This document shows, one piece after another, positions 1 through 64,000 of a DNA stretch of 64,000 nt. Every line of letters begins with the position of its first letter. The first letter of the stretch is position 1. Both the position numbers and the translations under genes were made by a program. The DNA is taken from NCBI GenBank assembly GCA_035650475.1, contig DASRHP010000005.1, positions 1 through 64,000 of the forward strand. Reading direction: 5' to 3'. The notes beneath the pieces were generated by a model. That model was given only the letters and a program-made list of their open reading frames with translations, did no database searches and was not told the DNA's origin. Source of the DNA: Candidatus Binataceae bacterium. Lineage in GTDB: Bacteria > Desulfobacterota > Binatia > Binatales > Binataceae.

Positions 1-134
1 GTGCGCACCTCGTCCCCGTCCAGCACCTCCACCCGGTAGCCCCGCCCCCGCAGCTCCTCCGCCGCCATCCCCGCCAACGTCGACTTCCCCGCTCCCGACA
101 ACCCCGTGAACCACAACGTGAATCCCTCGCTCAT
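1..134 (-). CDS. cysC: Adenylylsulfate kinase, N-terminal fragment cut by window edge
   Basis: Only the first 44 codons are present; the gene continues past base 1. The reading frame from the ATG at 134 gives an early P-loop of the form GLSGAGKST (residues 11-19) after a short strand ending FT, followed by a GDEVR segment. This is the standard N-terminus of APS kinase, which phosphorylates adenylylsulfate to PAPS in sulfate assimilation. It could equally be the kinase domain of a larger protein, since the 3' part is not visible. A purine-rich GGGAGG lies upstream of the start. It follows the sulfur amino-acid operon on the same strand after an AT-rich 83-bp gap, which fits a shared sulfur theme. 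Confidence 0.85.
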
Positions 135-217
135 CGCCCGCGAATGCCGCCTCCCTAAAATAAATGACTAAACAAACTGATTAAGTTATGTAACTCCTGC
201 TCTCAACGCAAGAGCCG

Positions 218-1030
218 CTAACTCATTGCTTTCAGGGGCTTCAGCGCTGTCTCGCGTGCCTGGAGATCCAGATGCGCCGCGAGAGCGGCGGGCGACGTAA
301 ATACCTCGGCAGCGCCGAGTGCAAAAAGCCGCTCGCGCCCCTCCGCCCGAGCATTAATCCCGTAGAAGCGCACTCCCGAACCCGCCGCCGCACGGAAATC
401 CGCCTCGCTGTCGCCGACGAAGACGGCCTCGGCAGGGGTGACGGCGCACAGCTCCAGCGCGCGCCTGAGCGTCGCGGGCGAGGGCTTGAGCGCAAGCCCG
501 CTGTCGCGGCCGACGATCACCCGAGCCAGCGCCTCGGCTCGATGCGACGTTAGCCAGGCTCGGATCGTGCGGGACGAATTGGAAGTCACAACCGCCACCG
601 CACAACCTGCGGCGTTGAGCGCTCGGAGCAACTCGAGCGCGCCGGGCGCGGGCGCAAGGGCGCCCACACCCGCCAGTTCGTAGCGTTCGATAATCGCGGA
701 GGCGCCGCGGAGCAGCGCGCCGTGCGAGTGGCGGTCGTAAGCTGCCGCAGCCGCATCGGACGAAGGCAGCACGGAGCGCGCGGCCGCGCCGCCCGCCTCA
801 AGCCGCGCCCGCAACGCCTCGTACAGCACCAGGTTGCCGCGCGGAAATTCCTCGAAAAGCGCTGGCGCGACACCGCGTTCGGCTAGCCATGCCTGCAATT
901 CGCGCCTGCTCGCCGCCCAATCGACCGCCGGCTCCAGCGGCGCCAGGGTGTTGTCGAAGTCAAACATCCAGAGCGCGGTATCCGCGGCGCGTGCGGCGCG
1001 CCCAGCCTCGTTGGCGGGCGAGCCGCTCAT
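218..1030 (-). CDS. HAD-superfamily phosphatase (Gph-like)
   Basis: A 270-residue haloacid-dehalogenase-fold hydrolase. Motif I DFDNT (D24, D26), motif II TSNSS, a motif III lysine in LKPSP, and motif IV GDSEAD are all present in order, so it should be a catalytically competent phosphomonoesterase of the HAD-IA/phosphoglycolate-phosphatase type. The start at 1030 is chosen because ATG overlaps the upstream stop as ATGA. A longer frame reaching 1249 is just overlap with the preceding gene. It is the last gene of the SAM-riboswitch operon. Its substrate cannot be told from sequence. The operon context suggests a phosphorylated intermediate of sulfur or amino-acid metabolism, while the family also contains phosphoglycolate phosphatases. 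Confidence 0.85.
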   Translation of the reverse strand: MSGSPANEAGRAARAADTALWMFDFDNTLAPLEPAVDWAASRRELQAWLAERGVAPALFEEFPRGNLVLYEALRARLEAGGAAARSVLPSSDAAAAAYDRHSHGALLRGASAIIERYELAGVGALAPAPGALELLRALNAAGCAVAVVTSNSSRTIRAWLTSHRAEALARVIVGRDSGLALKPSPATLRRALELCAVTPAEAVFVGDSEADFRAAAGSGVRFYGINARAEGRERLFALGAAEVFTSPAALAAHLDLQARETALKPLKAMS

Positions 1031-1698
1031 TGCGCCTGGCATGCGCATCGCGCGCCGCCGGCGCGGCGTGCCAGCGCGCGCGGCGTCGTGGCGTAGCCGG
1101 TAAACTCGAACAGCCGCGGCGCAGGACGTTCCTCCAACCCCGCGAGCAGCTTGAATGCCTCCGTCACGGCAACCATCCCAACCGCACCCGCATTCGCGGC
1201 GCGCTCGCCGGGAGCTCGCAGCACCTCCGCGTCGGCGCATAGCGCACACGGCGGCGGCGCGGGAAGCACCGCGACCAGCGCCGGCGTATCGAGCCGCGCG
1301 ATCACTGCCTGAGCGTGGCGATGCGCGCGACAGACGGATTCCGCAATTTCGGCCGTGCGCGCGCTGCCAATGAGAGCCAGGATCAGTCCCGGGAAGGTTA
1401 GCGCGTCGGCGTCGCGGCGCGCGCCTTCGGCGCCGCCGGCAAGCATGACCGTCACCTCGGGATTGAGGTCGCGCAGGTGCGCGACCCTTTGTTCGTACGC
1501 CTCGCGCGCGCCGAGCGGATAACTCGTTATCCGGCCCACGCCCGCGCCGGCCAGATAGGCGAGCGCCCCCTCGGCGTCGGCGGGCTCAGCGACGACCGCC
1601 GCATGCGCGCCGAGCAGGCGCTCTTGCGCGCGCCCGCCGACGCCGGGAACGATGATCTGGCGGCTGTAGCGCTCGATCTGCTGGTCGTTGAGAATCAT
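1027..1698 (-). CDS. Degenerate E1-like (ThiF/MoeB-fold) protein lacking the ATP-binding glycine loop
   Basis: 223 residues. The N-terminus (about residues 5-30) is a textbook MoeB/ThiF opening, with R10 and R13 in the ERYSRQI helix and the following GxGGRAQERLL. The next strand should carry the GxGGLG nucleotide loop but reads VVAEPADAEGAL, so the loop is gone, and the DxTDN adenylation motif is also absent. Zinc-site remnants remain: C151/C154 and a terminal CxC (C218, C220). The segment AGAVGMVAVTEAFKLLAG matches the conserved helix near the E1 C-terminus. It is therefore a pseudo-E1 and unlikely to activate a carrier by itself. It sits 17 bp after the NIL gene and overlaps the HAD gene. 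A partner role with the ThiF at 4560-5309 is inferred. Confidence 0.8.
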   Translation of the reverse strand: MILNDQQIERYSRQIIVPGVGGRAQERLLGAHAAVVAEPADAEGALAYLAGAGVGRITSYPLGAREAYEQRVAHLRDLNPEVTVMLAGGAEGARRDADALTFPGLILALIGSARTAEIAESVCRAHRHAQAVIARLDTPALVAVLPAPPPCALCADAEVLRAPGERAANAGAVGMVAVTEAFKLLAGLEERPAPRLFEFTGYATTPRALARRAGGARCACQAQ

Positions 1699-1715
1699 CG
1701 GGGCGCGAGCCGCGC

Positions 1716-1961
1716 CTACTCAATAACGTTCTTCTCGATCGGTTCGACCGTGACGCCGCTCTGGCGCAACCATGCCAGGGCGCGCTCGATCTGCTCGCTG
1801 GTACCCTCGAACTCGACCGCGACCAGGCCCATCTCCTCCGAAACGCTGGCGCCGCGGATGTTGAACACCAGGTCGAACTTCTTGACCAGGTGGTAGAGAA
1901 GCGGCTCGCGAATCAGCGTCTTGGGGTAGGTCAGGTAGTAACGCTCGCGGACGCGTTCCAT
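1716..1961 (-). CDS. NIL-domain protein
   Basis: 81 residues forming essentially one NIL domain, the small ferredoxin-like domain found at the C-terminus of methionine ABC transporter MetN and in proteins of homocysteine biosynthesis. The pattern LTYPKTLIREPLLYHLVKKF, then FNIRGA, then a beta-strand pair and ALAWLRQSGV matches the family. The ATG at 1961 overlaps the end of the cysM-like gene by about 30 bp. A longer frame starting at 2069 adds only sequence overlapping that gene. NIL domains are thought to bind sulfur amino acids or assist sulfur transfer. With a SAM riboswitch upstream, methionine sensing or sulfur insertion is plausible, but this is inference. Confidence 0.82.
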   Translation of the reverse strand: MERVRERYYLTYPKTLIREPLLYHLVKKFDLVFNIRGASVSEEMGLVAVEFEGTSEQIERALAWLRQSGVTVEPIEKNVIE

Positions 1962-2977
1962 TTGCTGACGAGCTTCAGCAGGCGCTCCCTGCGCCACTGC
2001 TCCCATCCGATCCACAGGTTGGTCGAAAGATACTTGTCGCCAAAGTCGGCGAACACCGTCACCACGCATCCCTCGCGCAGGCCGCGCGCGACCCGCAGCG
2101 CCGCCACCATCGCCGCGCCCGACGACTGTCCCACCAGCACGCCTTCAAGCTGACCCAGCGCATAGACCATCTCGTAGGCGTCCTCGGTGCTGACCTGGAT
2201 TTTGCCGTCGAGCTCGCGCTCGTGGTAGATGCCAGGGACGATCGACGAGGCCATGTGCTTGAGCCCCTCCAGCCCGTGCATCGGGTCGTCGGGCTCGACC
2301 GCGATAACCTTCACCGCCGGGTTCTGCGCTTTGAGATAGCGCCCGGTTCCCATGATGGTGCCGCCGGTGCCGATGCCGGCGACGAAATGGGTGACCCGGC
2401 CGCGGGTCTGGCGCCAGAGCTCGGGTCCGGTGGTCTCGAAGTGTGCCAGCGGGTTGGCCTCGTTATTATACTGGTCGGGCTTGAAGTAGCGCTCGGGATT
2501 CGCGGCGATAAGCTTGCGGCAGAGCACGATCGCGCCGTCGGAGCCTTCCAGCGGGTCGGAGTAGATGGGTCGCGCGCCGAAGGCCTCGATAATCTTCTTA
2601 CGCTCGCGGCTTACGTTGGCCGCCATCACCAGCTCGACCGGATAGCCGAGCGCCGCGCCCACCATCGCCAGCGCGATTCCGGTGTTGCCCGAGGTCGAGT
2701 CGATAATCACCTTGCCCGGACGCAACTCGCCGCGCTGAAGGCCGAGCTCGACCATTTTGCGCGCAGGCCGGTCCTTGACCGAGCCGCCCGGGTTGACCCC
2801 TTCCAGCTTGGCGAAGACCCGCACCCCGGGGCGCAGCAGGCCTTGGGTGACGCGGGTGATTTCGAGCAGCGGGGTGTTGCCGATCAGCTCGAGCACGCTG
2901 TGCGCGCGCGCGGTCGGCACGTACTCCTGCTCAGCAGCCGCCGGCGATAGCTGGGACGATGGAAAGGTCGTCGCCAT
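1931..2977 (-). CDS. cysM: Cysteine synthase family PLP enzyme (CysM/CysK-like)
   Basis: 348 residues, fold-type II PLP enzyme. ELIGNTPLLE opens the domain, the PLP lysine is K68 in NPGGSVKDRP, SGNTGIAL is the substrate loop and GIGTGGT the phosphate cup. It would replace the O-acetyl or O-phospho group of activated serine with sulfur to make cysteine. Adjacent genes for a sulfur-carrier protein and an E1 suggest thiocarboxylate as sulfur donor, as in mycobacterial CysO-CysM, rather than free sulfide. The ATG at 2977 gives a 27-residue N-terminal extension and a 47-bp overlap with the carrier gene; GAAGG lies 6 nt upstream. A GTG start at 2896 is an alternative. It could also be a cystathionine-beta-synthase-like enzyme. 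Confidence 0.88.
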   Translation of the reverse strand: MATTFPSSQLSPAAAEQEYVPTARAHSVLELIGNTPLLEITRVTQGLLRPGVRVFAKLEGVNPGGSVKDRPARKMVELGLQRGELRPGKVIIDSTSGNTGIALAMVGAALGYPVELVMAANVSRERKKIIEAFGARPIYSDPLEGSDGAIVLCRKLIAANPERYFKPDQYNNEANPLAHFETTGPELWRQTRGRVTHFVAGIGTGGTIMGTGRYLKAQNPAVKVIAVEPDDPMHGLEGLKHMASSIVPGIYHERELDGKIQVSTEDAYEMVYALGQLEGVLVGQSSGAAMVAALRVARGLREGCVVTVFADFGDKYLSTNLWIGWEQWRRERLLKLVSKWNASASVTT

Positions 2978-3209
2978 CCTTGACCTTCGAGTTGAGCTGG
3001 TTGAGGAAGCGGATGTCGTCGCCGTTGACGTAGATGTTGACGAAGCGGCGCAGTTCGCCTTTGTCGTCCAGCAGGCGCTCGCGGATTCCCGGGTGGCGCC
3101 GTTCGAGGTCCTCGATAATCGCGCGCACCGACTCGCCCGCCGCGGCGACCTCGTCGCTGCCCCCGGTGAACCTGCGCAACGGCGTCGGAACCCGTACCCT
3201 GACTGACAT
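2931..3209 (-). CDS. Sulfur-carrier protein (MoaD/ThiS/CysO-like; MetO candidate)
   Basis: 92-residue beta-grasp protein. TPLRRFTGG near the N-terminus, a central EDLERRHPGIRERL helix, FVNIYVNGDDIR, and a C-terminal SIVPAIAGG mark a MoaD/CysO-type carrier. The C-terminal glycine pair is normally adenylated by an E1 and converted to a thiocarboxylate. Here one cysteine codon (TGC) follows the GG before the TGA, so the protein ends GGC and would need trimming before activation. The start at 3209 has AGGAGG 13 nt upstream. It lies between the MetM-like and CysM-like genes, so one carrier may serve both homocysteine and cysteine synthesis. Confidence 0.92.
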   Translation of the reverse strand: MSVRVRVPTPLRRFTGGSDEVAAAGESVRAIIEDLERRHPGIRERLLDDKGELRRFVNIYVNGDDIRFLNQLNSKVKDGDDLSIVPAIAGGC

Positions 3210-3286
3210 GGTCGAAACCGTACCTCCTAGAGTTGGTCTGATGCTTATGCTTCCGCGCCCGGCTTTACAAGCGCGCCCGCGCCCCA

Positions 3287-4549
3287 TCAAGCCGCGCCGG
3301 CCATCGTCCGCTTGCCGTTGCCCAGCCGCTCGTAGAGCGCGTCGAAGTCCTTGAGCCGAGCCTCGATCACGAACGGTTCCTCGATCGATTTTGCCACCGC
3401 CTCCAGCGTTTTGTAGCCGTTGCCGGTGATCGACACCACCACGCTGTCGTCGGGCTTGAAGCGCCCCGCGGCAAGCAGCTTGAGCGCGACGGCCAGCGTC
3501 GTCCCACCGGCGGGCTCGGCGAAGATGCCCTCGGTGCGGGCGAGCAGCTTGATCGCGTTGATAATCTCGGCGTCGGTCGCGCTATCGCCCCATCCGTTCG
3601 ACTCGCGCACCGCGCGCAGGACGTAAAAGCCGTCGGCCGGATTGCCGATCGCGATCGACTTGGCGATCGTGTCGGGCTTGACGGGGGTGATGAGGTCGGT
3701 GCCCTTGTGCAGCGCATGGATCACCGGCGCCGAGCCGGCCGCCTGCGCGCAGTACACCTTGCACTCGCCGCCGTGGACCAGGCCGACCTCGCGCAGCTCG
3801 CGGAAGGCCTTGGCGACCTTAGGCAGGATGGTGCCGCCGGCGGTCGGGAGCACGATATGGTTGGGCAGGCGCCATCCGAGCTGCTCGGCGACCTCGAAGC
3901 CGAAGGTCTTGGCCCCCTCGGTGTAGTACGGGCGCAGGTTGATATTGACGAAAGCCCACCCGTACTTGTCGGCGATTTCGCTGCACAGCCGGTTGACGTC
4001 GTCGTAATTGCCGCGAATCGTGATCACCTGCGCGCCGTAGATCGCCGAGCCCACGATTTTGCCGGTCTCGACCCCCTCGGGCATGAAAATCACCGAGCGC
4101 AAGCCGGCCCGCGCGGCATGCGCGGCAACCGCCGTCGCCAGGTTGCCGGTGGACGCGCACGACACCGTGGTGAAACCGAACTCGCGCGCCTTGGTGATCG
4201 CCACTGACACCACCCGGTCTTTGTAGGAGAGCGTCGGATGGTTGACCGTGTCGTCCTTGATATAGAGCCGCTTAAGCCCGAGCTCGGCGCCCAGCCGGCG
4301 CGCGTGCAGGAGCGGAGTGAAGCCGGAAAACGGGCCGGCATCGGGCTCGCCCTCGACCGGCAGCAGCTCGCGGTAACGCCAGAGGTTATGCGGGCGCGCC
4401 GCGATCGTCGCGCGCGAAACCGCCGCGCGAATCCCGGCGTAGTCGTAGCCGACCTCGAGCGGGCCGAAGCAGTCTTCGCATACGTGCAGCGGCTTGACCG
4501 GGTATTCCTGCCCGCACTCGCGGCACTTCAGGTTGGTGACGTAGTTCAT
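3287..4549 (-). CDS. Threonine-synthase-like PLP enzyme, probable MetM-type homocysteine synthase
   Basis: 420 residues. An N-terminal zinc ribbon (C9, C12, C24, C27) precedes a fold-type II PLP domain with the Schiff-base lysine K110 in PTLSYKDR, an ASTGNLA loop and the PTAGGT phosphate cup. By homology alone it would be called threonine synthase, acting on O-phosphohomoserine. In Streptomyces a ThrC-like enzyme (MetM) uses the thiocarboxylate of a neighbouring carrier (MetO) to turn O-phosphohomoserine into homocysteine. Here the carrier gene is next door and a SAM-I riboswitch controls the operon, so homocysteine synthesis is the better prediction. The start at 4549 has GAGGAA 8 nt upstream and a 10-bp gap to the preceding gene. 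Confidence 0.85.
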   Translation of the reverse strand: MNYVTNLKCRECGQEYPVKPLHVCEDCFGPLEVGYDYAGIRAAVSRATIAARPHNLWRYRELLPVEGEPDAGPFSGFTPLLHARRLGAELGLKRLYIKDDTVNHPTLSYKDRVVSVAITKAREFGFTTVSCASTGNLATAVAAHAARAGLRSVIFMPEGVETGKIVGSAIYGAQVITIRGNYDDVNRLCSEIADKYGWAFVNINLRPYYTEGAKTFGFEVAEQLGWRLPNHIVLPTAGGTILPKVAKAFRELREVGLVHGGECKVYCAQAAGSAPVIHALHKGTDLITPVKPDTIAKSIAIGNPADGFYVLRAVRESNGWGDSATDAEIINAIKLLARTEGIFAEPAGGTTLAVALKLLAAGRFKPDDSVVVSITGNGYKTLEAVAKSIEEPFVIEARLKDFDALYERLGNGKRTMAGAA

Positions 4550-4559
4550 CGCATGTTCC

Positions 4560-5309
4560 TCACTGGCTGCGCGCTGCGGCCGGACGCTCGGCGCCGCGCA
4601 CCGCGGCGCCCGCACATCCGCATCCCGCCCGCACGTTGACCGGCGTCACGCGGATCCGTCCATGCGCGCCCGCCTCATAAGTCAGAATTTTTCCCGCCAG
4701 CTCCGGCGCCCCGCCGGCAAGCCAGCGGATTGCCTCGGCGGCCTCGATCTCGCCAATCACCGCGGCGACCGGACCGATAATTCCCGCCTCGCGGCAGCTC
4801 GCGATTTCGGCCGTATCGGGCGGTTCCTCGAACAGGCAGCGCAAACAGGCCGTGCGCCCCGCAAGCACCGTCATTGCTTGGCCCGTCATCCCGAGCACGC
4901 CCGCATATACGAAGGGCTTGCCGAGCGCGAGGCAAACATCGTTGATCAGAAACTTGGCCGCAGGATCGTCGGTCGCGTCGATCACGAAGTCATAGCGCCG
5001 GACAAGGCCGCGCGCGTTGGTTGGTGACAGAGCGAACGGGCAGGTCTCGATCGCAACCGATTCGGACCCTTCGCGCAGGCGCTCGGCTGCGGCCTCGACC
5101 TTCAACCGCCCGAGGCTGGAGGCGCCATAGATGACCTGGCGGGCGAGGTTGGAAAGCTCCACCGGGTCCGGATCGACCAGCCCTAACCGTCGGACACCGC
5201 CGCGCACCAGTCCGCATACGGCCGGCACGCCGAGACCGCCCATCCCGACGACCAAGACCGACCCTTCGACCGCTCGCGATTCGTTGCCCGGGCTCTTCTG
5301 GCTTCTCAA
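4560..5309 (-). CDS. E1-like sulfur-carrier adenylyltransferase (ThiF/MoeB/HesA family)
   Basis: 249 residues from a TTG start at 5309; an in-frame TAG at 5364-5366 rules out a much longer N-terminus. The nucleotide loop GMGGLG (residues 22-27), LARQ (56-59) and DATDD (111-115) are intact, zinc ligands C155/C158 and C230/C232 are present, and C172 (ASCREAG) is at the usual catalytic-cysteine position. It should adenylate the GG terminus of the carrier encoded two genes downstream. The N-terminal RYSRQI helix that normally precedes the loop is missing; that piece is found in the degenerate E1-like protein later in the operon. First gene after the SAM riboswitch terminator. Confidence 0.9.
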   Translation of the reverse strand: MRSQKSPGNESRAVEGSVLVVGMGGLGVPAVCGLVRGGVRRLGLVDPDPVELSNLARQVIYGASSLGRLKVEAAAERLREGSESVAIETCPFALSPTNARGLVRRYDFVIDATDDPAAKFLINDVCLALGKPFVYAGVLGMTGQAMTVLAGRTACLRCLFEEPPDTAEIASCREAGIIGPVAAVIGEIEAAEAIRWLAGGAPELAGKILTYEAGAHGRIRVTPVNVRAGCGCAGAAVRGAERPAAARSQ

Positions 5310-5363
5310 GTGATTCTGCGCTCCCGCCCAATATCCAGCCCGGCAGCGCCATCGAAGAAGGGC

Positions 5364-5401
5364 CTAAAAAAAGACCCTCTTCCCAAGACAAGGACGAGGG
5401 T
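5364..5401 (-). terminator. Intrinsic terminator of the SAM riboswitch leader
   Basis: Read on the minus strand, ACCCTC (5401-5396) pairs with GAGGGT (5379-5374) and is followed by TCTTTTTTT. It lies between the SAM aptamer and the first gene, as expected for the expression platform of a transcriptional OFF switch. Confidence 0.85.
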
Positions 5402-5413
5402 GCGACGACTCTC

Positions 5414-5522
5414 GCCTTATCTTCCGGAGCGCGTTCGCCCCGTCGGAATTAGCACCAGCACCCTGGGCGGGCCGGTTGCTGCGGCATCATCGGGCCAGTC
5501 CCTCCGCCGCTCTGGATAAGGC
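5414..5522 (-). promoter_or_regulatory. SAM-I riboswitch aptamer (S-box leader)
   Basis: On the minus strand the P1 arms GCCTTATC (5522-5515) and GATAAGGC (5421-5414) enclose the hallmark conserved blocks in order: AGAGCGGCGGAGGGACTGGC, then CCGATGATGCCGCAGCAACC, then GGTGCTAATTCC. These are the core of the S-box SAM-I aptamer. SAM binding normally stabilises P1 and lets the downstream terminator form, shutting the operon off when methionine is plentiful. This places the sulfur-carrier operon under methionine/SAM control. Confidence 0.95.
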
Positions 5523-5538
5523 CTTCAGGCTCAATACG

Positions 5539-5565
5539 GTTATACAAGTCCCGGTGGAAAGTCAA
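5539..5565 (-). promoter_or_regulatory. Candidate sigma-70 promoter for the SAM-riboswitch operon
   Basis: Minus-strand TTGACT (5565-5560) and TATAAC (5544-5539) are separated by 15 bp. The predicted start of transcription is about 10 bp before the aptamer begins at 5522, which fits an S-box leader. The spacer is a little short. Confidence 0.6.
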
Positions 5566-5728
5566 TCGCCCGACCAATCGGTTAGTTAAGGCGTGAAGGT
5601 GCCCGGAAGTGCCTTGACGATGGACTGAACCGCCGCCCCGGTCTGCGGGCGGCGCATCTGCTCGTTTTCCTTGCGGGATTCCGCCGGCGATGCTTTAAGG
5701 GGGCTGGATCGTCGCAGCTTTTCGTCGC

Positions 5729-5750
5729 GGGGCGCAATGCCCCGGCTTTT
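5729..5750 (+). terminator. Terminator-like hairpin just before the dehydrogenase gene
   Basis: GGGGC (5729-5733) pairs with GCCCC (5739-5743) and is followed by GGCTTTTTT. It reads in the plus direction only about 20 bp before a gene start, so it is either the end of an unseen short transcript or an attenuator. The 189 bp from 5582 to 5770 otherwise contain no convincing gene. Confidence 0.55.
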
Positions 5751-5770
5751 TTCGCCACGGGAGGTCGGGT

Positions 5771-6670
5771 ATGCGAATCGGATTCATAGGGCTCGGCAAC
5801 ATGGGCGGCTCGATGGCGCTCAACATGCTCAAGGCGGGCCATCAGCTCACCGTTCACGACATCCGCCGTCAGGTCGCCGAACCCCATATCGCCGGCGGCG
5901 CCAAGTGGGCCGACAGCGCCGCGGCAGCCGCCAAGGAGGCCGAGGTCGTCTTCACCTCGCTACCCGGGCCGCGCGAGGTCGAGGCGGTGGTGCTGGGCGA
6001 GGCCGGGCTGATCGGCGCAATGGCGCCAGGGACGCTCTACGTCGACCTCTCGACCAATTCGCCCACCGTGGTGCGCCAGCTCCATGCCACGCTCAAGGCC
6101 AAGGGCATCCGGATGCTCGACGCGCCGGTGAGCGGCGGCGTGGTCGGCGCGCGCAAGGCGACGCTGGCAGTGATGGTGGGCGGGAGCGAGGCCGACTACA
6201 ACCAGGTCAAGCCGGCGCTCGACGCGATCGGCGACAAGGTGACCTACATCGGCGAGATCGGCGCCGGCTCGGTCGCCAAGCTCGTCCACAACATGATCGC
6301 GATCTGCACCACCCAGCTGCTGGCCGAGGCCTTCACGATGGGAGTCAAGGCGGGCGTCAAGCCCGAGGCCCTCCTGCGCGCGGTGCAGGGCGGCGCCTAC
6401 GGGCAGGGGATGGTGCTCAACGCGGCGCTGCCGCGCATGATCTTCCGCGGCAACTTCGACTACGTGACTTTCGCGCTAAAGCTCGCGCGCAAGGACCTCG
6501 GGCTCGCCACCGAGCTCGCACGCGAGTTGAACGTGCCGATGCCGCTGGCGGTGCACGCCGAGCAGGACCTGCTCGAGGCGCTCAACAAGGGCTGGGGCGA
6601 AAAGGACGCGGCGGCGGCGTTCATGGTCCAGGAAGAGCGCGCCGGGGTCAAGGTACGCACCTCTTCCTGA
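5771..6670 (+). CDS. NAD(P)-dependent beta-hydroxyacid dehydrogenase (HIBADH/GarR family)
   Basis: 299 residues. GFIGLGNMGGSMA at residues 4-16 is the Rossmann dinucleotide loop; DAPVSGG is the substrate-binding signature and the catalytic lysine lies in GSVAKLVHN. These features define the 3-hydroxyisobutyrate/tartronate-semialdehyde reductase family. The exact substrate is not fixed by sequence. GGGAGG lies a few bases before the ATG. It is followed by a carboxymuconolactone-decarboxylase-like gene and an LLM flavin oxidoreductase on the same strand, suggesting a catabolic set. Confidence 0.88.
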   Translation: MRIGFIGLGNMGGSMALNMLKAGHQLTVHDIRRQVAEPHIAGGAKWADSAAAAAKEAEVVFTSLPGPREVEAVVLGEAGLIGAMAPGTLYVDLSTNSPTVVRQLHATLKAKGIRMLDAPVSGGVVGARKATLAVMVGGSEADYNQVKPALDAIGDKVTYIGEIGAGSVAKLVHNMIAICTTQLLAEAFTMGVKAGVKPEALLRAVQGGAYGQGMVLNAALPRMIFRGNFDYVTFALKLARKDLGLATELARELNVPMPLAVHAEQDLLEALNKGWGEKDAAAAFMVQEERAGVKVRTSS

Positions 6671-6723
6671 ACCGGGTGTACCGCTACTGACTAACTAACT
6701 TACTAACGATAAGGAGAATCGCA

Positions 6724-7098
6724 ATGGCTGACGATGCGCGCGAAAAGGGAATGGCTATCCGCACCCAGTTGTGGGGCGAAAAGGCGGCCAAGGCGGGCGA
6801 CGAGTTTCTCAGCTCTTTCGATGCCGACTTCGGCAAGTTCCTCAACGACGAGCTGTTCGGCAAGATCTGGGCCCGCCCGGGACTGCCGATCAAGACTCGC
6901 TCGATGATCACGATGGCGGCGCTGATGGCGCTCGGGCGCGGCGCCGAGCTGCGCGTCCACATGCGTGGCGCGCTCAACCTGGGCATCACCCAGGCCGAGC
7001 TCAAGGAAATGATATTCCACCTTTCGCAGTACAGCGGAGTGCCAACTGCGGTCGAGGCGATCCGCGCCTTCCAGGAGGTCACTGCCCCGAAGAAATAG
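6724..7098 (+). CDS. Carboxymuconolactone decarboxylase family protein (PcaC-like)
   Basis: 124 residues, all alpha-helical. The CMD core is clear: RSMITMAALMALGR, then ELRVHMRGALNLG, then ELKEMIFHLSQYSGVPTA. Like PcaC and unlike the AhpD branch, it has no CxxC pair, so a decarboxylase or isomerase-like role is more likely than peroxidase reduction. AAGGAG lies 8 nt before the ATG. It is 53 bp downstream of the HIBADH-like gene and probably co-transcribed. Confidence 0.85.
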   Translation: MADDAREKGMAIRTQLWGEKAAKAGDEFLSSFDADFGKFLNDELFGKIWARPGLPIKTRSMITMAALMALGRGAELRVHMRGALNLGITQAELKEMIFHLSQYSGVPTAVEAIRAFQEVTAPKK

Positions 7099-7138
7099 GA
7101 ATGTCGTCGGATCGACGATGCGGGCGCCCTGATCTCTC

Positions 7139-7160
7139 CCCCTTCCCTTAAGGGAAGGGG
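7139..7160. repeat. 22-bp perfect palindrome in intergenic spacer
   Basis: CCCCTTCCCTT followed directly by its own complement AAGGGAAGGGG. It lies between the CMD-like gene and the LLM oxidoreductase. There is no T-run, so it could be a factor-dependent terminator, an mRNA-stabilising hairpin or a dispersed intergenic repeat. I see only one copy here. Confidence 0.6.
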
Positions 7161-7220
7161 CCAAGGGTTAAGTCGCACGGCTGGGATGGACGACGATTCG
7201 CCAGGCTATTCGAGGACACC

Positions 7221-8093
7221 ATGAAAATAGGACTGCTGGTCGCACCCAACGAGCGCACCGTCAATCCCGCCGACCTCGCACGCACCGCCGAGGAACTCGG
7301 CTTCGAGTCGCTTTGGCTGCCCGACCATTCGGTGATGCCGGTCCAGACCTCAACGCCGCTGCCGGAAACGCGCCCGGGCGAAGGGCAGATCCCCGACGTC
7401 TATTACCACATGTGCGATCCGTTCGTGGCGATGGCGATGGCGGCGGGCGCGACCAAACGCTTGATGCTGGCGACTGGCGTGCTGCTGGTGCCCGAGCGCA
7501 ACCCGCTGCTCACCGCCAACGAGGCCGCTTCGCTCGACCGCTTCTCGGGCGGTCGCCTGCTCCTCGGTATCGGCGCCGGATGGCTGCGCGAGGAGTCCGA
7601 GATCCTCGGCGTCGATTTCAACCATCGCTGGACCCAGACGCGCGAGCACGTCGCCGCGATGCGCGAGCTGTGGACCAAAGAGGAGGCCTCCTTTGAGGGC
7701 CGTTACGTGAAGTTCCCGCCCGTGCGCTGCTATCCGAAGCCCGCGCGCAAGGGCGGCCCGCCGATCATCATCGGGAGCAAGGACAAGAACGCGCTGCGCT
7801 GGGTGGCGCGCTGGGGCGATGGCTGGTGCCCGATCTTTCTCTCGCCCGCGCAGCTCAGCGATGAGCTGCGCAAGCTGCGCGCCGAATGCGACGCCGCAGG
7901 CACCGACTTCGGCCGCCTCGATATCACGATCATGCGCCGCGAGCTGCGCGGCGAGCGCGCCGAGGTGCAGGCCGGGCTCAAGCAGTACGCCGCCGCCGGC
8001 GCCCATCGATGCGTCCTGATGCTGATCGGCGCCCAGCTCAAGCCCGAAAGCTACGCCGCCGAGTTGCGCCGTCTCGCCGCGCTCTACGTGTGA
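7221..8093 (+). CDS. LLM-class flavin-dependent oxidoreductase (luciferase-like, possibly F420)
   Basis: 290 residues with the luciferase-like TIM-barrel signatures: LARTAEELGFESLWLPDH near the N-terminus, ATGVLLVPERNPL, the SGGRLLLGIGAGW block and IIIGSKDK. Members use FMN or coenzyme F420 to oxidise alcohols or insert oxygen. Sequence alone does not choose the cofactor. Its neighbours (CMD-like protein, alpha/beta hydrolase) point to degradation of an organic substrate. Confidence 0.88.
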   Translation: MKIGLLVAPNERTVNPADLARTAEELGFESLWLPDHSVMPVQTSTPLPETRPGEGQIPDVYYHMCDPFVAMAMAAGATKRLMLATGVLLVPERNPLLTANEAASLDRFSGGRLLLGIGAGWLREESEILGVDFNHRWTQTREHVAAMRELWTKEEASFEGRYVKFPPVRCYPKPARKGGPPIIIGSKDKNALRWVARWGDGWCPIFLSPAQLSDELRKLRAECDAAGTDFGRLDITIMRRELRGERAEVQAGLKQYAAAGAHRCVLMLIGAQLKPESYAAELRRLAALYV

Positions 8094-8121
8094 GCGGCGC
8101 GGGCCGGCGGAAACGCAATTG

Positions 8122-8775
8122 ATGGTCGGCGAAGACGAAATCAGCCTGCGTATCCTCGGCGTAAACTCGGGTGAGGAAATCGCATGCGCGCGGCGGGTTG
8201 AGATTCGCACCACCCGCGGCGACATCCCGCTCGTACTTCATGGCGCCGAGCCGCCCGGCCGCATAGCGCTCTGTATTTGCGGCGCGATCGGCGGCTTCGA
8301 CGGCCCGGCGCTGCTTTACGCGCGGATGGGCTTGGAACTGCCGCCGCTGGGGATCGGCGTGGCGCGGCTGAATTACCGGATGCCCAACGAGTTCGGCGAG
8401 TGCGTCGTCGACACGATGGCCGGGCTGACCTTTCTCAAGAGCATCGGCTACGCGCGCGCGGCGCTCATCGGCCATTCCTTCGGCGGCGCGGTCGCGATCA
8501 ATGCGGGCACGCTCGCCCCGGCGGTCACCACCGTCATCGCGCTCTCCAGCCAGCTTGCCGGCGCTCACGTGGTCGGCGAGCTTGCGCCGCGCCCGCTGCT
8601 CCTGCTGCACGGCACCGCCGACACGATCCTCTCGCATGAATGCTCGCAGATACTTTACGAACGCGCGCGCGAGCCGCGCACGCTCCAGCTCTTCGATGGC
8701 GCTGACCATCGCTTCACCCACGCCGGCGACGAGCTATATGGCACCGTGCGCGACTGGCTGCTGCGCCGCCTGTGA
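8122..8775 (+). CDS. Alpha/beta hydrolase
   Basis: 217 residues. The nucleophile elbow GHSFGG, an acidic residue in HGTADTIL and the histidine in DGADHRFTHAG form a complete triad in the right order, resembling dienelactone-hydrolase-type enzymes. ATG at 8122 is preferred over the in-frame TTG immediately before it. It follows the LLM oxidoreductase by 28 bp and probably belongs to the same transcript. Confidence 0.83.
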   Translation: MVGEDEISLRILGVNSGEEIACARRVEIRTTRGDIPLVLHGAEPPGRIALCICGAIGGFDGPALLYARMGLELPPLGIGVARLNYRMPNEFGECVVDTMAGLTFLKSIGYARAALIGHSFGGAVAINAGTLAPAVTTVIALSSQLAGAHVVGELAPRPLLLLHGTADTILSHECSQILYERAREPRTLQLFDGADHRFTHAGDELYGTVRDWLLRRL

Positions 8776-8907
8776 GCTGCGCCCCAGTATGGATCGCGTC
8801 CATCCGTATCTATATTCTGTAAGCTTTGGAGCGCGTTCCGGATGGGGCGCGGGCCCGCGCGCGCGCGCGGCGCAAGGCGCACGGTTCGCGACAGCTTCGA
8901 GCTCGAG

Positions 8908-9987
8908 ATGAAGATCAAAGCCGCGGTCGTTGGAGCCACCGGAATCGCTGGCCAACAGGTGCTCGCCGCCCTCGACGGCCATCCCTTCTTCGAAATCGCC
9001 GCACTCGCCGCCTCCGAGCGCTCGGCCGGCAAAAGCTTTGGCGAAGCCATCACCGACGCCGCGAGCGGAATCCGACGATGGTACGTCGGCGGATGCGAAC
9101 CGCCGACAACGGCGCTGGGCCTCGAAGTCCAGGACGCCAGGTCGATGCGTGTGAACGGCATCGGCGTGGTCTTCGCCGCGGTCGAATCGGAGGCCGCGCG
9201 TGAGCTGGAGCCGCTCTACGCCGCGCACGTGCCCACCATCAGCACTGCCCGACCGCATCGGATGGAGCCCGACGTGCCACTGGTGATTCCCGGCGTCAAC
9301 CTCGACCATTTGGCGATCGTGCGCGAGCAGCGCCGGCGCCGCGGATGGAAGGGTTATATCGTGACGTTGCCCAATTGCACGGCGACGGGCCTTGCGGTGA
9401 CGCTCAAGGCGCTCGACGCGCGCTTCGGCGTGGAGGCCGCGATGGTCACCACGATGCAGGGGATTTCGGGCGCCGGACGCGACCTGCCTGCGCTCGACAT
9501 CGTTGAGAACATCGTCCCGTTCATCCCGCACGAAGAGCAGCGCATCACGATCGAGACGCGCAAGATCCTGGGCCGGATGGGCGAGGGCGGAATCGCCGAA
9601 CTGCCAGTCAAGGTGAGCGCGACCTGCACTCGCGCCGCGGTGCTCAACGGTCACACCGAGGCGGTCGCGGTGGCGCTCAAGCGCGCGGCCTCGCCCGAGG
9701 CGGTGAGCGAAGCCTTCGAGAGCTTCGGCCGCGAGTTCACCGCACTTGGCCTGCCCAACTCGCCGCACCACATGATCACCGTGCATCGCGACCCGATGCG
9801 TCCGCAGCCGCGGCTCGACCGCGACGCCGAGCGCGGGATGACCACCTCGGTCGGACGCATCCGCGCCGACGAGGTCCTGCCCAACGGCGTGAAATACCTG
9901 CTGGTGACGCACAACGCGGCGATGGGCGCCGGGCGCGGCGCGGTGCTGCTCGCCGAATACCTGCGCCACGCTGGATACCTGAGCTAG
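8908..9987 (+). CDS. asd: Aspartate-semialdehyde dehydrogenase (archaeal/fungal type)
   Basis: 359 residues from the ATG at 8908. VVGATGIAGQQVL is the NADP loop and the catalytic cysteine is in TLPNCTATGLAV. The spacing and the later SATCTRAAVLNGH segment match the archaeal/yeast-type ASADH rather than the classical bacterial enzyme. It reduces aspartyl phosphate to aspartate semialdehyde, the branch point to lysine, threonine and methionine, so it would feed the homoserine used by the SAM-controlled operon at 1-5.5 kb. A malonyl-CoA-reductase-like activity is known in this subfamily and cannot be excluded. Confidence 0.85.
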   Translation: MKIKAAVVGATGIAGQQVLAALDGHPFFEIAALAASERSAGKSFGEAITDAASGIRRWYVGGCEPPTTALGLEVQDARSMRVNGIGVVFAAVESEAARELEPLYAAHVPTISTARPHRMEPDVPLVIPGVNLDHLAIVREQRRRRGWKGYIVTLPNCTATGLAVTLKALDARFGVEAAMVTTMQGISGAGRDLPALDIVENIVPFIPHEEQRITIETRKILGRMGEGGIAELPVKVSATCTRAAVLNGHTEAVAVALKRAASPEAVSEAFESFGREFTALGLPNSPHHMITVHRDPMRPQPRLDRDAERGMTTSVGRIRADEVLPNGVKYLLVTHNAAMGAGRGAVLLAEYLRHAGYLS

Positions 9988-10035
9988 ATTTCCGGCCCCG
10001 GGTCGCAGTTGACGCCGGCGCGCGCGTTGTGCGAT

Positions 10036-10059
10036 ATATTTCTATAGCTCTGGAAATAT
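10036..10059. promoter_or_regulatory. Probable ArsR operator overlapping the arsR start
   Basis: Inverted repeat ATATTTC (10036-10042) and GAAATAT (10053-10059) with a 10-bp spacer; the second arm overlaps the arsR start codon at 10058. Size and AT-rich symmetry are typical of ArsR operators and suggest autorepression relieved by arsenite. Confidence 0.6.
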
Positions 10060-10480
10060 GGAACTGTTACCGACCAAAGCCGCGGCAATCGCGGCGCTCG
10101 GCGCGCTCGCCCAGGAAACCCGCCTCGACATCTTCCGGCTGCTGATCGGCATTGCGCCGCATGGGATGGCGGCCGGTGAAATCGGCCGGCGCCTCAGCCT
10201 GGCGGCGCCCACGCTGTCGTTCCATCTCAATCAGCTCCGCTTCGCCAGGCTCGTAACCTCGCGCCGTCAGGGCCGCTCGATTATTTATTTCGCCGACTAC
10301 GAAGCGATGAACGGCTTGCTCGGCTACCTGACCGACCATTGCTGCGGCGGGCGTCCCGGCCTGTGCCAACCGGAACCCTGCGCCGCGGCGGTCAATCAGG
10401 CGGCCGGGCGGGTGGTGAAACGGGCCGCGGCGCGCAACACGCCTCAAGGGCGGGCACGGCGGACGCGCAACGATGGCTGA
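10058..10480 (+). CDS. arsR: ArsR-family arsenite-responsive repressor
   Basis: 140 residues. A winged helix-turn-helix core (ALAQETRLDIFRLL, then LSLAAPTLSFHLNQLRFARL) is followed by a cysteine cluster, DHCCGGRPGLC, suited to binding As(III). Cysteines in this C-terminal place define one of the independent arsenite-sensing ArsR types. It leads an operon with arsC and acr3; its stop overlaps the arsC start by 8 bp, indicating translational coupling. Confidence 0.9.
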   Translation: MELLPTKAAAIAALGALAQETRLDIFRLLIGIAPHGMAAGEIGRRLSLAAPTLSFHLNQLRFARLVTSRRQGRSIIYFADYEAMNGLLGYLTDHCCGGRPGLCQPEPCAAAVNQAAGRVVKRAAARNTPQGRARRTRNDG

Positions 10481-10991
10481 GCGCGTGTTCAACGTGCTGT
10501 TCCTGTGCACCGGCAATTCGGCGCGCAGCATCATGGCCGAGTGTGCGCTCAACCGATGGGGCGGCGGGCGCTTTCGCGCCTTCAGCGCGGGCAGCCATCC
10601 AACGGGCGTCATCCATCCCCTGACACTCGAGCTGCTCACAAGCCTGAACTACGAAACTTCCGGCCTGCGCAGCAAAAGCTGGGAGGAGTTCGCGCGCCCG
10701 AGCGCGCCCCCGCTCGACTTCGTCTTCACCGTATGTGACCAGGCCGCGGGCGAGACATGCCCGCTGTGGCCGGGGCAGCCGATCACCGCGCACTGGGGTG
10801 TCGCCGACCCTGCGGCGTTCGCCGGCCCCGCTGAGGCGAGGCGCCGTTTCTTTCTGCGCGTTTACACCGAACTGGAGCGCCGAATCAAAATTTTCACCAG
10901 TCTGCCGATAGATTCACTCGACCGGCTAACGCTGCAGCGGCATGTTCGAGAGGTTGGCGAGACCCGCGGCCGCAGTGGATCGGAGCGCTGA
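10473..10991 (+). CDS. arsC: Arsenate reductase (low-molecular-weight phosphatase type)
   Basis: 172 residues. The P-loop CTGNSARS (C12) and the pair of cysteines in [16 protein letters not shown] are the three redox cysteines of the LMW-PTPase-like arsenate reductase. It reduces arsenate to arsenite, most likely with thioredoxin as the electron donor. The C-terminal tail beyond about residue 150 is extended. It sits between arsR and acr3. Confidence 0.92.
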
Positions 10992-11029
10992 TCGGCGCGC
11001 AGACGGATCAATCCCGACAGGTGCCTGCG

Positions 11030-12163
11030 ATGAGTGCAGTCGCGACAATTTCGCAGCCGTCCGTGATGCGCCGGCTGTCGTTTCTCGACCGCTACCTAAC
11101 GCTTTGGATTTTCCTTGCGATGGCGGCGGGCGTCGCATTGGGCGAGACCTTCGGCGAAGTGAAGGCGGCCTTCGACGCGCTGAGCCTGGGCACGACCTCG
11201 ATCCCGATCGCGCTCGGGCTCATCCTGATGATGTACCCGCCGCTTGCGAAAGTTAACTACGACGAGCTGGGCGACGTCTTTCGCGACTGGAAAATCCTGG
11301 GCCTCTCGCTGGTGCAAAACTGGATTATCGGTCCGCTGCTGATGTTCGCGCTTGCGGTAGCGTTCCTGCGCGATTCGCCCGGGTACATGGTCGGGCTGAT
11401 CCTGATCGGTCTCGCGCGATGCATCGCGATGGTTATCGTGTGGAACGATCTCGCCGAAGGCGATAGCGAGTACTGCGCTGGGCTGGTCGCCTTCAACTCG
11501 ATCTTCCAGGTGCTCTTCTACTCACTCTACGCCTTCGCCTTCATCACCGTGCTCCCGCGATGGCTGGGACTGGACGGCGCCGCGGTTCGCATTACGGTCG
11601 GCAAAATCGGGGCAAGCGTCGGCATCTACCTGGGGATCCCCTTCGCCGCCGGCTTCGCGACGTGGAAGATCCTGACTGCGCGTAAGGGCAGGGAATGGTA
11701 CCGGCGCGAGTTCGTTCCTCGCATCAGTCCGCTCACGCTGATTTTCCTGTTGTTCACGATCGTGGTGATGTTCTCGATCAAGGGCGCCGCCATCGTGCGG
11801 CTGCCACTCGACGTTGCGCGGATCTCGGTCCCGCTCGTGCTCTACTTCGTGACCATGTTCTCGCTCTCCTTCGCGCTGAGCCGCAAGGCGGGGGCGAATT
11901 ATGCTCGGACTGCCGCGCTTTCCTTCACCGCGGCCTCGAACAACTTCGAGCTCGCGATCGCGGTCGCCGTCGCAACCTTTGGCATCGACAGCAGCGCGGC
12001 CTTCGCCGCAGTGATCGGCCCGCTTATCGAGGTGCCGGTGATGATCGGCCTCGTTGACGTGGCGGCATGGATGCGGTGGCGCTACTTCCCCGAGGCGCCA
12101 GCGCCGCCTGCGCCGGTCGCTCGTTGCACGGCGCCGACCGCGGAAAAGCGCGCGCGGCGCTGA
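11030..12163 (+). CDS. acr3: Arsenite efflux permease, ACR3 family
   Basis: 377 residues with about ten hydrophobic segments. The ACR3 cysteine lies in [16 protein letters not shown], and the acidic residue important for transport is in [10 protein letters not shown]. It exports the arsenite made by ArsC from the cytoplasm. The ATG at 11030 is used; a GTG at 11021 would add three residues. It is 38 bp after arsC and completes an arsR-arsC-acr3 operon. Confidence 0.93.
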
Positions 12164-12252
12164 CACTCGCGCGGGCAAACCTGCTATAGACGGATGCGGA
12201 TTCGCCGGCGCGACGCGGGCGTCGCACGCAGGATCCGCGATTGGAACGCGCC

Positions 12253-12669
12253 ATGGCGCTGCCGAACGAAAAACCGGTTCCGGTTCCCGACGAACTCTCG
12301 CAGCCGTTCTGGGACGCGGCGCGCGAGCACCGGCTGGTCGCCCAGCGATGCTCCGAGTGCGGCTATTACAACCATCCGCCGCGCCCGACCTGCGACCGCT
12401 GCTCATCGCCGAACCTGCAGTTCGCGCCGCTTTCCGGCCGCGGCACCATTTACACCTACACCGTGATGCATCAGCCCAACGTCGCCGGCTTCGAGAGCGA
12501 GATTCCCTACGTCAATATCGTGGTCGAGCTCGACGAACAACCGATGCTGTTCATGGTCGCCACCCTGCCGCACGCGGAGCTCGGCAAAATCCGCATCGGC
12601 GGCCGCGTCGAAGTCTGCTTCGAAGAGCGTGGGGCGGACCTCGTGATTCCGCAGTTCAGGCCGGTGTGA
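12253..12669 (+). CDS. DUF35 OB-fold zinc-ribbon protein
   Basis: 138 residues. A four-cysteine rubredoxin-like ribbon (RCSECGYYNHPPRPTCDRC) is followed by an OB-fold domain (GTIYTYTVMHQP and a VEVCFEE strand). DUF35 proteins partner thiolase-like enzymes and bind acyl-CoA; in actinobacterial steroid degradation such a pair forms an aldolase. The thiolase-like gene follows after 16 bp, so the two very likely act as a complex. The ATG at 12253 is preferred to the upstream in-frame TTG. Confidence 0.88.
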   Translation: MALPNEKPVPVPDELSQPFWDAAREHRLVAQRCSECGYYNHPPRPTCDRCSSPNLQFAPLSGRGTIYTYTVMHQPNVAGFESEIPYVNIVVELDEQPMLFMVATLPHAELGKIRIGGRVEVCFEERGADLVIPQFRPV

Positions 12670-12685
12670 GAGAGGGCACGGGGCG

Positions 12686-13867
12686 ATGTGGGCAGGCAAG
12701 GGCAAGACCGCGATCGTTGGGATCGGCTACTCCGAGCTGGTGCGCGAGTCGAAGCGCCCGCTGGGGCTGCTCGCGCTGGACGCCTGCCGCGCGGCGGTCG
12801 CCGACGCCGGGCTGAGCCCCACGCAGATTGACGGGCTCGCCACCTATCCCGAAGCGCCATTTCTGGGCGCGGGCAGCCGCGACGGCGTCGATATCGTCAG
12901 CGTGGCGTGGATCATCAACCATCTGGCGCCTGTACTGGACGTCCGCTGGTACGCGCAGATCGAAACCGGGATGATCGCGGCGCCGGTTATCGAGGGCGCC
13001 AACGCGCTGCTCGCCGGCGCCTGCGATTACGTGCTGATCTGGCGCGCGCTCCATCAACCACGCCGCTACGGCGCGTTCGGCGCCGCGCGCGCCGCGGGCG
13101 ACGCGCAGTTCCTCGCGCCGTGGGGCGCGATCAGCATCATCCAGTCGCACGCGATGGCGTGGCGGCGCTACATGCATCTGTACGGCGCGACCCGCGAGCA
13201 CCTATGCAGCTTCGTTGTCAACTCGCGGCGCAACGCCAATCTCAACCCGCGCGCGTTCTTCTACACCAAACCGATGACGCGCGAGGATTACTTCAAGGCG
13301 CGGCTTATCGCCGAGCCCTTCTGCCTGTTCGATTGCGACGTGCCGGTCGAAGGATGCGTCGCGCTGGTGATGACCACGAGCGAGCGTGCGCGCGACCTGC
13401 GCCATCCGCCCGCCTACCTTGCCGGCTACGGACAGAACACCGCCGGCCGCCGCGCCCTGCTCTATTACACGCTCGACGATTACGTCGCGTGCGGAAAATC
13501 GCTCGCCGACAAGCTGTGGGCGGCGGCCGCGATGGGCCCGTCGGACATGGACGCCGCTCAACTCTACGACGGCTTCAGTCCTTCGGCGCTCTATTGGCTG
13601 GAGGCTGCGGGCTTCTGCGGGCGCGGCGAGGCGTGGCAGTTTATCCAGGACGGGCGAATCGCGCTCGAGGGCGAGCTGCCGGTCAACACCTTCGGCGGCA
13701 GCCTCAGCGAAGGGCGGCTGCACGGGATGGGACACATTGCCGAGGCGGTCTTCCAGGTCACCGACCGCGCCGAGCGCCGACAGGTGCCGGGCGCGGCGGC
13801 GGTGTGCGCGATCGACGGCTCGCCGATGCTGCGCGGGAGTGGAATCGTCGTTACCCGTAACCCCTAA
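12686..13867 (+). CDS. Thiolase-like (SCP-x/lipid-transfer type) protein, partner of DUF35
   Basis: 393 residues of thiolase fold: KTAIVGIGYSELVRES at the start, AAQLYDGFSPSALYWLEAAGFC in the middle, and VNTFGGSLSEGRLHGMGHIAEA near the C-terminus, as in SCP-x thiolases. At the position of the usual nucleophilic cysteine the sequence reads QIETGMIAAP, with no cysteine. That is the pattern of Ltp2-like retro-aldolases, not true thiolases. With the DUF35 partner upstream, a CoA-thioester aldol cleavage of a side chain is the best guess. Confidence 0.83.
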   Translation: MWAGKGKTAIVGIGYSELVRESKRPLGLLALDACRAAVADAGLSPTQIDGLATYPEAPFLGAGSRDGVDIVSVAWIINHLAPVLDVRWYAQIETGMIAAPVIEGANALLAGACDYVLIWRALHQPRRYGAFGAARAAGDAQFLAPWGAISIIQSHAMAWRRYMHLYGATREHLCSFVVNSRRNANLNPRAFFYTKPMTREDYFKARLIAEPFCLFDCDVPVEGCVALVMTTSERARDLRHPPAYLAGYGQNTAGRRALLYYTLDDYVACGKSLADKLWAAAAMGPSDMDAAQLYDGFSPSALYWLEAAGFCGRGEAWQFIQDGRIALEGELPVNTFGGSLSEGRLHGMGHIAEAVFQVTDRAERRQVPGAAAVCAIDGSPMLRGSGIVVTRNP

Positions 13868-13954
13868 GCGGGACGCGAGTCGTGCTCCCCTCAGGTCGAG
13901 CGCGGGCGCGAACGCGCTCGCCGCTGATCGGGAAATCGCAAATTCGCGGAGGCG

Positions 13955-14761
13955 CTAGTGGGCCGCCGCCTCACGCACCAGGAGCACCTGCGGACCGCCG
14001 GCGAAGTAGCGCTGGACGGTGCCGCCGACGTATTCCCACCCGCCGTTCGGGCCGCGGTCGAACCAAACGTCGCGATGGGGTACCAGGCCCTCGACCAGCG
14101 AACCCAGCCATCCCAGCTCCGCCGTCACGTCAACCTGCGCCAGTCGGCTCGACGGATAGAAGCGCCAGCTCCGGCCCTCGGCAGGCGGATCCGCAGTCAC
14201 TGCGACCACGGTTGGCCCGGGCGCGCAATCAAAGAAATGGAAGCCCATCGCGCGTATCCCGCGGCGTAGCGCGTGTTCCAGCGCGACCACCGCGCTCGCG
14301 CCGGCGTAGGTGTCGGGCGCGAATTCCATGCGCCGATTCATCGTGCGCTCGCGGCCATTCTCGTAGCTGATACAGACGGCGCTGCCCGCTCCCAGGTCCG
14401 CGCGGCTTGCGTACTTGCGCGAACCGTCGGCGTTGAAGAAGGCGCGTTCGAATCTTACCAGGGTCGGAAGCTCGCCGCTGGTGGGGATCTTGATGACGTC
14501 ATGCTCGACGTCGCGCTCGCCGTCGAGGTAGCGGTTTTCTCCGATTACGACCGCACCGTCGGGCGCCGGGCGCACGTGGTACACGGCATGGCCCAGCACC
14601 TGCTGGCCGTCGGAGCTCAGAATCTTGAACATTTGCGGCTCGGCACTGACGGCCACCTGGGTGTCAGCGAAGCCGACGCCGCCCGCCAAAAGCGCGGCGG
14701 CGAACAAGGCAAACATGACGAATCCACGAGCCTTTGCAGGAAGCGAACTAATGTCCCGCAC
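13955..14761 (-). CDS. Exported hypothetical protein
   Basis: 268 residues from a GTG at 14761, chosen because AGGAGG stands 5 nt upstream; the ATG at 14785 has no such site. Residues 1-35 are a signal peptide: a charged n-region, then FVMFALFAAALLAGGVGFA and a cleavage-like ADT. The rest looks like a beta-rich periplasmic domain with repeated tyrosine/arginine strands, superficially like DUF3108-type proteins. I do not recognise the family. It is convergent with the thiolase-like gene, and the downstream gene on the same strand has no obvious link. Confidence 0.65.
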   Translation of the reverse strand: MRDISSLPAKARGFVMFALFAAALLAGGVGFADTQVAVSAEPQMFKILSSDGQQVLGHAVYHVRPAPDGAVVIGENRYLDGERDVEHDVIKIPTSGELPTLVRFERAFFNADGSRKYASRADLGAGSAVCISYENGRERTMNRRMEFAPDTYAGASAVVALEHALRRGIRAMGFHFFDCAPGPTVVAVTADPPAEGRSWRFYPSSRLAQVDVTAELGWLGSLVEGLVPHRDVWFDRGPNGGWEYVGGTVQRYFAGGPQVLLVREAAAH

Positions 14762-14916
14762 AAAGTCCTCCTGTAAACCGGACATCAAAATTTAACCATG
14801 AATCGATCCTACGCCACAGGGGGGTTGACCGCCTCGCCACACTGCTAGCGAAGCGTGGTCAGCCGCTCAATCGCTGAGAATTTCACAGCACGCAGCCTGG
14901 AGGCGGACGCCCTCCG

Positions 14917-16053
14917 TCACGCCTCGGCCAGCGGAGCGGTCCACGCGTCGTAGCCGTAAACCCACGACGGGTCGGTGTGATGGCGCATCCAGGTGTTGAG
15001 CCGCGACGTGAGCTGGATCTTCGAGGTCCGCTCGCTCCGGCTGCGTTCGTAGCGCCTGAGTGCCGGCGCAACGCCGTCGGCATCGACGCCGTCAAGACAG
15101 CGCGAGAGGACGGCGGCGTCCTCAACCGCCATAGCCGCACCCTGCGCCATGTACGGCGTCATCGGATGGCACGCGTCGCCGAGCAGGACGACCCTGCCCT
15201 CGCCCCATCGCGGCAGCGGGTCGCGCTCGACCAGCGCCCACTTGTGCACTTCCGGACAGGCCGCGAGCACCGCCTGGACCTGCGGATGGAACCCGGCATA
15301 AGCCTCGCGCAGCATCCCCAGGTCGCCCTTCATCGACCATGACTCGACCTCGAAGTCGGGCTCGGGCGTGCTGGTGACGAAATAGATCTCTTCGCGGCGG
15401 GGCCTGACGTAGTAGATTACGATATGGCGATCGGGGCCCCACCACTTGGTGCTGTCGTCAACCTCCAGCTCGCCTAATCGCGCCGCGGGATATGTCGTGC
15501 GATAGGCGACGCGCCCGGTGAAACGCGGCTTCTCGGGGCCGAGCAGAATCTCGCGCACCAACGAATGAACGCCGTCGGCGCCGATTACGGCGTCGGCCTG
15601 CGCACGCCCGCCGTCGGCGAAAGTCAGGGTGACCCGGTCGCCGCGCTGGTCGAGTCCGACCAGCCGCTTGCCGAGCTGAATGATTTCGGCGGGCACGATC
15701 GACGCGAGCACGTCGCGGAGGTCGCCGCGATGGAGCAGCAGATGGGGCGCGCCGAAGCGCTCCTCGATTTCGCCTCCCAGCGGGTACGCGTTGGTGATCG
15801 CGCCGGTATCCCACTCGCGATTGAGCGAGGTGTGCGGGTAGAAGGCCGCCCGCCGCAGACGGTCTTCGAGTCCGAGGCCACGCAGCACCTTGACCGCGTT
15901 GGGGCTCTGCTGGATTCCCGCGCCGACGCGCGCAAAGCGGCCTGCCTGCTCGTAGATCCGGACCTCGATCCCGACGCGGCGCAGCGCGCCGGCCGCGGCG
16001 AGGCCGCCGATTCCGGCGCCGACTATCGCTACCTCGAGTTTGCGCTTCGCCAT
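14917..16053 (-). CDS. FAD-dependent monooxygenase, NicC (6-hydroxynicotinate 3-monooxygenase)-like
   Basis: 378 residues of the class A flavoprotein hydroxylase fold: GAGIGGLAAAGAL (residues 11-23) binds the ADP moiety, GADGVHS is the DG motif, and GDACHPMTPYMAQGA is the GD motif. The segment KWWGPDRHIVIYYVRPRREE followed by IYFVTSTPE, and a C-terminal WVYGYDAW, closely resemble Pseudomonas NicC, which converts 6-hydroxynicotinate to 2,5-dihydroxypyridine. No other nic genes are visible, so another heteroaromatic or salicylate-like acid is possible. Confidence 0.85.
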   Translation of the reverse strand: MAKRKLEVAIVGAGIGGLAAAGALRRVGIEVRIYEQAGRFARVGAGIQQSPNAVKVLRGLGLEDRLRRAAFYPHTSLNREWDTGAITNAYPLGGEIEERFGAPHLLLHRGDLRDVLASIVPAEIIQLGKRLVGLDQRGDRVTLTFADGGRAQADAVIGADGVHSLVREILLGPEKPRFTGRVAYRTTYPAARLGELEVDDSTKWWGPDRHIVIYYVRPRREEIYFVTSTPEPDFEVESWSMKGDLGMLREAYAGFHPQVQAVLAACPEVHKWALVERDPLPRWGEGRVVLLGDACHPMTPYMAQGAAMAVEDAAVLSRCLDGVDADGVAPALRRYERSRSERTSKIQLTSRLNTWMRHHTDPSWVYGYDAWTAPLAEA

Positions 16054-16149
16054 CGACCAACCGCTCCCGTCAGGTCGGCCGGCGTGTGCCGTATGGTGCG
16101 GCGCATGCCGCAGTCCCTATAGCGCGCAGGCTCTAAACACTTCGAGGAA

Positions 16150-17484
16150 TCACGGGCCGGCCGCGGCGAGTGCAAGAAAGTCGGCGAGATGGATCACCCG
16201 CACGCGCGAGCCGCGCCGGCGGAGCTCGGCGGCTATCTGGAATTCGCATCCGGGATTGCCAAGCACGACGAAATCGGCGCCGGTCGCCTCGATATTGTCG
16301 GCCTTGCGCCGCGCCAGCTCGTGCGCCATCGCAGGTTCGAGCAGGTTGTAGCTTCCGGCAGAGCCGCAGCACAAATCGGACTCCGCCATCTCGACCACCC
16401 GCACGCCCGGGACCGAGCGTAAAAGCTTGCGCGGCGCCTCGCGCACGCCCATCCCGTGCACCAGATGGCACGAGTCATGGTAGGTCACGACGCACTCCAG
16501 CTTTCCTACCGCGCCGCCGCGCGCGAGCAATAGCGTGCCGAGGTCGCTGGTACGTGCGGAGACGGCGCGCGCGTCCGCCGCCAGTTCCGGATCGTCCTTC
16601 AGCAGTTCGCCGTACGACGCGATCGCCGCGGCGCATCCTGAGGCCGCGCAGACAATCGCCTCGGCGCCGCTCGCCCTGAGCGCGCGCACGTTGCGCCGGG
16701 CGAATTCCAGCCCGCGCCGCAGATTGCCGTCATGCAGGTCAAGCGCGCCGCAGCATACCGTGTGCCCGAGCCGCACCACGCGGTAGCCCGCCGCCGCAAG
16801 CGCGCGCTCACTGTTGAGGTTCTCTGACGGCGTCAAGACCTGCGCGACGCATCCCTGATGAACCACCGCGCTCGGTGCGTCCGGCTTCGCCGCCGCCGGT
16901 GCTTGAGGATAGAGCGGCGCCCCGAACTGGCGCGGCGGGACGAGGTCTATCCACTCGCGCAGTCCGCGCGGCGCAAGCCGGCGCACCACGTCGCGCAGCC
17001 CCATCCGCTCGGCGACGCGCAGCGGCCAGAGCAGCGCGCGCAGGCGCGCCGGAAAGGGAAAGATCGCGCGCATCGCTGCGCGACGAAAGCCGTCGCCAAG
17101 AGCGCGCTGGTAATTGCGGCCGACGTAGTCGCGCGCGCGCTCCAGCAGCCGCCCGTAATGCACTCCCGAGGGGCAGGCGGTCTCGCATCCGCGGCATCCG
17201 AGACAGGCGTCGAAATGGCGCACGACGTCGCGGTCGAGCGCGATCCGCCCTTCGGCGAGCGCCTTCATCAGGTAAACGCGCCCGCGCGGCGAATCCATCT
17301 CGGCACGCGTCACGAGGTAGGTCGGGCACGACTCCAGGCACAGCCCACAGTGCACGCAATCGAAGAGCAGGTCGTAATCGACGACGTCGCGCGCCGGCGC
17401 GGCGCGAACGGCAGGCGCGCCGGGCTTCACAGGCTGCTCGTCCGCAAGCGCGCGCGCCGCCGCGCTGCTCGATGCGTCCGCCAT
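16150..17484 (-). CDS. glcF: Glycolate oxidase iron-sulfur subunit
   Basis: 444 residues. Two [4Fe-4S] ferredoxin motifs lie near the N-terminus (CVHCGLCLESCP and CLGCRGCETACP), followed by two cysteine-rich CCG domains with signatures such as HTVCCGALDLHDG and ESDLCCGSAGSYN. This is the electron-transfer subunit of the glycolate dehydrogenase complex. ATG at 17484 overlaps the last base of the glcE stop. Third gene of a glcD-glcE-glcF operon. Confidence 0.92.
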   Translation of the reverse strand: MADASSSAAARALADEQPVKPGAPAVRAAPARDVVDYDLLFDCVHCGLCLESCPTYLVTRAEMDSPRGRVYLMKALAEGRIALDRDVVRHFDACLGCRGCETACPSGVHYGRLLERARDYVGRNYQRALGDGFRRAAMRAIFPFPARLRALLWPLRVAERMGLRDVVRRLAPRGLREWIDLVPPRQFGAPLYPQAPAAAKPDAPSAVVHQGCVAQVLTPSENLNSERALAAAGYRVVRLGHTVCCGALDLHDGNLRRGLEFARRNVRALRASGAEAIVCAASGCAAAIASYGELLKDDPELAADARAVSARTSDLGTLLLARGGAVGKLECVVTYHDSCHLVHGMGVREAPRKLLRSVPGVRVVEMAESDLCCGSAGSYNLLEPAMAHELARRKADNIEATGADFVVLGNPGCEFQIAAELRRRGSRVRVIHLADFLALAAAGP

Positions 17485-18788
17485 CAGATGCCCCCGGCGA
17501 AGCATCCGGGATTGAAGATTCCCGCAGGGTCAAAAACCGTCTTCATCCGGCGCATCAGCCCGAGCGCGCCGGCGGGCGGCTCGTCAAAGAAGTCCAGATG
17601 CGCGCGCAACGCAGGTGCAGCGGCAAGCAGCCGCAGATTGCCGCGCACCGCGTGGGCCGCCGCGCGCCATCGCGCAAGCGCCTTGCGGGCCTCGGCCGGG
17701 CTCAAGTCGCCGCCGACGAAGATTTCGGCGACACCGCTTCCCGCATGTGCGCGAAACTCCGCCGCGCACGCCTCGACGCATCGCGCCAGCTCGGCCGGCG
17801 GCGTCGCAAGCCGCGCGACCATCGCCGCCGCGCCGCCGGGCGTCGGCGCCAGTTCGAGATCGCGCAGCAGTTCGTAATTCTCGTTGGCGCGCGCGCCTTC
17901 GATGAACTCCGCGCCGGATGCGAGCTCGGCGATACGCCCACGCTGGTAAGCTATTTCAGACGGATTACCGGCGAATCCGGTGAGCGTCAGGAACGCACCC
18001 GCGTAGCCGAAGCGCGCGGCCGGCGCAGGGCTGAGCACCTCCAGATGGACCAGCGGCAGCGCGTCGTTAAGCGCCGCGGCCGCGGCGAACGCGGCGGCCG
18101 TGCTTTTAAACGCCGTCAGGCCCGTCGTGTAGTCTTCGGGAAGCGGCCGCACCTTGAAGGTCGCCTCGTGGATTATGCCCAGCGTGCCGAACGACCCGGT
18201 CATCACCTTCATCAAATCATAGCCTGCGACGTTTTTGACCACGCGCCCGCCGCCATGCACGAGGCGACCGCTGTGGCCAACGAAGCGCACGCCGATCAAG
18301 AGGTCGCGCGGCGTTCCCTCCGAGAGCCGAAGCGGGCCGCTGTGCGCCGCGCCAAGCAGCGCGCCTACTGCGGCCGCCTGCGGATCGGGCGGATCAAGCG
18401 GCAGGCGCTGGCCGTGGGCCGCCAGCCGGGCGTTGAGCGCGCCCAATGCGATTCCCGCCTCGACCGTCACCGTCATGTCCTCGGGCTCGTAGGTCACGAT
18501 ACGGTTCATCCGGGCGAGCGAGACTCCAAGCGCTACTGGTGCGCGGCGGATCTCAGCTAGCGTCCGTGCGGCGCCGAGCGGCGCAAGCGCGATCCGTTCG
18601 GCCTCGCAGACGCGCACGACTTCGGCGACCTCGTCAGCGTCGCGCGGCTCGACGATCAGCGCCGCGGCGAGCGCCTCACCTCCGCGCGGCGCACGCACGC
18701 GCTCGGCGCCCAGCAGCGAGCGCATCCTACCTTCAACGCGGGAAATCTCGACTTCAGCCACGGACCGACCGGAGGCCTCGGGCCGCAT
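17484..18788 (-). CDS. glcE: Glycolate oxidase FAD-binding subunit
   Basis: 434 residues with a FAD_binding_4 domain: VEPRDADEVAEVVRVC, the LAPLGAA loop replacing the usual glycine-rich stretch, and VVKNVAGYDLMKVMTGSFGTLG, a signature of GlcE. The C-terminal end HPG-like IFNPGCFAGGI matches the family. It lies 33 bp after glcD and overlaps glcF. It works with GlcD and GlcF to oxidise glycolate to glyoxylate. Confidence 0.9.
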   Translation of the reverse strand: MRPEASGRSVAEVEISRVEGRMRSLLGAERVRAPRGGEALAAALIVEPRDADEVAEVVRVCEAERIALAPLGAARTLAEIRRAPVALGVSLARMNRIVTYEPEDMTVTVEAGIALGALNARLAAHGQRLPLDPPDPQAAAVGALLGAAHSGPLRLSEGTPRDLLIGVRFVGHSGRLVHGGGRVVKNVAGYDLMKVMTGSFGTLGIIHEATFKVRPLPEDYTTGLTAFKSTAAAFAAAAALNDALPLVHLEVLSPAPAARFGYAGAFLTLTGFAGNPSEIAYQRGRIAELASGAEFIEGARANENYELLRDLELAPTPGGAAAMVARLATPPAELARCVEACAAEFRAHAGSGVAEIFVGGDLSPAEARKALARWRAAAHAVRGNLRLLAAAPALRAHLDFFDEPPAGALGLMRRMKTVFDPAGIFNPGCFAGGI

Positions 18789-18821
18789 GCTGCCGGCTGT
18801 GCGGACGGGTGCGCCTCATCG

Positions 18822-20294
18822 CTAGAGCGCAACCTGGCGGCGCGGCGCGGCGACCTCCACGCAGGCGCCCGGCTGCGGGATGACCTTGTGGGGATTGGCG
18901 CGGCCGGCGGGGTCAAAGACCCGCCGCAGCTCGCTCATCACGAGCAGGTCGTCGGGCGTAAATAGAAGCGGCATCTCCTGCTGCTTCTCCACGCCGATCC
19001 CGTGCTCGCCGCTTAAGCTCCCCCCCATCTCGACGCACGCCTTGAGGATTTCGCGGCCGGCCTCGATCGCGCGCCGCACCTGGTCAGGGTCACGCTCGTC
19101 GTAGAGCACGATCGGATGGATATTGCCGTCGCCGGCGTGGAAGACGTTGCCGATCGGCAATTTGAAATGGCGGCTTAGGATCGAAATCACGCGCAGGATA
19201 TCTGGCAGGCGGGTGCGCGGGACCACGCCGTCCTGGGTCGCATAGTTGGGCGCGAGCCGCCCGACCGCGCCAAAGGCGCGCTTGCGGGCCTTCCACAACA
19301 GCGCCCGCTCGGCTGCGTCGCGCGCAAGTTTGACTTCCGACGCCCCGCTCTCAGTCAGGAGGTGCGCGACCTGGTCGGCGCGCCTGCCAAGCCCAGCCTC
19401 CAGGCCGTCGAGTTCGACGATCAGCACCGCTCCGGCGTCGGGCGGAAAGCCGACCTTGAAGGCGGCCTCGACCGCCTGGATGATAAGCTGGTCCATCATC
19501 TCGATCGCGCCGGGGATGATTCCGGCCGCGATGATCGCCGAAACTGCGCGGGTCGCGCCGTCCACGTCGGCGAAGACTGCAAGCAACGTGCGATGTGCTT
19601 GGGGCTCGCGCAGCAATCTCAGGGTCGCGCGGGTGACGATTCCTGCGGTGCCCTCGGCGCCGACGACCGCGCCGACCAAATCGTAGCCGCAGCGCTCCTC
19701 GGTCGGCCCGCCCAGCTCGACCACTTGGCCGCCCGCCAGCACCAGCTCGACGCCGAGCACGTGGTTGGTGGTGACGCCGTACTTCAGCGTATGCGGCCCG
19801 CCGGAATTCTCGGCGATATTGCCGCCGATCGTGCAGGCCGCCTGCGAGGAGGGATCGGGCGCGTAGAAGTAGCCGGCGGCGGCGACCGCGTTGGTCACAT
19901 TGAGGTTGACCACGCCGCTTTCGACCTCGGCGCGCCGGTTGGCGAGGTCGATGGCGACGATCCGGTTCATCCGCGACGTGCAGACCATCACAGGCGCCCC
20001 CAGCGGAAGACATCCGCCGGAAAGCCCGGTGCCCGCGCCGCGTGGCACGAAGGCAAGTCCCCGGCGGTCGAGCGCGGCGAGCACGCGGCTTACCTGCGCG
20101 GTCGTGCGCGGGAGCACCAGCAGGTCGGGCGCGTTCTTCGCGATCGTCCAGCCGTCGCACTCATAGACGCTGAGCTCGCTTGCGCGCGAGACGACACCGT
20201 CGGCGCCGACTATCGCGGTAAGCTCGTCGGCGAGCGACGCGGCGGACTGGGCGGCCTGGATAGCGGCGTCCTCCACGGCCAGCCACTTTAGCAC
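18822..20294 (-). CDS. glcD: Glycolate oxidase catalytic subunit
   Basis: 490 residues. FVPRGAGTGLSGGCLPL is the PCMH-type FAD site, GGNIAENSGGPHTLKYGVT is the second FAD segment, and NVFHAGDGNIHP with GSLSGEHGIGVEKQ are the catalytic histidine motifs of the GlcD/D-lactate dehydrogenase family. The start is a GTG at 20294. The presence of GlcE and GlcF homologues next to it argues for glycolate rather than D-lactate as substrate. It is divergent from a class V aminotransferase gene with only a 77-bp shared promoter region. Confidence 0.93.
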   Translation of the reverse strand: MLKWLAVEDAAIQAAQSAASLADELTAIVGADGVVSRASELSVYECDGWTIAKNAPDLLVLPRTTAQVSRVLAALDRRGLAFVPRGAGTGLSGGCLPLGAPVMVCTSRMNRIVAIDLANRRAEVESGVVNLNVTNAVAAAGYFYAPDPSSQAACTIGGNIAENSGGPHTLKYGVTTNHVLGVELVLAGGQVVELGGPTEERCGYDLVGAVVGAEGTAGIVTRATLRLLREPQAHRTLLAVFADVDGATRAVSAIIAAGIIPGAIEMMDQLIIQAVEAAFKVGFPPDAGAVLIVELDGLEAGLGRRADQVAHLLTESGASEVKLARDAAERALLWKARKRAFGAVGRLAPNYATQDGVVPRTRLPDILRVISILSRHFKLPIGNVFHAGDGNIHPIVLYDERDPDQVRRAIEAGREILKACVEMGGSLSGEHGIGVEKQQEMPLLFTPDDLLVMSELRRVFDPAGRANPHKVIPQPGACVEVAAPRRQVAL

Positions 20295-20371
20295 GACCGG
20301 CGCATCGGCATGTTACGGAAGACGACCTTCAACGTCGCGAGCGCTTTTGCGGGGCGAGCAGGTAGTTGATA

Positions 20372-21640
20372 ATGAACGCAATCCGTGCCGGTGTGACGCG
20401 GACGACCGTGACGCGCACCGGCGCTTCGAAAGGGAAAACTGCGTTGGCCAATCAGTCGTTTCCGGAACTCCAGCCGGCGGCGCGCGTGCTCCTCGGCCCC
20501 GGCCCTTCCAATGTCCATCCGCGGGTGATGAAGGCGATGCTCTCGCCCGTGGTCGGCCATCTCGACCCCGACTTTGTCAAGGTGATGGAAGAGCTCAAGC
20601 GGATGCTGCGCATCGTCTTCCGCACCTGCAACGAGATCACCTTCCCGGTCTCCGGCACCGGCTCGGCCGGGATGGAAGCCGTGCTGGCCAACCTGGTCGA
20701 GGAGGGCGACGAGGTCATCGTGGGCGTCGCCGGTGCCTTCGGCACCCGCCTGGCCGACCTCGCCGCGCGCCTCGGCGCCCGGCTCCATCGGGTGGACGCC
20801 GAATGGGGCCGAATCGTCGAGCCGGCAAAGATCGAGCAGGCGCTTGCTGCCGCCAAGACGCCCAAGCTGGTCGCGATCGTGCACGCGGAAACCTCCACCG
20901 GTGTCCATCAGCCGATCGAGGAGATCTCGAAGATGGCGCACGCGCGTGGCGCGCTGATGGCGGTGGACGCGGTGACGTCGCTGGGATGCGTGCCGCTGGA
21001 GATCGACGGCTGGCAGATCGACGCCTGCTATTCCTGCACGCAGAAGGGAATCGGCGCGCCGCCGGGACTGGCGCCGGTGACCTTCAGCGAGCGCGCGATG
21101 CAGGCGGTGCGCGCGCGCAAGACACCTTGCCGCTCGTGGTACTTCGACCTCGCGCTGATCGAGAAGTATTGGGGCGCCGAGCGCCTGTACCATCATACCG
21201 CGCCGATCACGATGAACTACGCGCTGTACGAGGCGCTGCGGATCGTGATCGAGGAGGGGCTCGACGCGCGCTTCGCGCGCCATCGCGCCAACGCCGCCGC
21301 GCTCCAGGCAGGGCTCGCGGCGATGGGCCTCAAGTTCGCCGCTCAAGAAGGCTACCGCCTGCCGCAACTCACCGCAGTCAGCGTGCCCGCCGGGATCGAT
21401 GACGCCAAGGTGCGCGCGCAGTTGCTCGAACTCTTCAACGTCGAGATCGGCGCCGGACTGGGGCCTTTTCGCGGCAAGGTATGGCGGATCGGCCTGATGG
21501 GCGAATCGTCACGGCGCGAGAACGTGATGCTCATCCTCAACGCGCTCGAGACGATCCTCGAATCGATGGGCTACGAGATCGCGCGCGGCAAGTCGCTCGA
21601 GGCGGCCGACCGCGCGTTCGACGGCAGCGCCGGGCGCTGA
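20372..21640 (+). CDS. Class V aminotransferase, alanine-glyoxylate/serine-pyruvate type
   Basis: 422 residues. LLGPGPSNVHPRVMKAM is the family's opening motif and the PLP lysine lies in CTQKGIGAPPGLAP. The closing segment LGPFRGKVWRIGLMGESS binds the substrate carboxylate. Such enzymes transfer amino groups to glyoxylate, giving glycine. Divergent placement beside glcDEF suggests a short route glycolate to glyoxylate to glycine. The ATG at 20372 is chosen; a nearby TTG would add two residues. Confidence 0.88.
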   Translation: MNAIRAGVTRTTVTRTGASKGKTALANQSFPELQPAARVLLGPGPSNVHPRVMKAMLSPVVGHLDPDFVKVMEELKRMLRIVFRTCNEITFPVSGTGSAGMEAVLANLVEEGDEVIVGVAGAFGTRLADLAARLGARLHRVDAEWGRIVEPAKIEQALAAAKTPKLVAIVHAETSTGVHQPIEEISKMAHARGALMAVDAVTSLGCVPLEIDGWQIDACYSCTQKGIGAPPGLAPVTFSERAMQAVRARKTPCRSWYFDLALIEKYWGAERLYHHTAPITMNYALYEALRIVIEEGLDARFARHRANAAALQAGLAAMGLKFAAQEGYRLPQLTAVSVPAGIDDAKVRAQLLELFNVEIGAGLGPFRGKVWRIGLMGESSRRENVMLILNALETILESMGYEIARGKSLEAADRAFDGSAGR

Positions 21641-21643
21641 TGC

Positions 21644-24391
21644 TCAGGCCGCCGCCGAGGCGGGTTGCTCATCCGCGTTCTCGAGCGCGGTCTCGCGGAT
21701 CACGCGCAGGAGCGTCGCCCGCTTGAGCGGCTTGCCGAGATGCGAGTCGCATCCCGCCTCCTCCGCCTTGCGCACGGTTTCGTCGAAGGCCGAAGCCGTC
21801 AGCGCAATGATCGGGGTATGGCGCGCGCCGCTCTCGCGCTCCCACTGCCGGATCTGGCGCACCGCCGAGTAACCGTCCATCACCGGCATCTGGATGTCCA
21901 TCAGGACCAGGTCGTAGCGCCGGCTCTTGAGCTTTTCCACGGCGACCTGTCCGTTTTCCGCCTCATCCAGGCCATAGCCGGTCTTGCCGAGGTAGGCGCG
22001 GATGAGCAGGCGGTTGTCCACCGAATCGTCGGCGAGCAGGATGCGGCAGGGCGGATCGGCGGGCTTGGCTGGAGCAGCGCCATCGAGGACCGGCGGCACG
22101 ATTGTGGCGGCCGGTTCCTGCACTGCGGAGGCCAGCGCGTGCGCTGTCCCGGCGGCGGCCGGCTTAACGACGTTCCCGTCATCCCGCGCCTTAGTCGCGC
22201 CGTCGGCGGGGCGTTTGCTGCTCACGGCGAGGGCGGCGGCCAGAAGGTCGGAGCGCTTGAGCGGCTTGACCACGTAGTGTTCGAGGCCAATCTCGCGCAG
22301 GCGCGCGAAGCCCGCGGAAAGCTCGTGCGCGCCAAGAACGGCGACAATTGGAACGGCCGAACGCTGCCTGCGCGTGCCCAGCCGGCAGGCCAATTCGAAA
22401 CCGCCGGCCTCGGGGCGAGAAAAATCAACGATCGCGAGCTGGAAGCCGCCGGACGCGGTCCGCGCCGCCTGGCCGATAGCTTCGAGCGCCGCGCCCGCGT
22501 CGGCGGCCTCAGTCACTTCGGCACCATGCGCGGCGAGGATGTCCCGTGCGGAGAGCCTGCACGTGGGGTTGTGGTCCACCACCAGCACGCGGACGCCCCT
22601 GAGTGCGTCGCTGCGGGGCTGAACCGCGGCGTCGCTGGCCCCCTCGGGCAGCGCGAAGCGGGCCGTGAAATAGAACGTGCTGCCCTTGCCGACTTCGCTT
22701 TCGACCCACACCCGCCCGTCCATCAAGCGCACCAGGCGCTCGACGATCGCCAGCCCCAAGCCGCTGCCGCCGTACTTGCGGGTGGTCGAGGAGTCGGCCT
22801 GCGCAAAAGGCGAGAAGATGCTTTCGAGCTTGTCGGCCGGGATGCCGATGCCGGTGTCGCGCACCGCAAAGCGCAGCGCGCCCCCCGCCTCGCTGTCGCG
22901 GTCGCGCTCGACCGTGACCACGATCTCGCCGCGCTCGGTGAACTTGAGCGCATTGCCCACCAGGTTGGTGAGCACCTGGTTGAGGCGCAGCGAATCGCCC
23001 AGCACCGTGGCCGGAACGTCAGGCGCCACCCGCACCACCAGGTCGACCTTGCCTTCATTGGCGCGGATCGCGAGCGTGTCGGCGACGCGTTCGGCCACCT
23101 CGGCCGGATCGAAGGGGGTTTCTTCGAGGCTGAGCTGGCCGCTTTCGACGCGGGTGAGGTCGAGGATGCTGTTGAGGAGCTCGAGCAGGGTGGCGCCGTT
23201 CTTGACGACGCGCTCGACGAAATGGCGCTGCTCGGGGACCAGCGGCGTTTCGGCGAGGAGATCGGCCGAGCCGAGGATAACGTTGAGCGGGGTGCGGATC
23301 TCATGCGACATGCAGGAGAGAAACTGGGTCTTGGCCTCGGAAGCAGCCAGCGCGGCCTCGCGCGCGGCGACGAGTTCCTCGTGCGCCTTGTGCAGCTGGG
23401 TCACATCGCGCAGCGCGCTGATCACGCAATCCTGGCCGTTGATCCGCGCCTGCACCGAGGAGATCAGGGCGTTGACCGGCTCCCCGTCGCGCATCCGGAA
23501 ATTGCCCTCGACGTTGCGCACGAAACCGGCCGCCCTGATTGCGGCCGAGAGCATCTTGACCTGTTCTGGGTCAACCCAGAGGTCGAGCTCCGAGGGCTTG
23601 CGGCCGATGACTTCCTCGCGGCTGTAACCAGTGCGGTCAACGAACTCCTGATTGACGTCGAGGATCCTGCCATCGGCCACCGCAGTGATCACGATCACGT
23701 CGGAGCTGGTTTCGAAGACGCGGCGGAACTTTTCCTCGCTCTCGCTCAGCTGCGCCTCGCGCTCGCGCAACGACTGGTACTGCTGGGTGCGTTCGCGGTA
23801 GCGCACACCGAACGCCGTCGCGCATTGCGCAAGGCACGCCGCGGTTACCAGGCCGAGCCAATGATAGAGCGCGTTTGGGTCGGGATTGTGCGCCAACACC
23901 GTATTGGCACCCAGTGCAAGTACGCTCACGCAGCCCATCGCGAACTGCCAGCGCGCTTCCCACGGCACCAGCAGCGCGGTGCCCAGCATGATGAGCAGGA
24001 GCGAAACGAACAGCGCCTCGTGGCGACCGCCGGGGGTTGCGATGCTGAGCACGGTGGAGCTCAGGATGATCATCGAGCACAGGCTGAACAGCGCCGCCCG
24101 CCAATGATCGTGAAAGCGCCGCGTCCAGCTCAGGCTCAGGCCGATCAGGGCGGCGGTGAAATTGAACAGATGGAACCCGGTCAGCAGCAACGGGTCGACG
24201 CCGCCCGCGCCCTCCAGCCGTAACTCGGAGATAATGAAGAGTGGCTGCGAGACGAGAATGATCGCGATCCCGACCCGCGCCAGCAACACGGCCCAGGCGT
24301 TGTCCGCCAGTGTGTGTTTCAGGTTAGAGTCCACCCCAGCGTCGTGGCCGTCCATGGTGTTGGCGTGAAAGGGCAGAGAAATCCGGCGCAT
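21644..24391 (-). CDS. Membrane-bound hybrid histidine kinase (TM-PAS-HisKA-HATPase-REC-REC)
   Basis: 915 residues from the ATG at 24391 (AGGAG 6 nt upstream). Order: about six transmembrane helices (roughly 30-200), a PAS domain (SEEKFRRVFETSSDVIVITA, about 215-335), HisKA with H363 in FLSCMSHEIRTPL, HATPase_c (DTGIGIP and GGSGLGLAI), then two receiver domains. The second receiver is canonical (LLADDSVDNR, LVLMDIQMP, the lysine in GKPLKRA). The first has VDHN at the acidic pocket and AIVDFSRPEAGG at the phosphoacceptor, so it may be degenerate. No dedicated response regulator is adjacent; the gene is divergent from a GNAT-like gene. Confidence 0.92.
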   Translation of the reverse strand: MRRISLPFHANTMDGHDAGVDSNLKHTLADNAWAVLLARVGIAIILVSQPLFIISELRLEGAGGVDPLLLTGFHLFNFTAALIGLSLSWTRRFHDHWRAALFSLCSMIILSSTVLSIATPGGRHEALFVSLLLIMLGTALLVPWEARWQFAMGCVSVLALGANTVLAHNPDPNALYHWLGLVTAACLAQCATAFGVRYRERTQQYQSLREREAQLSESEEKFRRVFETSSDVIVITAVADGRILDVNQEFVDRTGYSREEVIGRKPSELDLWVDPEQVKMLSAAIRAAGFVRNVEGNFRMRDGEPVNALISSVQARINGQDCVISALRDVTQLHKAHEELVAAREAALAASEAKTQFLSCMSHEIRTPLNVILGSADLLAETPLVPEQRHFVERVVKNGATLLELLNSILDLTRVESGQLSLEETPFDPAEVAERVADTLAIRANEGKVDLVVRVAPDVPATVLGDSLRLNQVLTNLVGNALKFTERGEIVVTVERDRDSEAGGALRFAVRDTGIGIPADKLESIFSPFAQADSSTTRKYGGSGLGLAIVERLVRLMDGRVWVESEVGKGSTFYFTARFALPEGASDAAVQPRSDALRGVRVLVVDHNPTCRLSARDILAAHGAEVTEAADAGAALEAIGQAARTASGGFQLAIVDFSRPEAGGFELACRLGTRRQRSAVPIVAVLGAHELSAGFARLREIGLEHYVVKPLKRSDLLAAALAVSSKRPADGATKARDDGNVVKPAAAGTAHALASAVQEPAATIVPPVLDGAAPAKPADPPCRILLADDSVDNRLLIRAYLGKTGYGLDEAENGQVAVEKLKSRRYDLVLMDIQMPVMDGYSAVRQIRQWERESGARHTPIIALTASAFDETVRKAEEAGCDSHLGKPLKRATLLRVIRETALENADEQPASAAA

Positions 24392-24592
24392 GGCGGGCTC
24401 CTGGTCCGTCAATCGAGGCTTTGAGCAACGGGCGTGCCCGGAAAAAGATCCGCGAAAATAGTGGGGAAATAGGTCTCTAGGCGACCAAAAGGTTGCTAAG
24501 TCGCATCAAAAGCCTTTGCAAACACGCAACATTAGGCTAAAAAGAATTCTGCATAGATAACGTTTCAGGCCAAGGAAACCTGAAAGCACGCC

Positions 24593-25288
24593 GTGCAACT
24601 ACGTCTTCAAACCACGCCCACCGAGCGACGCGAATTCGCCGAGTGCCTGGCGCGCGCGCGCGCCTCCAAGGGCCTCGGCTTCAGCGAAACTCCGCTGTCG
24701 GTGCTCGGTGAAATTCACCTGACTTACGGCCAGGTTTGGGCGCTGTTTGACGAAGAAGGCATGGAGCCGGACCAGATGCTCGGCGGCTTCATCATTCATA
24801 ACCTGGCGATGTTTCCACAAAGTTATCCGCGCCCCGACCTCAGCTACTTGGCGCCCGAAAGCGTGGTCGAGTGCGGCGAGCTGTGGGCGCTGGCGCCGGG
24901 CGCGGCGCGAATCGCGCGCCACGCGGGCTTTATCCTTGGGGGTTTGATCAATGCTCGCGCGATCCTCGCCTATGTAATGATCAAGCCGCGTGACACTTCT
25001 TTCCTGTACAAGAACTTCTCCCGCGTCGGCGACCCGATCAATTCGCAATATACCCGGGCGCTGGACGGCAGCGAGGTGTGGGCCCAGCCGATGGTGCTCG
25101 AAGGCCTGGCGCTCGAGATGACGGTGCAGGTCGCAACCGCCGTAAGCTACGAGTCCTTCGACGGCCGCTGCCTGCAATTCCGCAACCCGTTCCCGATCGT
25201 GCCAAGAATCAACCGTCGCATTCCGCGCCAAATTCCCGGCTTGGAAGGCCTGCGCGCGAGCGGCCGCGTCCTCCAAGTCCGCCGCTAA
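24593..25288 (+). CDS. Hypothetical protein, possibly GNAT-fold
   Basis: 231 residues from a GTG at 24593. I do not recognise a named family. The order of a short helix, paired strands (QMLGGFIIHNLAMF), a glutamate-containing strand (VVECGELWALAPG), a helix (ILGGLINARAILAYVMIK) and then SFLYKNFSRVGDP resembles acyltransferases of the GNAT or autoinducer-synthase fold. The last 60 residues are arginine-rich and basic. The 201-bp region between it and the hybrid kinase is unusually AT-rich, so a shared divergent promoter is likely. A link between the kinase and this gene is only suggested by position. Confidence 0.5.
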   Translation: MQLRLQTTPTERREFAECLARARASKGLGFSETPLSVLGEIHLTYGQVWALFDEEGMEPDQMLGGFIIHNLAMFPQSYPRPDLSYLAPESVVECGELWALAPGAARIARHAGFILGGLINARAILAYVMIKPRDTSFLYKNFSRVGDPINSQYTRALDGSEVWAQPMVLEGLALEMTVQVATAVSYESFDGRCLQFRNPFPIVPRINRRIPRQIPGLEGLRASGRVLQVRR

Positions 25289-25361
25289 CCCCGCACGCCG
25301 CGTTCGCTCGGTCCGCTGCCGCGAGCCCTGTGCGCAGCCGACGAGCATGCGTCGCACTGCG

Positions 25362-25796
25362 CTAGAACGGCTTGAGCACCGCGAGCGCTAGAATCGCCAG
25401 CAGGAGCAGGCTGACGATCCCGTGCGCGATCTTGAATTCCCGCGCCGAGGCGGCAGCCGGATCGTTTTCGAGTTTCATGATGCGGCGGTAGAGCCGGTAG
25501 TGAAGGTAGAGCAACACGGCGACCAGCAGCAGCTTGACGTGCAGCCAGCCCATCATCAGGGCGTCCGGTTCGAGCAGCATCAGCAGAATCCCGAAGAAGA
25601 CCGTCGCCGCCGCGCCGATATTGCACGCCACCTGGAATAGCCGGCGCGAGATGAGGATGATTCGCTCGCGTGCCGCGCCGACCTCCTCGCTCACCAGCGA
25701 GAGCATCGACTCGATCAGCAGCAGACTGCCCACCCAGATGATGACGCCGAAGAGGTGGAACACGATCACCCATCCGATGAGCCCTTTGACGACCAT
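25362..25796 (-). CDS. HemJ/CopD-like four-helix membrane protein
   Basis: 144 residues with four hydrophobic helices. The first contains the conserved histidine H14 in VFHLFGVIIWVG, a loop SRRLFQVACNIG carries basic residues, and WLHVKLLLVAVLLYLHYRLYRR closes the bundle. This matches the HemJ/CopD-like superfamily, whose members include heme-linked protoporphyrinogen oxidases and copper-related membrane proteins. No heme or copper genes are nearby, so the role remains open. It is followed by an MFS gene on the same strand in the other order (the MFS gene lies upstream, 15 bp away). Confidence 0.65.
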   Translation of the reverse strand: MVVKGLIGWVIVFHLFGVIIWVGSLLLIESMLSLVSEEVGAARERIILISRRLFQVACNIGAAATVFFGILLMLLEPDALMMGWLHVKLLLVAVLLYLHYRLYRRIMKLENDPAAASAREFKIAHGIVSLLLLAILALAVLKPF

Positions 25797-25811
25797 CGCG
25801 CCGCTCCTCTC

Positions 25812-27029
25812 TCAAACCGCTCGACTATGGCCCATCCCAAGCGCAAGCGCCATCGCCACGGCCGCCACCACGGCGGCGCCCCGATAAGGCGCCGCCGGCC
25901 CCATCGCCTGGTACAGGACTCCCCCCGCCAGCGGCCCCACGATGCGCGCGAGCGACAGCACCGACTGGTTCAGCCCCAACGCTTCGCCCTGAAGCTCGCG
26001 GCCGGTGCGGCGCGAGATAAGCGCGGCGGCCGCGGTGCTGCCGAATCCGTAGCCGAACGCGATCAGCACCAGCATCGCATAGAGCGCCGTGTGCGAAGGC
26101 CAGCTTCCGAACGGGGCGAGCCCCGCGGCAAGCAACGCTGCGCCTGCAGCCAGGAGAATCGATTCGCCGGTGCGCGGTGCCAGTTTGCCGATCAGGTAGC
26201 CCTGCGCAAACGCCTGCGTCAGGCCCGCGAAGGCCAACAACCCGCCGACGCCCGCCGCCGCATAGCCGTAAACGGCCGGCACCGTCAGCGCGAACGTCGC
26301 CTCCAGCGCGGCAATCGCGAATGTCAGCAGAAAGGCGACCGCCAGCAAGGGCGCGATGGCGCGATGGCGTTGGAGACTGCGCAAAAGCGGCGGCCGCCAT
26401 CCTGCCACAGCTCGGTGCGGCTGCGGGTGTCTGTCCTGCCAATGCGATTCAGGCAGGCGCACCGCCGCAAAGATCAAGTTGGCAAACGTCAACGCAGCGG
26501 CGAACAGCACGGGGCGGCGCAGACTGCTTGCGCCAAGCAGACCGCCCAGCGCGGGCCCGAGCACGAAGCCCAACCCGAACGCCGCGCCGATCATTCCCAT
26601 CGCATGCGCACGCTTCGCCTCCTCGGTAGTGTCGGCGACGTAGGCCTGCGCGGTCGAAATCGTCGCCGCGCACGCGCCGTGCACCGCGCGCGAGATCAAG
26701 AGCCCGGCGAACGAGTCCGCAAAGGCGTAAATCGCGTAGCTCAGCGAGGAACCGAACAGGCCGACCATGATCACCGGACGCCGCCCGATCCGATCGGAGA
26801 GCCGCCCGAGCAGCGGCGCACAGATGAACTGCATCGCCGAGTACGCGGCGAGAATCAGGCCGATCGCGCCGGCGCCGACTCCCAGGCGCTCTGCATACAT
26901 CGGCAGGAAGGGAATCACGATGCCGAAGCCGAGCAGATCCAAGAAGACCGTGATGAACAGGACCAGGCGCGCCGCGCGGCCGGGCGTCGCGGCCGACGCC
27001 GCTGGCGGAGAAGCTTGCGGAATTTCCAT
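25812..27029 (-). CDS. MFS transporter, TetA/multidrug-efflux type
   Basis: 405 residues with twelve predicted helices. LLGRLSDRIGRRPVIMVG is the loop 2-3 motif A of the MFS drug:proton antiporters, and GFVLGPALGGLLG is the motif C that marks exporters. The ATG at 27029 is chosen, as the longer frame upstream has no membrane features. A substrate cannot be named. Confidence 0.85.
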   Translation of the reverse strand: MEIPQASPPAASAATPGRAARLVLFITVFLDLLGFGIVIPFLPMYAERLGVGAGAIGLILAAYSAMQFICAPLLGRLSDRIGRRPVIMVGLFGSSLSYAIYAFADSFAGLLISRAVHGACAATISTAQAYVADTTEEAKRAHAMGMIGAAFGLGFVLGPALGGLLGASSLRRPVLFAAALTFANLIFAAVRLPESHWQDRHPQPHRAVAGWRPPLLRSLQRHRAIAPLLAVAFLLTFAIAALEATFALTVPAVYGYAAAGVGGLLAFAGLTQAFAQGYLIGKLAPRTGESILLAAGAALLAAGLAPFGSWPSHTALYAMLVLIAFGYGFGSTAAAALISRRTGRELQGEALGLNQSVLSLARIVGPLAGGVLYQAMGPAAPYRGAAVVAAVAMALALGMGHSRAV

Positions 27030-27141
27030 CGGGTCTGCTCGCCAGGGAGTGCGGATGAGGAAACCGCATGCAGGCGCGGCAGTCAAGCGAGCAACGCCGA
27101 TGCGCGCGTCAGACCGGGCCCACTTGCGCGGCGGGCGCTCG

Positions 27142-27462
27142 CTACTGCGTGTCCGCGCGCGCGGCAAAGCGGTAAACGATCTCGCCGGAACGCGCATAGC
27201 CGAGCTGTTTGCGGATGAGCCGCTCGAGGTAGCGGTCATCGCCCTGCAGCCGGCGCAGCTTGATCTTCAACGCGGCGTTGGATTCGAGCAACCGTGCGTG
27301 AACGACCTCCAGCCGGCCGCGCTCGGCGCGCAGGGCGAGCAGATCGCGCAGGCCCAGTGGGGCGAAGACGACGTCCAAGGCGAGTAGCGCCGCGCAGGCG
27401 GCCAGCGTGAGCGACAGCCACTCGCGGCGCACAAACCGGCTTAAGCGTCGCACGGAGGCCAT
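27142..27462 (-). CDS. ftsB: FtsB/DivIC-type septum formation protein
   Basis: 106 residues from the ATG at 27462. A short basic cytoplasmic start, one transmembrane helix (LSLTLAACAALLALDVVF), then a coiled coil (LLALRAERGRLEVVHARLLE) and the family's closing pattern ERLIRKQLGYARSGEIVYRF. FtsB bridges FtsQ and FtsL in the divisome. The TTG at 27489 would add nine residues but has no ribosome site. It is an isolated gene here. Confidence 0.85.
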   Translation of the reverse strand: MASVRRLSRFVRREWLSLTLAACAALLALDVVFAPLGLRDLLALRAERGRLEVVHARLLESNAALKIKLRRLQGDDRYLERLIRKQLGYARSGEIVYRFAARADTQ

Positions 27463-27589
27463 CGTAAAAAGGCTTGCGTCGAACTTCAAGGCCGCTTATG
27501 AATGAACGGCATTTTAATCCGGCGAAAGCCGAAGCGCGGCAAAGCTTCTTGCCGTTTTAAAATTTCTTTATAAATGATCGTCGATTCTC

Positions 27590-27618
27590 TTGATCTCGAT
27601 CCGATGCATTCTTATAAT
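27590..27618 (+). promoter_or_regulatory. Strong sigma-70 promoter before the lysine-rich peptide gene
   Basis: TTGATC, a 17-bp spacer and a perfect TATAAT. Transcription would begin near 27625, giving a GC-rich leader of about 78 nt with stem-forming potential before the small gene at 27703. Confidence 0.75.
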
Positions 27619-27702
27619 CCGCTCGCAGGCAGGGGCCGCGAGGAGGCCCGCCGAAGGGTTTGAGGTGCTTGTCCCGCAGCGGCGATCGTGAAGGAGGTGT
27701 CT

Positions 27703-27795
27703 ATGCCAGTTAAGAAGAGAAGTTCTGCGACCAAGTCCAAATCGAAGCTCAAGACGAGTATGAAGAAGAAGGCTGGCAAGAAGAAGAAGAAGTAA
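27703..27795 (+). CDS. 30-residue lysine-rich basic peptide
   Basis: ATG with AGGAGG 6 nt upstream encodes 30 residues, half of them lysine (15), plus one arginine, ending in five lysines; there is no acidic residue. The composition recalls histone-H1-like tails and other tiny nucleic-acid-binding proteins, but no family can be assigned. A consensus promoter stands 85 bp upstream and an intrinsic terminator 95 bp downstream, so this is an independent, probably highly expressed unit. A second hairpin (CCTCCGGA-TTT-TCCGGAGG) follows the stop. Too small for most gene callers. Confidence 0.75.
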   Translation: MPVKKRSSATKSKSKLKTSMKKKAGKKKKK

Positions 27796-27889
27796 GGGCC
27801 AAAGGCTTTCCCTCCGGATTTTCCGGAGGCTGGCTAAAGATGCCGGGCTTGCTGCTGGGATAAGCCGGGGTGAGTTGGCCCCGTAACCG

Positions 27890-27922
27890 GAGAGGGCTCC
27901 TGAAAAGGGGCCCTCTCTTTTT
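27890..27922 (+). terminator. Intrinsic terminator after the lysine-rich peptide gene
   Basis: GAGAGGGC (27890-27897) pairs with GCCCTCTC (27910-27917), followed by TTTTT. It ends the short transcript started by the promoter at 27590. Confidence 0.85.
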
Positions 27923-27982
27923 CTGTCGCTCGTATCACCCGCGGCTTGCCGCAGGCGGCTTCGCGGGCGCAACGTTGATCCG

Positions 27983-28795
27983 ATGAGCACGCGGCTTGGT
28001 CGCTTCCCGGCCGAATACGAACGGCCCGAACCGCTGAAGTTCGCCTGGCCCATCGTGCTTGTTCCCGAGCTGTTCACCACCGCAGACCATCTCGCGGTCC
28101 TGCGCGGCTATCTAGCAAGCCTCGGATGGGAAGTTTATACGCCCGACCTGCGCGCGGCGTTCGATTGCGCGCCCGCCAGGCGAGGAGGCTTTGAGGGCCT
28201 TGCGGCGCGCCTTGAACAGGCGCTCAGCGCACTGGGCCGCGACGTTGTCCTCGTCGGGCACGGTCTGGGCGGGCTGCTCGCGCTCAAGGCCGCGGAGCTC
28301 GCGCCGGTGCGCGCCGCGGTTGCGATCGCGCCGATGCTGCCCGGAGTGCGCTCGCGGCTGGTGATGCGCGCGGCGAATTGGCGCGCGCTGTGGCTGGGCC
28401 GCGCGTTGGCGCCGCCGCGCGGCGCCGCGCTGTTCCATCTGATGGCCGATGCCGAACCGTTCCAGCGCCAGGCGCTCGTGCGCGCTCTGGTAGCGGACGA
28501 CGCGCGCGCGGCGATGGATGTCGTGCGCGGCAGGGTGCGTCTCGAGCCGACCCCGCGCGGCGTCCCACGGCTGATCGTGACCGGAGATTCCGACCCGTTC
28601 GTGCCTCTGGAACACGCGACTCGTCTGGCCGAACGGATCGGCGCGGCGACTGCGGTCGTGCCCGGCCGCGGCCATTGGCTTGTCGGCGGCCGCGGTCTGG
28701 AGCGCACGATGGCGGCGGCGCAGCGTTTCCTGGTCCGCAACCTCGGCGCCGACTTGCTCCTCCTCTATCCTGAAGAGTTCGGAAGCGAGGACTGA
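27983..28795 (+). CDS. Alpha/beta-hydrolase-fold protein with glycine at the nucleophile position
   Basis: 270 residues. Topology and motifs are those of an alpha/beta hydrolase: WPIVLVPELFTT at the start, GHGLGGLLALKAAE where the nucleophile elbow should be, GDSDPFVPLEHA and the histidine in VVPGRGHWLVGG. The elbow reads G-H-G-L-G, so the usual serine is replaced by glycine while the acid and base sites look intact. It could be a non-hydrolytic family member or use a different chemistry. It lies alone between the lysine-rich peptide unit and a FAD enzyme. Confidence 0.78.
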   Translation: MSTRLGRFPAEYERPEPLKFAWPIVLVPELFTTADHLAVLRGYLASLGWEVYTPDLRAAFDCAPARRGGFEGLAARLEQALSALGRDVVLVGHGLGGLLALKAAELAPVRAAVAIAPMLPGVRSRLVMRAANWRALWLGRALAPPRGAALFHLMADAEPFQRQALVRALVADDARAAMDVVRGRVRLEPTPRGVPRLIVTGDSDPFVPLEHATRLAERIGAATAVVPGRGHWLVGGRGLERTMAAAQRFLVRNLGADLLLLYPEEFGSED

Positions 28796-29017
28796 GTTCC
28801 ACCGGTTGCCGGGTGCTACCCTGAGCGAAGTGAGCAACGCGAACGGAGTCAACGGGTCTCGAACAGCTTCGCGCAAGCGAAGCCGGTAACCGGCTATGCA
28901 TCCGCGAAGCGTTCTTTAATCGCGCCGCGCTCGCTTGATCCGGCGAGCCGCGCGGCGCGATAAGAGAACCACGCGCGGCGCGCGCCCAAGCGGCGCGGCG
29001 CAAGCCAGCCTCGTCGA

Positions 29018-30148
29018 ATGGACAACTACGACTTCATCATCGTGGGGGGCGGAATTGCCGGCGCCTCGGCCGGCTACGCGCTCTCCGCCGGTGCCAAGGT
29101 CCTGGTGATCGAACGCGAGAGCCAGCCCGGCTATCATTCGACCGGCCGCTCGGCCGCGCTCTTCGTGCAGACCCACGGCCCCGACGTTATCCGCGCCCTC
29201 GCACGCGCGAGTAAGCCCTTCTTCCTCGGTCCGCCCGAAGACTTCACCGAATACCCGCTGCTGGCGCCGCGCGGGATGATGGTGATCGGGCGCGCCGACC
29301 AGCTAGCCGCGCTCGACAAATCGTTCCGCGAAGCGTCGCGGCACATCTCCGGCGTGCGCCGGCTGAGCCCGAGCGAGGCGCGCGATCGAGTCCCTGTGCT
29401 GCGCGAGGATTACCTCGCGGGCGCGGTGCTCGATCCCGAGGCGATGGATATTGACGTGCACGCCGTGCACTGGGGCTACCTGCGGGGGATGCGTGCGCGC
29501 GGCGGCACACTGGTCACGAACGCCGACCTCCTTCGGCTCGAGCGCAAATCCGATACGTGGACCGTGCATACGGCGGCGGGCGACTTTGCCGCGCCGGTCG
29601 TGATCGACGCGGCGGGGGCATGGTGCGACAAGGTCGCCGCGCTGGCCGGCGCGCGCCCGGTCGGGCTGGTGCCAAAGCGCCGCACGGCGTTTATCTTTCA
29701 GCCGCCCGCCGGTGTTGTGATCGACAACTGGCCGTCAGTGATCGATGTCGGCGAGAATTTCTACTTCAAGCCCGACGCCGGCCGGCTCCTCGCCTCGCCC
29801 GCCGACCAGACGCCGATGGAGCCGTGCGACGTGCAGCCCGACGATCTCGACGTGGCGATAGCCGTGAATCGGATCCAGCGCGCGGCGGCGCTGCCTATCG
29901 TGCATATCGAGCGCAAGTGGGCGGGGCTGCGTTCGTTCGTCGCCGACGGATGCCCGGTGGTCGGTTACGATCCCGAGGTGAAGGGCTTCTTCTGGCTCGC
30001 GGGCCAGGGCGGCTACGGGATTGAAACGTCGCCCGCGATGGGGCGGCTTGGCGCAAGTCTCGCGCTCGGGCGCGGGGTGCCGCGCGACCTCGCCGCTTCA
30101 GGCGTCAGCGAAGCCGTGCTTTCGCCGGGGCGCTTCGCACGCGCATAG
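29018..30148 (+). CDS. FAD-dependent D-amino-acid dehydrogenase (DauA-like, DAO family)
   Basis: 376 residues. The N-terminal VGGGIAGASAGYAL binds FAD, and the following ERESQPGYHSTGRSAALF is the pattern seen in D-arginine dehydrogenase DauA and relatives. GWFWLAGQ-like FFWLAGQGGYGIETSPAMG closes the fold. It should oxidise D-amino acids (basic or broad range) to imino acids. It is 9 bp upstream of a D-aminoacylase gene, which supports a D-amino-acid pathway. Confidence 0.85.
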   Translation: MDNYDFIIVGGGIAGASAGYALSAGAKVLVIERESQPGYHSTGRSAALFVQTHGPDVIRALARASKPFFLGPPEDFTEYPLLAPRGMMVIGRADQLAALDKSFREASRHISGVRRLSPSEARDRVPVLREDYLAGAVLDPEAMDIDVHAVHWGYLRGMRARGGTLVTNADLLRLERKSDTWTVHTAAGDFAAPVVIDAAGAWCDKVAALAGARPVGLVPKRRTAFIFQPPAGVVIDNWPSVIDVGENFYFKPDAGRLLASPADQTPMEPCDVQPDDLDVAIAVNRIQRAAALPIVHIERKWAGLRSFVADGCPVVGYDPEVKGFFWLAGQGGYGIETSPAMGRLGASLALGRGVPRDLAASGVSEAVLSPGRFARA

Positions 30149-30157
30149 GAATTCGCC

Positions 30158-31654
30158 ATGACTTGGGAGCGCTACGATATCGTGATCCGCGGTGCGACGG
30201 TTTTTGACGGCACCGGCGCCCCGCCGTTCGTCTCGGACATCGCGATCCGCGCCGACCGCATCGCGGCGCTCGGGAAAATTGAGGGCGCGGCGGGCCGTGA
30301 GATCGACGCGCGCGGCCTTGCGCTTGCACCCGGTTTCATCGACGTCCACAGCCACGACGACTTCGCCGTCTTCACTACGCCCGCGATGGACTTCAAAGTG
30401 ATGCAGGGCGTGACCACCGACGTCGTCGGCAACTGCGGGATGGGCGCAGCGCCGTACGACGCGGTACGCGCGCACTTTGGAATGTTCTTCGGCGAGGCGG
30501 CGCTCGCCGGATGGCGCGGCTATCGCGGCTACCTCGAAGCGGTCGATCGCGACCCGCCGAGCCTCAACGTCGCGGCGCTGGTCGGCCACAACACGGTGCG
30601 CGCGGCCGTGACGGGGATGGCGCGGCGGGCGCCGAGCGTCGGCGAGCTGAGCGCGATGCGCGCGATTGTGCGCGAGGGAATGGAGGCCGGCGCGGTCGGG
30701 CTTTCCACCGGGCTCATCTATGAACCGGGACGCCACGCGGCGACCGAAGAGATAATCGAACTGGCGCGCGAGGCCGCCGCGGCCGGCGGGCTTTACGCCA
30801 CCCACATGCGTAACGAGGCGAGCGGTCTGCTCGACGCCGTGCGCGAGACGATCCGCATCGGGCGCGAAGCCGGCGCGCGCGTCCAGATCTCCCATCATAA
30901 GGCCGCCGGCCGGCGCAACTGGGGCAGGGTGCGCGACTCGCTCGCGCTCATCGAGGAGGCGCGCGCCCGGGGCCTCGACGTCACAGCCGACCAATATCCT
31001 TACACCTCGGGCAGCACCGTGCTCTCCGCCGTGATCCACAACAACGCCCTCAATCCGCAGGGCGACCGCGGCGGCGTCGCGCGCGTCGAGCCCGAACGCG
31101 TGCTGATTGCCTCCGCACCGGCGCATCCCGAGTACGAGGGGAAAACGATCGCCGAGCTTGCCGCGCAATTCGGCCTTCCGGCTGAGGACGCCGCGCGCAA
31201 GGTGGACGCCGACGAGCGCGGCCGCACGATCGCGATCCTCGACCTGATGGACGAGGGCGACGTGCGCGCGGTGATGCGCCATCCGACGACCATGATCGGC
31301 TCGGATGGGATTCCGCTAGGCGGCAAGCCCCATCCGCGGCTCTACGGCACTTTCCCGCGCGTGCTCGGCCGTTACGCCCGCGAGGCGGGACTGCTGACGA
31401 TGGAAGCAGCGGTGCATCGGATGACCGGGATGGCGGCGGCGAAGTTCGAGCTCAGGGAGCGCGGCGTCATTCGCGCCGGCGCGTTCGCCGATCTCGTCGT
31501 CTTCGATCCCGCGACGGTCGTCGATACCGGCACCTACCACGAGCCCAAGCGCCACCCAAATGGGATCGCGCACGTCTTCGTCAACGGGGTCGCCGTGGTA
31601 CGCGACGGCCGCCATACCGCGGCCCGCCCCGGCCGTGCGCTGCGCCGCGGCTGA
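30158..31654 (+). CDS. N-acyl-D-amino-acid deacylase (D-aminoacylase)
   Basis: 498 residues, amidohydrolase superfamily. The DVHSHDD metal motif, the GNCGMG cysteine typical of D-aminoacylases, ISHHKAAG and the catalytic aspartate in IGSDGIPL are all present, with beta-sandwich segments at both ends (GFIDVHSH after LAPG; GAFADLVVFDP). It would release free D-amino acids from N-acyl forms for the dehydrogenase encoded just upstream. Dihydroorotase-like or other amidohydrolase functions are less likely. Confidence 0.9.
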   Translation: MTWERYDIVIRGATVFDGTGAPPFVSDIAIRADRIAALGKIEGAAGREIDARGLALAPGFIDVHSHDDFAVFTTPAMDFKVMQGVTTDVVGNCGMGAAPYDAVRAHFGMFFGEAALAGWRGYRGYLEAVDRDPPSLNVAALVGHNTVRAAVTGMARRAPSVGELSAMRAIVREGMEAGAVGLSTGLIYEPGRHAATEEIIELAREAAAAGGLYATHMRNEASGLLDAVRETIRIGREAGARVQISHHKAAGRRNWGRVRDSLALIEEARARGLDVTADQYPYTSGSTVLSAVIHNNALNPQGDRGGVARVEPERVLIASAPAHPEYEGKTIAELAAQFGLPAEDAARKVDADERGRTIAILDLMDEGDVRAVMRHPTTMIGSDGIPLGGKPHPRLYGTFPRVLGRYAREAGLLTMEAAVHRMTGMAAAKFELRERGVIRAGAFADLVVFDPATVVDTGTYHEPKRHPNGIAHVFVNGVAVVRDGRHTAARPGRALRRG

Positions 31655-31738
31655 GCATCTATACCGCTTTGGCCCCGCCCGGCCGGCGCTGTCGCGCGGG
31701 CGGCGCGGGCAGGCTATGATGCAAGGTCCGGTGGCGCG

Positions 31739-32359
31739 ATGATCGCGATCGTCGATTACAAGGCGGGCAACCTGACCAGCGTGGCGCGCGCACTCGAGCA
31801 TCTCGGCCACCCGTGCGAGATCACCGACCGTCCCGAGCGCGTGCGCGCCGCCGAGCGCGTCATCCTGCCCGGCGTCGGAGCGGCGGGCGCGACGATGGAA
31901 AATCTTCGCGCGCTCAAGCTCGACGAGGCCCTGCGCACTGACGTGGCGCGCGCGGGCAAGCCGTTTCTGGGCATCTGCATCGGGATCCAGGTGTTGCTCG
32001 ACCGCAGCGAGGAGGACGACGCACGCTGCCTGGGAATCATCGCCGGGCGCGTGGCGCGCTTTCCAGTGGCGGTGGACGGCCGCCCGCTCAAGGTCCCGCA
32101 GATCGGATGGAACCGGGTGCGCCAAACCCGCGCACATCCGGTCTTCCGCGGCATCCCCGACAACACCCACTTCTATTTCGTCAACTCCTACTACCCGATC
32201 CCGGACGATCCGGCGCTTGCGATCGCGACGAGCGACCACGGAGTGACGTTCTGCGCCGCGCTCGCGCGCGACAACGTTGTCGCCACCCAGTTTCATCTCG
32301 AAAAGAGCGGTGCGGCGGGCCTGCGCCTGCTCGACAACTTCTGCCGGCAGCGGTTCTGA
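31739..32359 (+). CDS. hisH: Imidazole glycerol phosphate synthase, glutaminase subunit
   Basis: 206 residues of class I glutamine amidotransferase. The nucleophile is in GICIGIQVLLD and the catalytic histidine/glutamate in VVATQFHLEKSG; VDYKAGNLTSV is the standard HisH start. It supplies ammonia to HisF, encoded 3 bp downstream. GICIGIQ replaces the more common GICLGMQ without loss of the cysteine. Confidence 0.96.
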   Translation: MIAIVDYKAGNLTSVARALEHLGHPCEITDRPERVRAAERVILPGVGAAGATMENLRALKLDEALRTDVARAGKPFLGICIGIQVLLDRSEEDDARCLGIIAGRVARFPVAVDGRPLKVPQIGWNRVRQTRAHPVFRGIPDNTHFYFVNSYYPIPDDPALAIATSDHGVTFCAALARDNVVATQFHLEKSGAAGLRLLDNFCRQRF

Positions 32360-32362
32360 GCG

Positions 32363-33166
32363 ATGCTTGCCAAGCGGATAATCCCGTGCCTCGACGTGCG
32401 CGCGGGCAAGGTCACCAAGGGCGTCAGGTTTCTCGACAACGTGGACGTTGGCGATCCGGTGGCGATGGCACGCTACTACTACGAGCAGGGCGCCGACGAG
32501 CTGGTCTTTTACGACATCACGGCCTCCAACGAGCGGCGCGGGATCATGCTCGAGGTGGTGCGCGCGGTGGCGCGCGAAATCTTTATCCCGTTCAGCGTGG
32601 GCGGCGGGCTCCGCACGCTGGAGGACATGCGCGCGGTGCTGCTGGCCGGCGCCGAGAAAGTCTCGATCGATTCGGGCGCGGTGCGCGACCCCTCGCTGAT
32701 CACCGCCGGCGCGCGCGCCTTCGGCAGCCAGTGCATCGTGCTCTCGATGCAGGTGAAGCGCACCGGCCGCGCCGGGCTGCCCTCGGGCCACGAGGTCATC
32801 ATCGACGGCGGCCGGCTGCCCACCGGCCGCGACGCGCTGGAGTGGGCGCGCGAGGGCGAGCGGCTGGGCGCGGGCGAGCTGTGCATCAATTCGATCGACA
32901 ACGACGGCACCAAGCTCGGCTACGATCTCGAGATAACGCGGAGGATCGCCGACGCCGTGGGCATCCCGGTCATCGCTTCGGGCGGGGCCGGCGAGCCGCG
33001 CCATCTGCTGGAGGCGTTCACCGCGGGCGGCGCCGACGCCGCGATCGTCGCCTCGATCGTGCATTACGGCGAGGCCACGATCCCGGAGCTGAAGCGCTAC
33101 CTGCGCGCGGGCGGAGTCGAAGTGCGCGAGGCGATCCATCTGGAAGAGAGGAGCGCGAGCACGTGA
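32363..33166 (+). CDS. hisF: Imidazole glycerol phosphate synthase, cyclase subunit
   Basis: 267 residues, (beta/alpha)8 barrel. [16 protein letters not shown] carries the first catalytic aspartate and the second lies in [21 protein letters not shown] and [12 protein letters not shown] are the phosphate-binding loops. It forms imidazole glycerol phosphate and AICAR using ammonia from HisH. The stop overlaps the start of ribH. Confidence 0.97.
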
Positions 33167-33576
33167 AGATCGCGATGGTAGTGTCGGAGTTCAACTTTGA
33201 CGTGACCTCCACGATGGAGGAGCGGGCGCGCCGCCACTGCGCCTTCCTCGGCGCCGAGGTCAGCCACGTCGTGCATGTGCCCGGCGTTTTCGACATGGGC
33301 CCGGCGATCAAGAGGCTGCTGCGGCGCAAGGACGTCGACGCGGTGGTGATCATCGGCGCGGTGATCAAGGGCGACACCGGTCACGACGAGATCGTGGCCC
33401 AGGCTGCCGCGCGTGCCGCCGCCGAGCTGGCGCTCCAGTTCGACAAGCCGGTCGGGCTCGGGATAACCGGCCCTGGGATGACCCGCGAGCAAGCGCTCGA
33501 CCGGATCGACAACGTGCGCAACGCGGTCGAGGCGGCGGTGCGGATGGTGCGCACGCTTAAGGAGCTGGGCGACTAG
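33163..33576 (+). CDS. ribH: 6,7-dimethyl-8-ribityllumazine synthase, archaeal type
   Basis: 137 residues from a GTG at 33163 that overlaps the hisF TGA; GAGAGGAG lies upstream. [48 protein letters not shown] and [14 protein letters not shown] follow the short archaeal lumazine synthase (for example of Methanocaldococcus) much more closely than the usual bacterial protein. The catalytic histidine is in GHDEIV. It condenses the pyrimidine intermediate with dihydroxybutanone phosphate in riboflavin synthesis. Location in a his operon is unusual. Confidence 0.9.
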
Positions 33577-33656
33577 CACGGGGAGTCCGAAGCGGCGCGC
33601 GCAGTTTTCCCCGGCATTTCAACAGCCGTGCTGTTCACAAATCGCGGCCTCCCGCA

Positions 33657-33686
33657 TTGAGCCGCGGCGGGCGAACTTTCTATACT
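33657..33686 (+). promoter_or_regulatory. Candidate promoter for the MerR/TPR gene, with an upstream palindrome
   Basis: TTGAGC (33657-33662) and TATACT (33681-33686) with an 18-bp spacer. The expected start of transcription falls at or next to the GTG at 33694, so the mRNA may be leaderless or nearly so. AACAGC-CGT-GCTGTT at 33621-33635 is a possible operator. Confidence 0.5.
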
Positions 33687-33702
33687 CGGGCGCGTGGCGG
33701 GG

Positions 33703-34527
33703 ATGTCGAACGAGGGGGCGATTAAGCGCTCGCATACCTTCTCGACGCGCGCCGCGGCGCGCATCCTGGCGATTTCCCCCGACCGCATCCGTTACTGGGT
33801 CAGGCACTCGCTCATCCGGCCGCTCACGCGCGGGCGCCAGATGCGCTTCGGCTTCGACGACCTGCTGGTGATGCGCCTGGCCAAGGAGCTGCTGCCCAAC
33901 CGCCATCGGATGGAACCGATGCGCCGGTGCCTGGAGCGGGCGCGCGGGATGTTCGGGGGCGCCCGCCCGCTGACTTCGTTGCGCCTGGTTAGTCACGACG
34001 GCCAGATCGTCGTGCGCGACCGCGGCGTGATGGTCGAGGTGGCGAGCGGCCAGATGCTGCTTGGCTTCGGCGCCGCGCCGGCGTCGGGCAGAGTGGAGGA
34101 GCGCTTCGGCCCGGCCCGCGTGCGCGAACGCTTCGAGGAGGCGCGCCGGCTGGCTGAGAGCGACCCCCTGCGCGCGCTCACCCTGTACAGCGAGCTCCTG
34201 GGGCGCGAGCCACGCAACTTCGAGGCGCACATCGACCTCGCCGGCCTGCTCGAACGCGAGGGCGACCTCGCGGGCGCGCTGCGCGCGCTGCTCGGCGCGG
34301 CAGCGATCGTGCCGACCAACGCCGACGTCCACGTGCGGCTGGGGCTGCTCTATCGCCGGCGCAATGAGATCCAGAACGCGCTTTCCAGCTTCCTGCGCGC
34401 CGTCGAATGCGATCCACTCTCGCTCGCCGCCCACCGCAACCTCGCCGAGCTGTACGAGGCGATGGGGCGCAAGCGCGAGGCCCTGCGCCATCTCAGCACC
34501 GTCCATCGCCTGACCCGCAACGAATAG
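33703..34527 (+). CDS. MerR-type helix-turn-helix protein fused to TPR repeats
   Basis: 274 residues from the ATG at 33703 (a GTG at 33694 would add three). The N-terminus (residues 10-70) is a MerR-like winged helix: FSTRAAARILAISPDRIRYW, then LIRPLTRGRQMRFGFDDLLVMRLAKEL. Residues about 130-270 form tetratricopeptide repeats (AESDPLRALTLYSELLGREP, then DVHVRLGLLYRRRNEIQNAL, then SLAAHRNLAELYEAMGRKRE). TPRs in place of an effector domain suggest control through protein-protein contact. The target is unknown. Confidence 0.8.
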   Translation: MSNEGAIKRSHTFSTRAAARILAISPDRIRYWVRHSLIRPLTRGRQMRFGFDDLLVMRLAKELLPNRHRMEPMRRCLERARGMFGGARPLTSLRLVSHDGQIVVRDRGVMVEVASGQMLLGFGAAPASGRVEERFGPARVRERFEEARRLAESDPLRALTLYSELLGREPRNFEAHIDLAGLLEREGDLAGALRALLGAAAIVPTNADVHVRLGLLYRRRNEIQNALSSFLRAVECDPLSLAAHRNLAELYEAMGRKREALRHLSTVHRLTRNE

Positions 34528-34693
34528 ACGCGGCGCGCTTTGGGCGGTTGCCGCCACTTCGACTCCGAGATTTCACTAAGGCGGGTGTCCCTGCCGGTCC
34601 GGCAACCGACCGGCCGGCACCGACGCCCAAACCGCCGGGCAAAGTCCCGGCGCGTTGAGTTGACCTAAGTGGCGGCGATAAGCTCATCGGCTG

Positions 34694-35032
34694 ATGGCTG
34701 CGAAAACGCTCAAACAGGTTGACGTGCTGCGGCACGAGCTCAAGGCGCTGCGCTTCATCCTCGACAACTACCACAACGGCAAACTCGGGCCCGGCGCGCT
34801 GCCGTCGCGCGACGATTTCCTTTCCGAGCAGACGCGCGCGATCTATGACGCGCTCGTGCGGGCCGCAGGCCGCGCCGAGGCCGAGGCGGCGATCGGCGAG
34901 CTCGACCTCGAGGGCGTCGATCTCGACTCTTTCCTTGCCCTGAGCGGCGAGCATTACTACACCTACCCCGCGCTGGTGCGCGAGCGCGCGCGCGAGTTAC
35001 GCGCGGGCCGGCTGCGGATCGAGGCGGCTTGA
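34694..35032 (+). CDS. Small helical hypothetical protein
   Basis: 112 residues, rich in Leu, Ala, Glu and Arg, predicted mostly alpha-helical. The pattern DDFLSEQTRAIYDALVRAAG slightly recalls the helical N-terminal domain of DnaB, but this is too weak for a call. It is coupled to the next gene by a TTGA overlap, so the two probably act together. Intergenic hairpins lie in the 166-bp gap before it, including an inverted pair of GCCGCCACTT near 34550 and AAGTGGCGGC near 34667. Confidence 0.6.
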   Translation: MAAKTLKQVDVLRHELKALRFILDNYHNGKLGPGALPSRDDFLSEQTRAIYDALVRAAGRAEAEAAIGELDLEGVDLDSFLALSGEHYYTYPALVRERARELRAGRLRIEAA

Positions 35033-35382
35033 GCGCGTTCCCCGCATCCGAGCTGCATCTGCTGCTCGACGCCGCCGGCGCGTTGATCGTCTTTCAGGAG
35101 GAAGGGACGTCGTGGGCGGGCATCCTCGGCTTTTCCAGCGAGGAGCGCGCGCGCCGCTTCGTCGCCACGAGCCATCTCGAAGTTGCCGAAATCGCCACCA
35201 TCGACCCGGTCGATCCCGAACAGGTCGCCTCGCTGATTAACGCGGCCAAGCGCCGCGCCCTACGCTACCTGTTGCTCGACCTCGACTGGCAAAGCGGCGA
35301 GTGCCGCCAGGTCGAATTCGAGGGCAACGCGTTCGGCGCGGCGAGCGAGCGGCGCTTTGCACCGCGCAACCGTCGCCGCTGA
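35029..35382 (+). CDS. Hypothetical protein coupled to the preceding gene
   Basis: 117 residues from a TTG at 35029 whose last two bases begin the TGA of the previous gene. No motif is recognised. The centre (TSWAGILGFSSEERARRFVAT, then AKRRALRYLLLDLDW) looks like an alpha/beta domain and the C-terminus is arginine-rich. No ATG is available in the frame, so the TTG start rests on the overlap alone. Confidence 0.5.
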   Translation: MSAFPASELHLLLDAAGALIVFQEEGTSWAGILGFSSEERARRFVATSHLEVAEIATIDPVDPEQVASLINAAKRRALRYLLLDLDWQSGECRQVEFEGNAFGAASERRFAPRNRRR

Positions 35383-35430
35383 CCCGGGCGCCTCGGCGCA
35401 TTGCGAAGCCAGACTGACGTGCATCCTGCG

Positions 35431-36660
35431 ATGAGCCCGGAAACGCCCGCAACTGTAAGAATCGAAGACGTCGAGGCGGCGCGCGAGCGGCTTAAGGGAG
35501 TTGTCAAGCCCACACCGCTAATCCAGAGCGCGACGTTTGGCCGGATGCTCGGCGCCGAGGTTTACGTCAAGCCAGAGAATCTCCAGAAGACCGGCTCGTT
35601 CAAGATTCGCGGCGCCTACAACCGAATCGCTGCGCTGTCGGCGGACGAGGCCGTGCGCGGCACGGTTGCCGCCTCGGCCGGCAACCATGGGCAGGCGCTG
35701 GCCTACGCCGCCGCGCGGGCCGGCGTGCGCGCGACGATCGTGATGCCGACCACGGCGGCGATCGCCAAGATCGAGGCGACGCGCAGCTACGGCCAAACGG
35801 TCGAACTGGCGGGTGCCGATTACCAGGAGGCGCGGCGCGCGGCCGAGGAAATCCGCGCGCGCACCGGCGCGCTCTTCGTTGATGCATACGACGACCCGTT
35901 CGTAATCGCCGGCCAGGGCACGATCGGCCTGGAAATCTGCGACGAGCTTACGCCCGACTTCGTGCTGGTGCCGGTAGGTGGCGGCGGCCTGATTGCGGGG
36001 ATGGCGGTCGCGCTCGCCGCGCGCGCGCCCGACGCCCGGCTTATCGGGGTCGAAGCGGCGGGCTCGGCGCAGCTCAGCTTAAGCCTCAGCCGCGGCGCGC
36101 CCGCGACGGTGCCGACGGCGGTCGATACGATCGCCGACGGGCTTGCGACCGGCCGGATCGGCCGCCTCCCGTTCGCGCTCATCCGCGACCGCATCGACCG
36201 CGTCGTTACCGTGGATGACTTCGAGATCGGCGAGGCGGTGCTGTTGATGCTCGAGCGGATGAAGCTGCTCGCCGAGGGCGCGGGCGCGGCTGCGCTGGCG
36301 GGTGCGCTCAAGCTCGGCACGCAGCTCGCCGGGCGGCGGGTCGTAATCGTCGCCAGCGGCGGCAACATCGACGTCAACCTGCTTGACCGGATCATCGGGC
36401 ACGGACTGGCCAAGGCCGGCCGGCTGGTGAGGATGACGGTCGAGATGCGCGACCGGCCGGGCGAACTGGGACGCCTGCTGGCGGCGGTCGCGGAGCAGGG
36501 CGCCAACGTGCACGCGATCCAGCACGATCGCACGCGGCGCGACGTCCGGATCGGCAGCGCGCGGGTCACCGTCGAGCTCGAAACGCGCGGCCACGACCAT
36601 ATCGAGCGCATCCGCGATGCGCTCGCCACGCGCGGGCTCAAAGTCCTGGTCGAAAGCTGA
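35431..36660 (+). CDS. ilvA: Threonine ammonia-lyase with C-terminal ACT domain
   Basis: 409 residues. The PLP lysine is K58 in KTGSFKIRGAYN, SAGNHGQALAYAA is the substrate loop and PVGGGGLIAGMA the phosphate cup. Residues about 335-409 (MRDRPGELGRLLAAV, ANVHAIQHDR) form one ACT domain, as in the single-ACT catabolic/biosynthetic threonine deaminases. It makes 2-oxobutyrate from threonine for isoleucine synthesis or breakdown. ATG at 35431 is preferred; upstream TTG and GTG are possible. Confidence 0.92.
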   Translation: MSPETPATVRIEDVEAARERLKGVVKPTPLIQSATFGRMLGAEVYVKPENLQKTGSFKIRGAYNRIAALSADEAVRGTVAASAGNHGQALAYAAARAGVRATIVMPTTAAIAKIEATRSYGQTVELAGADYQEARRAAEEIRARTGALFVDAYDDPFVIAGQGTIGLEICDELTPDFVLVPVGGGGLIAGMAVALAARAPDARLIGVEAAGSAQLSLSLSRGAPATVPTAVDTIADGLATGRIGRLPFALIRDRIDRVVTVDDFEIGEAVLLMLERMKLLAEGAGAAALAGALKLGTQLAGRRVVIVASGGNIDVNLLDRIIGHGLAKAGRLVRMTVEMRDRPGELGRLLAAVAEQGANVHAIQHDRTRRDVRIGSARVTVELETRGHDHIERIRDALATRGLKVLVES

Positions 36661-36688
36661 TCGCGCGGCAAATGGACCGGCGAATTCG

Positions 36689-37474
36689 ATGAGCTGGATT
36701 GTCGACTCCCACTGCCATCTGGCCGACCCACGGCTCTATCCCGAGCTGGACGCGGTGCTCGAACGCGCCGCCGCCACGGAGGTCGGGCCGATCGTCGCGG
36801 TGGGCGCGCTCGACACGCTCGAAGCCGACCGGCTGACGGTCGCCATCGCCGAGCACCATCCGCAGGTCTTCGCCGCCGTCGGCGTCCATCCACACAACGC
36901 CTCGGATTGTGACGATGCCCGGATCGCCGCGCTCGCGGAGCTTGCGCGCTCGCCGCGCGTGGTCGCGATCGGGGAGAGCGGTCTGGACTTTCACTACATG
37001 CACTCGGCGGCCGAAGCGCAGGAGCGCGCGCTGCGCCGCCATCTGGAGCTCGCGCGCGTGCTGGATCGCCCGCTGGTCATCCATTGCCGCAATGCCGAGC
37101 GGCGGCTTTGCGAAATCGTGCGCAAGGCGGGGATGCCGCCGGCCGGCGGCGTTATCCACTGCTTCACCGGCGACGCCCCCGCCGCGCGCGAGTTCGTTGC
37201 GCTCGGCTTCCACATTTCGTTTTCCGGAATCCTGACCTTCAAGAGCGCGGGCGCAGTGCGCGAAGCGGCGGCAGCCGTGCCCGAGGAGCGGCTGTTGGTC
37301 GAAACCGACGCGCCCTACCTCGCCCCCGAACCGCATCGCGGAGAGCGCAACGAACCGGCGTACGTGCGCCGCACCTTCGAGCGCCTCGCCGCGCTGCGCG
37401 GGGCCGATCCCGCGGCGCTCGCGGAGCGCATCCGCGCCAACGCCGCCCGCCTCTTCGGCATCGCTATCGACTGA
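36689..37474 (+). CDS. tatD: TatD-family metal-dependent nuclease
   Basis: 261 residues. Metal ligands are in VDSHCHL (D6, H8, H10), GESGLDF, VIHCRNAE, IHCFTG and ETDAPYLAP, the complete TatD set. Family members are 3'-5' exonucleases or DNases with roles in DNA repair or quality control. It follows ilvA by 28 bp. Confidence 0.92.
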   Translation: MSWIVDSHCHLADPRLYPELDAVLERAAATEVGPIVAVGALDTLEADRLTVAIAEHHPQVFAAVGVHPHNASDCDDARIAALAELARSPRVVAIGESGLDFHYMHSAAEAQERALRRHLELARVLDRPLVIHCRNAERRLCEIVRKAGMPPAGGVIHCFTGDAPAAREFVALGFHISFSGILTFKSAGAVREAAAAVPEERLLVETDAPYLAPEPHRGERNEPAYVRRTFERLAALRGADPAALAERIRANAARLFGIAID

Positions 37475-37507
37475 ACAAGCGCCCCTCGTGCGGCTGGTCG
37501 AAGCGGC

Positions 37508-38209
37508 TTAGCCCATCGGATAGCCGCCGAAGAGTGGATGGTGAAGCGCGATCAGCACGACGAAAGCCGCGACCCCGATCGCGACGCCCAGCCAGGGGAT
37601 GTCTGCCGCCCGATCGCATCGCTGCCGCCCGCTGAGCAGCGCTGCACCCGGCATAAACGAGGTCTGCTCGACGAAACGGCGGTAGCGCTCGCCCATCTCG
37701 CGCAGCTTGCGGCGGTCCTGATGCCATCCGCCGACGATGCCAAGCACCGGGAAGGTCACGAAGAAAGCGATATCACCGGCCCATCCGTTCATCAGGATGT
37801 GCGCAATCCCAAAGAGGCCCAACGCGACAAAGCTCGGATGGCGCGTAAGCTTGAGAATGCCGCGCGGCGCGGCGGCGTCGGGGCCGGCCGGTGCGCCGAT
37901 CTGAGCAGGGTTGGGCGTGATGAACGAGGCGACGAGAATCACCAGCGCCGCGAGCATCAGCACCCATACCAGCCATCGTATCGGAACGGCCCCGCGCAGG
38001 TTCCACAGCATCACACCCGCGTGCTTGTGATAGGCAAACACGACGACCAGCGGGATGAAGGTCGCCAGCGCCACGAGCGAATAGATACCGCGAAAGGGCT
38101 GCTCGCCGAGCGCGCCGACTAGCGCCGCGCGCACCGGCCCGGCGGAAAGGACGAAGTGGCCGGCAAGGAACAGCACGGCCCACAGCGCGATCACTCCGGC
38201 ACCGTCCAT
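37508..38209 (-). CDS. NnrU-family integral membrane protein
   Basis: 233 residues, about six transmembrane helices. LKLTRHPSFVALGLFGIAHIL is the NnrU/isoprenylcysteine-methyltransferase-like signature, and GERYRRFVEQTSFMP follows it as in the family. NnrU proteins were linked to nitrite/nitric-oxide metabolism, but their biochemistry is unclear. The ATG at 38209 has GGGGG 6 nt upstream; an ATG at 38215 is also in frame. Convergent with tatD. Confidence 0.82.
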   Translation of the reverse strand: MDGAGVIALWAVLFLAGHFVLSAGPVRAALVGALGEQPFRGIYSLVALATFIPLVVVFAYHKHAGVMLWNLRGAVPIRWLVWVLMLAALVILVASFITPNPAQIGAPAGPDAAAPRGILKLTRHPSFVALGLFGIAHILMNGWAGDIAFFVTFPVLGIVGGWHQDRRKLREMGERYRRFVEQTSFMPGAALLSGRQRCDRAADIPWLGVAIGVAAFVVLIALHHPLFGGYPMG

Positions 38210-38329
38210 CGGCATCCCCCTGTCGGCGCGGGTGTCGCGAGCGCTCCGCGCGCGAATTTTCAACGCCACTGTAATCGGGCGGCCGGCCAGAGCATAAGGC
38301 GGCCCCACGAGGGCTCGCATTGCGGCCCG

Positions 38330-38588
38330 CCGGGTCAAGTGCGGCGCAGCGCGGGATCGCCTCGGGTGTATTGCGCAGCGCGTTGAAAACCACCGGCGGC
38401 ACGCGCAACCGGTCGCCGGATTCGTATGCCGCGCGGAGCGGCGCCAGGTCGCGATGGATCAGCAGGCCCTGGACGATTGCGCACAGCGGCGCGACGTTGG
38501 CGGGCAACTCGCCAAACCGTGCCGCGTCTTGCGCGCCGACCGCCGTCATCACGTCCGTGCCCGCGCAGTACGCGCGCAGATTTTCCAT
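38330..38588 (-). pseudogene. Truncated N-terminus of a transglutaminase-like protein
   Basis: The frame from the ATG at 38588 reads about 85 residues that resemble the N-terminal segment of bacterial transglutaminase-like proteins (VAPLCAIVQGLLIHRDLAP, then VFNALRNTPEAIPRCAAL). The similarity stops near 38330 and the frame runs on into the NnrU gene in a different frame without the catalytic cysteine region. It looks like a 5' remnant left after a deletion. Confidence 0.45.
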
Positions 38589-38615
38589 CCCCCTTTGCCT
38601 TGCCCGAACTCCAAA

Positions 38616-39086
38616 TCAGGAACTTGCCAGGAAGTCGGCCAGGCGCTCGAGGCTGCTCGACCAACCGGCCCGATGCGCGTCGCACGCGGTCACCGATTCG
38701 AAGACCGCCTGATGAAGGGTGAGCCTCGTCTTGCCGTCGAGTTCCGCGAAGGTTACCGTTACGAGCGTTTCGTGGCGCGGCTTGCCGTGCTCGTCCTCCC
38801 ACGCCCAGGTGAACGTCAGGCGCTCAGGCTCGACGATCTCGCGATAGACTCCGCGCAGCCAATGGTCGGTGCCCTCCGGCGAGCGCATATGGATGCGGTA
38901 GGCGCCGCCCGGCCGAAGCTCGTGATCGAGCACGCTGACGGTGAAGCCTTTAGGTCCCCGCCAGCGCATCATGTGCTCGGGTTCGGTCCAGGCTTTGAAC
39001 ACGAGGCGCCGCGGCGCGTCGAAGACGCGCGTGATGACGAGTTCGCGGTCCGCGGATTTGCTCGTAACAGCCGTCTGTGCGCTCAT
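38616..39086 (-). CDS. SRPBCC/AHSA1-domain protein
   Basis: 156 residues from the ATG at 39086 (GGAGGG upstream). ELVITRVFDAPRRLVFKAWT, WRGPKGFTV, GGAYRIHMRSPEG and WSSSLERLADFLAS are the START-like AHSA1 fold pattern. Such proteins often pair with an ArsR-type repressor, and one lies at the head of this operon. The ligand is unknown. Confidence 0.85.
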   Translation of the reverse strand: MSAQTAVTSKSADRELVITRVFDAPRRLVFKAWTEPEHMMRWRGPKGFTVSVLDHELRPGGAYRIHMRSPEGTDHWLRGVYREIVEPERLTFTWAWEDEHGKPRHETLVTVTFAELDGKTRLTLHQAVFESVTACDAHRAGWSSSLERLADFLASS

Positions 39087-39127
39087 TTCTTTGCCCTCCG
39101 ATGCGATTGAAATCTCGGGGCGCTGCA

Positions 39128-39382
39128 TCAGGCAGCCGCCCGGTCCAGAGAAGCGAGATGGTACGCAAGATTCGCCAGGCAGCCGTTCCAGCCGACCACT
39201 GGAACGGCTCGAAAATCGGGGATTTCTTCGATCGAGCGGCGCGCGTCGCGCACCGCTTCCGCCTTGCTGGCGGCGGCGCCGATCGAACCGCGATTACCAC
39301 GCCGGTCGATCGTGCTCCAAAACCACGTCCCACCACGATTCCATAGCTCAAAATCGGCGCCGCGATAGCTGTGATTGAACAT
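39128..39382 (-). CDS. Small hypothetical protein
   Basis: 84 residues. A tryptophan-rich start (YRGADFELWNRGGTWFWSTI) and an AxSKAEAVRDARRSIEEIP helix give the look of a small DUF with two strands and a helix, as in proteins that occur beside AHSA1 genes. I cannot name a family. It lies 12 bp after the carrier gene and 41 bp before the AHSA1 gene, so it is in the operon. Confidence 0.6.
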   Translation of the reverse strand: MFNHSYRGADFELWNRGGTWFWSTIDRRGNRGSIGAAASKAEAVRDARRSIEEIPDFRAVPVVGWNGCLANLAYHLASLDRAAA

Positions 39383-39394
39383 CGGAACCCTCGC

Positions 39395-39679
39395 TCATCC
39401 GCCCGAAAGTGCGGGATAAATCCACACCTCGGAAGCTTCGCTGACCTGAGTCGCTCCGCCTTGCGCGACGCGAACGTTCTCGCCGTCAACGAACACGTTG
39501 ACGTGGCGACGGATATTGCCCTGGTCGTCGAGGACGCGCTGGCGGAGGCCCGGATAGTCGCGGCCGAGGGCTATGAATGCCTCGACGATCGTCGCGCGCG
39601 CGCCTGCCGGCAGCGCCATCTCGACAGTTTCCCTTCCGCCCGCCCATTGGCGCAACGCGGCCGGCAGATGAAAGCGCAC
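39395..39679 (-). CDS. Second ThiS/MoaD-like sulfur-carrier-type protein
   Basis: 94 residues from a GTG at 39679. VRFHLPAALRQWAGG, the central YPGLRQRVLDDQGNIRRHVN helix-strand, VFVDGENVR and a C-terminal VWIYPALSGG define a beta-grasp carrier ending in GG with no extra residue, unlike the carrier at 2931-3209. It follows the BNR-repeat gene by 8 bp. BNR/YVTN-repeat proteins next to MoaD/ThiS-like proteins occur in other bacteria, though their joint role is unknown. No E1 gene is nearby. Confidence 0.82.
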   Translation of the reverse strand: MRFHLPAALRQWAGGRETVEMALPAGARATIVEAFIALGRDYPGLRQRVLDDQGNIRRHVNVFVDGENVRVAQGGATQVSEASEVWIYPALSGG

Positions 39680-39687
39680 AGCGCCGC

Positions 39688-40812
39688 TCAGGCGACCACC
39701 GCGGCCTTCACGCACAGCACCGCGGGCAGCCAGTCGGCGATCGAGCGCCAACTCTCGCCCTCGTCCGGGGAGGCGAACAGCTGCCCCCCGCGCGTACCGA
39801 AGTAAAGTCCCGCGGGCCCGAGGCTGTCGGCGGCGAAGGCATCGCGCAGGACCGAGAAGTAGGCATGGCGCTGCGGCAGTCCGTCGCCCAGCGGCTCCCA
39901 CGACGCACCTGCGTCGCGCGTACGCCAGACCTTGATCGCGCCCTCGATCGGCGCACGGAAGCGATCGGATTCGAGCGGAATCACCCAGGCGGTAGCGGCG
40001 CGGCGCGGATGGGCGACCAGCGGGAAGCCGAATTGCGATGGCAAGCCGGCAGCGATGTCGATCCACGTGTCGCCGCCGTCGTCGCTGCGATAGACGCCCG
40101 GATGATTCTGGAGATAGACGCGGGCCGGGTTCTTCGCGTCGTAGCGCAGCTTGTGCGCGCATTGCGGGCTGAAATGCGGCGCATGCGGCGGGCCGCCCTC
40201 CAACCGCACGCCCTTGTTGCGCCGCATCCACGACTTGCCGCCATCGTCGGTGCGATAAACGCCGGCCGCAGAGATGCCGACGATCATGCGCCGGGCGTCG
40301 CCCGGATCGGGCAGGATCGTATGCAGGCACAGCCCGCCGAAGCCGGGCACCCAGTACGGGCGCTCGGGATGGTTGAGCAGCGCCTCGACAGGATGAAACG
40401 TCCGGCCACGATCGTCGGAACGAAACAGCGCGGCGGGGTCCGCGCCGGCAAAAACTACATCCGGGCCCAGCAGCGGCGCGGCTTCCAGCGCCCACACCGA
40501 GTTGAGCGAAAGTCCGCTGCCCGCGGGAAACCGGATGTTGCCTTCGGCCGGCTCCTCCCAGCTTGCGCCGAAATCGTCCGACTGGCTGACGACCGCGCCC
40601 CAATGCTCGCTCCGGTTGGCCATCAGGATCCGCGGGGTGCGTGAATCGGGAAGCCAGGCCGTCGCATAGACCGACTGACCCTTGAAGTAGGGGCCCGCGA
40701 TGCGAAATTCGCGGCGCTCGCCGTCGCCGTGAAAGATGAAGGCGCCTTTGACCGTGCCGACCATCACGATTACGTCGCCGGCTTGCGGCGCTACGCGATC
40801 CACCGTTTTCAT
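39688..40812 (-). CDS. Asp-box (BNR) repeat beta-propeller protein
   Basis: 374 residues from the ATG at 40812, which overlaps the arsR-type stop as ATGA and has GGAGG 5 nt upstream. At least six Asp-box turns are visible (QSDDFGASW, RSDDRGRTF, RTDDGGKSW, RSDDGGDTW, RTRDAGASW, SPDEGESW), spaced as in a six- or seven-bladed propeller. There is no signal peptide, so it is probably cytoplasmic. Sialidase catalytic residues are not evident. Its partner is likely the carrier protein that follows. Confidence 0.85.
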   Translation of the reverse strand: MKTVDRVAPQAGDVIVMVGTVKGAFIFHGDGERREFRIAGPYFKGQSVYATAWLPDSRTPRILMANRSEHWGAVVSQSDDFGASWEEPAEGNIRFPAGSGLSLNSVWALEAAPLLGPDVVFAGADPAALFRSDDRGRTFHPVEALLNHPERPYWVPGFGGLCLHTILPDPGDARRMIVGISAAGVYRTDDGGKSWMRRNKGVRLEGGPPHAPHFSPQCAHKLRYDAKNPARVYLQNHPGVYRSDDGGDTWIDIAAGLPSQFGFPLVAHPRRAATAWVIPLESDRFRAPIEGAIKVWRTRDAGASWEPLGDGLPQRHAYFSVLRDAFAADSLGPAGLYFGTRGGQLFASPDEGESWRSIADWLPAVLCVKAAVVA

Positions 40813-41219
40813 TTTGACCTCCATCCGGAGCGCTCCGATCGCTTCTTTCCGGCCTGGCCGCGGCGACCTTTTGCCTTCGTTTGCGACTTTTCCGTCTGCA
40901 TTTCGTTCAGATATTCCGCAAGGCGATCGAGGCTCTCCTCCCAAAAGCGGCTGTAGTGCTCCAGCCAATCCGAGACGTCCTTGAGCGGCGCGGCCTCCAG
41001 CCGGCACGGCCGCCACTGCGCTTCGCGTCCGCGCGCGATAAGCCCGGCGCGCTCGAGCACCTTGAGATGCTTGGAGACGGCCGGCAGGCTCATCGCGAAC
41101 GGCTCGGCCAACTCGGTCACTGACGCCTCGCCCGAGGCGAGACGGGCGAGGATTGCGCGCCGGGTCGGATCGGCAAGGGCGGCGAAGGTGGCACTCAAAG
41201 AGTCGGATCGTGGCTGCAT
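40809..41219 (-). CDS. ArsR-family transcriptional regulator
   Basis: 136 residues. A winged helix-turn-helix (ALADPTRRAILARLASGEAS, then LSLPAVSKHLKVLERAGLI) of the YdfF/SdpR-like ArsR subgroup that usually controls AHSA1/SRPBCC genes. The C-terminal tail is strongly basic (KAKGRRGQAGKKRS). It heads an operon with the BNR protein, carrier, small protein and AHSA1 protein. A palindrome just upstream is a likely autoregulatory operator. Confidence 0.88.
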   Translation of the reverse strand: MQPRSDSLSATFAALADPTRRAILARLASGEASVTELAEPFAMSLPAVSKHLKVLERAGLIARGREAQWRPCRLEAAPLKDVSDWLEHYSRFWEESLDRLAEYLNEMQTEKSQTKAKGRRGQAGKKRSERSGWRSK

Positions 41220-41228
41220 TGAACCGTT

Positions 41229-41277
41229 CAGTTAAATAACTGATTGGTTAAATATAGACCCGCGCGGCGCAAGTCAA
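41229..41277 (-). promoter_or_regulatory. Promoter and operator of the ArsR-led operon
   Basis: Minus-strand TTGACT (41277-41272) and TATATT (41256-41251) are 15 bp apart. Between the -10 box and the start codon lies CAGTTA-AA-TAACTG (41229-41242), a 6-2-6 palindrome suited to binding the regulator encoded next. Confidence 0.6.
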
Positions 41278-41381
41278 GCGACAACAAAGCGATGCCTCCG
41301 GCAATTTGCAAAATCGGCCCCGTTGATGGTTAGAAGGGTTTGCGGGGCAGAACCGAAATCTGGGAGGCAGGAAGAGGCACG

Positions 41382-42491
41382 ATGGCGAAAATCATCGACG
41401 CCGACGGGCATATCGTCGAGCCGCGCATCCTGTGGGAAGAATACGTCGAGCCGGCCTACCGCGACCGCATCCCGAAGATCATCAAGGACGCCGAGGGCAT
41501 CGATCGCTTCGGGGCCGGCAGTTGGGCCCGCGCAGGAATTTATTTCCCCGCCGCGATGTGCATCCCGGGCGGGCTCAGCCCCGAGCGGATGCGCAAGTTA
41601 AGCTGGGACGATCTGCGTCCGGGCAGCTACGACCCCCACGCCCGCATCAAGGACATGGACGCCGAAGGGATCGACGTCTCGTTTCTCTTCCCCTCGCTGG
41701 GCCTGGGCTACGTCGCGCTGCGCGATATCGAGCTGTCGATTGCGGCCTGTCGCGCCTACAACAACTGGATGGCTGACTTCTGCCGGCCCTACCGTGACCG
41801 GCTCTACAGCATCGCGCCCGTGCCGCTGTTCGACGTCGCGGCGGCGGCGGCCGAGATGCGCCGGGTGGTCCGCGAGCACGGCGTGCGCGCGGTCGCCGTG
41901 CGGCCCAATCCGTACGGCGAGCGCCTGCTGAGCGACCCGGCTTACGACCGCTTCTGGAGCGAGGCCGAGGAGCTCGACTGCACGATCGCGCTGCACGGCG
42001 CCGTCGGCGGCGACATGCCGACCGCCGGCTTCGAGCGCTACCGCGATTTCTTCCAGCGCATGATCATCTCGCATCCGCTGGAGCAGCAGATGGCGTGCAT
42101 GGATCTGATCTGCGGCGGCGTGCTCGAGCGCCATCCGCGCCTGCGCGTGGCGTTCCTGGAGGCCGGCGGAATGTGGGTTACGTACTGGCTCGCCCGGCTC
42201 GATGAGTTTTACGAAAAGATCGGCTTCATGGTGCCGAAGGCGAGGCTCAAACCGAGCGAATATTTTAACCGCCAGTGCTTCTGCTCGTGCGAGCCGGACG
42301 ATATAGCACTTGGGACCGCTGCCGAATTGGGTGCAGATGACTACCTGATGTGGGCCTCGGACTATCCGCACTACGACTGCACCTTTCCGGGCGCGGTCGA
42401 GGAGCTGCGCGAGCACTGCGCGGCGCTGCCCGAGGCGTCGCGCCGCAAGGTGATGGGCGACAACGCCGCGCGCTGCTACGGGGTCGCCTGA
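41382..42491 (+). CDS. Amidohydrolase family metal-dependent hydrolase
   Basis: 369 residues, amidohydrolase_2 type. DADGHIVEP is the first metal motif, IALHGAVGG and MIISHP the next, and WASDYPHYD the catalytic aspartate segment. Enzymes of this group act as decarboxylases or hydratases of aromatic and cyclic acids. The ATG at 41382 follows GGAAGAGG. Its last codons lie inside the left copy of the 164-bp repeat that bounds the insert to the right. Confidence 0.87.
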   Translation: MAKIIDADGHIVEPRILWEEYVEPAYRDRIPKIIKDAEGIDRFGAGSWARAGIYFPAAMCIPGGLSPERMRKLSWDDLRPGSYDPHARIKDMDAEGIDVSFLFPSLGLGYVALRDIELSIAACRAYNNWMADFCRPYRDRLYSIAPVPLFDVAAAAAEMRRVVREHGVRAVAVRPNPYGERLLSDPAYDRFWSEAEELDCTIALHGAVGGDMPTAGFERYRDFFQRMIISHPLEQQMACMDLICGGVLERHPRLRVAFLEAGGMWVTYWLARLDEFYEKIGFMVPKARLKPSEYFNRQCFCSCEPDDIALGTAAELGADDYLMWASDYPHYDCTFPGAVEELREHCAALPEASRRKVMGDNAARCYGVA

Positions 42492-42627
42492 GTGCGCGCT
42501 TCCCGCACCTGACACGCGAGCGGCCGCTCAAAGCCGACGTGACAAGAAGAAAGGCGGGCTACTGGCCGCGAGCGCGCAGCTCGCGCTGGGCCACTTCGAG
42601 GTCGGCGTCCACCATCATTTCGACCAG
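42464..42627. repeat. Direct repeat, left copy (164 bp)
   Basis: 164 bp that match 48060-48223 with four differences by eye. The unit contains the last codons of the amidohydrolase gene, the short intergenic spacer, and the 3' end of gmd. The intact gmd is next to the right copy, and the intact amidohydrolase next to the left copy, so the ancestral junction was duplicated when the 5.4-kb segment between the copies entered. Confidence 0.93.
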
Positions 42628-42670
42628 ATCGAAGATGACGCGCGCAGCCACTGGGCTTCGCCCCAGCATG
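42559..42670 (-). pseudogene. 3' remnant of a gmd-like gene
   Basis: The minus-strand frame ending at 42559 reads [21 protein letters not shown], identical to the end of the intact gmd at 48155. The next dozen residues upstream (MLGRSPVAARVIFD) are still recognisably gmd-like but differ from the intact copy ([12 protein letters not shown]). Beyond about 42670 the similarity ends. It is a fragment, perhaps from a diverged allele. Confidence 0.6.
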
Positions 42671-43193
42671 TTAAACGAAGACGCTAGGCTCGCGTCGTAA
42701 TTGTTGTGGGCCCTGCATCTATGCCGGATCGGTGGGCCTCGCGGATTCGCCGTCAACGAAGGCGCAGACAAAGGAGAGTGTGAATTTGTGAGGCCATCCT
42801 GGCTCGACAATTTCACCTTCATCGGTCAGCAGGACCCGAATTGAGCAAGGGAGCTAGTCCCTTGAGCAACTGAGGCTGGCGCTTGGGCGGGCGTGCAAGA
42901 CCGTGCAGTTAATCATGTCCATTGGTGGCAACTCGCGCCGTGCGAACACCAGCGCGAAGCGTCGAGGCAGAGCGAGCCGACCCGCCGCGCTGATGTCGGT
43001 GGGTGCGGGAAATCCCCGGGCAACCTGCCCGGATATTCGCCGACTTCAGGCGTTAGCTCAGCTCAGTGGCGGAACCTGCAAGAAAACGCCACCAGCTCGC
43101 TCGGACACGTGCGAAAGTAGCTGACTAGCTGCCAACAGGGCACCGTCGCCTCGGAAAATTCCCGAGCTGCGCCCTCTACGGACAGAGCCGTGA
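42628..43193. other. Non-coding stretch at the left end of the insert
   Basis: No open frame here has convincing codon bias, a ribosome site or a recognisable domain. It contains mixed-composition sequence, including a stretch near 43050 that faintly resembles a tRNA D-arm but lacks the rest of a tRNA. It is probably decayed sequence of the incoming element. Confidence 0.5.
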
Positions 43194-46100
43194 TCAGCGT
43201 ACTTGACCGCGGTCATCTTCTGCTCTCGCCGGCAGGGCGGTCGATGCGTTGGCAAAGCGCGGCCGCATGGAAAGCTGACGGATAAGGTCAGTGACCTTCT
43301 CAATCTCGCGCCTACTGTTCGTGAACCAGTCAGTAGACCAGATCCGGTGAATGGCCCAACCCAAATTCTCAAGGATCATCTGCCTAAGCCGATCGCGGTC
43401 GCGGGTCGACTTCGCGGAGTGGTAGCTTGCTCCGTCACATTCTATGCCAAGAATGAAGGAGCCCGGTTGTTGCGGATGTCTCACCGCAATATCGATGAAA
43501 AACCCCGCCACCCCCACTTGCGATTCGCACTCAAAGCCCTGCCGCTTCAGCGCGTTGGCTACGGCGATCTCAAAATCGCTCTGCGGTTGTCGCACCTCCG
43601 ACAACTTCTCGGCTTCAAGCTGTCCCGTCTTGGCATAGCGGAGGTAGGCCTTCAAGATCGCAACCCCAGGTGGGCTCGAACTATCCGTCCGAAGTTCGTC
43701 AGGGTCTATCGAAGAGAAAACCACGACCCGATGTTTTGCTCGTGTGAAGAGGACATTCAAGCGCCGCGGGCCTTGCGCAAGGTTGATCGGGCCAAACCTC
43801 TGGAACAAATTTCCATGCTTGTCACGCCCATAGGTCACGGATATGAAGATAACATCCCGCTCGTCTCCTTGGACGTTCTCCAGATTCTTGACAAAGAACG
43901 GCTCGGCCGTTTCCTTTTGCCGTTCAAAGAAGAGTCGGGCCATTTCGTCGTGTCGCGTTCGCTCCGTCAAAAGGTCATCAATAAGTTCGCGCTGCTGGTG
44001 ATTTAAAGCGACGACGCCAAGCGACAATTCGGGGCAACTCCGAAGGTGATTAAGAACCGCATTCACGACCCGTTCGGCTTCCTGTCGATTGAACTTTGCC
44101 TGCCCAGCCTCATAGACACCATCTGCTATGTACCTGAACTGAATGCCAGTGTGCGCCGTTTTGGACATCGGGGAAGGAAAGACCAGAAGTCGGTTACGGT
44201 AAAATTCAGCGTTAGAAAAAGCAATCAGGCTGTCATGGCGCGAACGGTAATGCCACCGAAGCTGGCGCATCGGCTGATAGAGCGTTGCGGCAACATCGAG
44301 GACGCTTTCGTGCTCCTCCACGACGGACTTCTCCGCCGATGGTTCTTCGTCCGGATCCGGGTCGAATTGCCTCTCGAAGAACGTGGAAGGTGGCAACTGC
44401 TTGGGATCCCCAACAACGATTAGCTGGCTGCCGCGCGCAATGGCCCCCATTGCATCCTCGGGTTTCAATTGCGAAGCCTCGTCCATAACAACCAAGTCGA
44501 ACTTAAGATGGCCCGGTGTTATGTACTGCGCGACGGAGAGCGGCCCCATCATGAAGCACGGCTTCAACGCTTGAAGGGCGCGACCCGCTCGCTGAACGAG
44601 TTGTCGTATCGGGATGTGCCGCCTGGTTTTGCCGATTTCCTGCTTTATGAGTGACAATTCCGTCCGCTGCCCAACAGGTCCGGATTGGATACCCGGTGGA
44701 ACAAGGCGCCGGCTAGCAAGCAACGCGACCGCTTGTCTGTTCAGCTCGATTAGCTCTTTGTCGAGTTGAACAAAGCGCTCTCGAACGGCGTTCTGTCGAA
44801 GGCCCGAGAATTGCAGGAGTTCCGGATAGCCCCTCGTCAACTGACGCGCCAGAGTGTTGTAAAAGATATATTCATACGCAGGAATCATATCTTCGATGCC
44901 GATAACCTTTGACTCAGCCAGGTCGCTTATCGCACTGAGCCCGGCCGCCTGCAGTTCTTTTCGGCTCCGCTGACACTGTATCCACTCTGACAAGCTATCG
45001 GTATTCCTTAGGGCAGCCTCCGCCGTTCGTTCGAGCCCTGCGAGCGTCAAGGGCTCGGGCCCCCACCAAGCTCTGGGATTTAGCTGTCCCAATTTCGCGA
45101 ATGCCGTGAGAGCATCATCGAGGGCGCGAACCTGCCCCCGAAGCGTTGCCAATTCCTCTCCGAGCGACAAAAGACGGGTGTCAGTGTCAGAAGCGAGAAG
45201 CCATGATCTGAGGGCTTCAGGTATCTCTTGACGTTTGATCGCCTCAATTGCATTCAGCGCTCCTGACACTATCGCTAGGTCAGTGTCTGGGCCTTGAAAT
45301 TGCTTCCCAATCAACCGTCGAGCAGGGTGCTCAGCAAGGGCGGCGGCTGTTTGGCAGTGTAAGCTAAATGCGTCAATTGCGGCCAGAACATCAACACTGT
45401 TCCGCCCGGAACTCACATTGAACCGGTTGAACGCTGCCGTAATATTGTGCACCGTTTCCATAAGGGTTCCCACTTCGTCGTACGAAAGGGGACCTTGGTA
45501 CGGCAACTTACGCTCTTCGCTCACAGCGTTTAAAACATCAAGCGCTTTTCTGCACGTGTCGGTTATTACCTTACCGCTCGCTCGCGGTGGCAAGATGAAG
45601 TGTCTTCTGAAGGCGCGTTTGGCCTTTCTATAACTGAAGCCGACCAGCCGAGACAGCGCGCCGGAACGTTCGCAAACCAGGAGCCAGCGAGCCAACAACT
45701 CGCGATGGAGTACACCAGTCGATCTCATCGCTCTATGAACGGCCTCGGCTGCGTCAGCTAGAGTAGCGAGTGCCAATCCATCCAGGTGTCCCAGCCTGAA
45801 TTGAATCGCTTGCGAGCAAGCGAGCCGGAGTGGTTCAAACACTTTGGGGTCACGCTGCTCTTGAATCGCTGGCAGCCGCTCGCGTAGCGCTGCGTAACGT
45901 TTTCTCCATTCGATCACGTCGTCGACGAAAGAACGCACCTGCGCCTCGTCCTTCGCACTCCGTATGACACTTAGTATGGCTCTCGTAGGACCGGCCTGCA
46001 CGTCCGGAAGTCGTTCGCACTTTTCGACCAAGCGGGTGATCGCCTCTAACGAGCCGTTGAGAGAGATACCGGTGGTCCGTGTCAGGCGCCCCGTCGCTTC

Positions 46101-47843
46101 TATTAGAAACTTAGAGCGAGAGTGGATTTCAGCCAGCCTGGCACAGAGCTGCTGCTCACCCGAATAACTAAGGTCGGCGTTCGCGATATGTCGCCAAGGA
46201 TGCTTCTGGAGGTCCGGGAACCTTCGGTTCAGTTCGCGTAGCTGCCGTCCGTACACTTCGAGAAGAGCGCGATCGGAGTCGAATTTAGATAAGCGAGTGC
46301 TGCTGTCTCGCTCGAGCTTAATGCTTTCAACCAGCGTGGGATCAAACCTAAGCGCCTGACGACAGCTTTCACGACGCCATATGACATCAAAGCCAGTACA
46401 GCCGAGCGCGCTAAAGGGCGCGTTGATCAGTCTGGCGTATGTCAGAAGCTGCCTCTTAGCGTCCAGAAGCAACTTTCTCTTTTCCGATAAATTCTTCGGC
46501 TCAGCGAAACACTTCTTTGCGGCGAGGCGTTCCTCTAGTTCATCCAGCAGTTTTCGCTTGTCGGTTTTGTGGCTGTGAAGTTCCAGACAGAAGATTCCGA
46601 GACCGGCCTGATCGAGCCGACGACGCACAACTTCGAGTGCGGCGAGCTTCTCCGACACAAACAAGACCGTTTTGCCCTGAGCAAGAGTGGACGCGATCAA
46701 ATTAGTTATGGTCTGTGACTTGCCTGTGCCAGGTGGCCCTTCGATGACGAGATTTTTTCCATCAATGGCATCGACCAACGCACTATGCTGAGAGCTGTCG
46801 GCATCATGTATCAGCGCGGGAGCCTTGCCCTGATCCTCCAGCGCATCGATGTCATATTCCTCCGCGAATGACGCATCACTTCCCTTGGTTCCCTCGAAGA
46901 AGTCCCTTATGCGCGGGTGTTCAAGGAGATCTGTTTCCTTGGGCCACGTCTTCGGATCGAGATCTCTGAACATTAGGAGTTTCGCGAATGAAACCAAGCC
47001 AAGAGTAACCCGTCGGCGCAGTCGCCATTGCGGTTTCGCAGCCAGTATACCCTGAAACTTGCGAAAGTAACTCTCCGGACTATCCCCATCCAAGAGTGTA
47101 GGCATATCGAATCCGAATTCGCGTTTCAGTTTCTCGCGTAGAGAAAGATTTTCCTCGATCTGATCTGAAAAGGAATAAGTGATCTCGAACGCGAAGCTAG
47201 CCGAGGCTTGAGCTGCCTTTGCCCTCTCGATAGTGACGGGAACCAGTAGCAACGGTGCCAGACGAGATTGATTGGAGTTATCGCTCTCGTACCATTCCAG
47301 AAATCCGAAGATAAGATGCAGCAACTTCGTTCCGGACTCCTCGATTGCCGTTCTGGCAGCAAAAGATATGCGTCGGAGAATTGCTTCAAGCTCCTCAGGG
47401 TAGTGGAGGGTCTGAACTCGCCTGACCCGCTGTCCCGGAACGACGGGCAGCATCGAGCGTTCAGGCAGGTCTACAGAGACCGGAAGCCCCAGCTGCTTCG
47501 CGTGGTCTACGACCTTCGGTTTCGGCGGAGCGCCCTTTGGCTCGGGGACGGATTTGAATGAGATTGGAGTGCCGTCGAGCAGCGCGTCGAAAAGAGCGTC
47601 TGGAGGAACACCGACGATCGACAGGCTAGATCTCAAGGTGTGCCGAAAATTCAGCAGCTTGTTCCGATTTGTGAGATCGAGTAGGCGAGCGCGAATGCGT
47701 TCCAACCCGATCATGGTGTTCCCAAGAAGGAAGTCCTGGCTGATGGGAGCGACGGAGTCGGTTTTGGCCGAGTTCAGGGAGCCAGCGCGCCTAATTCTGG
47801 CATCTGTATCGCCGGTTTCAACTTCGCTCTTTGCGCGAGTCAC
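43194..47843 (-). CDS. DUF4011-SF1 helicase-Vsr/PD-(D/E)XK nuclease protein (Hhe-like defence protein)
   Basis: 1549 residues from a GTG at 47843. Residues about 45-330 are DUF4011-like (LERIRARLLDLTNRNKLLNF). A superfamily 1 helicase follows: Walker A GPPGTGKS at 369-376, DEAS at 1121-1124, GDPKQLPP after it, and the late motif RRLNVLFTRAKHRVVV. Residues about 1424-1520 form a Vsr/DUF559-type nuclease with D1451 in FFIDIAV and E1468 in GIECDGASYH, then GWAIHRIWSTDW. The same order, DUF4011, helicase, Vsr-like nuclease, describes the single-gene Hhe anti-phage system. It is an intact frame in sequence foreign to its surroundings. Confidence 0.9.
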   Translation of the reverse strand: MTRAKSEVETGDTDARIRRAGSLNSAKTDSVAPISQDFLLGNTMIGLERIRARLLDLTNRNKLLNFRHTLRSSLSIVGVPPDALFDALLDGTPISFKSVPEPKGAPPKPKVVDHAKQLGLPVSVDLPERSMLPVVPGQRVRRVQTLHYPEELEAILRRISFAARTAIEESGTKLLHLIFGFLEWYESDNSNQSRLAPLLLVPVTIERAKAAQASASFAFEITYSFSDQIEENLSLREKLKREFGFDMPTLLDGDSPESYFRKFQGILAAKPQWRLRRRVTLGLVSFAKLLMFRDLDPKTWPKETDLLEHPRIRDFFEGTKGSDASFAEEYDIDALEDQGKAPALIHDADSSQHSALVDAIDGKNLVIEGPPGTGKSQTITNLIASTLAQGKTVLFVSEKLAALEVVRRRLDQAGLGIFCLELHSHKTDKRKLLDELEERLAAKKCFAEPKNLSEKRKLLLDAKRQLLTYARLINAPFSALGCTGFDVIWRRESCRQALRFDPTLVESIKLERDSSTRLSKFDSDRALLEVYGRQLRELNRRFPDLQKHPWRHIANADLSYSGEQQLCARLAEIHSRSKFLIEATGRLTRTTGISLNGSLEAITRLVEKCERLPDVQAGPTRAILSVIRSAKDEAQVRSFVDDVIEWRKRYAALRERLPAIQEQRDPKVFEPLRLACSQAIQFRLGHLDGLALATLADAAEAVHRAMRSTGVLHRELLARWLLVCERSGALSRLVGFSYRKAKRAFRRHFILPPRASGKVITDTCRKALDVLNAVSEERKLPYQGPLSYDEVGTLMETVHNITAAFNRFNVSSGRNSVDVLAAIDAFSLHCQTAAALAEHPARRLIGKQFQGPDTDLAIVSGALNAIEAIKRQEIPEALRSWLLASDTDTRLLSLGEELATLRGQVRALDDALTAFAKLGQLNPRAWWGPEPLTLAGLERTAEAALRNTDSLSEWIQCQRSRKELQAAGLSAISDLAESKVIGIEDMIPAYEYIFYNTLARQLTRGYPELLQFSGLRQNAVRERFVQLDKELIELNRQAVALLASRRLVPPGIQSGPVGQRTELSLIKQEIGKTRRHIPIRQLVQRAGRALQALKPCFMMGPLSVAQYITPGHLKFDLVVMDEASQLKPEDAMGAIARGSQLIVVGDPKQLPPSTFFERQFDPDPDEEPSAEKSVVEEHESVLDVAATLYQPMRQLRWHYRSRHDSLIAFSNAEFYRNRLLVFPSPMSKTAHTGIQFRYIADGVYEAGQAKFNRQEAERVVNAVLNHLRSCPELSLGVVALNHQQRELIDDLLTERTRHDEMARLFFERQKETAEPFFVKNLENVQGDERDVIFISVTYGRDKHGNLFQRFGPINLAQGPRRLNVLFTRAKHRVVVFSSIDPDELRTDSSSPPGVAILKAYLRYAKTGQLEAEKLSEVRQPQSDFEIAVANALKRQGFECESQVGVAGFFIDIAVRHPQQPGSFILGIECDGASYHSAKSTRDRDRLRQMILENLGWAIHRIWSTDWFTNSRREIEKVTDLIRQLSMRPRFANASTALPARAEDDRGQVR

Positions 47844-47858
47844 AAGGAGAACCTCTCA

Positions 47859-47921
47859 ATGCGTTGACGCATGGGAGCGACCGAAGTTAGACACTATAGA
47901 TTAGCCGAAGCGCCACGTTAA
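47859..47921 (-). promoter_or_regulatory. Promoter and palindromic operator of the helicase-nuclease gene
   Basis: Minus-strand TTAACG (47921-47916) and TATAGT (47898-47893) are spaced by 17 bp. Between them and the GTG lies ATGCG-TTGA-CGCAT (47859-47872), a perfect 5-4-5 inverted repeat that could be an operator or an mRNA hairpin sequestering the start region. Confidence 0.5.
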
Positions 47922-48059
47922 CTCAAAGCGCGCTATAGCCGAGATAAGTCGGTTCCTGCTACCGATTTGCGAAACCGGTGCACACGGACTCAATGTTCTG
48001 TAAGCAATCGCTCGACCGTGGCGCGGCCCGAGAGATCGGTGCGCTCACTCACTGAACAG

Positions 48060-48223
48060 CGCCGCCCGCTGCTACGGGGTCGCCTGAGTGCGCGCTTCCC
48101 GCACCTGACACGCGAGCGGCCGCTCAAAGCCGACGTGAAGAGAAGAAAGGCGGGCTACTGGCCGCGAGCGCGCAGCTCGCGCTGGGCCACTTCGAGGTCG
48201 GCGTCCACCATCATCTCGACCAG
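48060..48223. repeat. Direct repeat, right copy (164 bp)
   Basis: Partner of 42464-42627. It starts with a short tail of the amidohydrolase coding sequence (GCTGCTACGGGGTCGCCTGA), continues through the spacer and merges into the intact gmd gene. The offset between the copies is constant (5596 bp), so there are no indels within the unit. Confidence 0.93.
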
Positions 48224-49174
48224 CTGACCGAAGTTCACCCGTGGGCGCCATCCCAGGATTCGTCGCGCCTTCGCCGCGTCGCCCTGAAGAAGATCGACTT
48301 CGGCCGGCCGCAGGTAGCGCGGATCGGTCTCGACGTACTTGCGCCAGTCGAGCTTGAGGCGGTCGAAGACGCGCTCGAGGAACTCCTGCACCGAGTGGGT
48401 TTCGCCGGTGGCGATCACGTAGTCGTCAGGACGCTCCTGCTGGAGCATCATCCACATCGCCTCGACGTAGTCGCCGGCAAAGCCCCAGTCGCGGCGCGCG
48501 TCGAGGTTGCCCAGCGCGAGCTTGTCCTGCAGGCCGAGCTTGATGCGGGTGGCGCTGCGGGTGATCTTGCGGGTGACGAAGTTCTCGCCGCGGCGCGGCG
48601 ATTCGTGGTTGAACAGGATCCCGTTGGCAGCGAACAGGCCGTAGGCCTCGCGGTAATTGATCGTCTGCCAGTGGGCATAAACCTTGGCGCAGGCGTAAGG
48701 GCTGCGCGGATGGAACGGGGTGGTCTCGCGCTGCGGCACCTCGGCCACCCGCCCGAACATCTCGGAAGAGCCCGCCTGGTAATAGCGCACCGCGCGGCCG
48801 TGGCGCTTGTTGTGGTCGCGTATCGCCTCAAGCAGGCGCAGCGCACCCAGGCCGACGACGTCGGCGGTGTACTCGGGCTGGTCGAAGGAAATCCGCACGT
48901 GCGACTGTGCGGCGAGATTGTAAACCTCGTCGGGGCGCACCTGCTCGACGATCGCGCGAATCCCGGTGCCGTCGCCGAGGTCGCCGTAGTGCAGCTCCAG
49001 CGGCCCCGCCGCCAGCGGCCCGAAGCCGCGGCGCAAATGGTCGATGCGGCCGGTAGCGAAGCTCGAAGTCCGCCGCACCATCCCATGGACTTCATAGCCC
49101 TTCTTGATGAGTAATTCGGCCAGGTAGGAACCGTCCTGCCCGGTCACCCCGGTAATCAGCGCGACTTTTGCCAT
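48155..49174 (-). CDS. gmd: GDP-mannose 4,6-dehydratase
   Basis: 339 residues. [16 protein letters not shown] is the NADP loop, YNLAAQSHV follows, and the catalytic tyrosine/lysine pair is in [28 protein letters not shown] is a signature of Gmd. It makes GDP-4-keto-6-deoxymannose for fucose, rhamnose or related sugars in surface glycans. It lies downstream of a cupin gene and a WecA-like gene on the same strand. Its 3' end falls within the direct repeat but is intact. Confidence 0.95.
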
Positions 49175-49216
49175 GCTATGTGGTCCGCGTCCGTGGTTTC
49201 CGCCGCCGGCGCCGGC

Positions 49217-49579
49217 CTAGTCTCCCGGGACCAGGCGGTGCGAGTCGCTGTCGAAGTGCTGGGTGGAGAACTCGTACAGCTCGGCGTCCTCCAACGCTTC
49301 CATCTGATGGACCAGCCCGCGCGGAACGTCCATGCACTCGCCCGCCTGCAACTCGAATTCCTCGATGACTGCGGAAGCGGGCGACTCCTTGACTCGCACC
49401 AGCAGGCGCCCGGCGCGCAGGTAGAACGACTCCGTCTTGAGCTTATGGAAGTGCAGCGAACAGCGCTTGCCCTTGCGAATCTCGAGAATCTTGCCGCAGT
49501 AAAGCTCGCCGTTGACGATCCATACTTCGCGGCCCCATCCCTTCGGCACTACCCTGACCGGCTTACGCGCCCGGTTCAT
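49217..49579 (-). CDS. Cupin-domain protein (mannose-6-phosphate isomerase type II-like)
   Basis: 120 residues in a single small beta-barrel. GWGREVWIVNG and SLHFHKLKTESFYLRAG are the first cupin motif with the metal histidines, and DVPRGLVHQMEALED the second. Similar single-domain cupins act as phosphomannose isomerases or sugar epimerases; between gmd and a glycosyltransferase gene, a role in mannose metabolism is reasonable but not proven. Confidence 0.8.
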   Translation of the reverse strand: MNRARKPVRVVPKGWGREVWIVNGELYCGKILEIRKGKRCSLHFHKLKTESFYLRAGRLLVRVKESPASAVIEEFELQAGECMDVPRGLVHQMEALEDAELYEFSTQHFDSDSHRLVPGD

Positions 49580-49741
49580 AGCCGTCGCACGACCCCCCTT
49601 CAGACGTTAGCGGCGCCCCCGCCGGGCGCACGTCCTGCGTGGTCGGCTCCATGCCCTCGATCACCATGCCAGAAGGGCGGGGTCCAGACCAGCGCCGGCC
49701 CGCAGGCGCCGAACAGCTCGTGGGAAAAGCCATCAGTGGCG

Positions 49742-51598
49742 CTAGATCGCGGGCGCCGAAGGGGCGACTGCCGCCGGCATGCGGCGGGCCGAAGCACCGC
49801 TAGCGTTGCTGGCGGCGACGAACTGGCTGACCCCAATTGAAAAGCGCTCGATCGGCAGATGGCGGGCGTTGGCGAACTCCGCTACGGTTGCCAGCCGCTC
49901 TTCGCCGACATCGTCGGTGGCGATCAGGATGCGATGGAACCCGGTGGCCGCATAGATCCGCTCCAGCTCGTCGATGGGACCCAGCACGCAATGGCCGTGG
50001 ACCAGCTTGCCCTCCTTGAAGGCGTCGTCATCGACGAAGCCAACCAGGCGGGTGCAGCGGTCGCTGCCGGAGAAGATGTAGCGTACTGCCGCCTCGCCTG
50101 TCCGCCCGGCTCCGACAATCAACACGCGCTCGGTCGGCATCGCCAACAGCGCGATCGCCCGCCGCAGCGCCTGGAACGACAGCCGGGTGAACACCAACAG
50201 GTTGAACAGCAGGATGACGTAGAGGACGATTATCGAGCCCGAAATCTCCATCGGCACGAACAGCGTCGCCAATCCGAGCAGGATACCGGCGAGCAGCGCG
50301 CCGTTAGCGAAGCGGATGATGTCGGCGAGACCGGCGTAACGCCAGATCCCGCGATAAACTCCGGTCAATCCAAAGGCGCCGTAGGTCGCCACCAGCAGCA
50401 ACGGCGTGCTCCGGATCATCGACCCGACCAGCGCATCATTGATCAAAAAGTCGCGCCGCAGCAGCGAAGCGCCGAAGTAAGCGGCCGGAATCAGCGCCAA
50501 ATCGAGCACGCCCTCGGCCAGCCGCCGCTTGTAGGCCAGGCTCAGCAGGTAGCGCGCGCCGCCTTGCAGATAGCTGTACGCCACCGCCGGGGCGCGCCCG
50601 TCGAACGTGAGATCGACCATGAACAGACCGATCACGGCAATAACCGCGCTCACCCACGGCAGCGCGCTCAGCAGATAGGCATGGTTCAGCAGCGTGACCG
50701 CCGCCGCGCACAGCGCGCCGGCCACGGCCAAGCCCCAACTCACCAGCACCGCGCGGCGCACCGTCAGCCCGAGCATCAGCAGCCGGTGGTGCGAATGGTC
50801 AAGGCCGCGGCGTGAGATCGGATTGCCAGTAGCGGCGCGCGACACCGTCACGATGCTGGTGTCGAACAGCGGCACCAGCATCACCAGCAATGGGAAAACC
50901 GCCTTGGACAGATGCGAGTTGGCTTGGAGCGCCGAACCCTCCAGCGCCATCGCGCCGAGCAGAAAACCCATCGGCAGCGCGCCCGAATCGCCCATGAAGA
51001 TAGACGCGGGATGGAAATTGAAGAGCAGGAAGGCGGCGAAGGCGCCCGCGGCGGCCGCCGTCGCGCAGACCAGACCGGTGTCTTGCGACCACCATGCAGC
51101 CACCCCGATCGCTCCCGCCGCCGCAATTCCCACCCCGGCGGCCAAACCGTCAAGGCCGTCGATCAGGTTAAAGGCGTTGATCACCGCCGTCATGAAGAAG
51201 CCGGCGCCCAACAGGTTCAACAGCGGCCAGCGCGTGACCTCGGGCGGCGGAGGGCCAAAGGCCAGAAATCCGGCGACAACGACCAACTCCAGCGCCAGCT
51301 TGCGCGAGGGCGTCAGCGCCATTTTGTCATCGACGACGCCCACCGTCAGCAACACCAGCATCCCGGCCGCCATCCATGGCGGTAGCGCCCCCGTCATCGC
51401 CAATGTCGCAATCACAGCGCTAACGATGGCGACGCCGCCCAGAACGGGCGTAGCTTCTGGATGACCCGATTCCTCGCTCGGTTCGGCAACGACGGCCAAC
51501 CGCCGCGCAACCAGCTTCGCCAAGGGAGTCAAGGCAGCGGCCAAGCCGAACGACGCGGCTGCGCAGATCAGGACCTTGGCGGCGGTGGTCGGAAACAT
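49742..51598 (-). CDS. WecA/MraY-type GlcNAc-1-P transferase fused to a CapD-like N-terminal domain
   Basis: 618 residues. The first ~340 are a polyprenyl-phosphate N-acetylhexosamine-1-phosphate transferase: VGVVDDK (D90, D91), NAFNLIDGLDGLA, FMGDSGALP and DHSHHRLL, with about ten helices. From about residue 360 the chain continues with four more helices (DLALIPAAYFGASLLRRD) and, from 491, a Rossmann domain opening RVLIVGAGRTGEAA. That second half is the N-terminal part of FlaA1/CapD-type nucleotide-sugar epimerases without the epimerase domain. It would start glycan assembly on undecaprenyl phosphate; the added half may sense or channel a nucleotide sugar. Confidence 0.85.
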   Translation of the reverse strand: MFPTTAAKVLICAAASFGLAAALTPLAKLVARRLAVVAEPSEESGHPEATPVLGGVAIVSAVIATLAMTGALPPWMAAGMLVLLTVGVVDDKMALTPSRKLALELVVVAGFLAFGPPPPEVTRWPLLNLLGAGFFMTAVINAFNLIDGLDGLAAGVGIAAAGAIGVAAWWSQDTGLVCATAAAAGAFAAFLLFNFHPASIFMGDSGALPMGFLLGAMALEGSALQANSHLSKAVFPLLVMLVPLFDTSIVTVSRAATGNPISRRGLDHSHHRLLMLGLTVRRAVLVSWGLAVAGALCAAAVTLLNHAYLLSALPWVSAVIAVIGLFMVDLTFDGRAPAVAYSYLQGGARYLLSLAYKRRLAEGVLDLALIPAAYFGASLLRRDFLINDALVGSMIRSTPLLLVATYGAFGLTGVYRGIWRYAGLADIIRFANGALLAGILLGLATLFVPMEISGSIIVLYVILLFNLLVFTRLSFQALRRAIALLAMPTERVLIVGAGRTGEAAVRYIFSGSDRCTRLVGFVDDDAFKEGKLVHGHCVLGPIDELERIYAATGFHRILIATDDVGEERLATVAEFANARHLPIERFSIGVSQFVAASNASGASARRMPAAVAPSAPAI

Positions 51599-52023
51599 CA
51601 GCTAACGCTCTGGAAATTCTCTACCGTCAGCGGGCGATTCGATGTGCCGAACGCGCCTGTCAGCATTTCTGCTCTTCAATCTGGTTCCGCACACTCAATA
51701 TGCGGACAATTTGTGCAAGGAGCACCCATAATGCTCATATTTTTGCCTTGACTGGCAAGCGTCCAGGCGGGTATTGAATCGGATATGCCATCTTTAGACT
51801 CTTTAAACATAAATTACTTTATCTGGAGAAGGCATATGAGGCAATAGAAGCCGGCGCCGCGTAAGACGCCTGAAGCCTTCCCCCCTTTTTGAGGAGGCCT
51901 GTAATATCGGGGAAATCTCGGCTTTATTCAGCCAATTTGGACTGAAGCGACCGGATAGAGCAGCCCGGATGAGCGGTTTTGCGGCCAGCCTCGCCGCCGC
52001 CTGAACGGCGGCGAAATCCCCCG
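51599..52023. other. AT-rich intergenic region upstream of the glycan operon
   Basis: 425 bp with much lower GC than its flanks, likely holding the promoter of the minus-strand WecA-fusion gene. A hairpin with 8-bp arms (CGCCGCCG at 51992, CGGCGGCG at 52006) lies next to the DUF3501 stop and may end that operon. A 20-codon minus-strand frame with three cysteines (51676-51738) is too short to call. Confidence 0.6.
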
Positions 52024-52614
52024 CTACTCGCCACGCAACTCGGCCGCCAGCGCCGTGGCCAGCGCCCCATCGATCTTGGCTCGCGCGGCAAGGTGAGGAT
52101 GGTCCACCTCGATTGCGACCCTGCCCGCGGCGGCGAGCGCGCCGAAACGGTCCGCGTCGGCCACGCCGCCGACCGGAAAGGCGATGAACTGCACCGAGCT
52201 TATTTGGTCCGGTGACATCTGGCGCAAATCGAAGCGGGCGCCGACACGCTGCCCGTCAATCACAATCCAAAAGTGGCGCTCGAGGCCGACCAACGCAGTC
52301 AGCGCCGCGTCCCGTTCGACCGCGTCGGCGTACTCGATAAGCAAGGTCGCCGCCAGCTCGCCCGGCTTGGGCATCAGCTCGTTGTAGGTAGCAATCTCGT
52401 GGTTGACCGCGGCGTCCTCGAAGATCCGCTCGGCTCGCAGGATTTCGTGGATCTGGTACCAGACAGTCCGCTCGTTCTCGAACAGCAGGGTCAGATGTTC
52501 GCCGACGGCCAGCCGGCGACGATCCTTTTCCGCGATGCACAACGGGCGCAGGATGCGGCGCACGCGGTCGTAGACCGTGACCGGCAGAACTTCATGCGCG
52601 CTTATCGGCTTCAC
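52024..52614 (-). CDS. DUF3501 family protein
   Basis: 196 residues from a GTG at 52614 with GAGGAG 7 nt upstream. The opening KPISAHEVLPVTVYDRVRR, the central FENERTVWYQIHEILRAE and ATYNELMPKPGELAATLLIE are the conserved blocks of DUF3501, found next to rubrerythrin and an (Fe-S)-binding oxidoreductase in many genomes, as here. It is 4 bp after the Fe-S gene. Function is unknown; oxidative or iron stress is inferred from partners and from the Fur-type box upstream of the operon. Confidence 0.85.
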   Translation of the reverse strand: MKPISAHEVLPVTVYDRVRRILRPLCIAEKDRRRLAVGEHLTLLFENERTVWYQIHEILRAERIFEDAAVNHEIATYNELMPKPGELAATLLIEYADAVERDAALTALVGLERHFWIVIDGQRVGARFDLRQMSPDQISSVQFIAFPVGGVADADRFGALAAAGRVAIEVDHPHLAARAKIDGALATALAAELRGE

Positions 52615-52618
52615 ACGA

Positions 52619-53968
52619 TCACTCCTCGGCGGCTACCGGCGCCGGCGGCGCTACCGCCTGGGCGAAACCGTCGCTCCGGTAGGCGCGCTCCAGGATCTCC
52701 AGCGGATGGAGCGGGCGGGTGCCGATCGCCTGCTCGATCTGAATCGCGGCCAGCGGGCAGTCGGTCGCCATCACCTGCGCCTCGGCCTGCCGCATCCCTG
52801 AAAACGCCCTCTCGCCCCACTTCATCGAGAGCTCGAAAAATTCCTTCTTCATCGCCCATGTGCCGTCGTGCGCGGTGCAGGCGTCCACCGTGACGACCTC
52901 CGCGCCCGGAATCGAGCGCATCAAGTCGCGCGAGCGGAAGCCGATGTTTTGCGCTTTGAGATGGCACGGCACGTGGTAGGCGACCTTACCCGGCGTGGTC
53001 TGGAACTGGCGGTCGAACTTACCCTCGCGCCTGAGTGCATAAAGCAATTCGTTCGTGTCAGCGACGGCGGCGGCAATTTCGCGCGCCTCGGCATTGTCGA
53101 GCAGCTCCGGATATTCCCGGCGCATCATGAGCGAGCAGGTCGGATTGATCGCGGCGATCCTGTAGCCTTGGCGCACCAGCGGCAGCATCGCCGCGACGTT
53201 GGCGCGCGCGAGCTTCTGCGCAAAGGCGATGTCGCCGCCGTCGAGCGCCGGCATCCCGCAGCAATTCTGCGCGGGCGACGCGATGGTGCATCGGTTGCGC
53301 GCCAGCACGGCAACCGCGGCGCGCCCGGGCGCGGGGTTGTAGTAGTTGACGAAGCAGGTATGGAAGAGCACGACCTTGGCGGCCGGCTCGGCCGGCGCGG
53401 CGGGAATCCCGGTGCGCCTGAGCCACGCCTCGAGGGTTTCGTCGGCGAAGTCGGGGAGCCGCTTGCCGCGCGCCAGCCCGAGCAGCTTCTCCATCAATGC
53501 ACGCTGCACCGGATTACGGCAGGCCCAGTTGGCAAGCGCCGGAAACGTGCTGCCCAGCTTGCCCAGGCGGTCAGGATTGCCGAGCATCTTCTCCCGCAGA
53601 GCGAGCCCGTGGGCGCGTCCCCTGACCGCCCGCGCGCGCAGCATCAGGCGCGGGAAATCGAGCTGGAACTCGTGCCCGTCGCGCGGCGTGTAGGGGCAGC
53701 GCACCTCGCACAACTTGCAGCCGTAACACAGATCGACGACGCGATTGCGCTCCGCCTCGCTCAGCGCACGCACGTCGCCGCCGCTCTGCCGATCGATGGC
53801 CTCAAACAGCGCCGGAAACGACGGGCACAGATTGAAGCACAGCCGGCATCCGTGGCAGATGTCGAAGACGCGCTCGAGTTCGCCGGCAAGCTTGTCGGGC
53901 TCCCAGTACCTGGGTTCGTTGGGATTGTAGGAGAGCCCGTCGGTTGGCCGCGCCTGGATACGACTCAT
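52619..53968 (-). CDS. (Fe-S)-binding oxidoreductase, GlpC/heterodisulfide-reductase-like
   Basis: 449 residues. Two 4Fe-4S motifs (CHGCRLCFNLCP and CYGCKLCEVRCP) come first, followed by two CCG domains (TCFVNYYNP to NCCGMPALDGG, and HVPCHLKAQNIG to CTAHDGTW). This is the architecture of GlpC and HdrD-like electron carriers. The usual last cysteine pair is altered to DACTAHDGTWA, a variant typical of the group linked to rubrerythrin and DUF3501. It likely passes electrons to rubrerythrin. Confidence 0.85.
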   Translation of the reverse strand: MSRIQARPTDGLSYNPNEPRYWEPDKLAGELERVFDICHGCRLCFNLCPSFPALFEAIDRQSGGDVRALSEAERNRVVDLCYGCKLCEVRCPYTPRDGHEFQLDFPRLMLRARAVRGRAHGLALREKMLGNPDRLGKLGSTFPALANWACRNPVQRALMEKLLGLARGKRLPDFADETLEAWLRRTGIPAAPAEPAAKVVLFHTCFVNYYNPAPGRAAVAVLARNRCTIASPAQNCCGMPALDGGDIAFAQKLARANVAAMLPLVRQGYRIAAINPTCSLMMRREYPELLDNAEAREIAAAVADTNELLYALRREGKFDRQFQTTPGKVAYHVPCHLKAQNIGFRSRDLMRSIPGAEVVTVDACTAHDGTWAMKKEFFELSMKWGERAFSGMRQAEAQVMATDCPLAAIQIEQAIGTRPLHPLEILERAYRSDGFAQAVAPPAPVAAEE

Positions 53969-54064
53969 CGAAACCCGCTCATAGTTTGCTTAACAGGCTG
54001 AAGCCCTGTGGGCGCACTACTAACTTGCGGCCGGTATCGGCGCACCGGCCGCCAAGGAAGCGGC

Positions 54065-54096
54065 GGCCCGCCGAACGCGCATAGCGCCGGCGGGCC
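54065..54096. other. Hairpin between the rubrerythrin and Fe-S genes
   Basis: GGCCCGCCG (54065-54073) and CGGCGGGCC (54088-54096) form a 9-bp stem with a 14-nt loop and no T-run. It may stabilise the rubrerythrin mRNA 3' end or attenuate read-through into the Fe-S gene. Confidence 0.55.
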
Positions 54097-54117
54097 GTAA
54101 TTGCGCAAGTCCGCCTC

Positions 54118-54534
54118 TTAGAGGGTGTCGGCCGCCTTTTGGAAGCGCCCGGCGTGCGACTTCTCGGCCTTGGCCAAGGTCTCGAACCAGTCGGCGATTT
54201 CGCCGAAACCTTCCTCGCGCGCGACCTTCGCCATTCCCGGGTACATGTTGGTGTACTCGTAAGTTTCGCCGTGTACTGCGGACTTGAGGTTGAGCAGGGT
54301 GTCGCCGATCGGTTGATCGGTCACCGGATCGCCGACCTGCTTGAGATAGTCGAGATGGCCGTGCGCGTGGCCAGTTTCGCCCTCGGCGGTGTCGCGGAAC
54401 AGTCCGGCGACTTCCGGCTGGCCCTCGACGTCGGCGATCTTGGCGAAGTACAGGTAGCGACGGTTGGCTTGGCTCTCGCCCGCAAAGGCTTCTTTGAGAT
54501 TGGCGTGGGTCTTGGTTCCCTTCAGGCTCTTCAT
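54118..54534 (-). CDS. Rubrerythrin (diiron domain only)
   Basis: 138 residues of four-helix diiron fold. Iron ligands are visible in [39 protein letters not shown] and [11 protein letters not shown]. The C-terminal rubredoxin domain of classical rubrerythrin is missing, so an outside electron donor is required; the Fe-S protein encoded downstream is a candidate. It detoxifies hydrogen peroxide in low-oxygen organisms. GGGAG lies upstream of the ATG. Confidence 0.92.
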
Positions 54535-54671
54535 CGTTTCGTTTCTCCCGTTATGCGTGTGTTTCGCCGCTGCGACAGGTGCGCCGGCGGCGCCCCGGAG
54601 CGTCCGCCCGAAGCCGGCGCAGCACGCGCGATGCGGCCGCTGCGCCGCCCACCGGTTTGGCTCCGCCTACC

Positions 54672-54692
54672 GGATGATAATTATTATCATCC
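54672..54692. promoter_or_regulatory. Perfect Fur-type box
   Basis: A 21-bp perfect palindrome, GGATGATAAT-T-ATTATCATCC, centred on 54682. Its core TGATAATTATTATCA is an exact match to the 7-1-7 Fur box TGATAATNATTATCA. It sits 138 bp upstream of rubrerythrin and 2 bp after the stop of the HtrA-like gene, so it most likely controls the rubrerythrin/Fe-S/DUF3501 operon. PerR binds a similar sequence. Confidence 0.85.
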
Positions 54693-54693
54693 G

Positions 54694-55614
54694 CTAGCCA
54701 GCCGTCAAGCCGCGCCCGAATCGATCGGTGCCGAGGATTTCACCGGCCCGTGCATGGAGCGATTCCTCGTACTCCTTGATGAACTCCCGCGCGCGATCGA
54801 TCGGAATGGCGAAGCCGATCCCCTGTCCCTGGGCGTAGATCGCGGTATTGATGCCGATCGCCTGGCCCACCACATTCAGCAGCGGGCCGCCCGAGTTGCC
54901 CGGGTTGATCGCGGCGTCAGTCTGGATGAGATCGCCGTAGCCGGCTTCACGGATCGCCCGATGCAACGCGCTGACCACACCCACAGTTACCGTGTGCGAG
55001 AGCCCGAAGGGGTTGCCGATCGCGATCGCGGTTTCGCCGATCATCAGGGTATTCGACTTGCCCATCACCGCGGCGGGCAACGGCTGCTCCGTTTTCACTC
55101 GAATCAGCGCCAGATCGTAGTTCTTCGAGAGCGAGACCAACTGACCGTCGAAGGTACGCCCGTCGGCGAGCTGCACTCGGATCTGCGCCAGCCGCAGGAT
55201 CACATGACGATTGGTGAGAACCAGCCCATCCGGCGAGACGATCAGACCCGAGCCGAGCGAGGTCTGCTTTGCCTTTCGCGGCTCGAAGGCGCGAGGATCC
55301 ATGAACTGGCCGAAGAATTGCTGAAAGAACGGGTCCTCAAAAATGAACGGCTGGACCTCGACTGTCCGCTCGGTTGAGATGTTCACCACCGCCGGTGCCG
55401 CTTTGTCGACCGCGAGCACTACCGGCGTGCGGCGCGCCGCCGCGCCCCCGCCCATGTCGGGCGCGTCGTGGCCCGCCGTGATAGTCGCGCCTGCGTGGTC
55501 GCCGGCATTGGCCGGGTTCGCACCGAAGCGGACGGTCGCAATGCCGGCCGCGAATCCGGCTCCCAACAAGAGCAACGCACCGAGCAGCCTGGCAACGATC
55601 CGATGATGATCCAC
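54694..55614 (-). CDS. S1C (HtrA/Deg-like) serine protease without PDZ domain
   Basis: 306 residues from a GTG at 55614, chosen because AGGAG is 8 nt upstream; the TTG at 55656 has none. A signal anchor (LLGALLLLGAGFAAGIATV) precedes a trypsin-like domain with the triad in LTNRHVI, YDLALIRV and NPGNSGGPLLN. No PDZ domain follows, unlike DegP. It is probably a periplasmic membrane-anchored protease for protein quality control. Confidence 0.9.
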   Translation of the reverse strand: MDHHRIVARLLGALLLLGAGFAAGIATVRFGANPANAGDHAGATITAGHDAPDMGGGAAARRTPVVLAVDKAAPAVVNISTERTVEVQPFIFEDPFFQQFFGQFMDPRAFEPRKAKQTSLGSGLIVSPDGLVLTNRHVILRLAQIRVQLADGRTFDGQLVSLSKNYDLALIRVKTEQPLPAAVMGKSNTLMIGETAIAIGNPFGLSHTVTVGVVSALHRAIREAGYGDLIQTDAAINPGNSGGPLLNVVGQAIGINTAIYAQGQGIGFAIPIDRAREFIKEYEESLHARAGEILGTDRFGRGLTAG

Positions 55615-56001
55615 CTCTGCGACTCCTGAAGGCAAGGCAGGCAGGTCCCAGCTCAATCAAAGATTTAACAGCGCCGCGCATGAAGCAAGCCGATGCGTGC
55701 GTGTCTGCAGTGCGGTGCGGGCGCACATCCTCAAACTTTGCGAGCATCCGGCCTGGCACGGCCAGGATTTCCCGCGCAGGGTCTATTGCGCGCTAATCGG
55801 AACGATGGCGGCGCACGCTCGCGATCATCACCGCCGAGACCTTCGCGCCGCTTGCGCTGCGGGAGCCGATGCCGGGAGCGTCCCGTGTGCCAAGCATGGT
55901 CGCCCTTGCCCCCGGCGGCGGATCGCGAGAGGATTGATCCTTGTGGCACGGCCGCGCGCCCGGCCGGGGAACGCGCGCGGCGGACACGGGAAAGTTCCGC
56001 G
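55615..56001. other. Divergent promoter region, HtrA-like gene and nuoB
   Basis: 387 bp between divergent genes. No supported open frame. A 6-3-6 palindrome CCTGGC-ACG-GCCAGG lies at 55752-55766 and might be an operator. No promoter is close enough to consensus to mark with confidence. Confidence 0.5.
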
Positions 56002-56580
56002 ATGGCTGGACGCTCGCGCAGATTTTCCGCCTTCATGGTGCGCGGCGCCGTCGCGCGCCATTCGCTGACTGACGAGAGCGCGGCCTTTCCCGACGTGTTC
56101 GCGCTCACCCGCCTGCACGACGCGATCCAATGGGCACGCAAGTACTCGTTCTTCGCCTATCCGTTCGTCACCGCGTGCTGCGGGATGGAGTATTTTTCGG
56201 TCGCCGGACCGCGTTATGACATCGACCGCTTCGGCGCCGCGCTGCCGCGCTTCACTCCGCGCCAAGCCGACCTGTTGTTCGTCGTCGGCACCATCACGCA
56301 GCGCCTGGCGCCGGTGCTGCGCCGGGTATGGGAGCAGATGGCGGAACCGAAATGGGTAGCGTCGTTCGGCGCCTGCACCAGCTCGGGCGGGCCCTACGAC
56401 AACTACGCCGTGCTCCAGGGAATCGACCGCGTCATCCCGGTGGACATCTATATTCCCGGATGCCCGCCGCGGCCTGAGGCCGTGCTCGACGCGCTGATCA
56501 AGCTGCAATACCGCGTCCAGAACGACCGCCGGCCCCATCTGTGGGAGAAGCTCCATGGCAGCGGGCGCAAGCTCGACTAG
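56002..56580 (+). CDS. nuoB: NADH-quinone oxidoreductase subunit B
   Basis: 192 residues from the ATG at 56002. The four cysteines of iron-sulfur cluster N2 are present: C59-C60 (TACCGMEY), C125 (GACTSSGG) and C154 (IPGCPPRP). N2 hands electrons to quinone at the NuoB-NuoD interface. It is the first gene of a rearranged Complex I cluster; no nuoA precedes it. Overlaps nuoG by 26 bp. Confidence 0.95.
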   Translation: MAGRSRRFSAFMVRGAVARHSLTDESAAFPDVFALTRLHDAIQWARKYSFFAYPFVTACCGMEYFSVAGPRYDIDRFGAALPRFTPRQADLLFVVGTITQRLAPVLRRVWEQMAEPKWVASFGACTSSGGPYDNYAVLQGIDRVIPVDIYIPGCPPRPEAVLDALIKLQYRVQNDRRPHLWEKLHGSGRKLD

Positions 56581-58174
56581 CGCGCCGAAGTTGGCGCGCG
56601 TGACGGTTGATGGAGGCGCGATCGAAGCGCCCGAAGGCACGCCGCTGCTGCAGGCGATGCTCGATGCGGGGCTCGACATCCCGCATTACTGTTACCACCC
56701 CAAGCTGAGCATCGACGGCAGCTGCCGGCTGTGCCAGGTCAAGATCGAGGGCATGCCGAAGCTCCAGATCTCGTGCAACACCCAGGTGCGCGACGGGATG
56801 GTCGTGCAGACCGAAGACCCCGAAGTTGCGCTGGCGCGCCGCGGCGTACTTGAGATGCTCCTGCTCAACCATCCGCTGGACTGCCCGATCTGCGACAAGG
56901 CCGGCGAGTGCTGGTTGCAAAACTACTCGATGCGCTTCGGAAGCCGGTTTGCGCGCACGTTGGAACCGCGGCGCAAGCACGAAAAGCGCATCGACATCGG
57001 CGAGCGGATGCTCCTCGACCAGGAACGCTGCATTCTGTGCCGCCGATGCGTGCGCTTCTGCCGCGAAGTCAGCAAGACCGGCGAGCTTGCGATCTTCAAT
57101 CTCGGCGACCGCTCCGTGCTCGACATCTACGACCGCCGACTCGACAATGACTACTCGATCTGCACCGCCGACATCTGCCCGGTCGGCGCGCTCGAGAGCA
57201 AGGACTTCCATCACCGGATCCGCGTCTGGTTCCTCCAGGAAACCGCCAGCGTATGCCCCGGCTGCGCCAACGGCTGCAACATCATGATCGGCGAGTACCG
57301 CAACCGTATCTGGCGGCTGCTCCCGCGGCGCAACGACGCCGTCAACGACACCTGGATGTGCGACTGGGGACGGCTCGACTATCGCTTCGTCAACGACGGC
57401 GGACGGCTGCGCGCGCCGATGATCGCGCGCGCCGGCGCGCTCGTCCCGGTGTCATGGGACGACGCGCTCAAATGCGCGGCCGACGCGCTCGCCGCGCTCA
57501 AGGCGCGCCACGGCGCGGACGCGCTGGGCGCAGTTGCCTCGCCGCATCTGACCAACGAGGAAAATTTCCGCTTCGGCGAACTGGTGCGCACGTTCGGCGC
57601 GGGCACGGTCGCGATGGCGGTGCGGCGCGGCAAGGCCGACGGCTTGCTGCTCAAGGCCGAGAAGGCGCCCAACGCGCGCGGCGTGCGCGAGATGGGGCTG
57701 GTCAACGGCGCCGACGACGGGATGGGAGAGCTGACGGGGGCCGCCGAGAGCGGCCGGCTTAAGGGCCTCTATCTCTGCTCCGGCGACCTGCTCGACACGC
57801 TCGCGCCGGCGCAGCTCGACGCGCTGCTTGCGCCGCTCGAAGTGCTGATCGTGCACGGCCTGCGGGTCGATCCGCGCCTGACGCGCTCGACCGTGGTGTT
57901 TCCCACGACGACCTTCGCCGAGAAGGACGGATCGTTCACAAATCATGCCGGGCGCGTGCAGCGAATCTTCAAGGCGATCGATACGCCGCCGGGGTGGCTG
58001 ACGGACGGCGACATATTCACCCACCTGCTCGGCGCGTTCGACGGTGAGCAGCGCCCGCGCTTCAAGCCGGAGGCGGTTTGGAAGTTCATCGCCGGCTCGC
58101 ATCCGGTCTTCGCCGGACTTTCGCTGGAAATGTTAGGCGCCTCGGGCGCCATGCTCCGCGGTGTCGCGGAGTAG
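56555..58174 (+). CDS. nuoG: NADH-quinone oxidoreductase subunit G (short form)
   Basis: 539 residues. A plant-type 2Fe-2S site (C46, C57, C60, C74), the His-Cys3 cluster (H106, C110, C113, C119), a 4Fe-4S set (C159, C162, C165 with C208) plus C169, and a further cluster (C234, C237, C241, C269) are visible. The molybdopterin-oxidoreductase-like part that follows is shorter than in most NuoG, which reach 700-900 residues. The frame is intact, so this is a natural short form. It accepts electrons from NuoF. Confidence 0.9.
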   Translation: MAAGASSTSAPKLARVTVDGGAIEAPEGTPLLQAMLDAGLDIPHYCYHPKLSIDGSCRLCQVKIEGMPKLQISCNTQVRDGMVVQTEDPEVALARRGVLEMLLLNHPLDCPICDKAGECWLQNYSMRFGSRFARTLEPRRKHEKRIDIGERMLLDQERCILCRRCVRFCREVSKTGELAIFNLGDRSVLDIYDRRLDNDYSICTADICPVGALESKDFHHRIRVWFLQETASVCPGCANGCNIMIGEYRNRIWRLLPRRNDAVNDTWMCDWGRLDYRFVNDGGRLRAPMIARAGALVPVSWDDALKCAADALAALKARHGADALGAVASPHLTNEENFRFGELVRTFGAGTVAMAVRRGKADGLLLKAEKAPNARGVREMGLVNGADDGMGELTGAAESGRLKGLYLCSGDLLDTLAPAQLDALLAPLEVLIVHGLRVDPRLTRSTVVFPTTTFAEKDGSFTNHAGRVQRIFKAIDTPPGWLTDGDIFTHLLGAFDGEQRPRFKPEAVWKFIAGSHPVFAGLSLEMLGASGAMLRGVAE

Positions 58175-58399
58175 TCCTGACGTTGGGATGCGGCGACGCG
58201 CGATGCGCAGCGCTGCCGAAGAAGCGCCCGACGATAACGAAATTGCTTGCCGTTGGAGGATCAATTGACGCACTCTTGGGCAAACGAGCGCAGCGGCGCG
58301 GGGCGCGGTGATGGCGCACGCACGCTGACGGTCGGCGAATGGGAAACCGGCGCGCCGTGCGCAGGCATGGCGGCTCTAACAGGCAGGCAAGGGGACACT

Positions 58400-59797
58400 A
58401 TGGCGACCGCACCAGTTGCACAGCAGGGTGGTCTCAAGGGCTACATCGCAACCCATCGCACCCTGGAGACCTATCCGGTCGGCGCGCATCGCTGGGGCAT
58501 GCTGCTGCTCACGGTGCTGGCCACAATCGTCTCGTTCTATGAATTCCAGTTTGCGCCACTGCTGCCGCTGTGGATTCCAACACTGCACTTTTCGCTTGAA
58601 GACTTCAGCCTGTTCCTGCTTTTTGCGGTGCTGCTCTCGGGCGCGTCGGCGATGATCGGCGGGCCGCTCGCCGATCGCCACGGCCGCATCATCGTCATCG
58701 ACGTCTGCCTGGCCGTGATCATCGTGCTCACCTTCCTCAACCTCGTGATGGTCAATCTCTGGACCTTCGTGATAATCCGCGGGGCGATGAACCTGGTCGC
58801 AGGCCTGATGTGGGGCGCGCTGGGAGGCCTGACACGCGACATGTCGCCGCGGGTCAGCCGCGGCGCCGCCTTTGGTCTACTCACGGTTGGCGCGGTCGGC
58901 TGCATTTTTCTGTGGAATTTCATAAGCGGTTTGACGTTACCGATCTTTGGCACGTGGCAGTCGCAGATCTGGATAATGGGGATTCTTGCGATCCTGATGT
59001 ATATTCCCGTGCTGCTATGGCTTAAGGATTTGCATCCCAACCTTCGACTTACCATTGTCGAGAGCGAGTCGACAGCTGCGGCATCGTCCACCGAGCACAT
59101 TCGCAAGGAGACGATGGAGGTTCCGGCGAGCGGTGGCGCCGCCTTCAGGGAATTGCTCAGCCGCTGGGAGGTGTGGGTGCTGGTGGTCGGATGCGTAGGG
59201 TTCCTCACCCTGCCGATCACGAGTCAGACTTTTTTCCCGGTGATGTTCACGCGCGCCTTCCACTATAGTCCCGCGGAAGCAGCCAAGATGGCCTCGTATT
59301 TCTGGCTGCTCAATCTTTTCATGCTTGTGCCCGCCGGATTGCTCTCGGACTGGCTGAGAATTCGCAAGCCGCTTGTGTTGATCGGCACCGTCGCATCGCT
59401 TGCGGTGCTGGTCTGGTGGATTGGAACGTTCTCGAACCCGCTGCAGCACTTCGAGTTGGCCGCAGTGATGTTTGTGCTCGGCGGTCTGGTGGCTTTTGCC
59501 TTCATCCCTTGGTGCGCACAGTACTCCGAGCTGCTCGAGGATATTTCGCCGGCGCTCCAGGCGAGTGGATGGTCGTTCTTTCAGCTGATTTACCGCGGCT
59601 GGATCGCTATCTCCGGCCCAATCCTTGCTTATGTCACGGGCCATTACGGATGGGCCTCATGGATGTGGGTCGCGGCGGCGGGCATGATACTGTTTATTCC
59701 TGCGATGCTGGCGGTGCGCGGCGGATGGCTGCCGGCCAAGGCGGGCCAGGCCACGGGCGAACAGGCTGCGACTAGCGCGCGCCCTTCGCCCGCGTAA
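58400..59797 (+). CDS. MFS transporter embedded in the Complex I cluster
   Basis: 465 residues, about twelve helices. GGPLADRHGRIIVIDV is the loop 2-3 motif A, and LLSDWLRIRKPLVLIG its counterpart in the second half. AAGGGG precedes the ATG. It interrupts the nuo gene order, with 225 bp before it and 103 bp after, the latter containing an 11-bp inverted repeat. It is not a subunit of Complex I, so it is either an inserted gene or a transporter for a substrate tied to this respiratory unit. The substrate is unknown. Confidence 0.85.
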   Translation: MATAPVAQQGGLKGYIATHRTLETYPVGAHRWGMLLLTVLATIVSFYEFQFAPLLPLWIPTLHFSLEDFSLFLLFAVLLSGASAMIGGPLADRHGRIIVIDVCLAVIIVLTFLNLVMVNLWTFVIIRGAMNLVAGLMWGALGGLTRDMSPRVSRGAAFGLLTVGAVGCIFLWNFISGLTLPIFGTWQSQIWIMGILAILMYIPVLLWLKDLHPNLRLTIVESESTAAASSTEHIRKETMEVPASGGAAFRELLSRWEVWVLVVGCVGFLTLPITSQTFFPVMFTRAFHYSPAEAAKMASYFWLLNLFMLVPAGLLSDWLRIRKPLVLIGTVASLAVLVWWIGTFSNPLQHFELAAVMFVLGGLVAFAFIPWCAQYSELLEDISPALQASGWSFFQLIYRGWIAISGPILAYVTGHYGWASWMWVAAAGMILFIPAMLAVRGGWLPAKAGQATGEQAATSARPSPA

Positions 59798-59825
59798 AAC
59801 GCGCCGCCGCATAGCAGGCGGCAGG

Positions 59826-59866
59826 CTCGACGAGCGTGCAGCCACGCGCAGTGCCCGCTCGTCGAG
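59826..59866. other. 11-bp inverted repeat between the MFS gene and nuoI
   Basis: CTCGACGAGCG (59826-59836) and CGCTCGTCGAG (59856-59866) could form a strong hairpin with a 19-nt loop. No T-run follows. It may limit transcription or protect the upstream mRNA end. Confidence 0.55.
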
Positions 59867-59900
59867 GCGCGCGCGACCGGCGCGTGCTGATGGATAGCTG

Positions 59901-60440
59901 ATGGCGGTACGAGTTGTAACAGTCGCACGGCCGGCGCCCGCGCTCGTCAGCCCGCGCTCGCTATGGGCAGTGCTGGTCGGACTGTGGGTGGCCTCGCTCC
60001 ACCTGATGCGCAACCTGTTCGGCTTCATGCGCGGCCGCCAGGACTTCACGATTCATTTTCCCGAGCAGCGCTTCGTCCAGCCGCCCGCGATGCGCGGGAT
60101 GCCGGTGCTGGTGCAGATGGAAAACGGCAAGGAGCGCTGCGTGGCATGCGGGCTGTGCGAATGGGCCTGCCCGACCACCTGCATCACGATTTACCCCGCC
60201 GAGACCGCCGATGAGGTCGAACGCTACCCCGAGGTGTTCGATATCGACATGTCGCGATGCATGTTCTGCGGCCTGTGCGAGGAGGCCTGTCCGGAGGAGG
60301 CGATCGTGATGAGCCGGCAGGTCGAGATCGCCAGCTACTCGCGACGCGGCTCGCTTTGGCACAAAGCCGATCTGCTGGTGCCGGAGGCGCAGCTCAGGAC
60401 ACGGCTGGATTTTCTGCGCAACCAATATGACCGCCCCTGA
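59901..60440 (+). CDS. nuoI: NADH-quinone oxidoreductase subunit I
   Basis: 179 residues. Two ferredoxin motifs, C80-C83-C86-C90 and C120-C123-C126-C130, bind clusters N6a and N6b. An N-terminal hydrophobic helix (SLWAVLVGLWVASLHLM) lies on the membrane arm. Overlaps nuoC by 14 bp. Confidence 0.94.
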   Translation: MAVRVVTVARPAPALVSPRSLWAVLVGLWVASLHLMRNLFGFMRGRQDFTIHFPEQRFVQPPAMRGMPVLVQMENGKERCVACGLCEWACPTTCITIYPAETADEVERYPEVFDIDMSRCMFCGLCEEACPEEAIVMSRQVEIASYSRRGSLWHKADLLVPEAQLRTRLDFLRNQYDRP

Positions 60441-61086
60441 AGAGAAACCCGCCAAGGCGCAGGCGCTCCCCGAGCCCTCCGCGCTGCTCCGGGCGGTGAT
60501 CGCGCGGCTCGGAGCGCTGGTCGTCGAGCATCGCAGCTTTCGCGGCGACGAGCGCATCCACGTCGCCCGCGCGAACATCGTCGCGGCCGCGCGGATGCTG
60601 CGCGACTCGCCCGAACTCGCCTTCGACATGCTGCTCGACATCACCGCGATCGACTACTTCGGTCAGCCCGACGATTTCCGCAACGCGCCCGAGGTCTGGG
60701 ACCGCAGGCAAAACCTGATTCGCCGGCGCGGCGAATGGCGCCACCGCGTCAACCTCCCTGCACGCGGCGGCGAGCCGCGCTTCGCCGTGGTCTATCACTT
60801 CGTCTCCACCCGCCATCTCCATCGTATCCGCGTCAAATGCCGGGTGCCCGACGACGACCCGACGATCGCGACGCTGAGCGAACTGTGGCCCGGCGCCAAT
60901 TGGCTGGAGCGCGAAACCTTCGACCTTTACGGCATCCGCTTCAGCGGCCATCCCGACCTGCGCCGCATCTACCTCTACGACGAGTTCGTCGGCCATCCGT
61001 TGCGCAAGGATTACGCCAAGCACGACGAGCAGCCGATTCAGCCCTATGCCGGACCAGGAGCCAACCAACCGCGCCGCCCGCACTGA
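60427..61086 (+). CDS. nuoC: NADH-quinone oxidoreductase subunit C
   Basis: 219 residues. ERETFDLYGIRFSGHPDLRR is the strongly conserved NuoC signature, followed by YDEFVGHPLRKDY. It is a structural subunit joining the quinone module. The start overlaps nuoI and the end overlaps nuoD by 41 bp, showing tight coupling. It is separate from NuoD, not fused. Confidence 0.93.
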   Translation: MTAPEEKPAKAQALPEPSALLRAVIARLGALVVEHRSFRGDERIHVARANIVAAARMLRDSPELAFDMLLDITAIDYFGQPDDFRNAPEVWDRRQNLIRRRGEWRHRVNLPARGGEPRFAVVYHFVSTRHLHRIRVKCRVPDDDPTIATLSELWPGANWLERETFDLYGIRFSGHPDLRRIYLYDEFVGHPLRKDYAKHDEQPIQPYAGPGANQPRRPH

Positions 61087-62287
61087 AGCGCCTGCCGCAC
61101 CGCCGGCCCAGTCCGACCTGCACACGCCGCCGATGCGGCTGCAGTTCGGGCCGTCGCATCCCGCGACCCACGGCACGGTCAAGATGGTGCTCGACCTCGA
61201 CGGCGAGCGCGTGGCGCGCGCCGACATCCAGGTCGGCTTTCTCCATCGCGGCTTCGAGAAGGAGTGCGAGAGCGGCTACTACTACCAGAACATCCCCTAC
61301 ACCGACCGCCTCAACTACAGCTCGCCCATCCTGAACAACATCGGTTACTGCATGGCCGTGGAGAAGCTGTTGGATCTGCGAACGCCGCCGCGCTGCGACT
61401 TCATCCGCGTGATCGCGGGCGAGATCTCGCGCATGAGCGACCATTACCTGTGCCTGGGCGCGATGGGGCTGGAGCTCGCCGCGATGACGCCTTTTCTCTA
61501 CCTACTCGAGGCGCGCGAGCTGATGATGGACCTGCTGGACGCGCTGTGCGGCGCACGCGTCACCACCAACTACATCCGTATCGGTGGCGTGCTTGCCGAC
61601 CTGCCCGCGGGCTTCACGAGCTTCGCGACCGAGCGGCTCGACCGCTCGCTTCGGCTGCTCGAGGACGCCGACAAGCTGCTGACGGAGAATCCGGTCTTCC
61701 GCGAGCGCGTCGAGGGCACCGGCTACATGGCGCCAGCCGAGCTGGTTGCGCATGGTGTCACCGGCCCGCTGCTGCGCGCGGGCGGTGTGCCCTACGACGT
61801 TCGCCGCGTCCATCCGTACCTGGTGTACGGAGATTTGGACTTCGATGTTCCGGTCGGCCAGCACAGCGACAACTTCGATCGCTACCTGGTGCGGCTGGAG
61901 GAGCTGCGCCAGAGCCGCCGGATGATCATGCAGTGCCTGGAGAAGATTCCCGACGGCCCGGTCAACTGCGACGACCCGCGGATGCGATGGCCGCGCAAAG
62001 GGCGCGTGTTCAACCGAATGGAGGAGCTGATCGACCAGTTCAAGCTGGTCACAGAGGGCGGGATCGTGCCGCCGGGCGAGGTCTATCACGCGGTCGAGGG
62101 CGCCAACGGCGAGCTGGGCTTTTACATCGTGAGCGACGGCACCGGCAAGCCGTACAAATGCCGCTGCCGCTCGCCGAGCTTTTCCAACATGTCGGCGCTG
62201 GAGAAAATGATCACGGGTGGGATGTTGGCCGACGTGGTGCCGACCTTCGACCTGATCAACATGATCGGCGGCGAGTGCGACCGCTGA
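61046..62287 (+). CDS. nuoD: NADH-quinone oxidoreductase subunit D
   Basis: 413 residues. FGPSHPATHGTVKMVLDLDGE contains the quinone-site histidine, GFLHRGFEK and YTDRLNYSSP follow, and the chain ends in DLINMIGGECDR, as expected for the [NiFe]-hydrogenase-related 49-kDa subunit. Several ATGs are possible; 61046 gives the usual length. Confidence 0.95.
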   Translation: MPDQEPTNRAARTEAPAAPPAQSDLHTPPMRLQFGPSHPATHGTVKMVLDLDGERVARADIQVGFLHRGFEKECESGYYYQNIPYTDRLNYSSPILNNIGYCMAVEKLLDLRTPPRCDFIRVIAGEISRMSDHYLCLGAMGLELAAMTPFLYLLEARELMMDLLDALCGARVTTNYIRIGGVLADLPAGFTSFATERLDRSLRLLEDADKLLTENPVFRERVEGTGYMAPAELVAHGVTGPLLRAGGVPYDVRRVHPYLVYGDLDFDVPVGQHSDNFDRYLVRLEELRQSRRMIMQCLEKIPDGPVNCDDPRMRWPRKGRVFNRMEELIDQFKLVTEGGIVPPGEVYHAVEGANGELGFYIVSDGTGKPYKCRCRSPSFSNMSALEKMITGGMLADVVPTFDLINMIGGECDR

Positions 62288-62306
62288 GCGGCGGCCGCGA
62301 AGTGCA

Positions 62307-64000
62307 ATGGGTCTGTCTTGCGAAACGCAAACGAAGATCCGCGCGGAGATCGCGCGCTTTCCCAATCCGCGCGGCGCGCTGCTCGCGGCGCTCCATCTGG
62401 CGCGCGATGAGCTGGGCGGGCTCGACGGCCGCGTCTTCGCCGAGCTGGCGGCGATCTTTGCGATGCGCGCCAACGAGGTCGCTGAAGTCGCCTCGTTCTA
62501 TTCGCTCTACAACCTGCCGCGCGCCCAGGCGGTCTTCCAGGTCTGCACCAACCTGCCCTGCTGCCTGCGCGGCGCGCGCGGCGTCGTGCGCGAGCTCGAG
62601 CGCCGGCTCGGAATCAAGTCGGGCACGGCGGCCGCCGACGGCCGCTTCGCAATCGTCGAGGTCGAATGCCTCGGCTCGTGCGCGACCGCGCCGGTGATCC
62701 AGGTCAACCGCAATCCGTACCTGGAAAACGTCACGCCCGAGTACACGGCCTCGCTGCTCGCCTCGCCCGAGGCGGCGCGCGCCGCGCGCCGGGGCGCGCC
62801 GATCATCTCGCGCGTCGGCGACGGCGTCGTCGGCTACCTGCTGCCGCGCGCCGACGAGTGCTGGCTGACGCTCGATGAGTACCGCGCGCACGGCGGGTTC
62901 CAGGCGGTCCGCAAGGCGAGCGAGATGGCGCCCAAGGACCTGGTCGCGCTGGTGCGCGAGGCCAACCTGCGCGGGCGCGGCGGGGCCGGCTTCGTCACCG
63001 GGCTCAAGTGGTCGTTCATGCCGCCGCGTGACGGACGCCCGCGTTATCTCGCGGTCAACGCCGACGAGAGCGAGCCCGGCACCTTCAAGGACCGCCAGCT
63101 AATGGAGCGCAACCCGTTCCTGCCCCTGGAGGGGATCATGATCGCCGCGATGGCGATCGAGGCCGACGCCGCCTTCATCTATATCCGCGGCGAGTACGTC
63201 GAGCCCTTCGAGCGGATGAGCGCGGCAATCCGCGAGCTCTACCGGGCCGGCATCGTTGGCGAGCGCGCGCTCGGCTTCAACCGCCGCTTCGACATCACGA
63301 TCCAGCAAGGCGCCGGCGCGTATATCTGCGGCGAGGAAAGCGGGATGCTCGAGTCGATGGAGGGCAAGAAGGGGCAGCCGCGCAAGCGCCCGCCGTTCCC
63401 TGCGACCGCCGGGCTGTGGGGCCAGCCGACCACGGTCGATAACGTCGAGACGCTCGCGCACGTGCCCACGATCGTGATGCGCGGCGCGCAATGGTTTCTC
63501 GACGAGGGCGTCAAGAACGCCGCCGGCCACACCCTGTTCGGGGTGAGCGGGCACGTCAACCGCCCGGGCGTTTTCGAATTGCGCCTGGGCGTGCGACTGC
63601 GCGACCTGATCTACAATTACGCTGGCGGCGTACCTGGCGGGCGCCCAATAAAGGCGGTGATCCCCGGCGGCGTCTCGATGCCGGTGCTGCGCGGCGACCA
63701 GATCGATGTCGCGATGGATCACGAATCGCTGCGCGCCGCCGGCACGCTCATCGGCACCGGCGGCGTGATCGTGATGGACGAACGCACGTGCATGGTGCGT
63801 GCGGCGCTGGTGGTCGCGCGGTTTTTCGAGCATGAATCCTGCGGGCAGTGCACCCAGTGCCGCGAGGGCACCGGGTGGACCTACAGGATGCTGCGCCGGA
63901 TCGAGCGCGGCGAGGGCGAGCCGCAGGACCTCCAGACGCTCGCCGACTGCTGCGCGTTTATGGACGGCAAATGCATTTGCGCGCTCGCGGACGGCGCGTC
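62307..64000 (+). CDS. NuoE-NuoF fusion, NADH-oxidising module (incomplete at right edge)
   Basis: One uninterrupted frame of at least 564 codons. Residues 1-160 are NuoE-like (thioredoxin-fold) with 2Fe-2S cysteines C80, C85, C121 and C125. From about 190 the NuoF part begins: GRGGAGF (223-229) binds FMN/NADH, GAGAYICGEESGMLESMEGK is the NADH loop, and CGQCTQCREGTGW near the edge binds cluster N3. No stop or start separates the two parts. The same fusion is the HoxF subunit of NAD-reducing hydrogenases, but the neighbouring genes here are Complex I. The C-terminus is outside the window. Confidence 0.93.
   Translation, partial: MGLSCETQTKIRAEIARFPNPRGALLAALHLARDELGGLDGRVFAELAAIFAMRANEVAEVASFYSLYNLPRAQAVFQVCTNLPCCLRGARGVVRELERRLGIKSGTAAADGRFAIVEVECLGSCATAPVIQVNRNPYLENVTPEYTASLLASPEAARAARRGAPIISRVGDGVVGYLLPRADECWLTLDEYRAHGGFQAVRKASEMAPKDLVALVREANLRGRGGAGFVTGLKWSFMPPRDGRPRYLAVNADESEPGTFKDRQLMERNPFLPLEGIMIAAMAIEADAAFIYIRGEYVEPFERMSAAIRELYRAGIVGERALGFNRRFDITIQQGAGAYICGEESGMLESMEGKKGQPRKRPPFPATAGLWGQPTTVDNVETLAHVPTIVMRGAQWFLDEGVKNAAGHTLFGVSGHVNRPGVFELRLGVRLRDLIYNYAGGVPGGRPIKAVIPGGVSMPVLRGDQIDVAMDHESLRAAGTLIGTGGVIVMDERTCMVRAALVVARFFEHESCGQCTQCREGTGWTYRMLRRIERGEGEPQDLQTLADCCAFMDGKCICALADGA

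Follow-up and report, generated by a model that had tools for sequence, protein, structure and literature searches.

In the icaR mRNA of Staphylococcus aureus, the 5′ UTR pairs with the 3′ UTR of the same transcript, and the 3′ UTR covers the Shine-Dalgarno sequence, according to the portion of the report available to us (PMC3868564). The available sections of a second account describe type I toxin mRNAs, hok and aapA/IsoA, in which a small ORF is enclosed by a long-distance interaction between the 5′ and 3′ ends, the Shine-Dalgarno sequence is sequestered, and both 3′ trimming and an antisense RNA are needed (PMC6733600). Bacterial H1-like proteins, for which our sources are likewise partial, are represented by the C-terminal tails of AlgP and PhaF and by chlamydial Hc2; they are lysine-rich and of low complexity, carry K/A/P repeats and vary in length with repeat number. 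Here, we analyze a small gene of the Binatia, uncultured soil bacteria, which, with a probability of roughly 0.55, we read as giving a strongly transcribed mRNA that codes for a histone-H1-tail-like polycation and closes on itself by an end helix.

The window, by which we mean the whole stretch of 64,000 nucleotides that was analyzed, is contig 5 of a 3.83-Mb Binataceae genome that is 95% complete. On its minus strand, a SAM-I (S-box) riboswitch (5414-5522, 94.6 bits) precedes ORFs that we take to be ThiF/MoeB-like and then threonine-synthase-like. The mini-gene lies on the plus strand. Its sigma-70-type promoter, TTGATC-17-TATAAT (27590..27618), is the sole promoter-like match in 2.5 kb, where 0.3 would be expected, and the -10 region, AATAAC..TTTCTATAAT, is kept at most loci of the family. 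With a start placed about 7 nt past the -10 box, the predicted 5′ UTR spans 27625..27702; it holds GCTTGTCCCGCAGC (27667..27680), the conserved and covarying 5′ strand of a long-range closing helix (P2), and a Shine-Dalgarno sequence, AAGGAGG (27691..27697), that is conserved at the family loci. The ORF (27703..27795; ATG at 27703, TAA at 27793-27795) encodes 30 amino acids, MPVKKRSSATKSKSKLKTSMKKKAGKKKKK, and stands alone in the 64-kb window among ORFs of 20-120 amino acids with at least 20% lysine. Downstream follow a 3′-UTR hairpin P3, CCTCCGGA..TCCGGAGG (27811..27829), which is apparent in the sequence and the minimum-energy fold and varies in sequence among the family loci; the 3′ strand of P2, GCTGCTGGGATAAGC (27851..27865), supported by alignment pair counts, RNAalifold and the minimum-energy fold of the window transcript; directly 3′ of it, the hairpin P4, CGGGG..CCCCG (27866..27883), found by RNAalifold and in the minimum-energy fold; and an intrinsic terminator hairpin with a T-run (27889..27918, then TTTTTC). 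The terminator comes from a scan whose matches as a class do not exceed shuffles (3 found compared with 2.6), and RNAalifold predicts the same helix. A sequence-only reading of this DNA had proposed promoter, Shine-Dalgarno sequence, 30-codon frame and terminator as one unit encoding 15 lysines. All four elements are where it placed them, but the 30-residue peptide has 14 lysines; a count of 15 fits a 35-codon frame that starts at an upstream GTG. The unit is more than a chance assembly: almost every genome of the family has the frame, the start region and the UTRs at the corresponding position.

A DNA search gave matches at E 0.01 or better in 31 of 57 genomes, mostly from the same family, the Binataceae (f1 in our numbering of Binatia families), and the peptide profile A1 matched 36 of 41 Binataceae genomes, once in each. 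These 41 genomes hold 35 frames that are intact by the profile, one frameshifted copy, and three shorter copies at ftsB, namely lysine-rich ORFs of 21-25 amino acids (L108-L110) in genomes without a profile match; of the two other genomes without a match, one (G007) is 53% complete and the other (G034) has no detectable ftsB either. The weakest of the 36 matches (G024, E 0.6) is the copy with a frameshift in mid-ORF (L078, G024:C178 near 21097-21150), which may reflect a MAG or assembly error or decay; that genome also seems to lack the P4 hairpin. ORF lengths in the family run from 21 to 36 codons and change in frame. Within 16 within-genus pairs, differences at codon positions 1, 2 and 3 number 30, 24 and 83, and 62 codon differences are synonymous, compared with 46 that are non-synonymous. 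The divergent ftsB/DivIC-family gene (27142..27489 on the minus strand of the window; Pfam PF04977, E 3e-12) lies upstream of the mini-gene in 32 of the 33 loci that could be oriented, the remaining one being a contig end, and an alpha/beta-hydrolase homologue was detected downstream in 18 of the 33; the underlying synteny table counts the window and leaves out L078 and L079, where the script found no ORF. A lysine-run pattern has two unrelated matches in the window's own genome; as it misses the window gene itself, it says little about further copies. Conserved frame, third-position bias, single copy and the fixed neighbor ftsB bear out the earlier proposal of a self-contained unit that encodes a lysine-rich peptide. 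That proposal was to fall if the RNA structure were kept and the frame were not; it stands, because both are conserved.

Two features escaped the sequence-only reading, namely the pairing between the UTRs and the distribution of the gene across the class. In the Binataceae alignment, GCUUGUCCAGCAGC in the 5′ UTR is complementary to GCUGCUGGAUUAAGC in the 3′ UTR, and in other genera both strands have changed; at L017, for example, GCUCAGU-CAGCGG pairs with CCGCUG-A-ACUGAGC. With a MAFFT alignment of 33 Binataceae transcripts as its sole input, RNAalifold predicts P2, the terminator, and P4, the last with GC/AU exchanges on both sides (columns 330/350 of alignment A4). The 14 pairs of P2 are formed in 84.4% of the alignment cells, compared with 79.4% in shuffles (0/500), 8 of the 14 are changed on both sides somewhere (1/500 shuffles), and covariation is 0.250, compared with 0.176 in shuffles (0/500). 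Further standard pair types are not above shuffles (367/500), and controls in which P2 is slid along the alignment are clearly worse (15.6-52.9% paired). The window transcript folds better than 200 of 200 shuffles (z -3.56) and has P2 in its minimum-energy fold. A caveat for the helix is that GC-rich RNA forms long folds easily. The 5′ strand of P2 precedes the ATG by about 25-75 nt, and the 3′ strand comes just ahead of P4 and the terminator. An anti-Shine-Dalgarno pairing of the P3 arm and a start-codon pairing, CUGGCU/AUGCCAG, also suggested themselves in the alignments but were rejected, as several genera lack them; P3 itself is not universal either.

The pairing was also scored by swapping UTRs between loci. 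With one locus per genus (29 genera) and a score that admits at most one bulge or mismatch, cognate UTRs sum to 933.5, compared with a mean of 731.5 (sd 21.9) for swapped ones, and 0 of 200,000 permutations are as good. With one locus per family (8 families), 495 of 40,320 permutations are as good, a modest result. A gapped local score on 18 genera (1 of 200,000 permutations as good) did better than unconstrained duplex folding of whole UTRs, which saturated, separated less well (37 of 100,000, 18 genera) and was abandoned. The three scores draw on overlapping loci, the scoring was refined after the first two results, and all three comparisons leave out L076 and L077, which have less than 120 nt of 3′ sequence. 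Against 825 in-locus controls placed at random with the same geometry, 33 genera average 32.0 compared with 25.9 (Mann-Whitney p 7.5e-9), with only 13 of the 33 exceeding the 95th percentile of these controls. Swapped UTRs are not beaten at L075 (rank 52 of 56), L144 (41), L100 (30), and L148 and L161 (26 each); L125, L167, L172 and three f7 loci are also individually unconvincing against the in-locus controls. Taken as a whole, coding and the end helix are well supported, and it is the function that we infer.

In 107 other Binatia genomes, profile A1 gave 5 weak matches (E 0.33-0.76). By an ftsB search (found in 23 of 26 genomes), the lysine-run pattern (25 and an overlapping 15 genomes) and the stretches beside ftsB, lysine-rich ORFs with a Shine-Dalgarno sequence were read in 21 of 25 non-Binataceae Binatia genomes and in 10 of the 12 families sampled; none was read in the other four genomes (one f2, one f6, f3 and f12). 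They encode 13-112 amino acids: 13-15 in f2, 68-78 in f4, 34-75 in f5, 36 and 112 in f6, 25-40 in f7, 29 in f8, 26-30 in f9, 96-106 in f10, 60 in f11 and 27 in f13. Most lie near ftsB, at about 0.2-3.8 kb where both could be placed on one contig, and the f2 genes are on other contigs. An ORF that is presumably enolase-like adjoins ftsB in some f7, f5 and f2 genomes. Longer H1-like proteins rich in KA/KP occupy the same locus in sister families; at L127, L144 and L145, the same-locus proteins have 96-112 amino acids and AAKKKK/ATKKK repeats, which suggests that in f6 and f10 the gene may have grown by repeat expansion. The sequence-only reading had suggested that the peptide could bind nucleic acids, compact the nucleoid or act on ribosomes, and the longer H1-like proteins of the sister families agree with this. 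Profile A3, made from the H1-like versions, matched none of 148 genomes, its source genomes included, so that its empty answer means nothing. A DNA pattern scan of genome contigs returned 11 records, ten from Proteobacteria/Deltaproteobacteria/Binataceae MAGs and one from Hyunsoonleella; the latter and a single viral-contig match were put down to chance, judged by their reading frames. The gene is probably ancestral to Binatia.

UTR primary sequence differs between most families, and the arrangement of P2 recurs in other sequence, as TTTGCCTGTGAGGGTG/CACCCTCACAGGCGAA in f4, CTCGTGCGGAGGGA/TCCCTTCGCACGAG in f8, TTCTCGCCTGAGA/TCTCAGGCGAGAA in f9, AGTGTCTGTG/CACAGACACT in f11 and GCTTCGCTTC/GAAGCGAAGC in f5. 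The families f2, f7, f9 and part of f6 have a common core, CGCCTGAG/CTCAGGCG, and are therefore not independent. In f2 (L148, L151, L161), a second helix between the UTRs, GGGAGGGTT/AACCCTCC, crosses P2 around an ORF of 13-15 codons. The crossing helices would make a possible pseudoknot around the ORF, a form that the folding program used for f2 cannot show.

Together, these data suggest a model in which the strong promoter yields a short monocistronic mRNA of about 300 nt, with ends as predicted from promoter and terminator. Its product would be a very small, lysine-rich and probably disordered polycation, comparable to an isolated histone-H1 tail, and P2 would bring the mRNA ends together in a loop that encloses the ORF. 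Averaged over 33 genera, the Shine-Dalgarno sequence is unpaired at 0.57 and the AUG at 0.42 (0.70 for the Shine-Dalgarno sequence of the window), so that direct masking of the Shine-Dalgarno sequence is not what unites them; f2 departs from this, its Shine-Dalgarno sequence pairing within the 5′ UTR. Since P2 lies upstream of the Shine-Dalgarno sequence and leaves it uncovered in most genera, we read the closure as mainly shielding the ends from nucleases and tuning initiation, rather than stopping translation. By analogy with AlgP, the peptide may bind nucleic acid (nucleoid or RNA) or polyphosphate as a multivalent counter-ion. The window's own genome also has five HU/IHF-type matches. The conservation of frame and locus and the 5′-3′ complementarity are computational results; the stability role and the binding partner are what we infer.

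The RNA rather than the peptide could be what is selected, with the P2-P4-terminator scaffold serving as a small RNA or factor binder and the lysine ORF being accessory, or supplying an RNA-binding partner that the RNA encodes itself. We consider such a dual-function or mainly non-coding RNA unlikely, though it has several points in its favor: the UTR pairing persists while the f2 ORF shrinks to 13-15 codons, the second f2 helix forms a putative pseudoknot with P2, and promoter and terminator would release a free-standing RNA of about 300 nt. Moreover, the Rfam 6S model (RF00013) has no match anywhere in the window's own genome (95% complete), and 6S identity for the mini-gene was considered and set aside. 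A tmRNA was found elsewhere in that genome, and the ORF has its own Shine-Dalgarno sequence and ATG, both of which speak against tmRNA identity. Third-position bias and in-frame length changes, however, are those of a coding sequence, the ORF reaches 96-112 amino acids in f6 and f10, UTR primary sequence changes from family to family, and the pseudoknot is putative, as the folds leave out crossing helices. A more far-reaching version, in which a structural closed RNA, possibly pseudoknotted in f2, encodes its own oligolysine partner, would make the gene a class-wide self-encoded ribonucleoprotein with an ORF of 13-112 codons and an end helix that is kept while its sequence changes; we regard this as doubtful.

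The peptide reading itself admits several variants. The small proteins bTHX and mycobacterial bL37 are of comparable size and charge, and a ribosomal or ribosome-associated protein would likewise be single-copy, present almost throughout the family, highly basic and provided with strong expression signals; lengths from 13 to 112 amino acids, little fixed sequence beyond lysine and the lack of a Pfam or NCBIfam match make such a role improbable. That the mRNA encodes a type I toxin silenced by 5′-3′ folding, as for hok or aapA, is suggested by the small basic peptide and the long-distance helix, the same logic as in the available description of AapA. We give it very little credence, since in the family the gene is single-copy and keeps its chromosomal place, the peptides have no hydrophobic segment and P2 mostly leaves the Shine-Dalgarno sequence free. 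As regards an antisense RNA, a simple promoter scan of 26500-29000 gave no minus-strand promoter-like site. A short lysine-dense ORF followed by a terminator could also be the leader peptide of an attenuator that governs the downstream gene. This is the least credible option: the alpha/beta-hydrolase homologue was detected in 18 of 33 loci and undetected in the rest, ORFs of up to 112 amino acids are too long for a leader, and the terminator comes about 95 nt past the stop. We retain the mRNA for an H1-tail-like polycation as the main reading.

Searches of Pfam and NCBIfam with 7 proteins apiece gave no match at E 1, and the window peptide likewise has none in either; low-complexity filters limit this test. 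Rfam gave no gathering-score match at the gene or at 14 other loci. The portions available to us of the literature on Binatota, H1-like nucleoid proteins, UTR pairing, small lysine-rich proteins and 5′-3′ toxin mRNAs do not describe the gene, and in the Binatota genome paper (PMC8262859), the main text mentions neither histone nor lysine, small RNA, enolase or ftsB. Almost all Binataceae, and ten other families of Binatia, carry a gene that has no family model and that ordinary annotation may overlook. Its products include H1-tail-like proteins as short as 13 amino acids, and its mRNAs form a natural series that keeps 5′-3′ UTR closure by compensatory change while the ribosome-binding site as a rule stays unhidden, which makes the role of end-to-end pairing in bacterial mRNA directly testable.

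With the H1-like proteins, in so far as our partial sources describe them, the Binatia proteins share the lysine-rich low complexity, the K/A/P repeats and the length variation by repeat number; lysine makes up 32-69% of the ORFs read, and some Binataceae versions contain little proline or alanine. Unlike AlgP, PhaF and Hc2, they are 13-112 amino acids in all and have no folded N-terminal domain and no family match. The product also differs from those described for hok and aapA, being a soluble-looking polycation encoded in single copy beside ftsB. As in the available account of icaR, the 5′ UTR of the mini-gene pairs with the 3′ UTR of the same predicted mRNA; unlike in icaR, the long-range helix lies upstream of the Shine-Dalgarno sequence, which, unpaired at 0.57 on average, is not sequestered.

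Follow-up and report, generated by a model that had tools for sequence, protein, structure and literature searches.

Background

How did a single gene of low GC content come to lie between two nearly identical copies of host sequence, at the place where an amidohydrolase gene and the gene encoding GDP-mannose 4,6-dehydratase (gmd) converge? The question is raised by a locus inside the window, i.e. the whole stretch of 64,000 nucleotides from a Candidatus Binataceae bacterium that was analysed here. The initial annotation of this DNA proposed homologous recombination rather than transposition, and more particularly a single crossover with a circle or donor carrying a homologue of the gmd end. 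A precedent is provided by restriction-modification genes, for which PMC3874152 reports duplications of the target that measure in the order of 100 bp and are associated with rearrangements. Insertion of such genes with long target duplication has been described in Helicobacter (Nobusato et al. 2000, Gene 259:99; Furuta et al. 2010, NAR 38:2428; both as cited in PMC3874152, PMC3031569, PMC1643837 and PMC4978471), and the cause of the duplications is unsettled in the literature surveyed.

Methods

Direct repeats were searched for with a minimum length of 45 nt, a minimum identity of 80% and a spacing of 0.5-30 kb, pairs lying less than 500 bp apart being ignored. The scan covered 875 kb of this genome, consisting of 75 kb of contig C5 and 400 kb of each of the contigs C9 and C12. 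A gmd profile was built from seven gmd proteins, with 2,000 random extensions as control. The survey of homologues of the inserted gene comprised 92 loci, in 85 of which the gene had over 300 bp of flanking sequence on each side.

Results and Discussion

Structure of the locus

The features of the locus are collected in Table 1. The two direct repeats, each of 168 nt and 5,596 bp apart, are identical at 163 of their 168 positions (97.0%) and align without a gap. The homology between the two copies drops from 97% to nothing at both ends. Outward from the repeats, the left copy leads into the entire amidohydrolase gene and the right copy into the entire gmd gene, both of these convergent genes being therefore whole; the true start of the amidohydrolase may lie downstream of the start of its open reading frame. 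The end of gmd is consequently doubled (42559-42627 corresponds to 48155-48223, 69 nt), the gmd part of the left copy being a 93% match to gmd residues 312-339. The proposal that the repeats are made of host sequence extending over a gene end, the spacer and the gmd end is thereby borne out. Such a repeat pair is far beyond chance, since the next-best pair, which is also the sole other one to pass the thresholds in the 875 kb scanned, measures 47 nt at 87%. The single-strand fold of the 168-nt unit displays nothing special (z +1.2).

Table 1. Coordinates of the features at the amidohydrolase-gmd locus (positions in the window)
Feature	Position	Strand	Description and evidence
Amidohydrolase (Amidohydro_2), complete, left host neighbour	41340..42491	+	Stop codon 42489-42491; Pfam
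Left copy of the 168-nt duplication	42460..42627		Amidohydrolase gene end (32 nt), spacer (67 nt) and gmd end (69 nt)
Spacer inside the left copy	42492-42558		67 nt, between the amidohydrolase stop and the gmd end
Foreign insert	42628..48055		5,428 bp, one intact gene; GC
Left non-coding insert end	42628..43193		566 bp; first 60 bp not demonstrably gmd
DUF4011 - superfamily 1 helicase - MTES_1575 nuclease, 1,549 aa	43194..47843	-	Pfam, PADLOC, NCBIfam, alignment
Right non-coding insert end	47844..48055		212 bp, upstream of the helicase-nuclease gene
Right copy of the 168-nt duplication	48056..48223		Superfluous part is its amidohydrolase tail
gmd, GDP-mannose 4,6-dehydratase, complete, right host neighbour	48155..49174	-	Pfam; TIGR01472 above cut-off

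The DNA enclosed by the repeats has a GC content of 55.8%, against 67.2 +/- 1.5% (minimum 64.5%) in the other 5.4-kb pieces of the window, and the third-position GC of its gene is 60% against 83-87% in five host genes. Since the insert is low in GC and the repeats are host-like in this respect (68%), the locus is a foreign segment lying between two copies of host DNA. Promoter-like matches in the right non-coding end of the insert are at chance level only.

Low GC is also found elsewhere in the genome. At the start of contig C12 (G000:C12:3000-27000, L185-L186) the GC content is 54-60% in 4-kb windows, and this stretch is probably another foreign island. No long flanking direct repeats were detected around it by the repeat scan.

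The helicase-nuclease gene

The reading frame of the inserted gene is open throughout. Its product contains DUF4011, the AAA_11/AAA_12 helicase parts and the MTES_1575 nuclease, as recognized by Pfam, and an alignment with four relatives shows that it retains the Walker A motif as well as the C-terminal residues conserved in the nuclease. The best PADLOC families are PDC-S37 and Hhe, and the order of the domains is identical to that of the DUF4011 anti-phage proteins Hhe, PDC-S37 and ProA (PADLOC, NCBIfam NF042953 and NF058533). The protein is nevertheless 1,549 aa long as compared with the 1,797 positions of the Hhe model, and its NCBIfam scores remain below the cut-offs of both Hhe (1,481 bits, cut-off 2,000) and ProA (1,164 bits, cut-off 1,500). 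Judged from its sequence, it is a relative of Hhe belonging to the Hhe/PDC-S37/ProA anti-phage group, and not Hhe in the strict sense, since the score is under the NCBIfam equivalog cut-off. The names of these families suggest that it probably acts against phages. Neither plasmids nor phages yielded a close copy of the gene. Relatives within the DUF4011 family can also be fixed core genes, because the conserved gene that borders core defence hotspot 1 of Pseudomonas aeruginosa on the right is a large DUF4011 gene (PMC10250203).

Origin of the duplicated DNA

In a search of 96 genomes, the full repeat segment was found only here. Its gmd tail is recovered at 78-86% in the gmd genes of relatives, and the spacer together with the amidohydrolase end had no match in any other locus fetched, which argues that the duplication arose in this lineage. 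Of the five differences between the copies, two can be polarised. Position 42619 is T in the left copy and C in the right copy as well as in both same-genus genomes, and the right copy carries AGC where amidohydrolases have an Asn codon, AAC or AAT; both changes therefore sit in whichever copy is dispensable for the gene concerned. This pattern fits a duplication that would have been made in this lineage and followed by drift. A copy derived from a donor would put the changes in the same halves, and the pattern alone is non-decisive between drift and donor.

The amidohydrolase-gmd neighbourhood occurs in no relative and no empty site was seen among them, both same-genus genomes (G001 and G002) being devoid of this amidohydrolase (best matches 41-43%). 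Amidohydrolases of this type form an unusual expansion in other relatives, with many Amidohydro_2-type paralogues per genome and 22 and 55 matches to the amidohydrolase of the window in G018 and G024, respectively. The gmd protein is 91-92% identical in both same-genus genomes, where the gene is directly followed by genes starting near window position 56017. A block comprising gmd-cupin-glycosyltransferase-FeS-rubrerythrin is inverted in the window: it extends over 48150-54714 in comparison with G002 (L069) and over 48154-51477 in comparison with the shorter stretch from G001 (L068). One breakpoint of the inversion falls within the duplicated unit, at the stop codon of gmd.

Proposed insertion with a long target duplication

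The best explanation of the locus, to which we give about an even chance, is the insertion of a helicase-nuclease defence gene, not of the restriction-modification kind, with a long target duplication, host repair being the most likely agent of the joining. A foreign one-gene defence cassette encoding the Hhe-like helicase-nuclease would have been inserted between the two convergent host genes. Approximately 157-168 bp of host target DNA would have been duplicated on insertion, the 3' ends of both neighbours staying complete, and the copies would have drifted apart afterwards (5 changes in 168). The chromosome may have been broken open where its two strands were nicked some 160 nt from each other, the foreign fragment would then have been ligated in by Ku/LigD end joining, and the filling of the long overhangs would have created the duplication. 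Host repair most likely did the joining because the insert is without a recognisable mobility enzyme. Ku and the LigD primase-polymerase domain are encoded about 2 kb apart in this genome, which makes end-joining capture at a stagger of about 160 nt, with fill-in, possible; the filling of overhangs of this length by LigD is not demonstrated in the literature surveyed. These components carry different weights: we consider it rather probable that duplication and insertion were one event, and end joining with fill-in is put forward only as a tentative and somewhat doubtful cause, although end joining is the candidate that lends itself best to testing. The explanation is weakened by the failure to find an empty site among the relatives and by the rarity of such repeats around other Hhe-type genes.

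The locus resembles the restriction-modification insertions with long target duplication in combining a defence-type gene devoid of a recombinase, long direct repeats of host target sequence around it (168 nt at 97% here, in the order of 100 bp there) and a rearrangement nearby. It differs from them in its gene content, a single helicase-nuclease gene in whose product Pfam detected no methyltransferase domain, in its host, and in that no empty allele was seen. A second likeness is with the uptake of heterologous DNA through bacterial Ku/LigD end joining (Dupuy et al. 2019, NAR 47:1335, as referenced in PMC7719229): both proteins are encoded here, and a fragment captured with the help of neither homology nor a recombinase could leave a similar picture. 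The step from end joining to duplications of 168 bp is our own and does not originate from Dupuy et al. 2019.

Alternative routes of insertion

Among the other explanations, a Campbell-type single crossover survives best, although it is unlikely. A circle carrying the helicase-nuclease gene and the amidohydrolase-gmd end region would have integrated, maybe with subsequent deletion of redundant parts, and this leaves the repeat-insert-repeat structure. A stretch of 168 bp at 97% identity offers in principle enough homology for RecA, and the location of the differences in the would-be donor parts is predicted as well by this route as by drift. The donor would, however, have to carry precisely this lineage-specific segment, without anything further on either side. 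Since the spacer and the amidohydrolase end are without counterpart among the relatives retrieved, it would have had to be nearly the same strain, with the insert already enclosed by the repeats; a conspecific circle could thus account for the spread of an existing insertion but not for its origin. No such donor was found on plasmids or phages, and the non-coding ends of the insert contain no convincing remnant of gmd or of the amidohydrolase.

The particular donor envisaged in the initial annotation depended on a diverged continuation of gmd beyond the left repeat, at 42628-42690, and this continuation had to be rejected as non-significant at both the DNA and the protein level. When the DNA from 42628 onward was aligned to gmd with anchoring at the junction, 13% of random window pieces were as good, and unanchored local alignment of the same DNA to gmd returned nothing. 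With the gmd profile, the tail scored 25.7 bits by itself and 27.2 bits together with the real extension; 14% of the random extensions were equal or better, a proportion (p ~0.14) that cannot prove absence. The likeness noticed by eye past 42627 comprises LG..P and an F that is shifted by one residue; it does not exceed chance level. A single crossover with a gmd-end donor is unsupported because this supposed continuation is non-significant, and neither homology to a donor past the repeat nor a known donor with the segment was found.

The other half of that proposal, namely that transposition was not involved, has fared better. Known elements with an integrase or a transposase were rejected, as the insert contained no such gene by Pfam domains, no tRNA and no Rfam family in the corresponding scans, and no terminal inverted repeats at its ends in the inverted-repeat test. 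Whereas classical transposons are characterized by a transposase, terminal inverted repeats and a short target duplication, the duplication amounts here to 168 bp. Integrase islands carry an integrase gene within the element; the single gene present here has no integrase domain. Because of this lack of mobility features, and because the repeats consist of host sequence across a gene boundary, neither a classical transposon nor an integrase island at a gene end is a good fit.

Site-specific integration by an integrase acting in trans on a non-autonomous island, with the 3' end of gmd as attachment site, is quite improbable. Integrase islands typically insert at the 3' ends of genes and restore the gene. 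Such a route is difficult to reconcile with the extent of the repeat, which spans both gene ends and the whole spacer and goes far beyond what is needed to restore one gene, and no integrase or tRNA was found in or near the insert. It is very improbable that the 168 bp were first duplicated in tandem and that foreign DNA entered between the copies later. The final sequence would be the same and nothing here dates the two steps separately, but two rare events would be required, the second exactly at the junction, and no comparable tandem duplication was found in the 875 kb, in a scan that ignored pairs less than 500 bp apart. A misjoining of two loci at the repeat during assembly, conceivable in what is apparently a draft genome of 18 contigs, is most improbable, since the copies differ at five sites and are thus two real sequences, the host gene reached by each outer flank is complete, and a single contig of a same-genus genome holds DNA from either side of the locus (29018-33084 and 48150-54714).

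Occurrence of flanking repeats around related genes

Genes related to the inserted one are not regularly flanked by such repeats, unlike the gene of this locus. A near-identical repeat of more than 100 bp tightly surrounding the gene was observed at one of the 85 loci, L144 from Labilithrix, and this case is ambiguous; flanking repeats as a trait of Hhe genes were rejected on these grounds. The repeat of L144 (5277-5393 and 12156-12272, 117 bp, 95%) corresponds to the end of a DUF3427 helicase gene, and directly beside its left copy there is weak similarity to the beginning of that gene. An initial reading took the repeat for what was left of a second gene copy. In the sister genome G102, which is 94% identical over the DUF3427 gene, that gene occurs a single time, and the adjoining sequence retrieved contains no Hhe homology; as the DNA downstream likewise departs from that of L144, the case stays ambiguous. 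From these sequences, L144 is suggestive at most of a second Hhe-type insertion flanked by long repeats. In the 1.38 Mb of homologue loci there are four comparable repeat pairs, one of which lies around an Hhe gene.

Conclusions

The movement of single defence genes between genomes without a mobile element is largely an open question. Insertion with a long target duplication, our preferred reading of the locus, would provide a clean case outside restriction-modification in a bacterium equipped with Ku and LigD, indicating that the pattern is wider than restriction-modification systems and suggesting a testable mechanism; as one case, it carries moderate weight. We advance, as a speculative and so far rather unlikely generalization, that defence genes without a recombinase enter chromosomes by host end joining at staggered breaks and leave long target duplications behind. 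If true, the pattern known from Helicobacter would be a by-product of repair that also covers defence genes other than restriction-modification systems, such as the Hhe-like helicase-nucleases, and insertions with long duplications would become predictable from the repair genes of the host.
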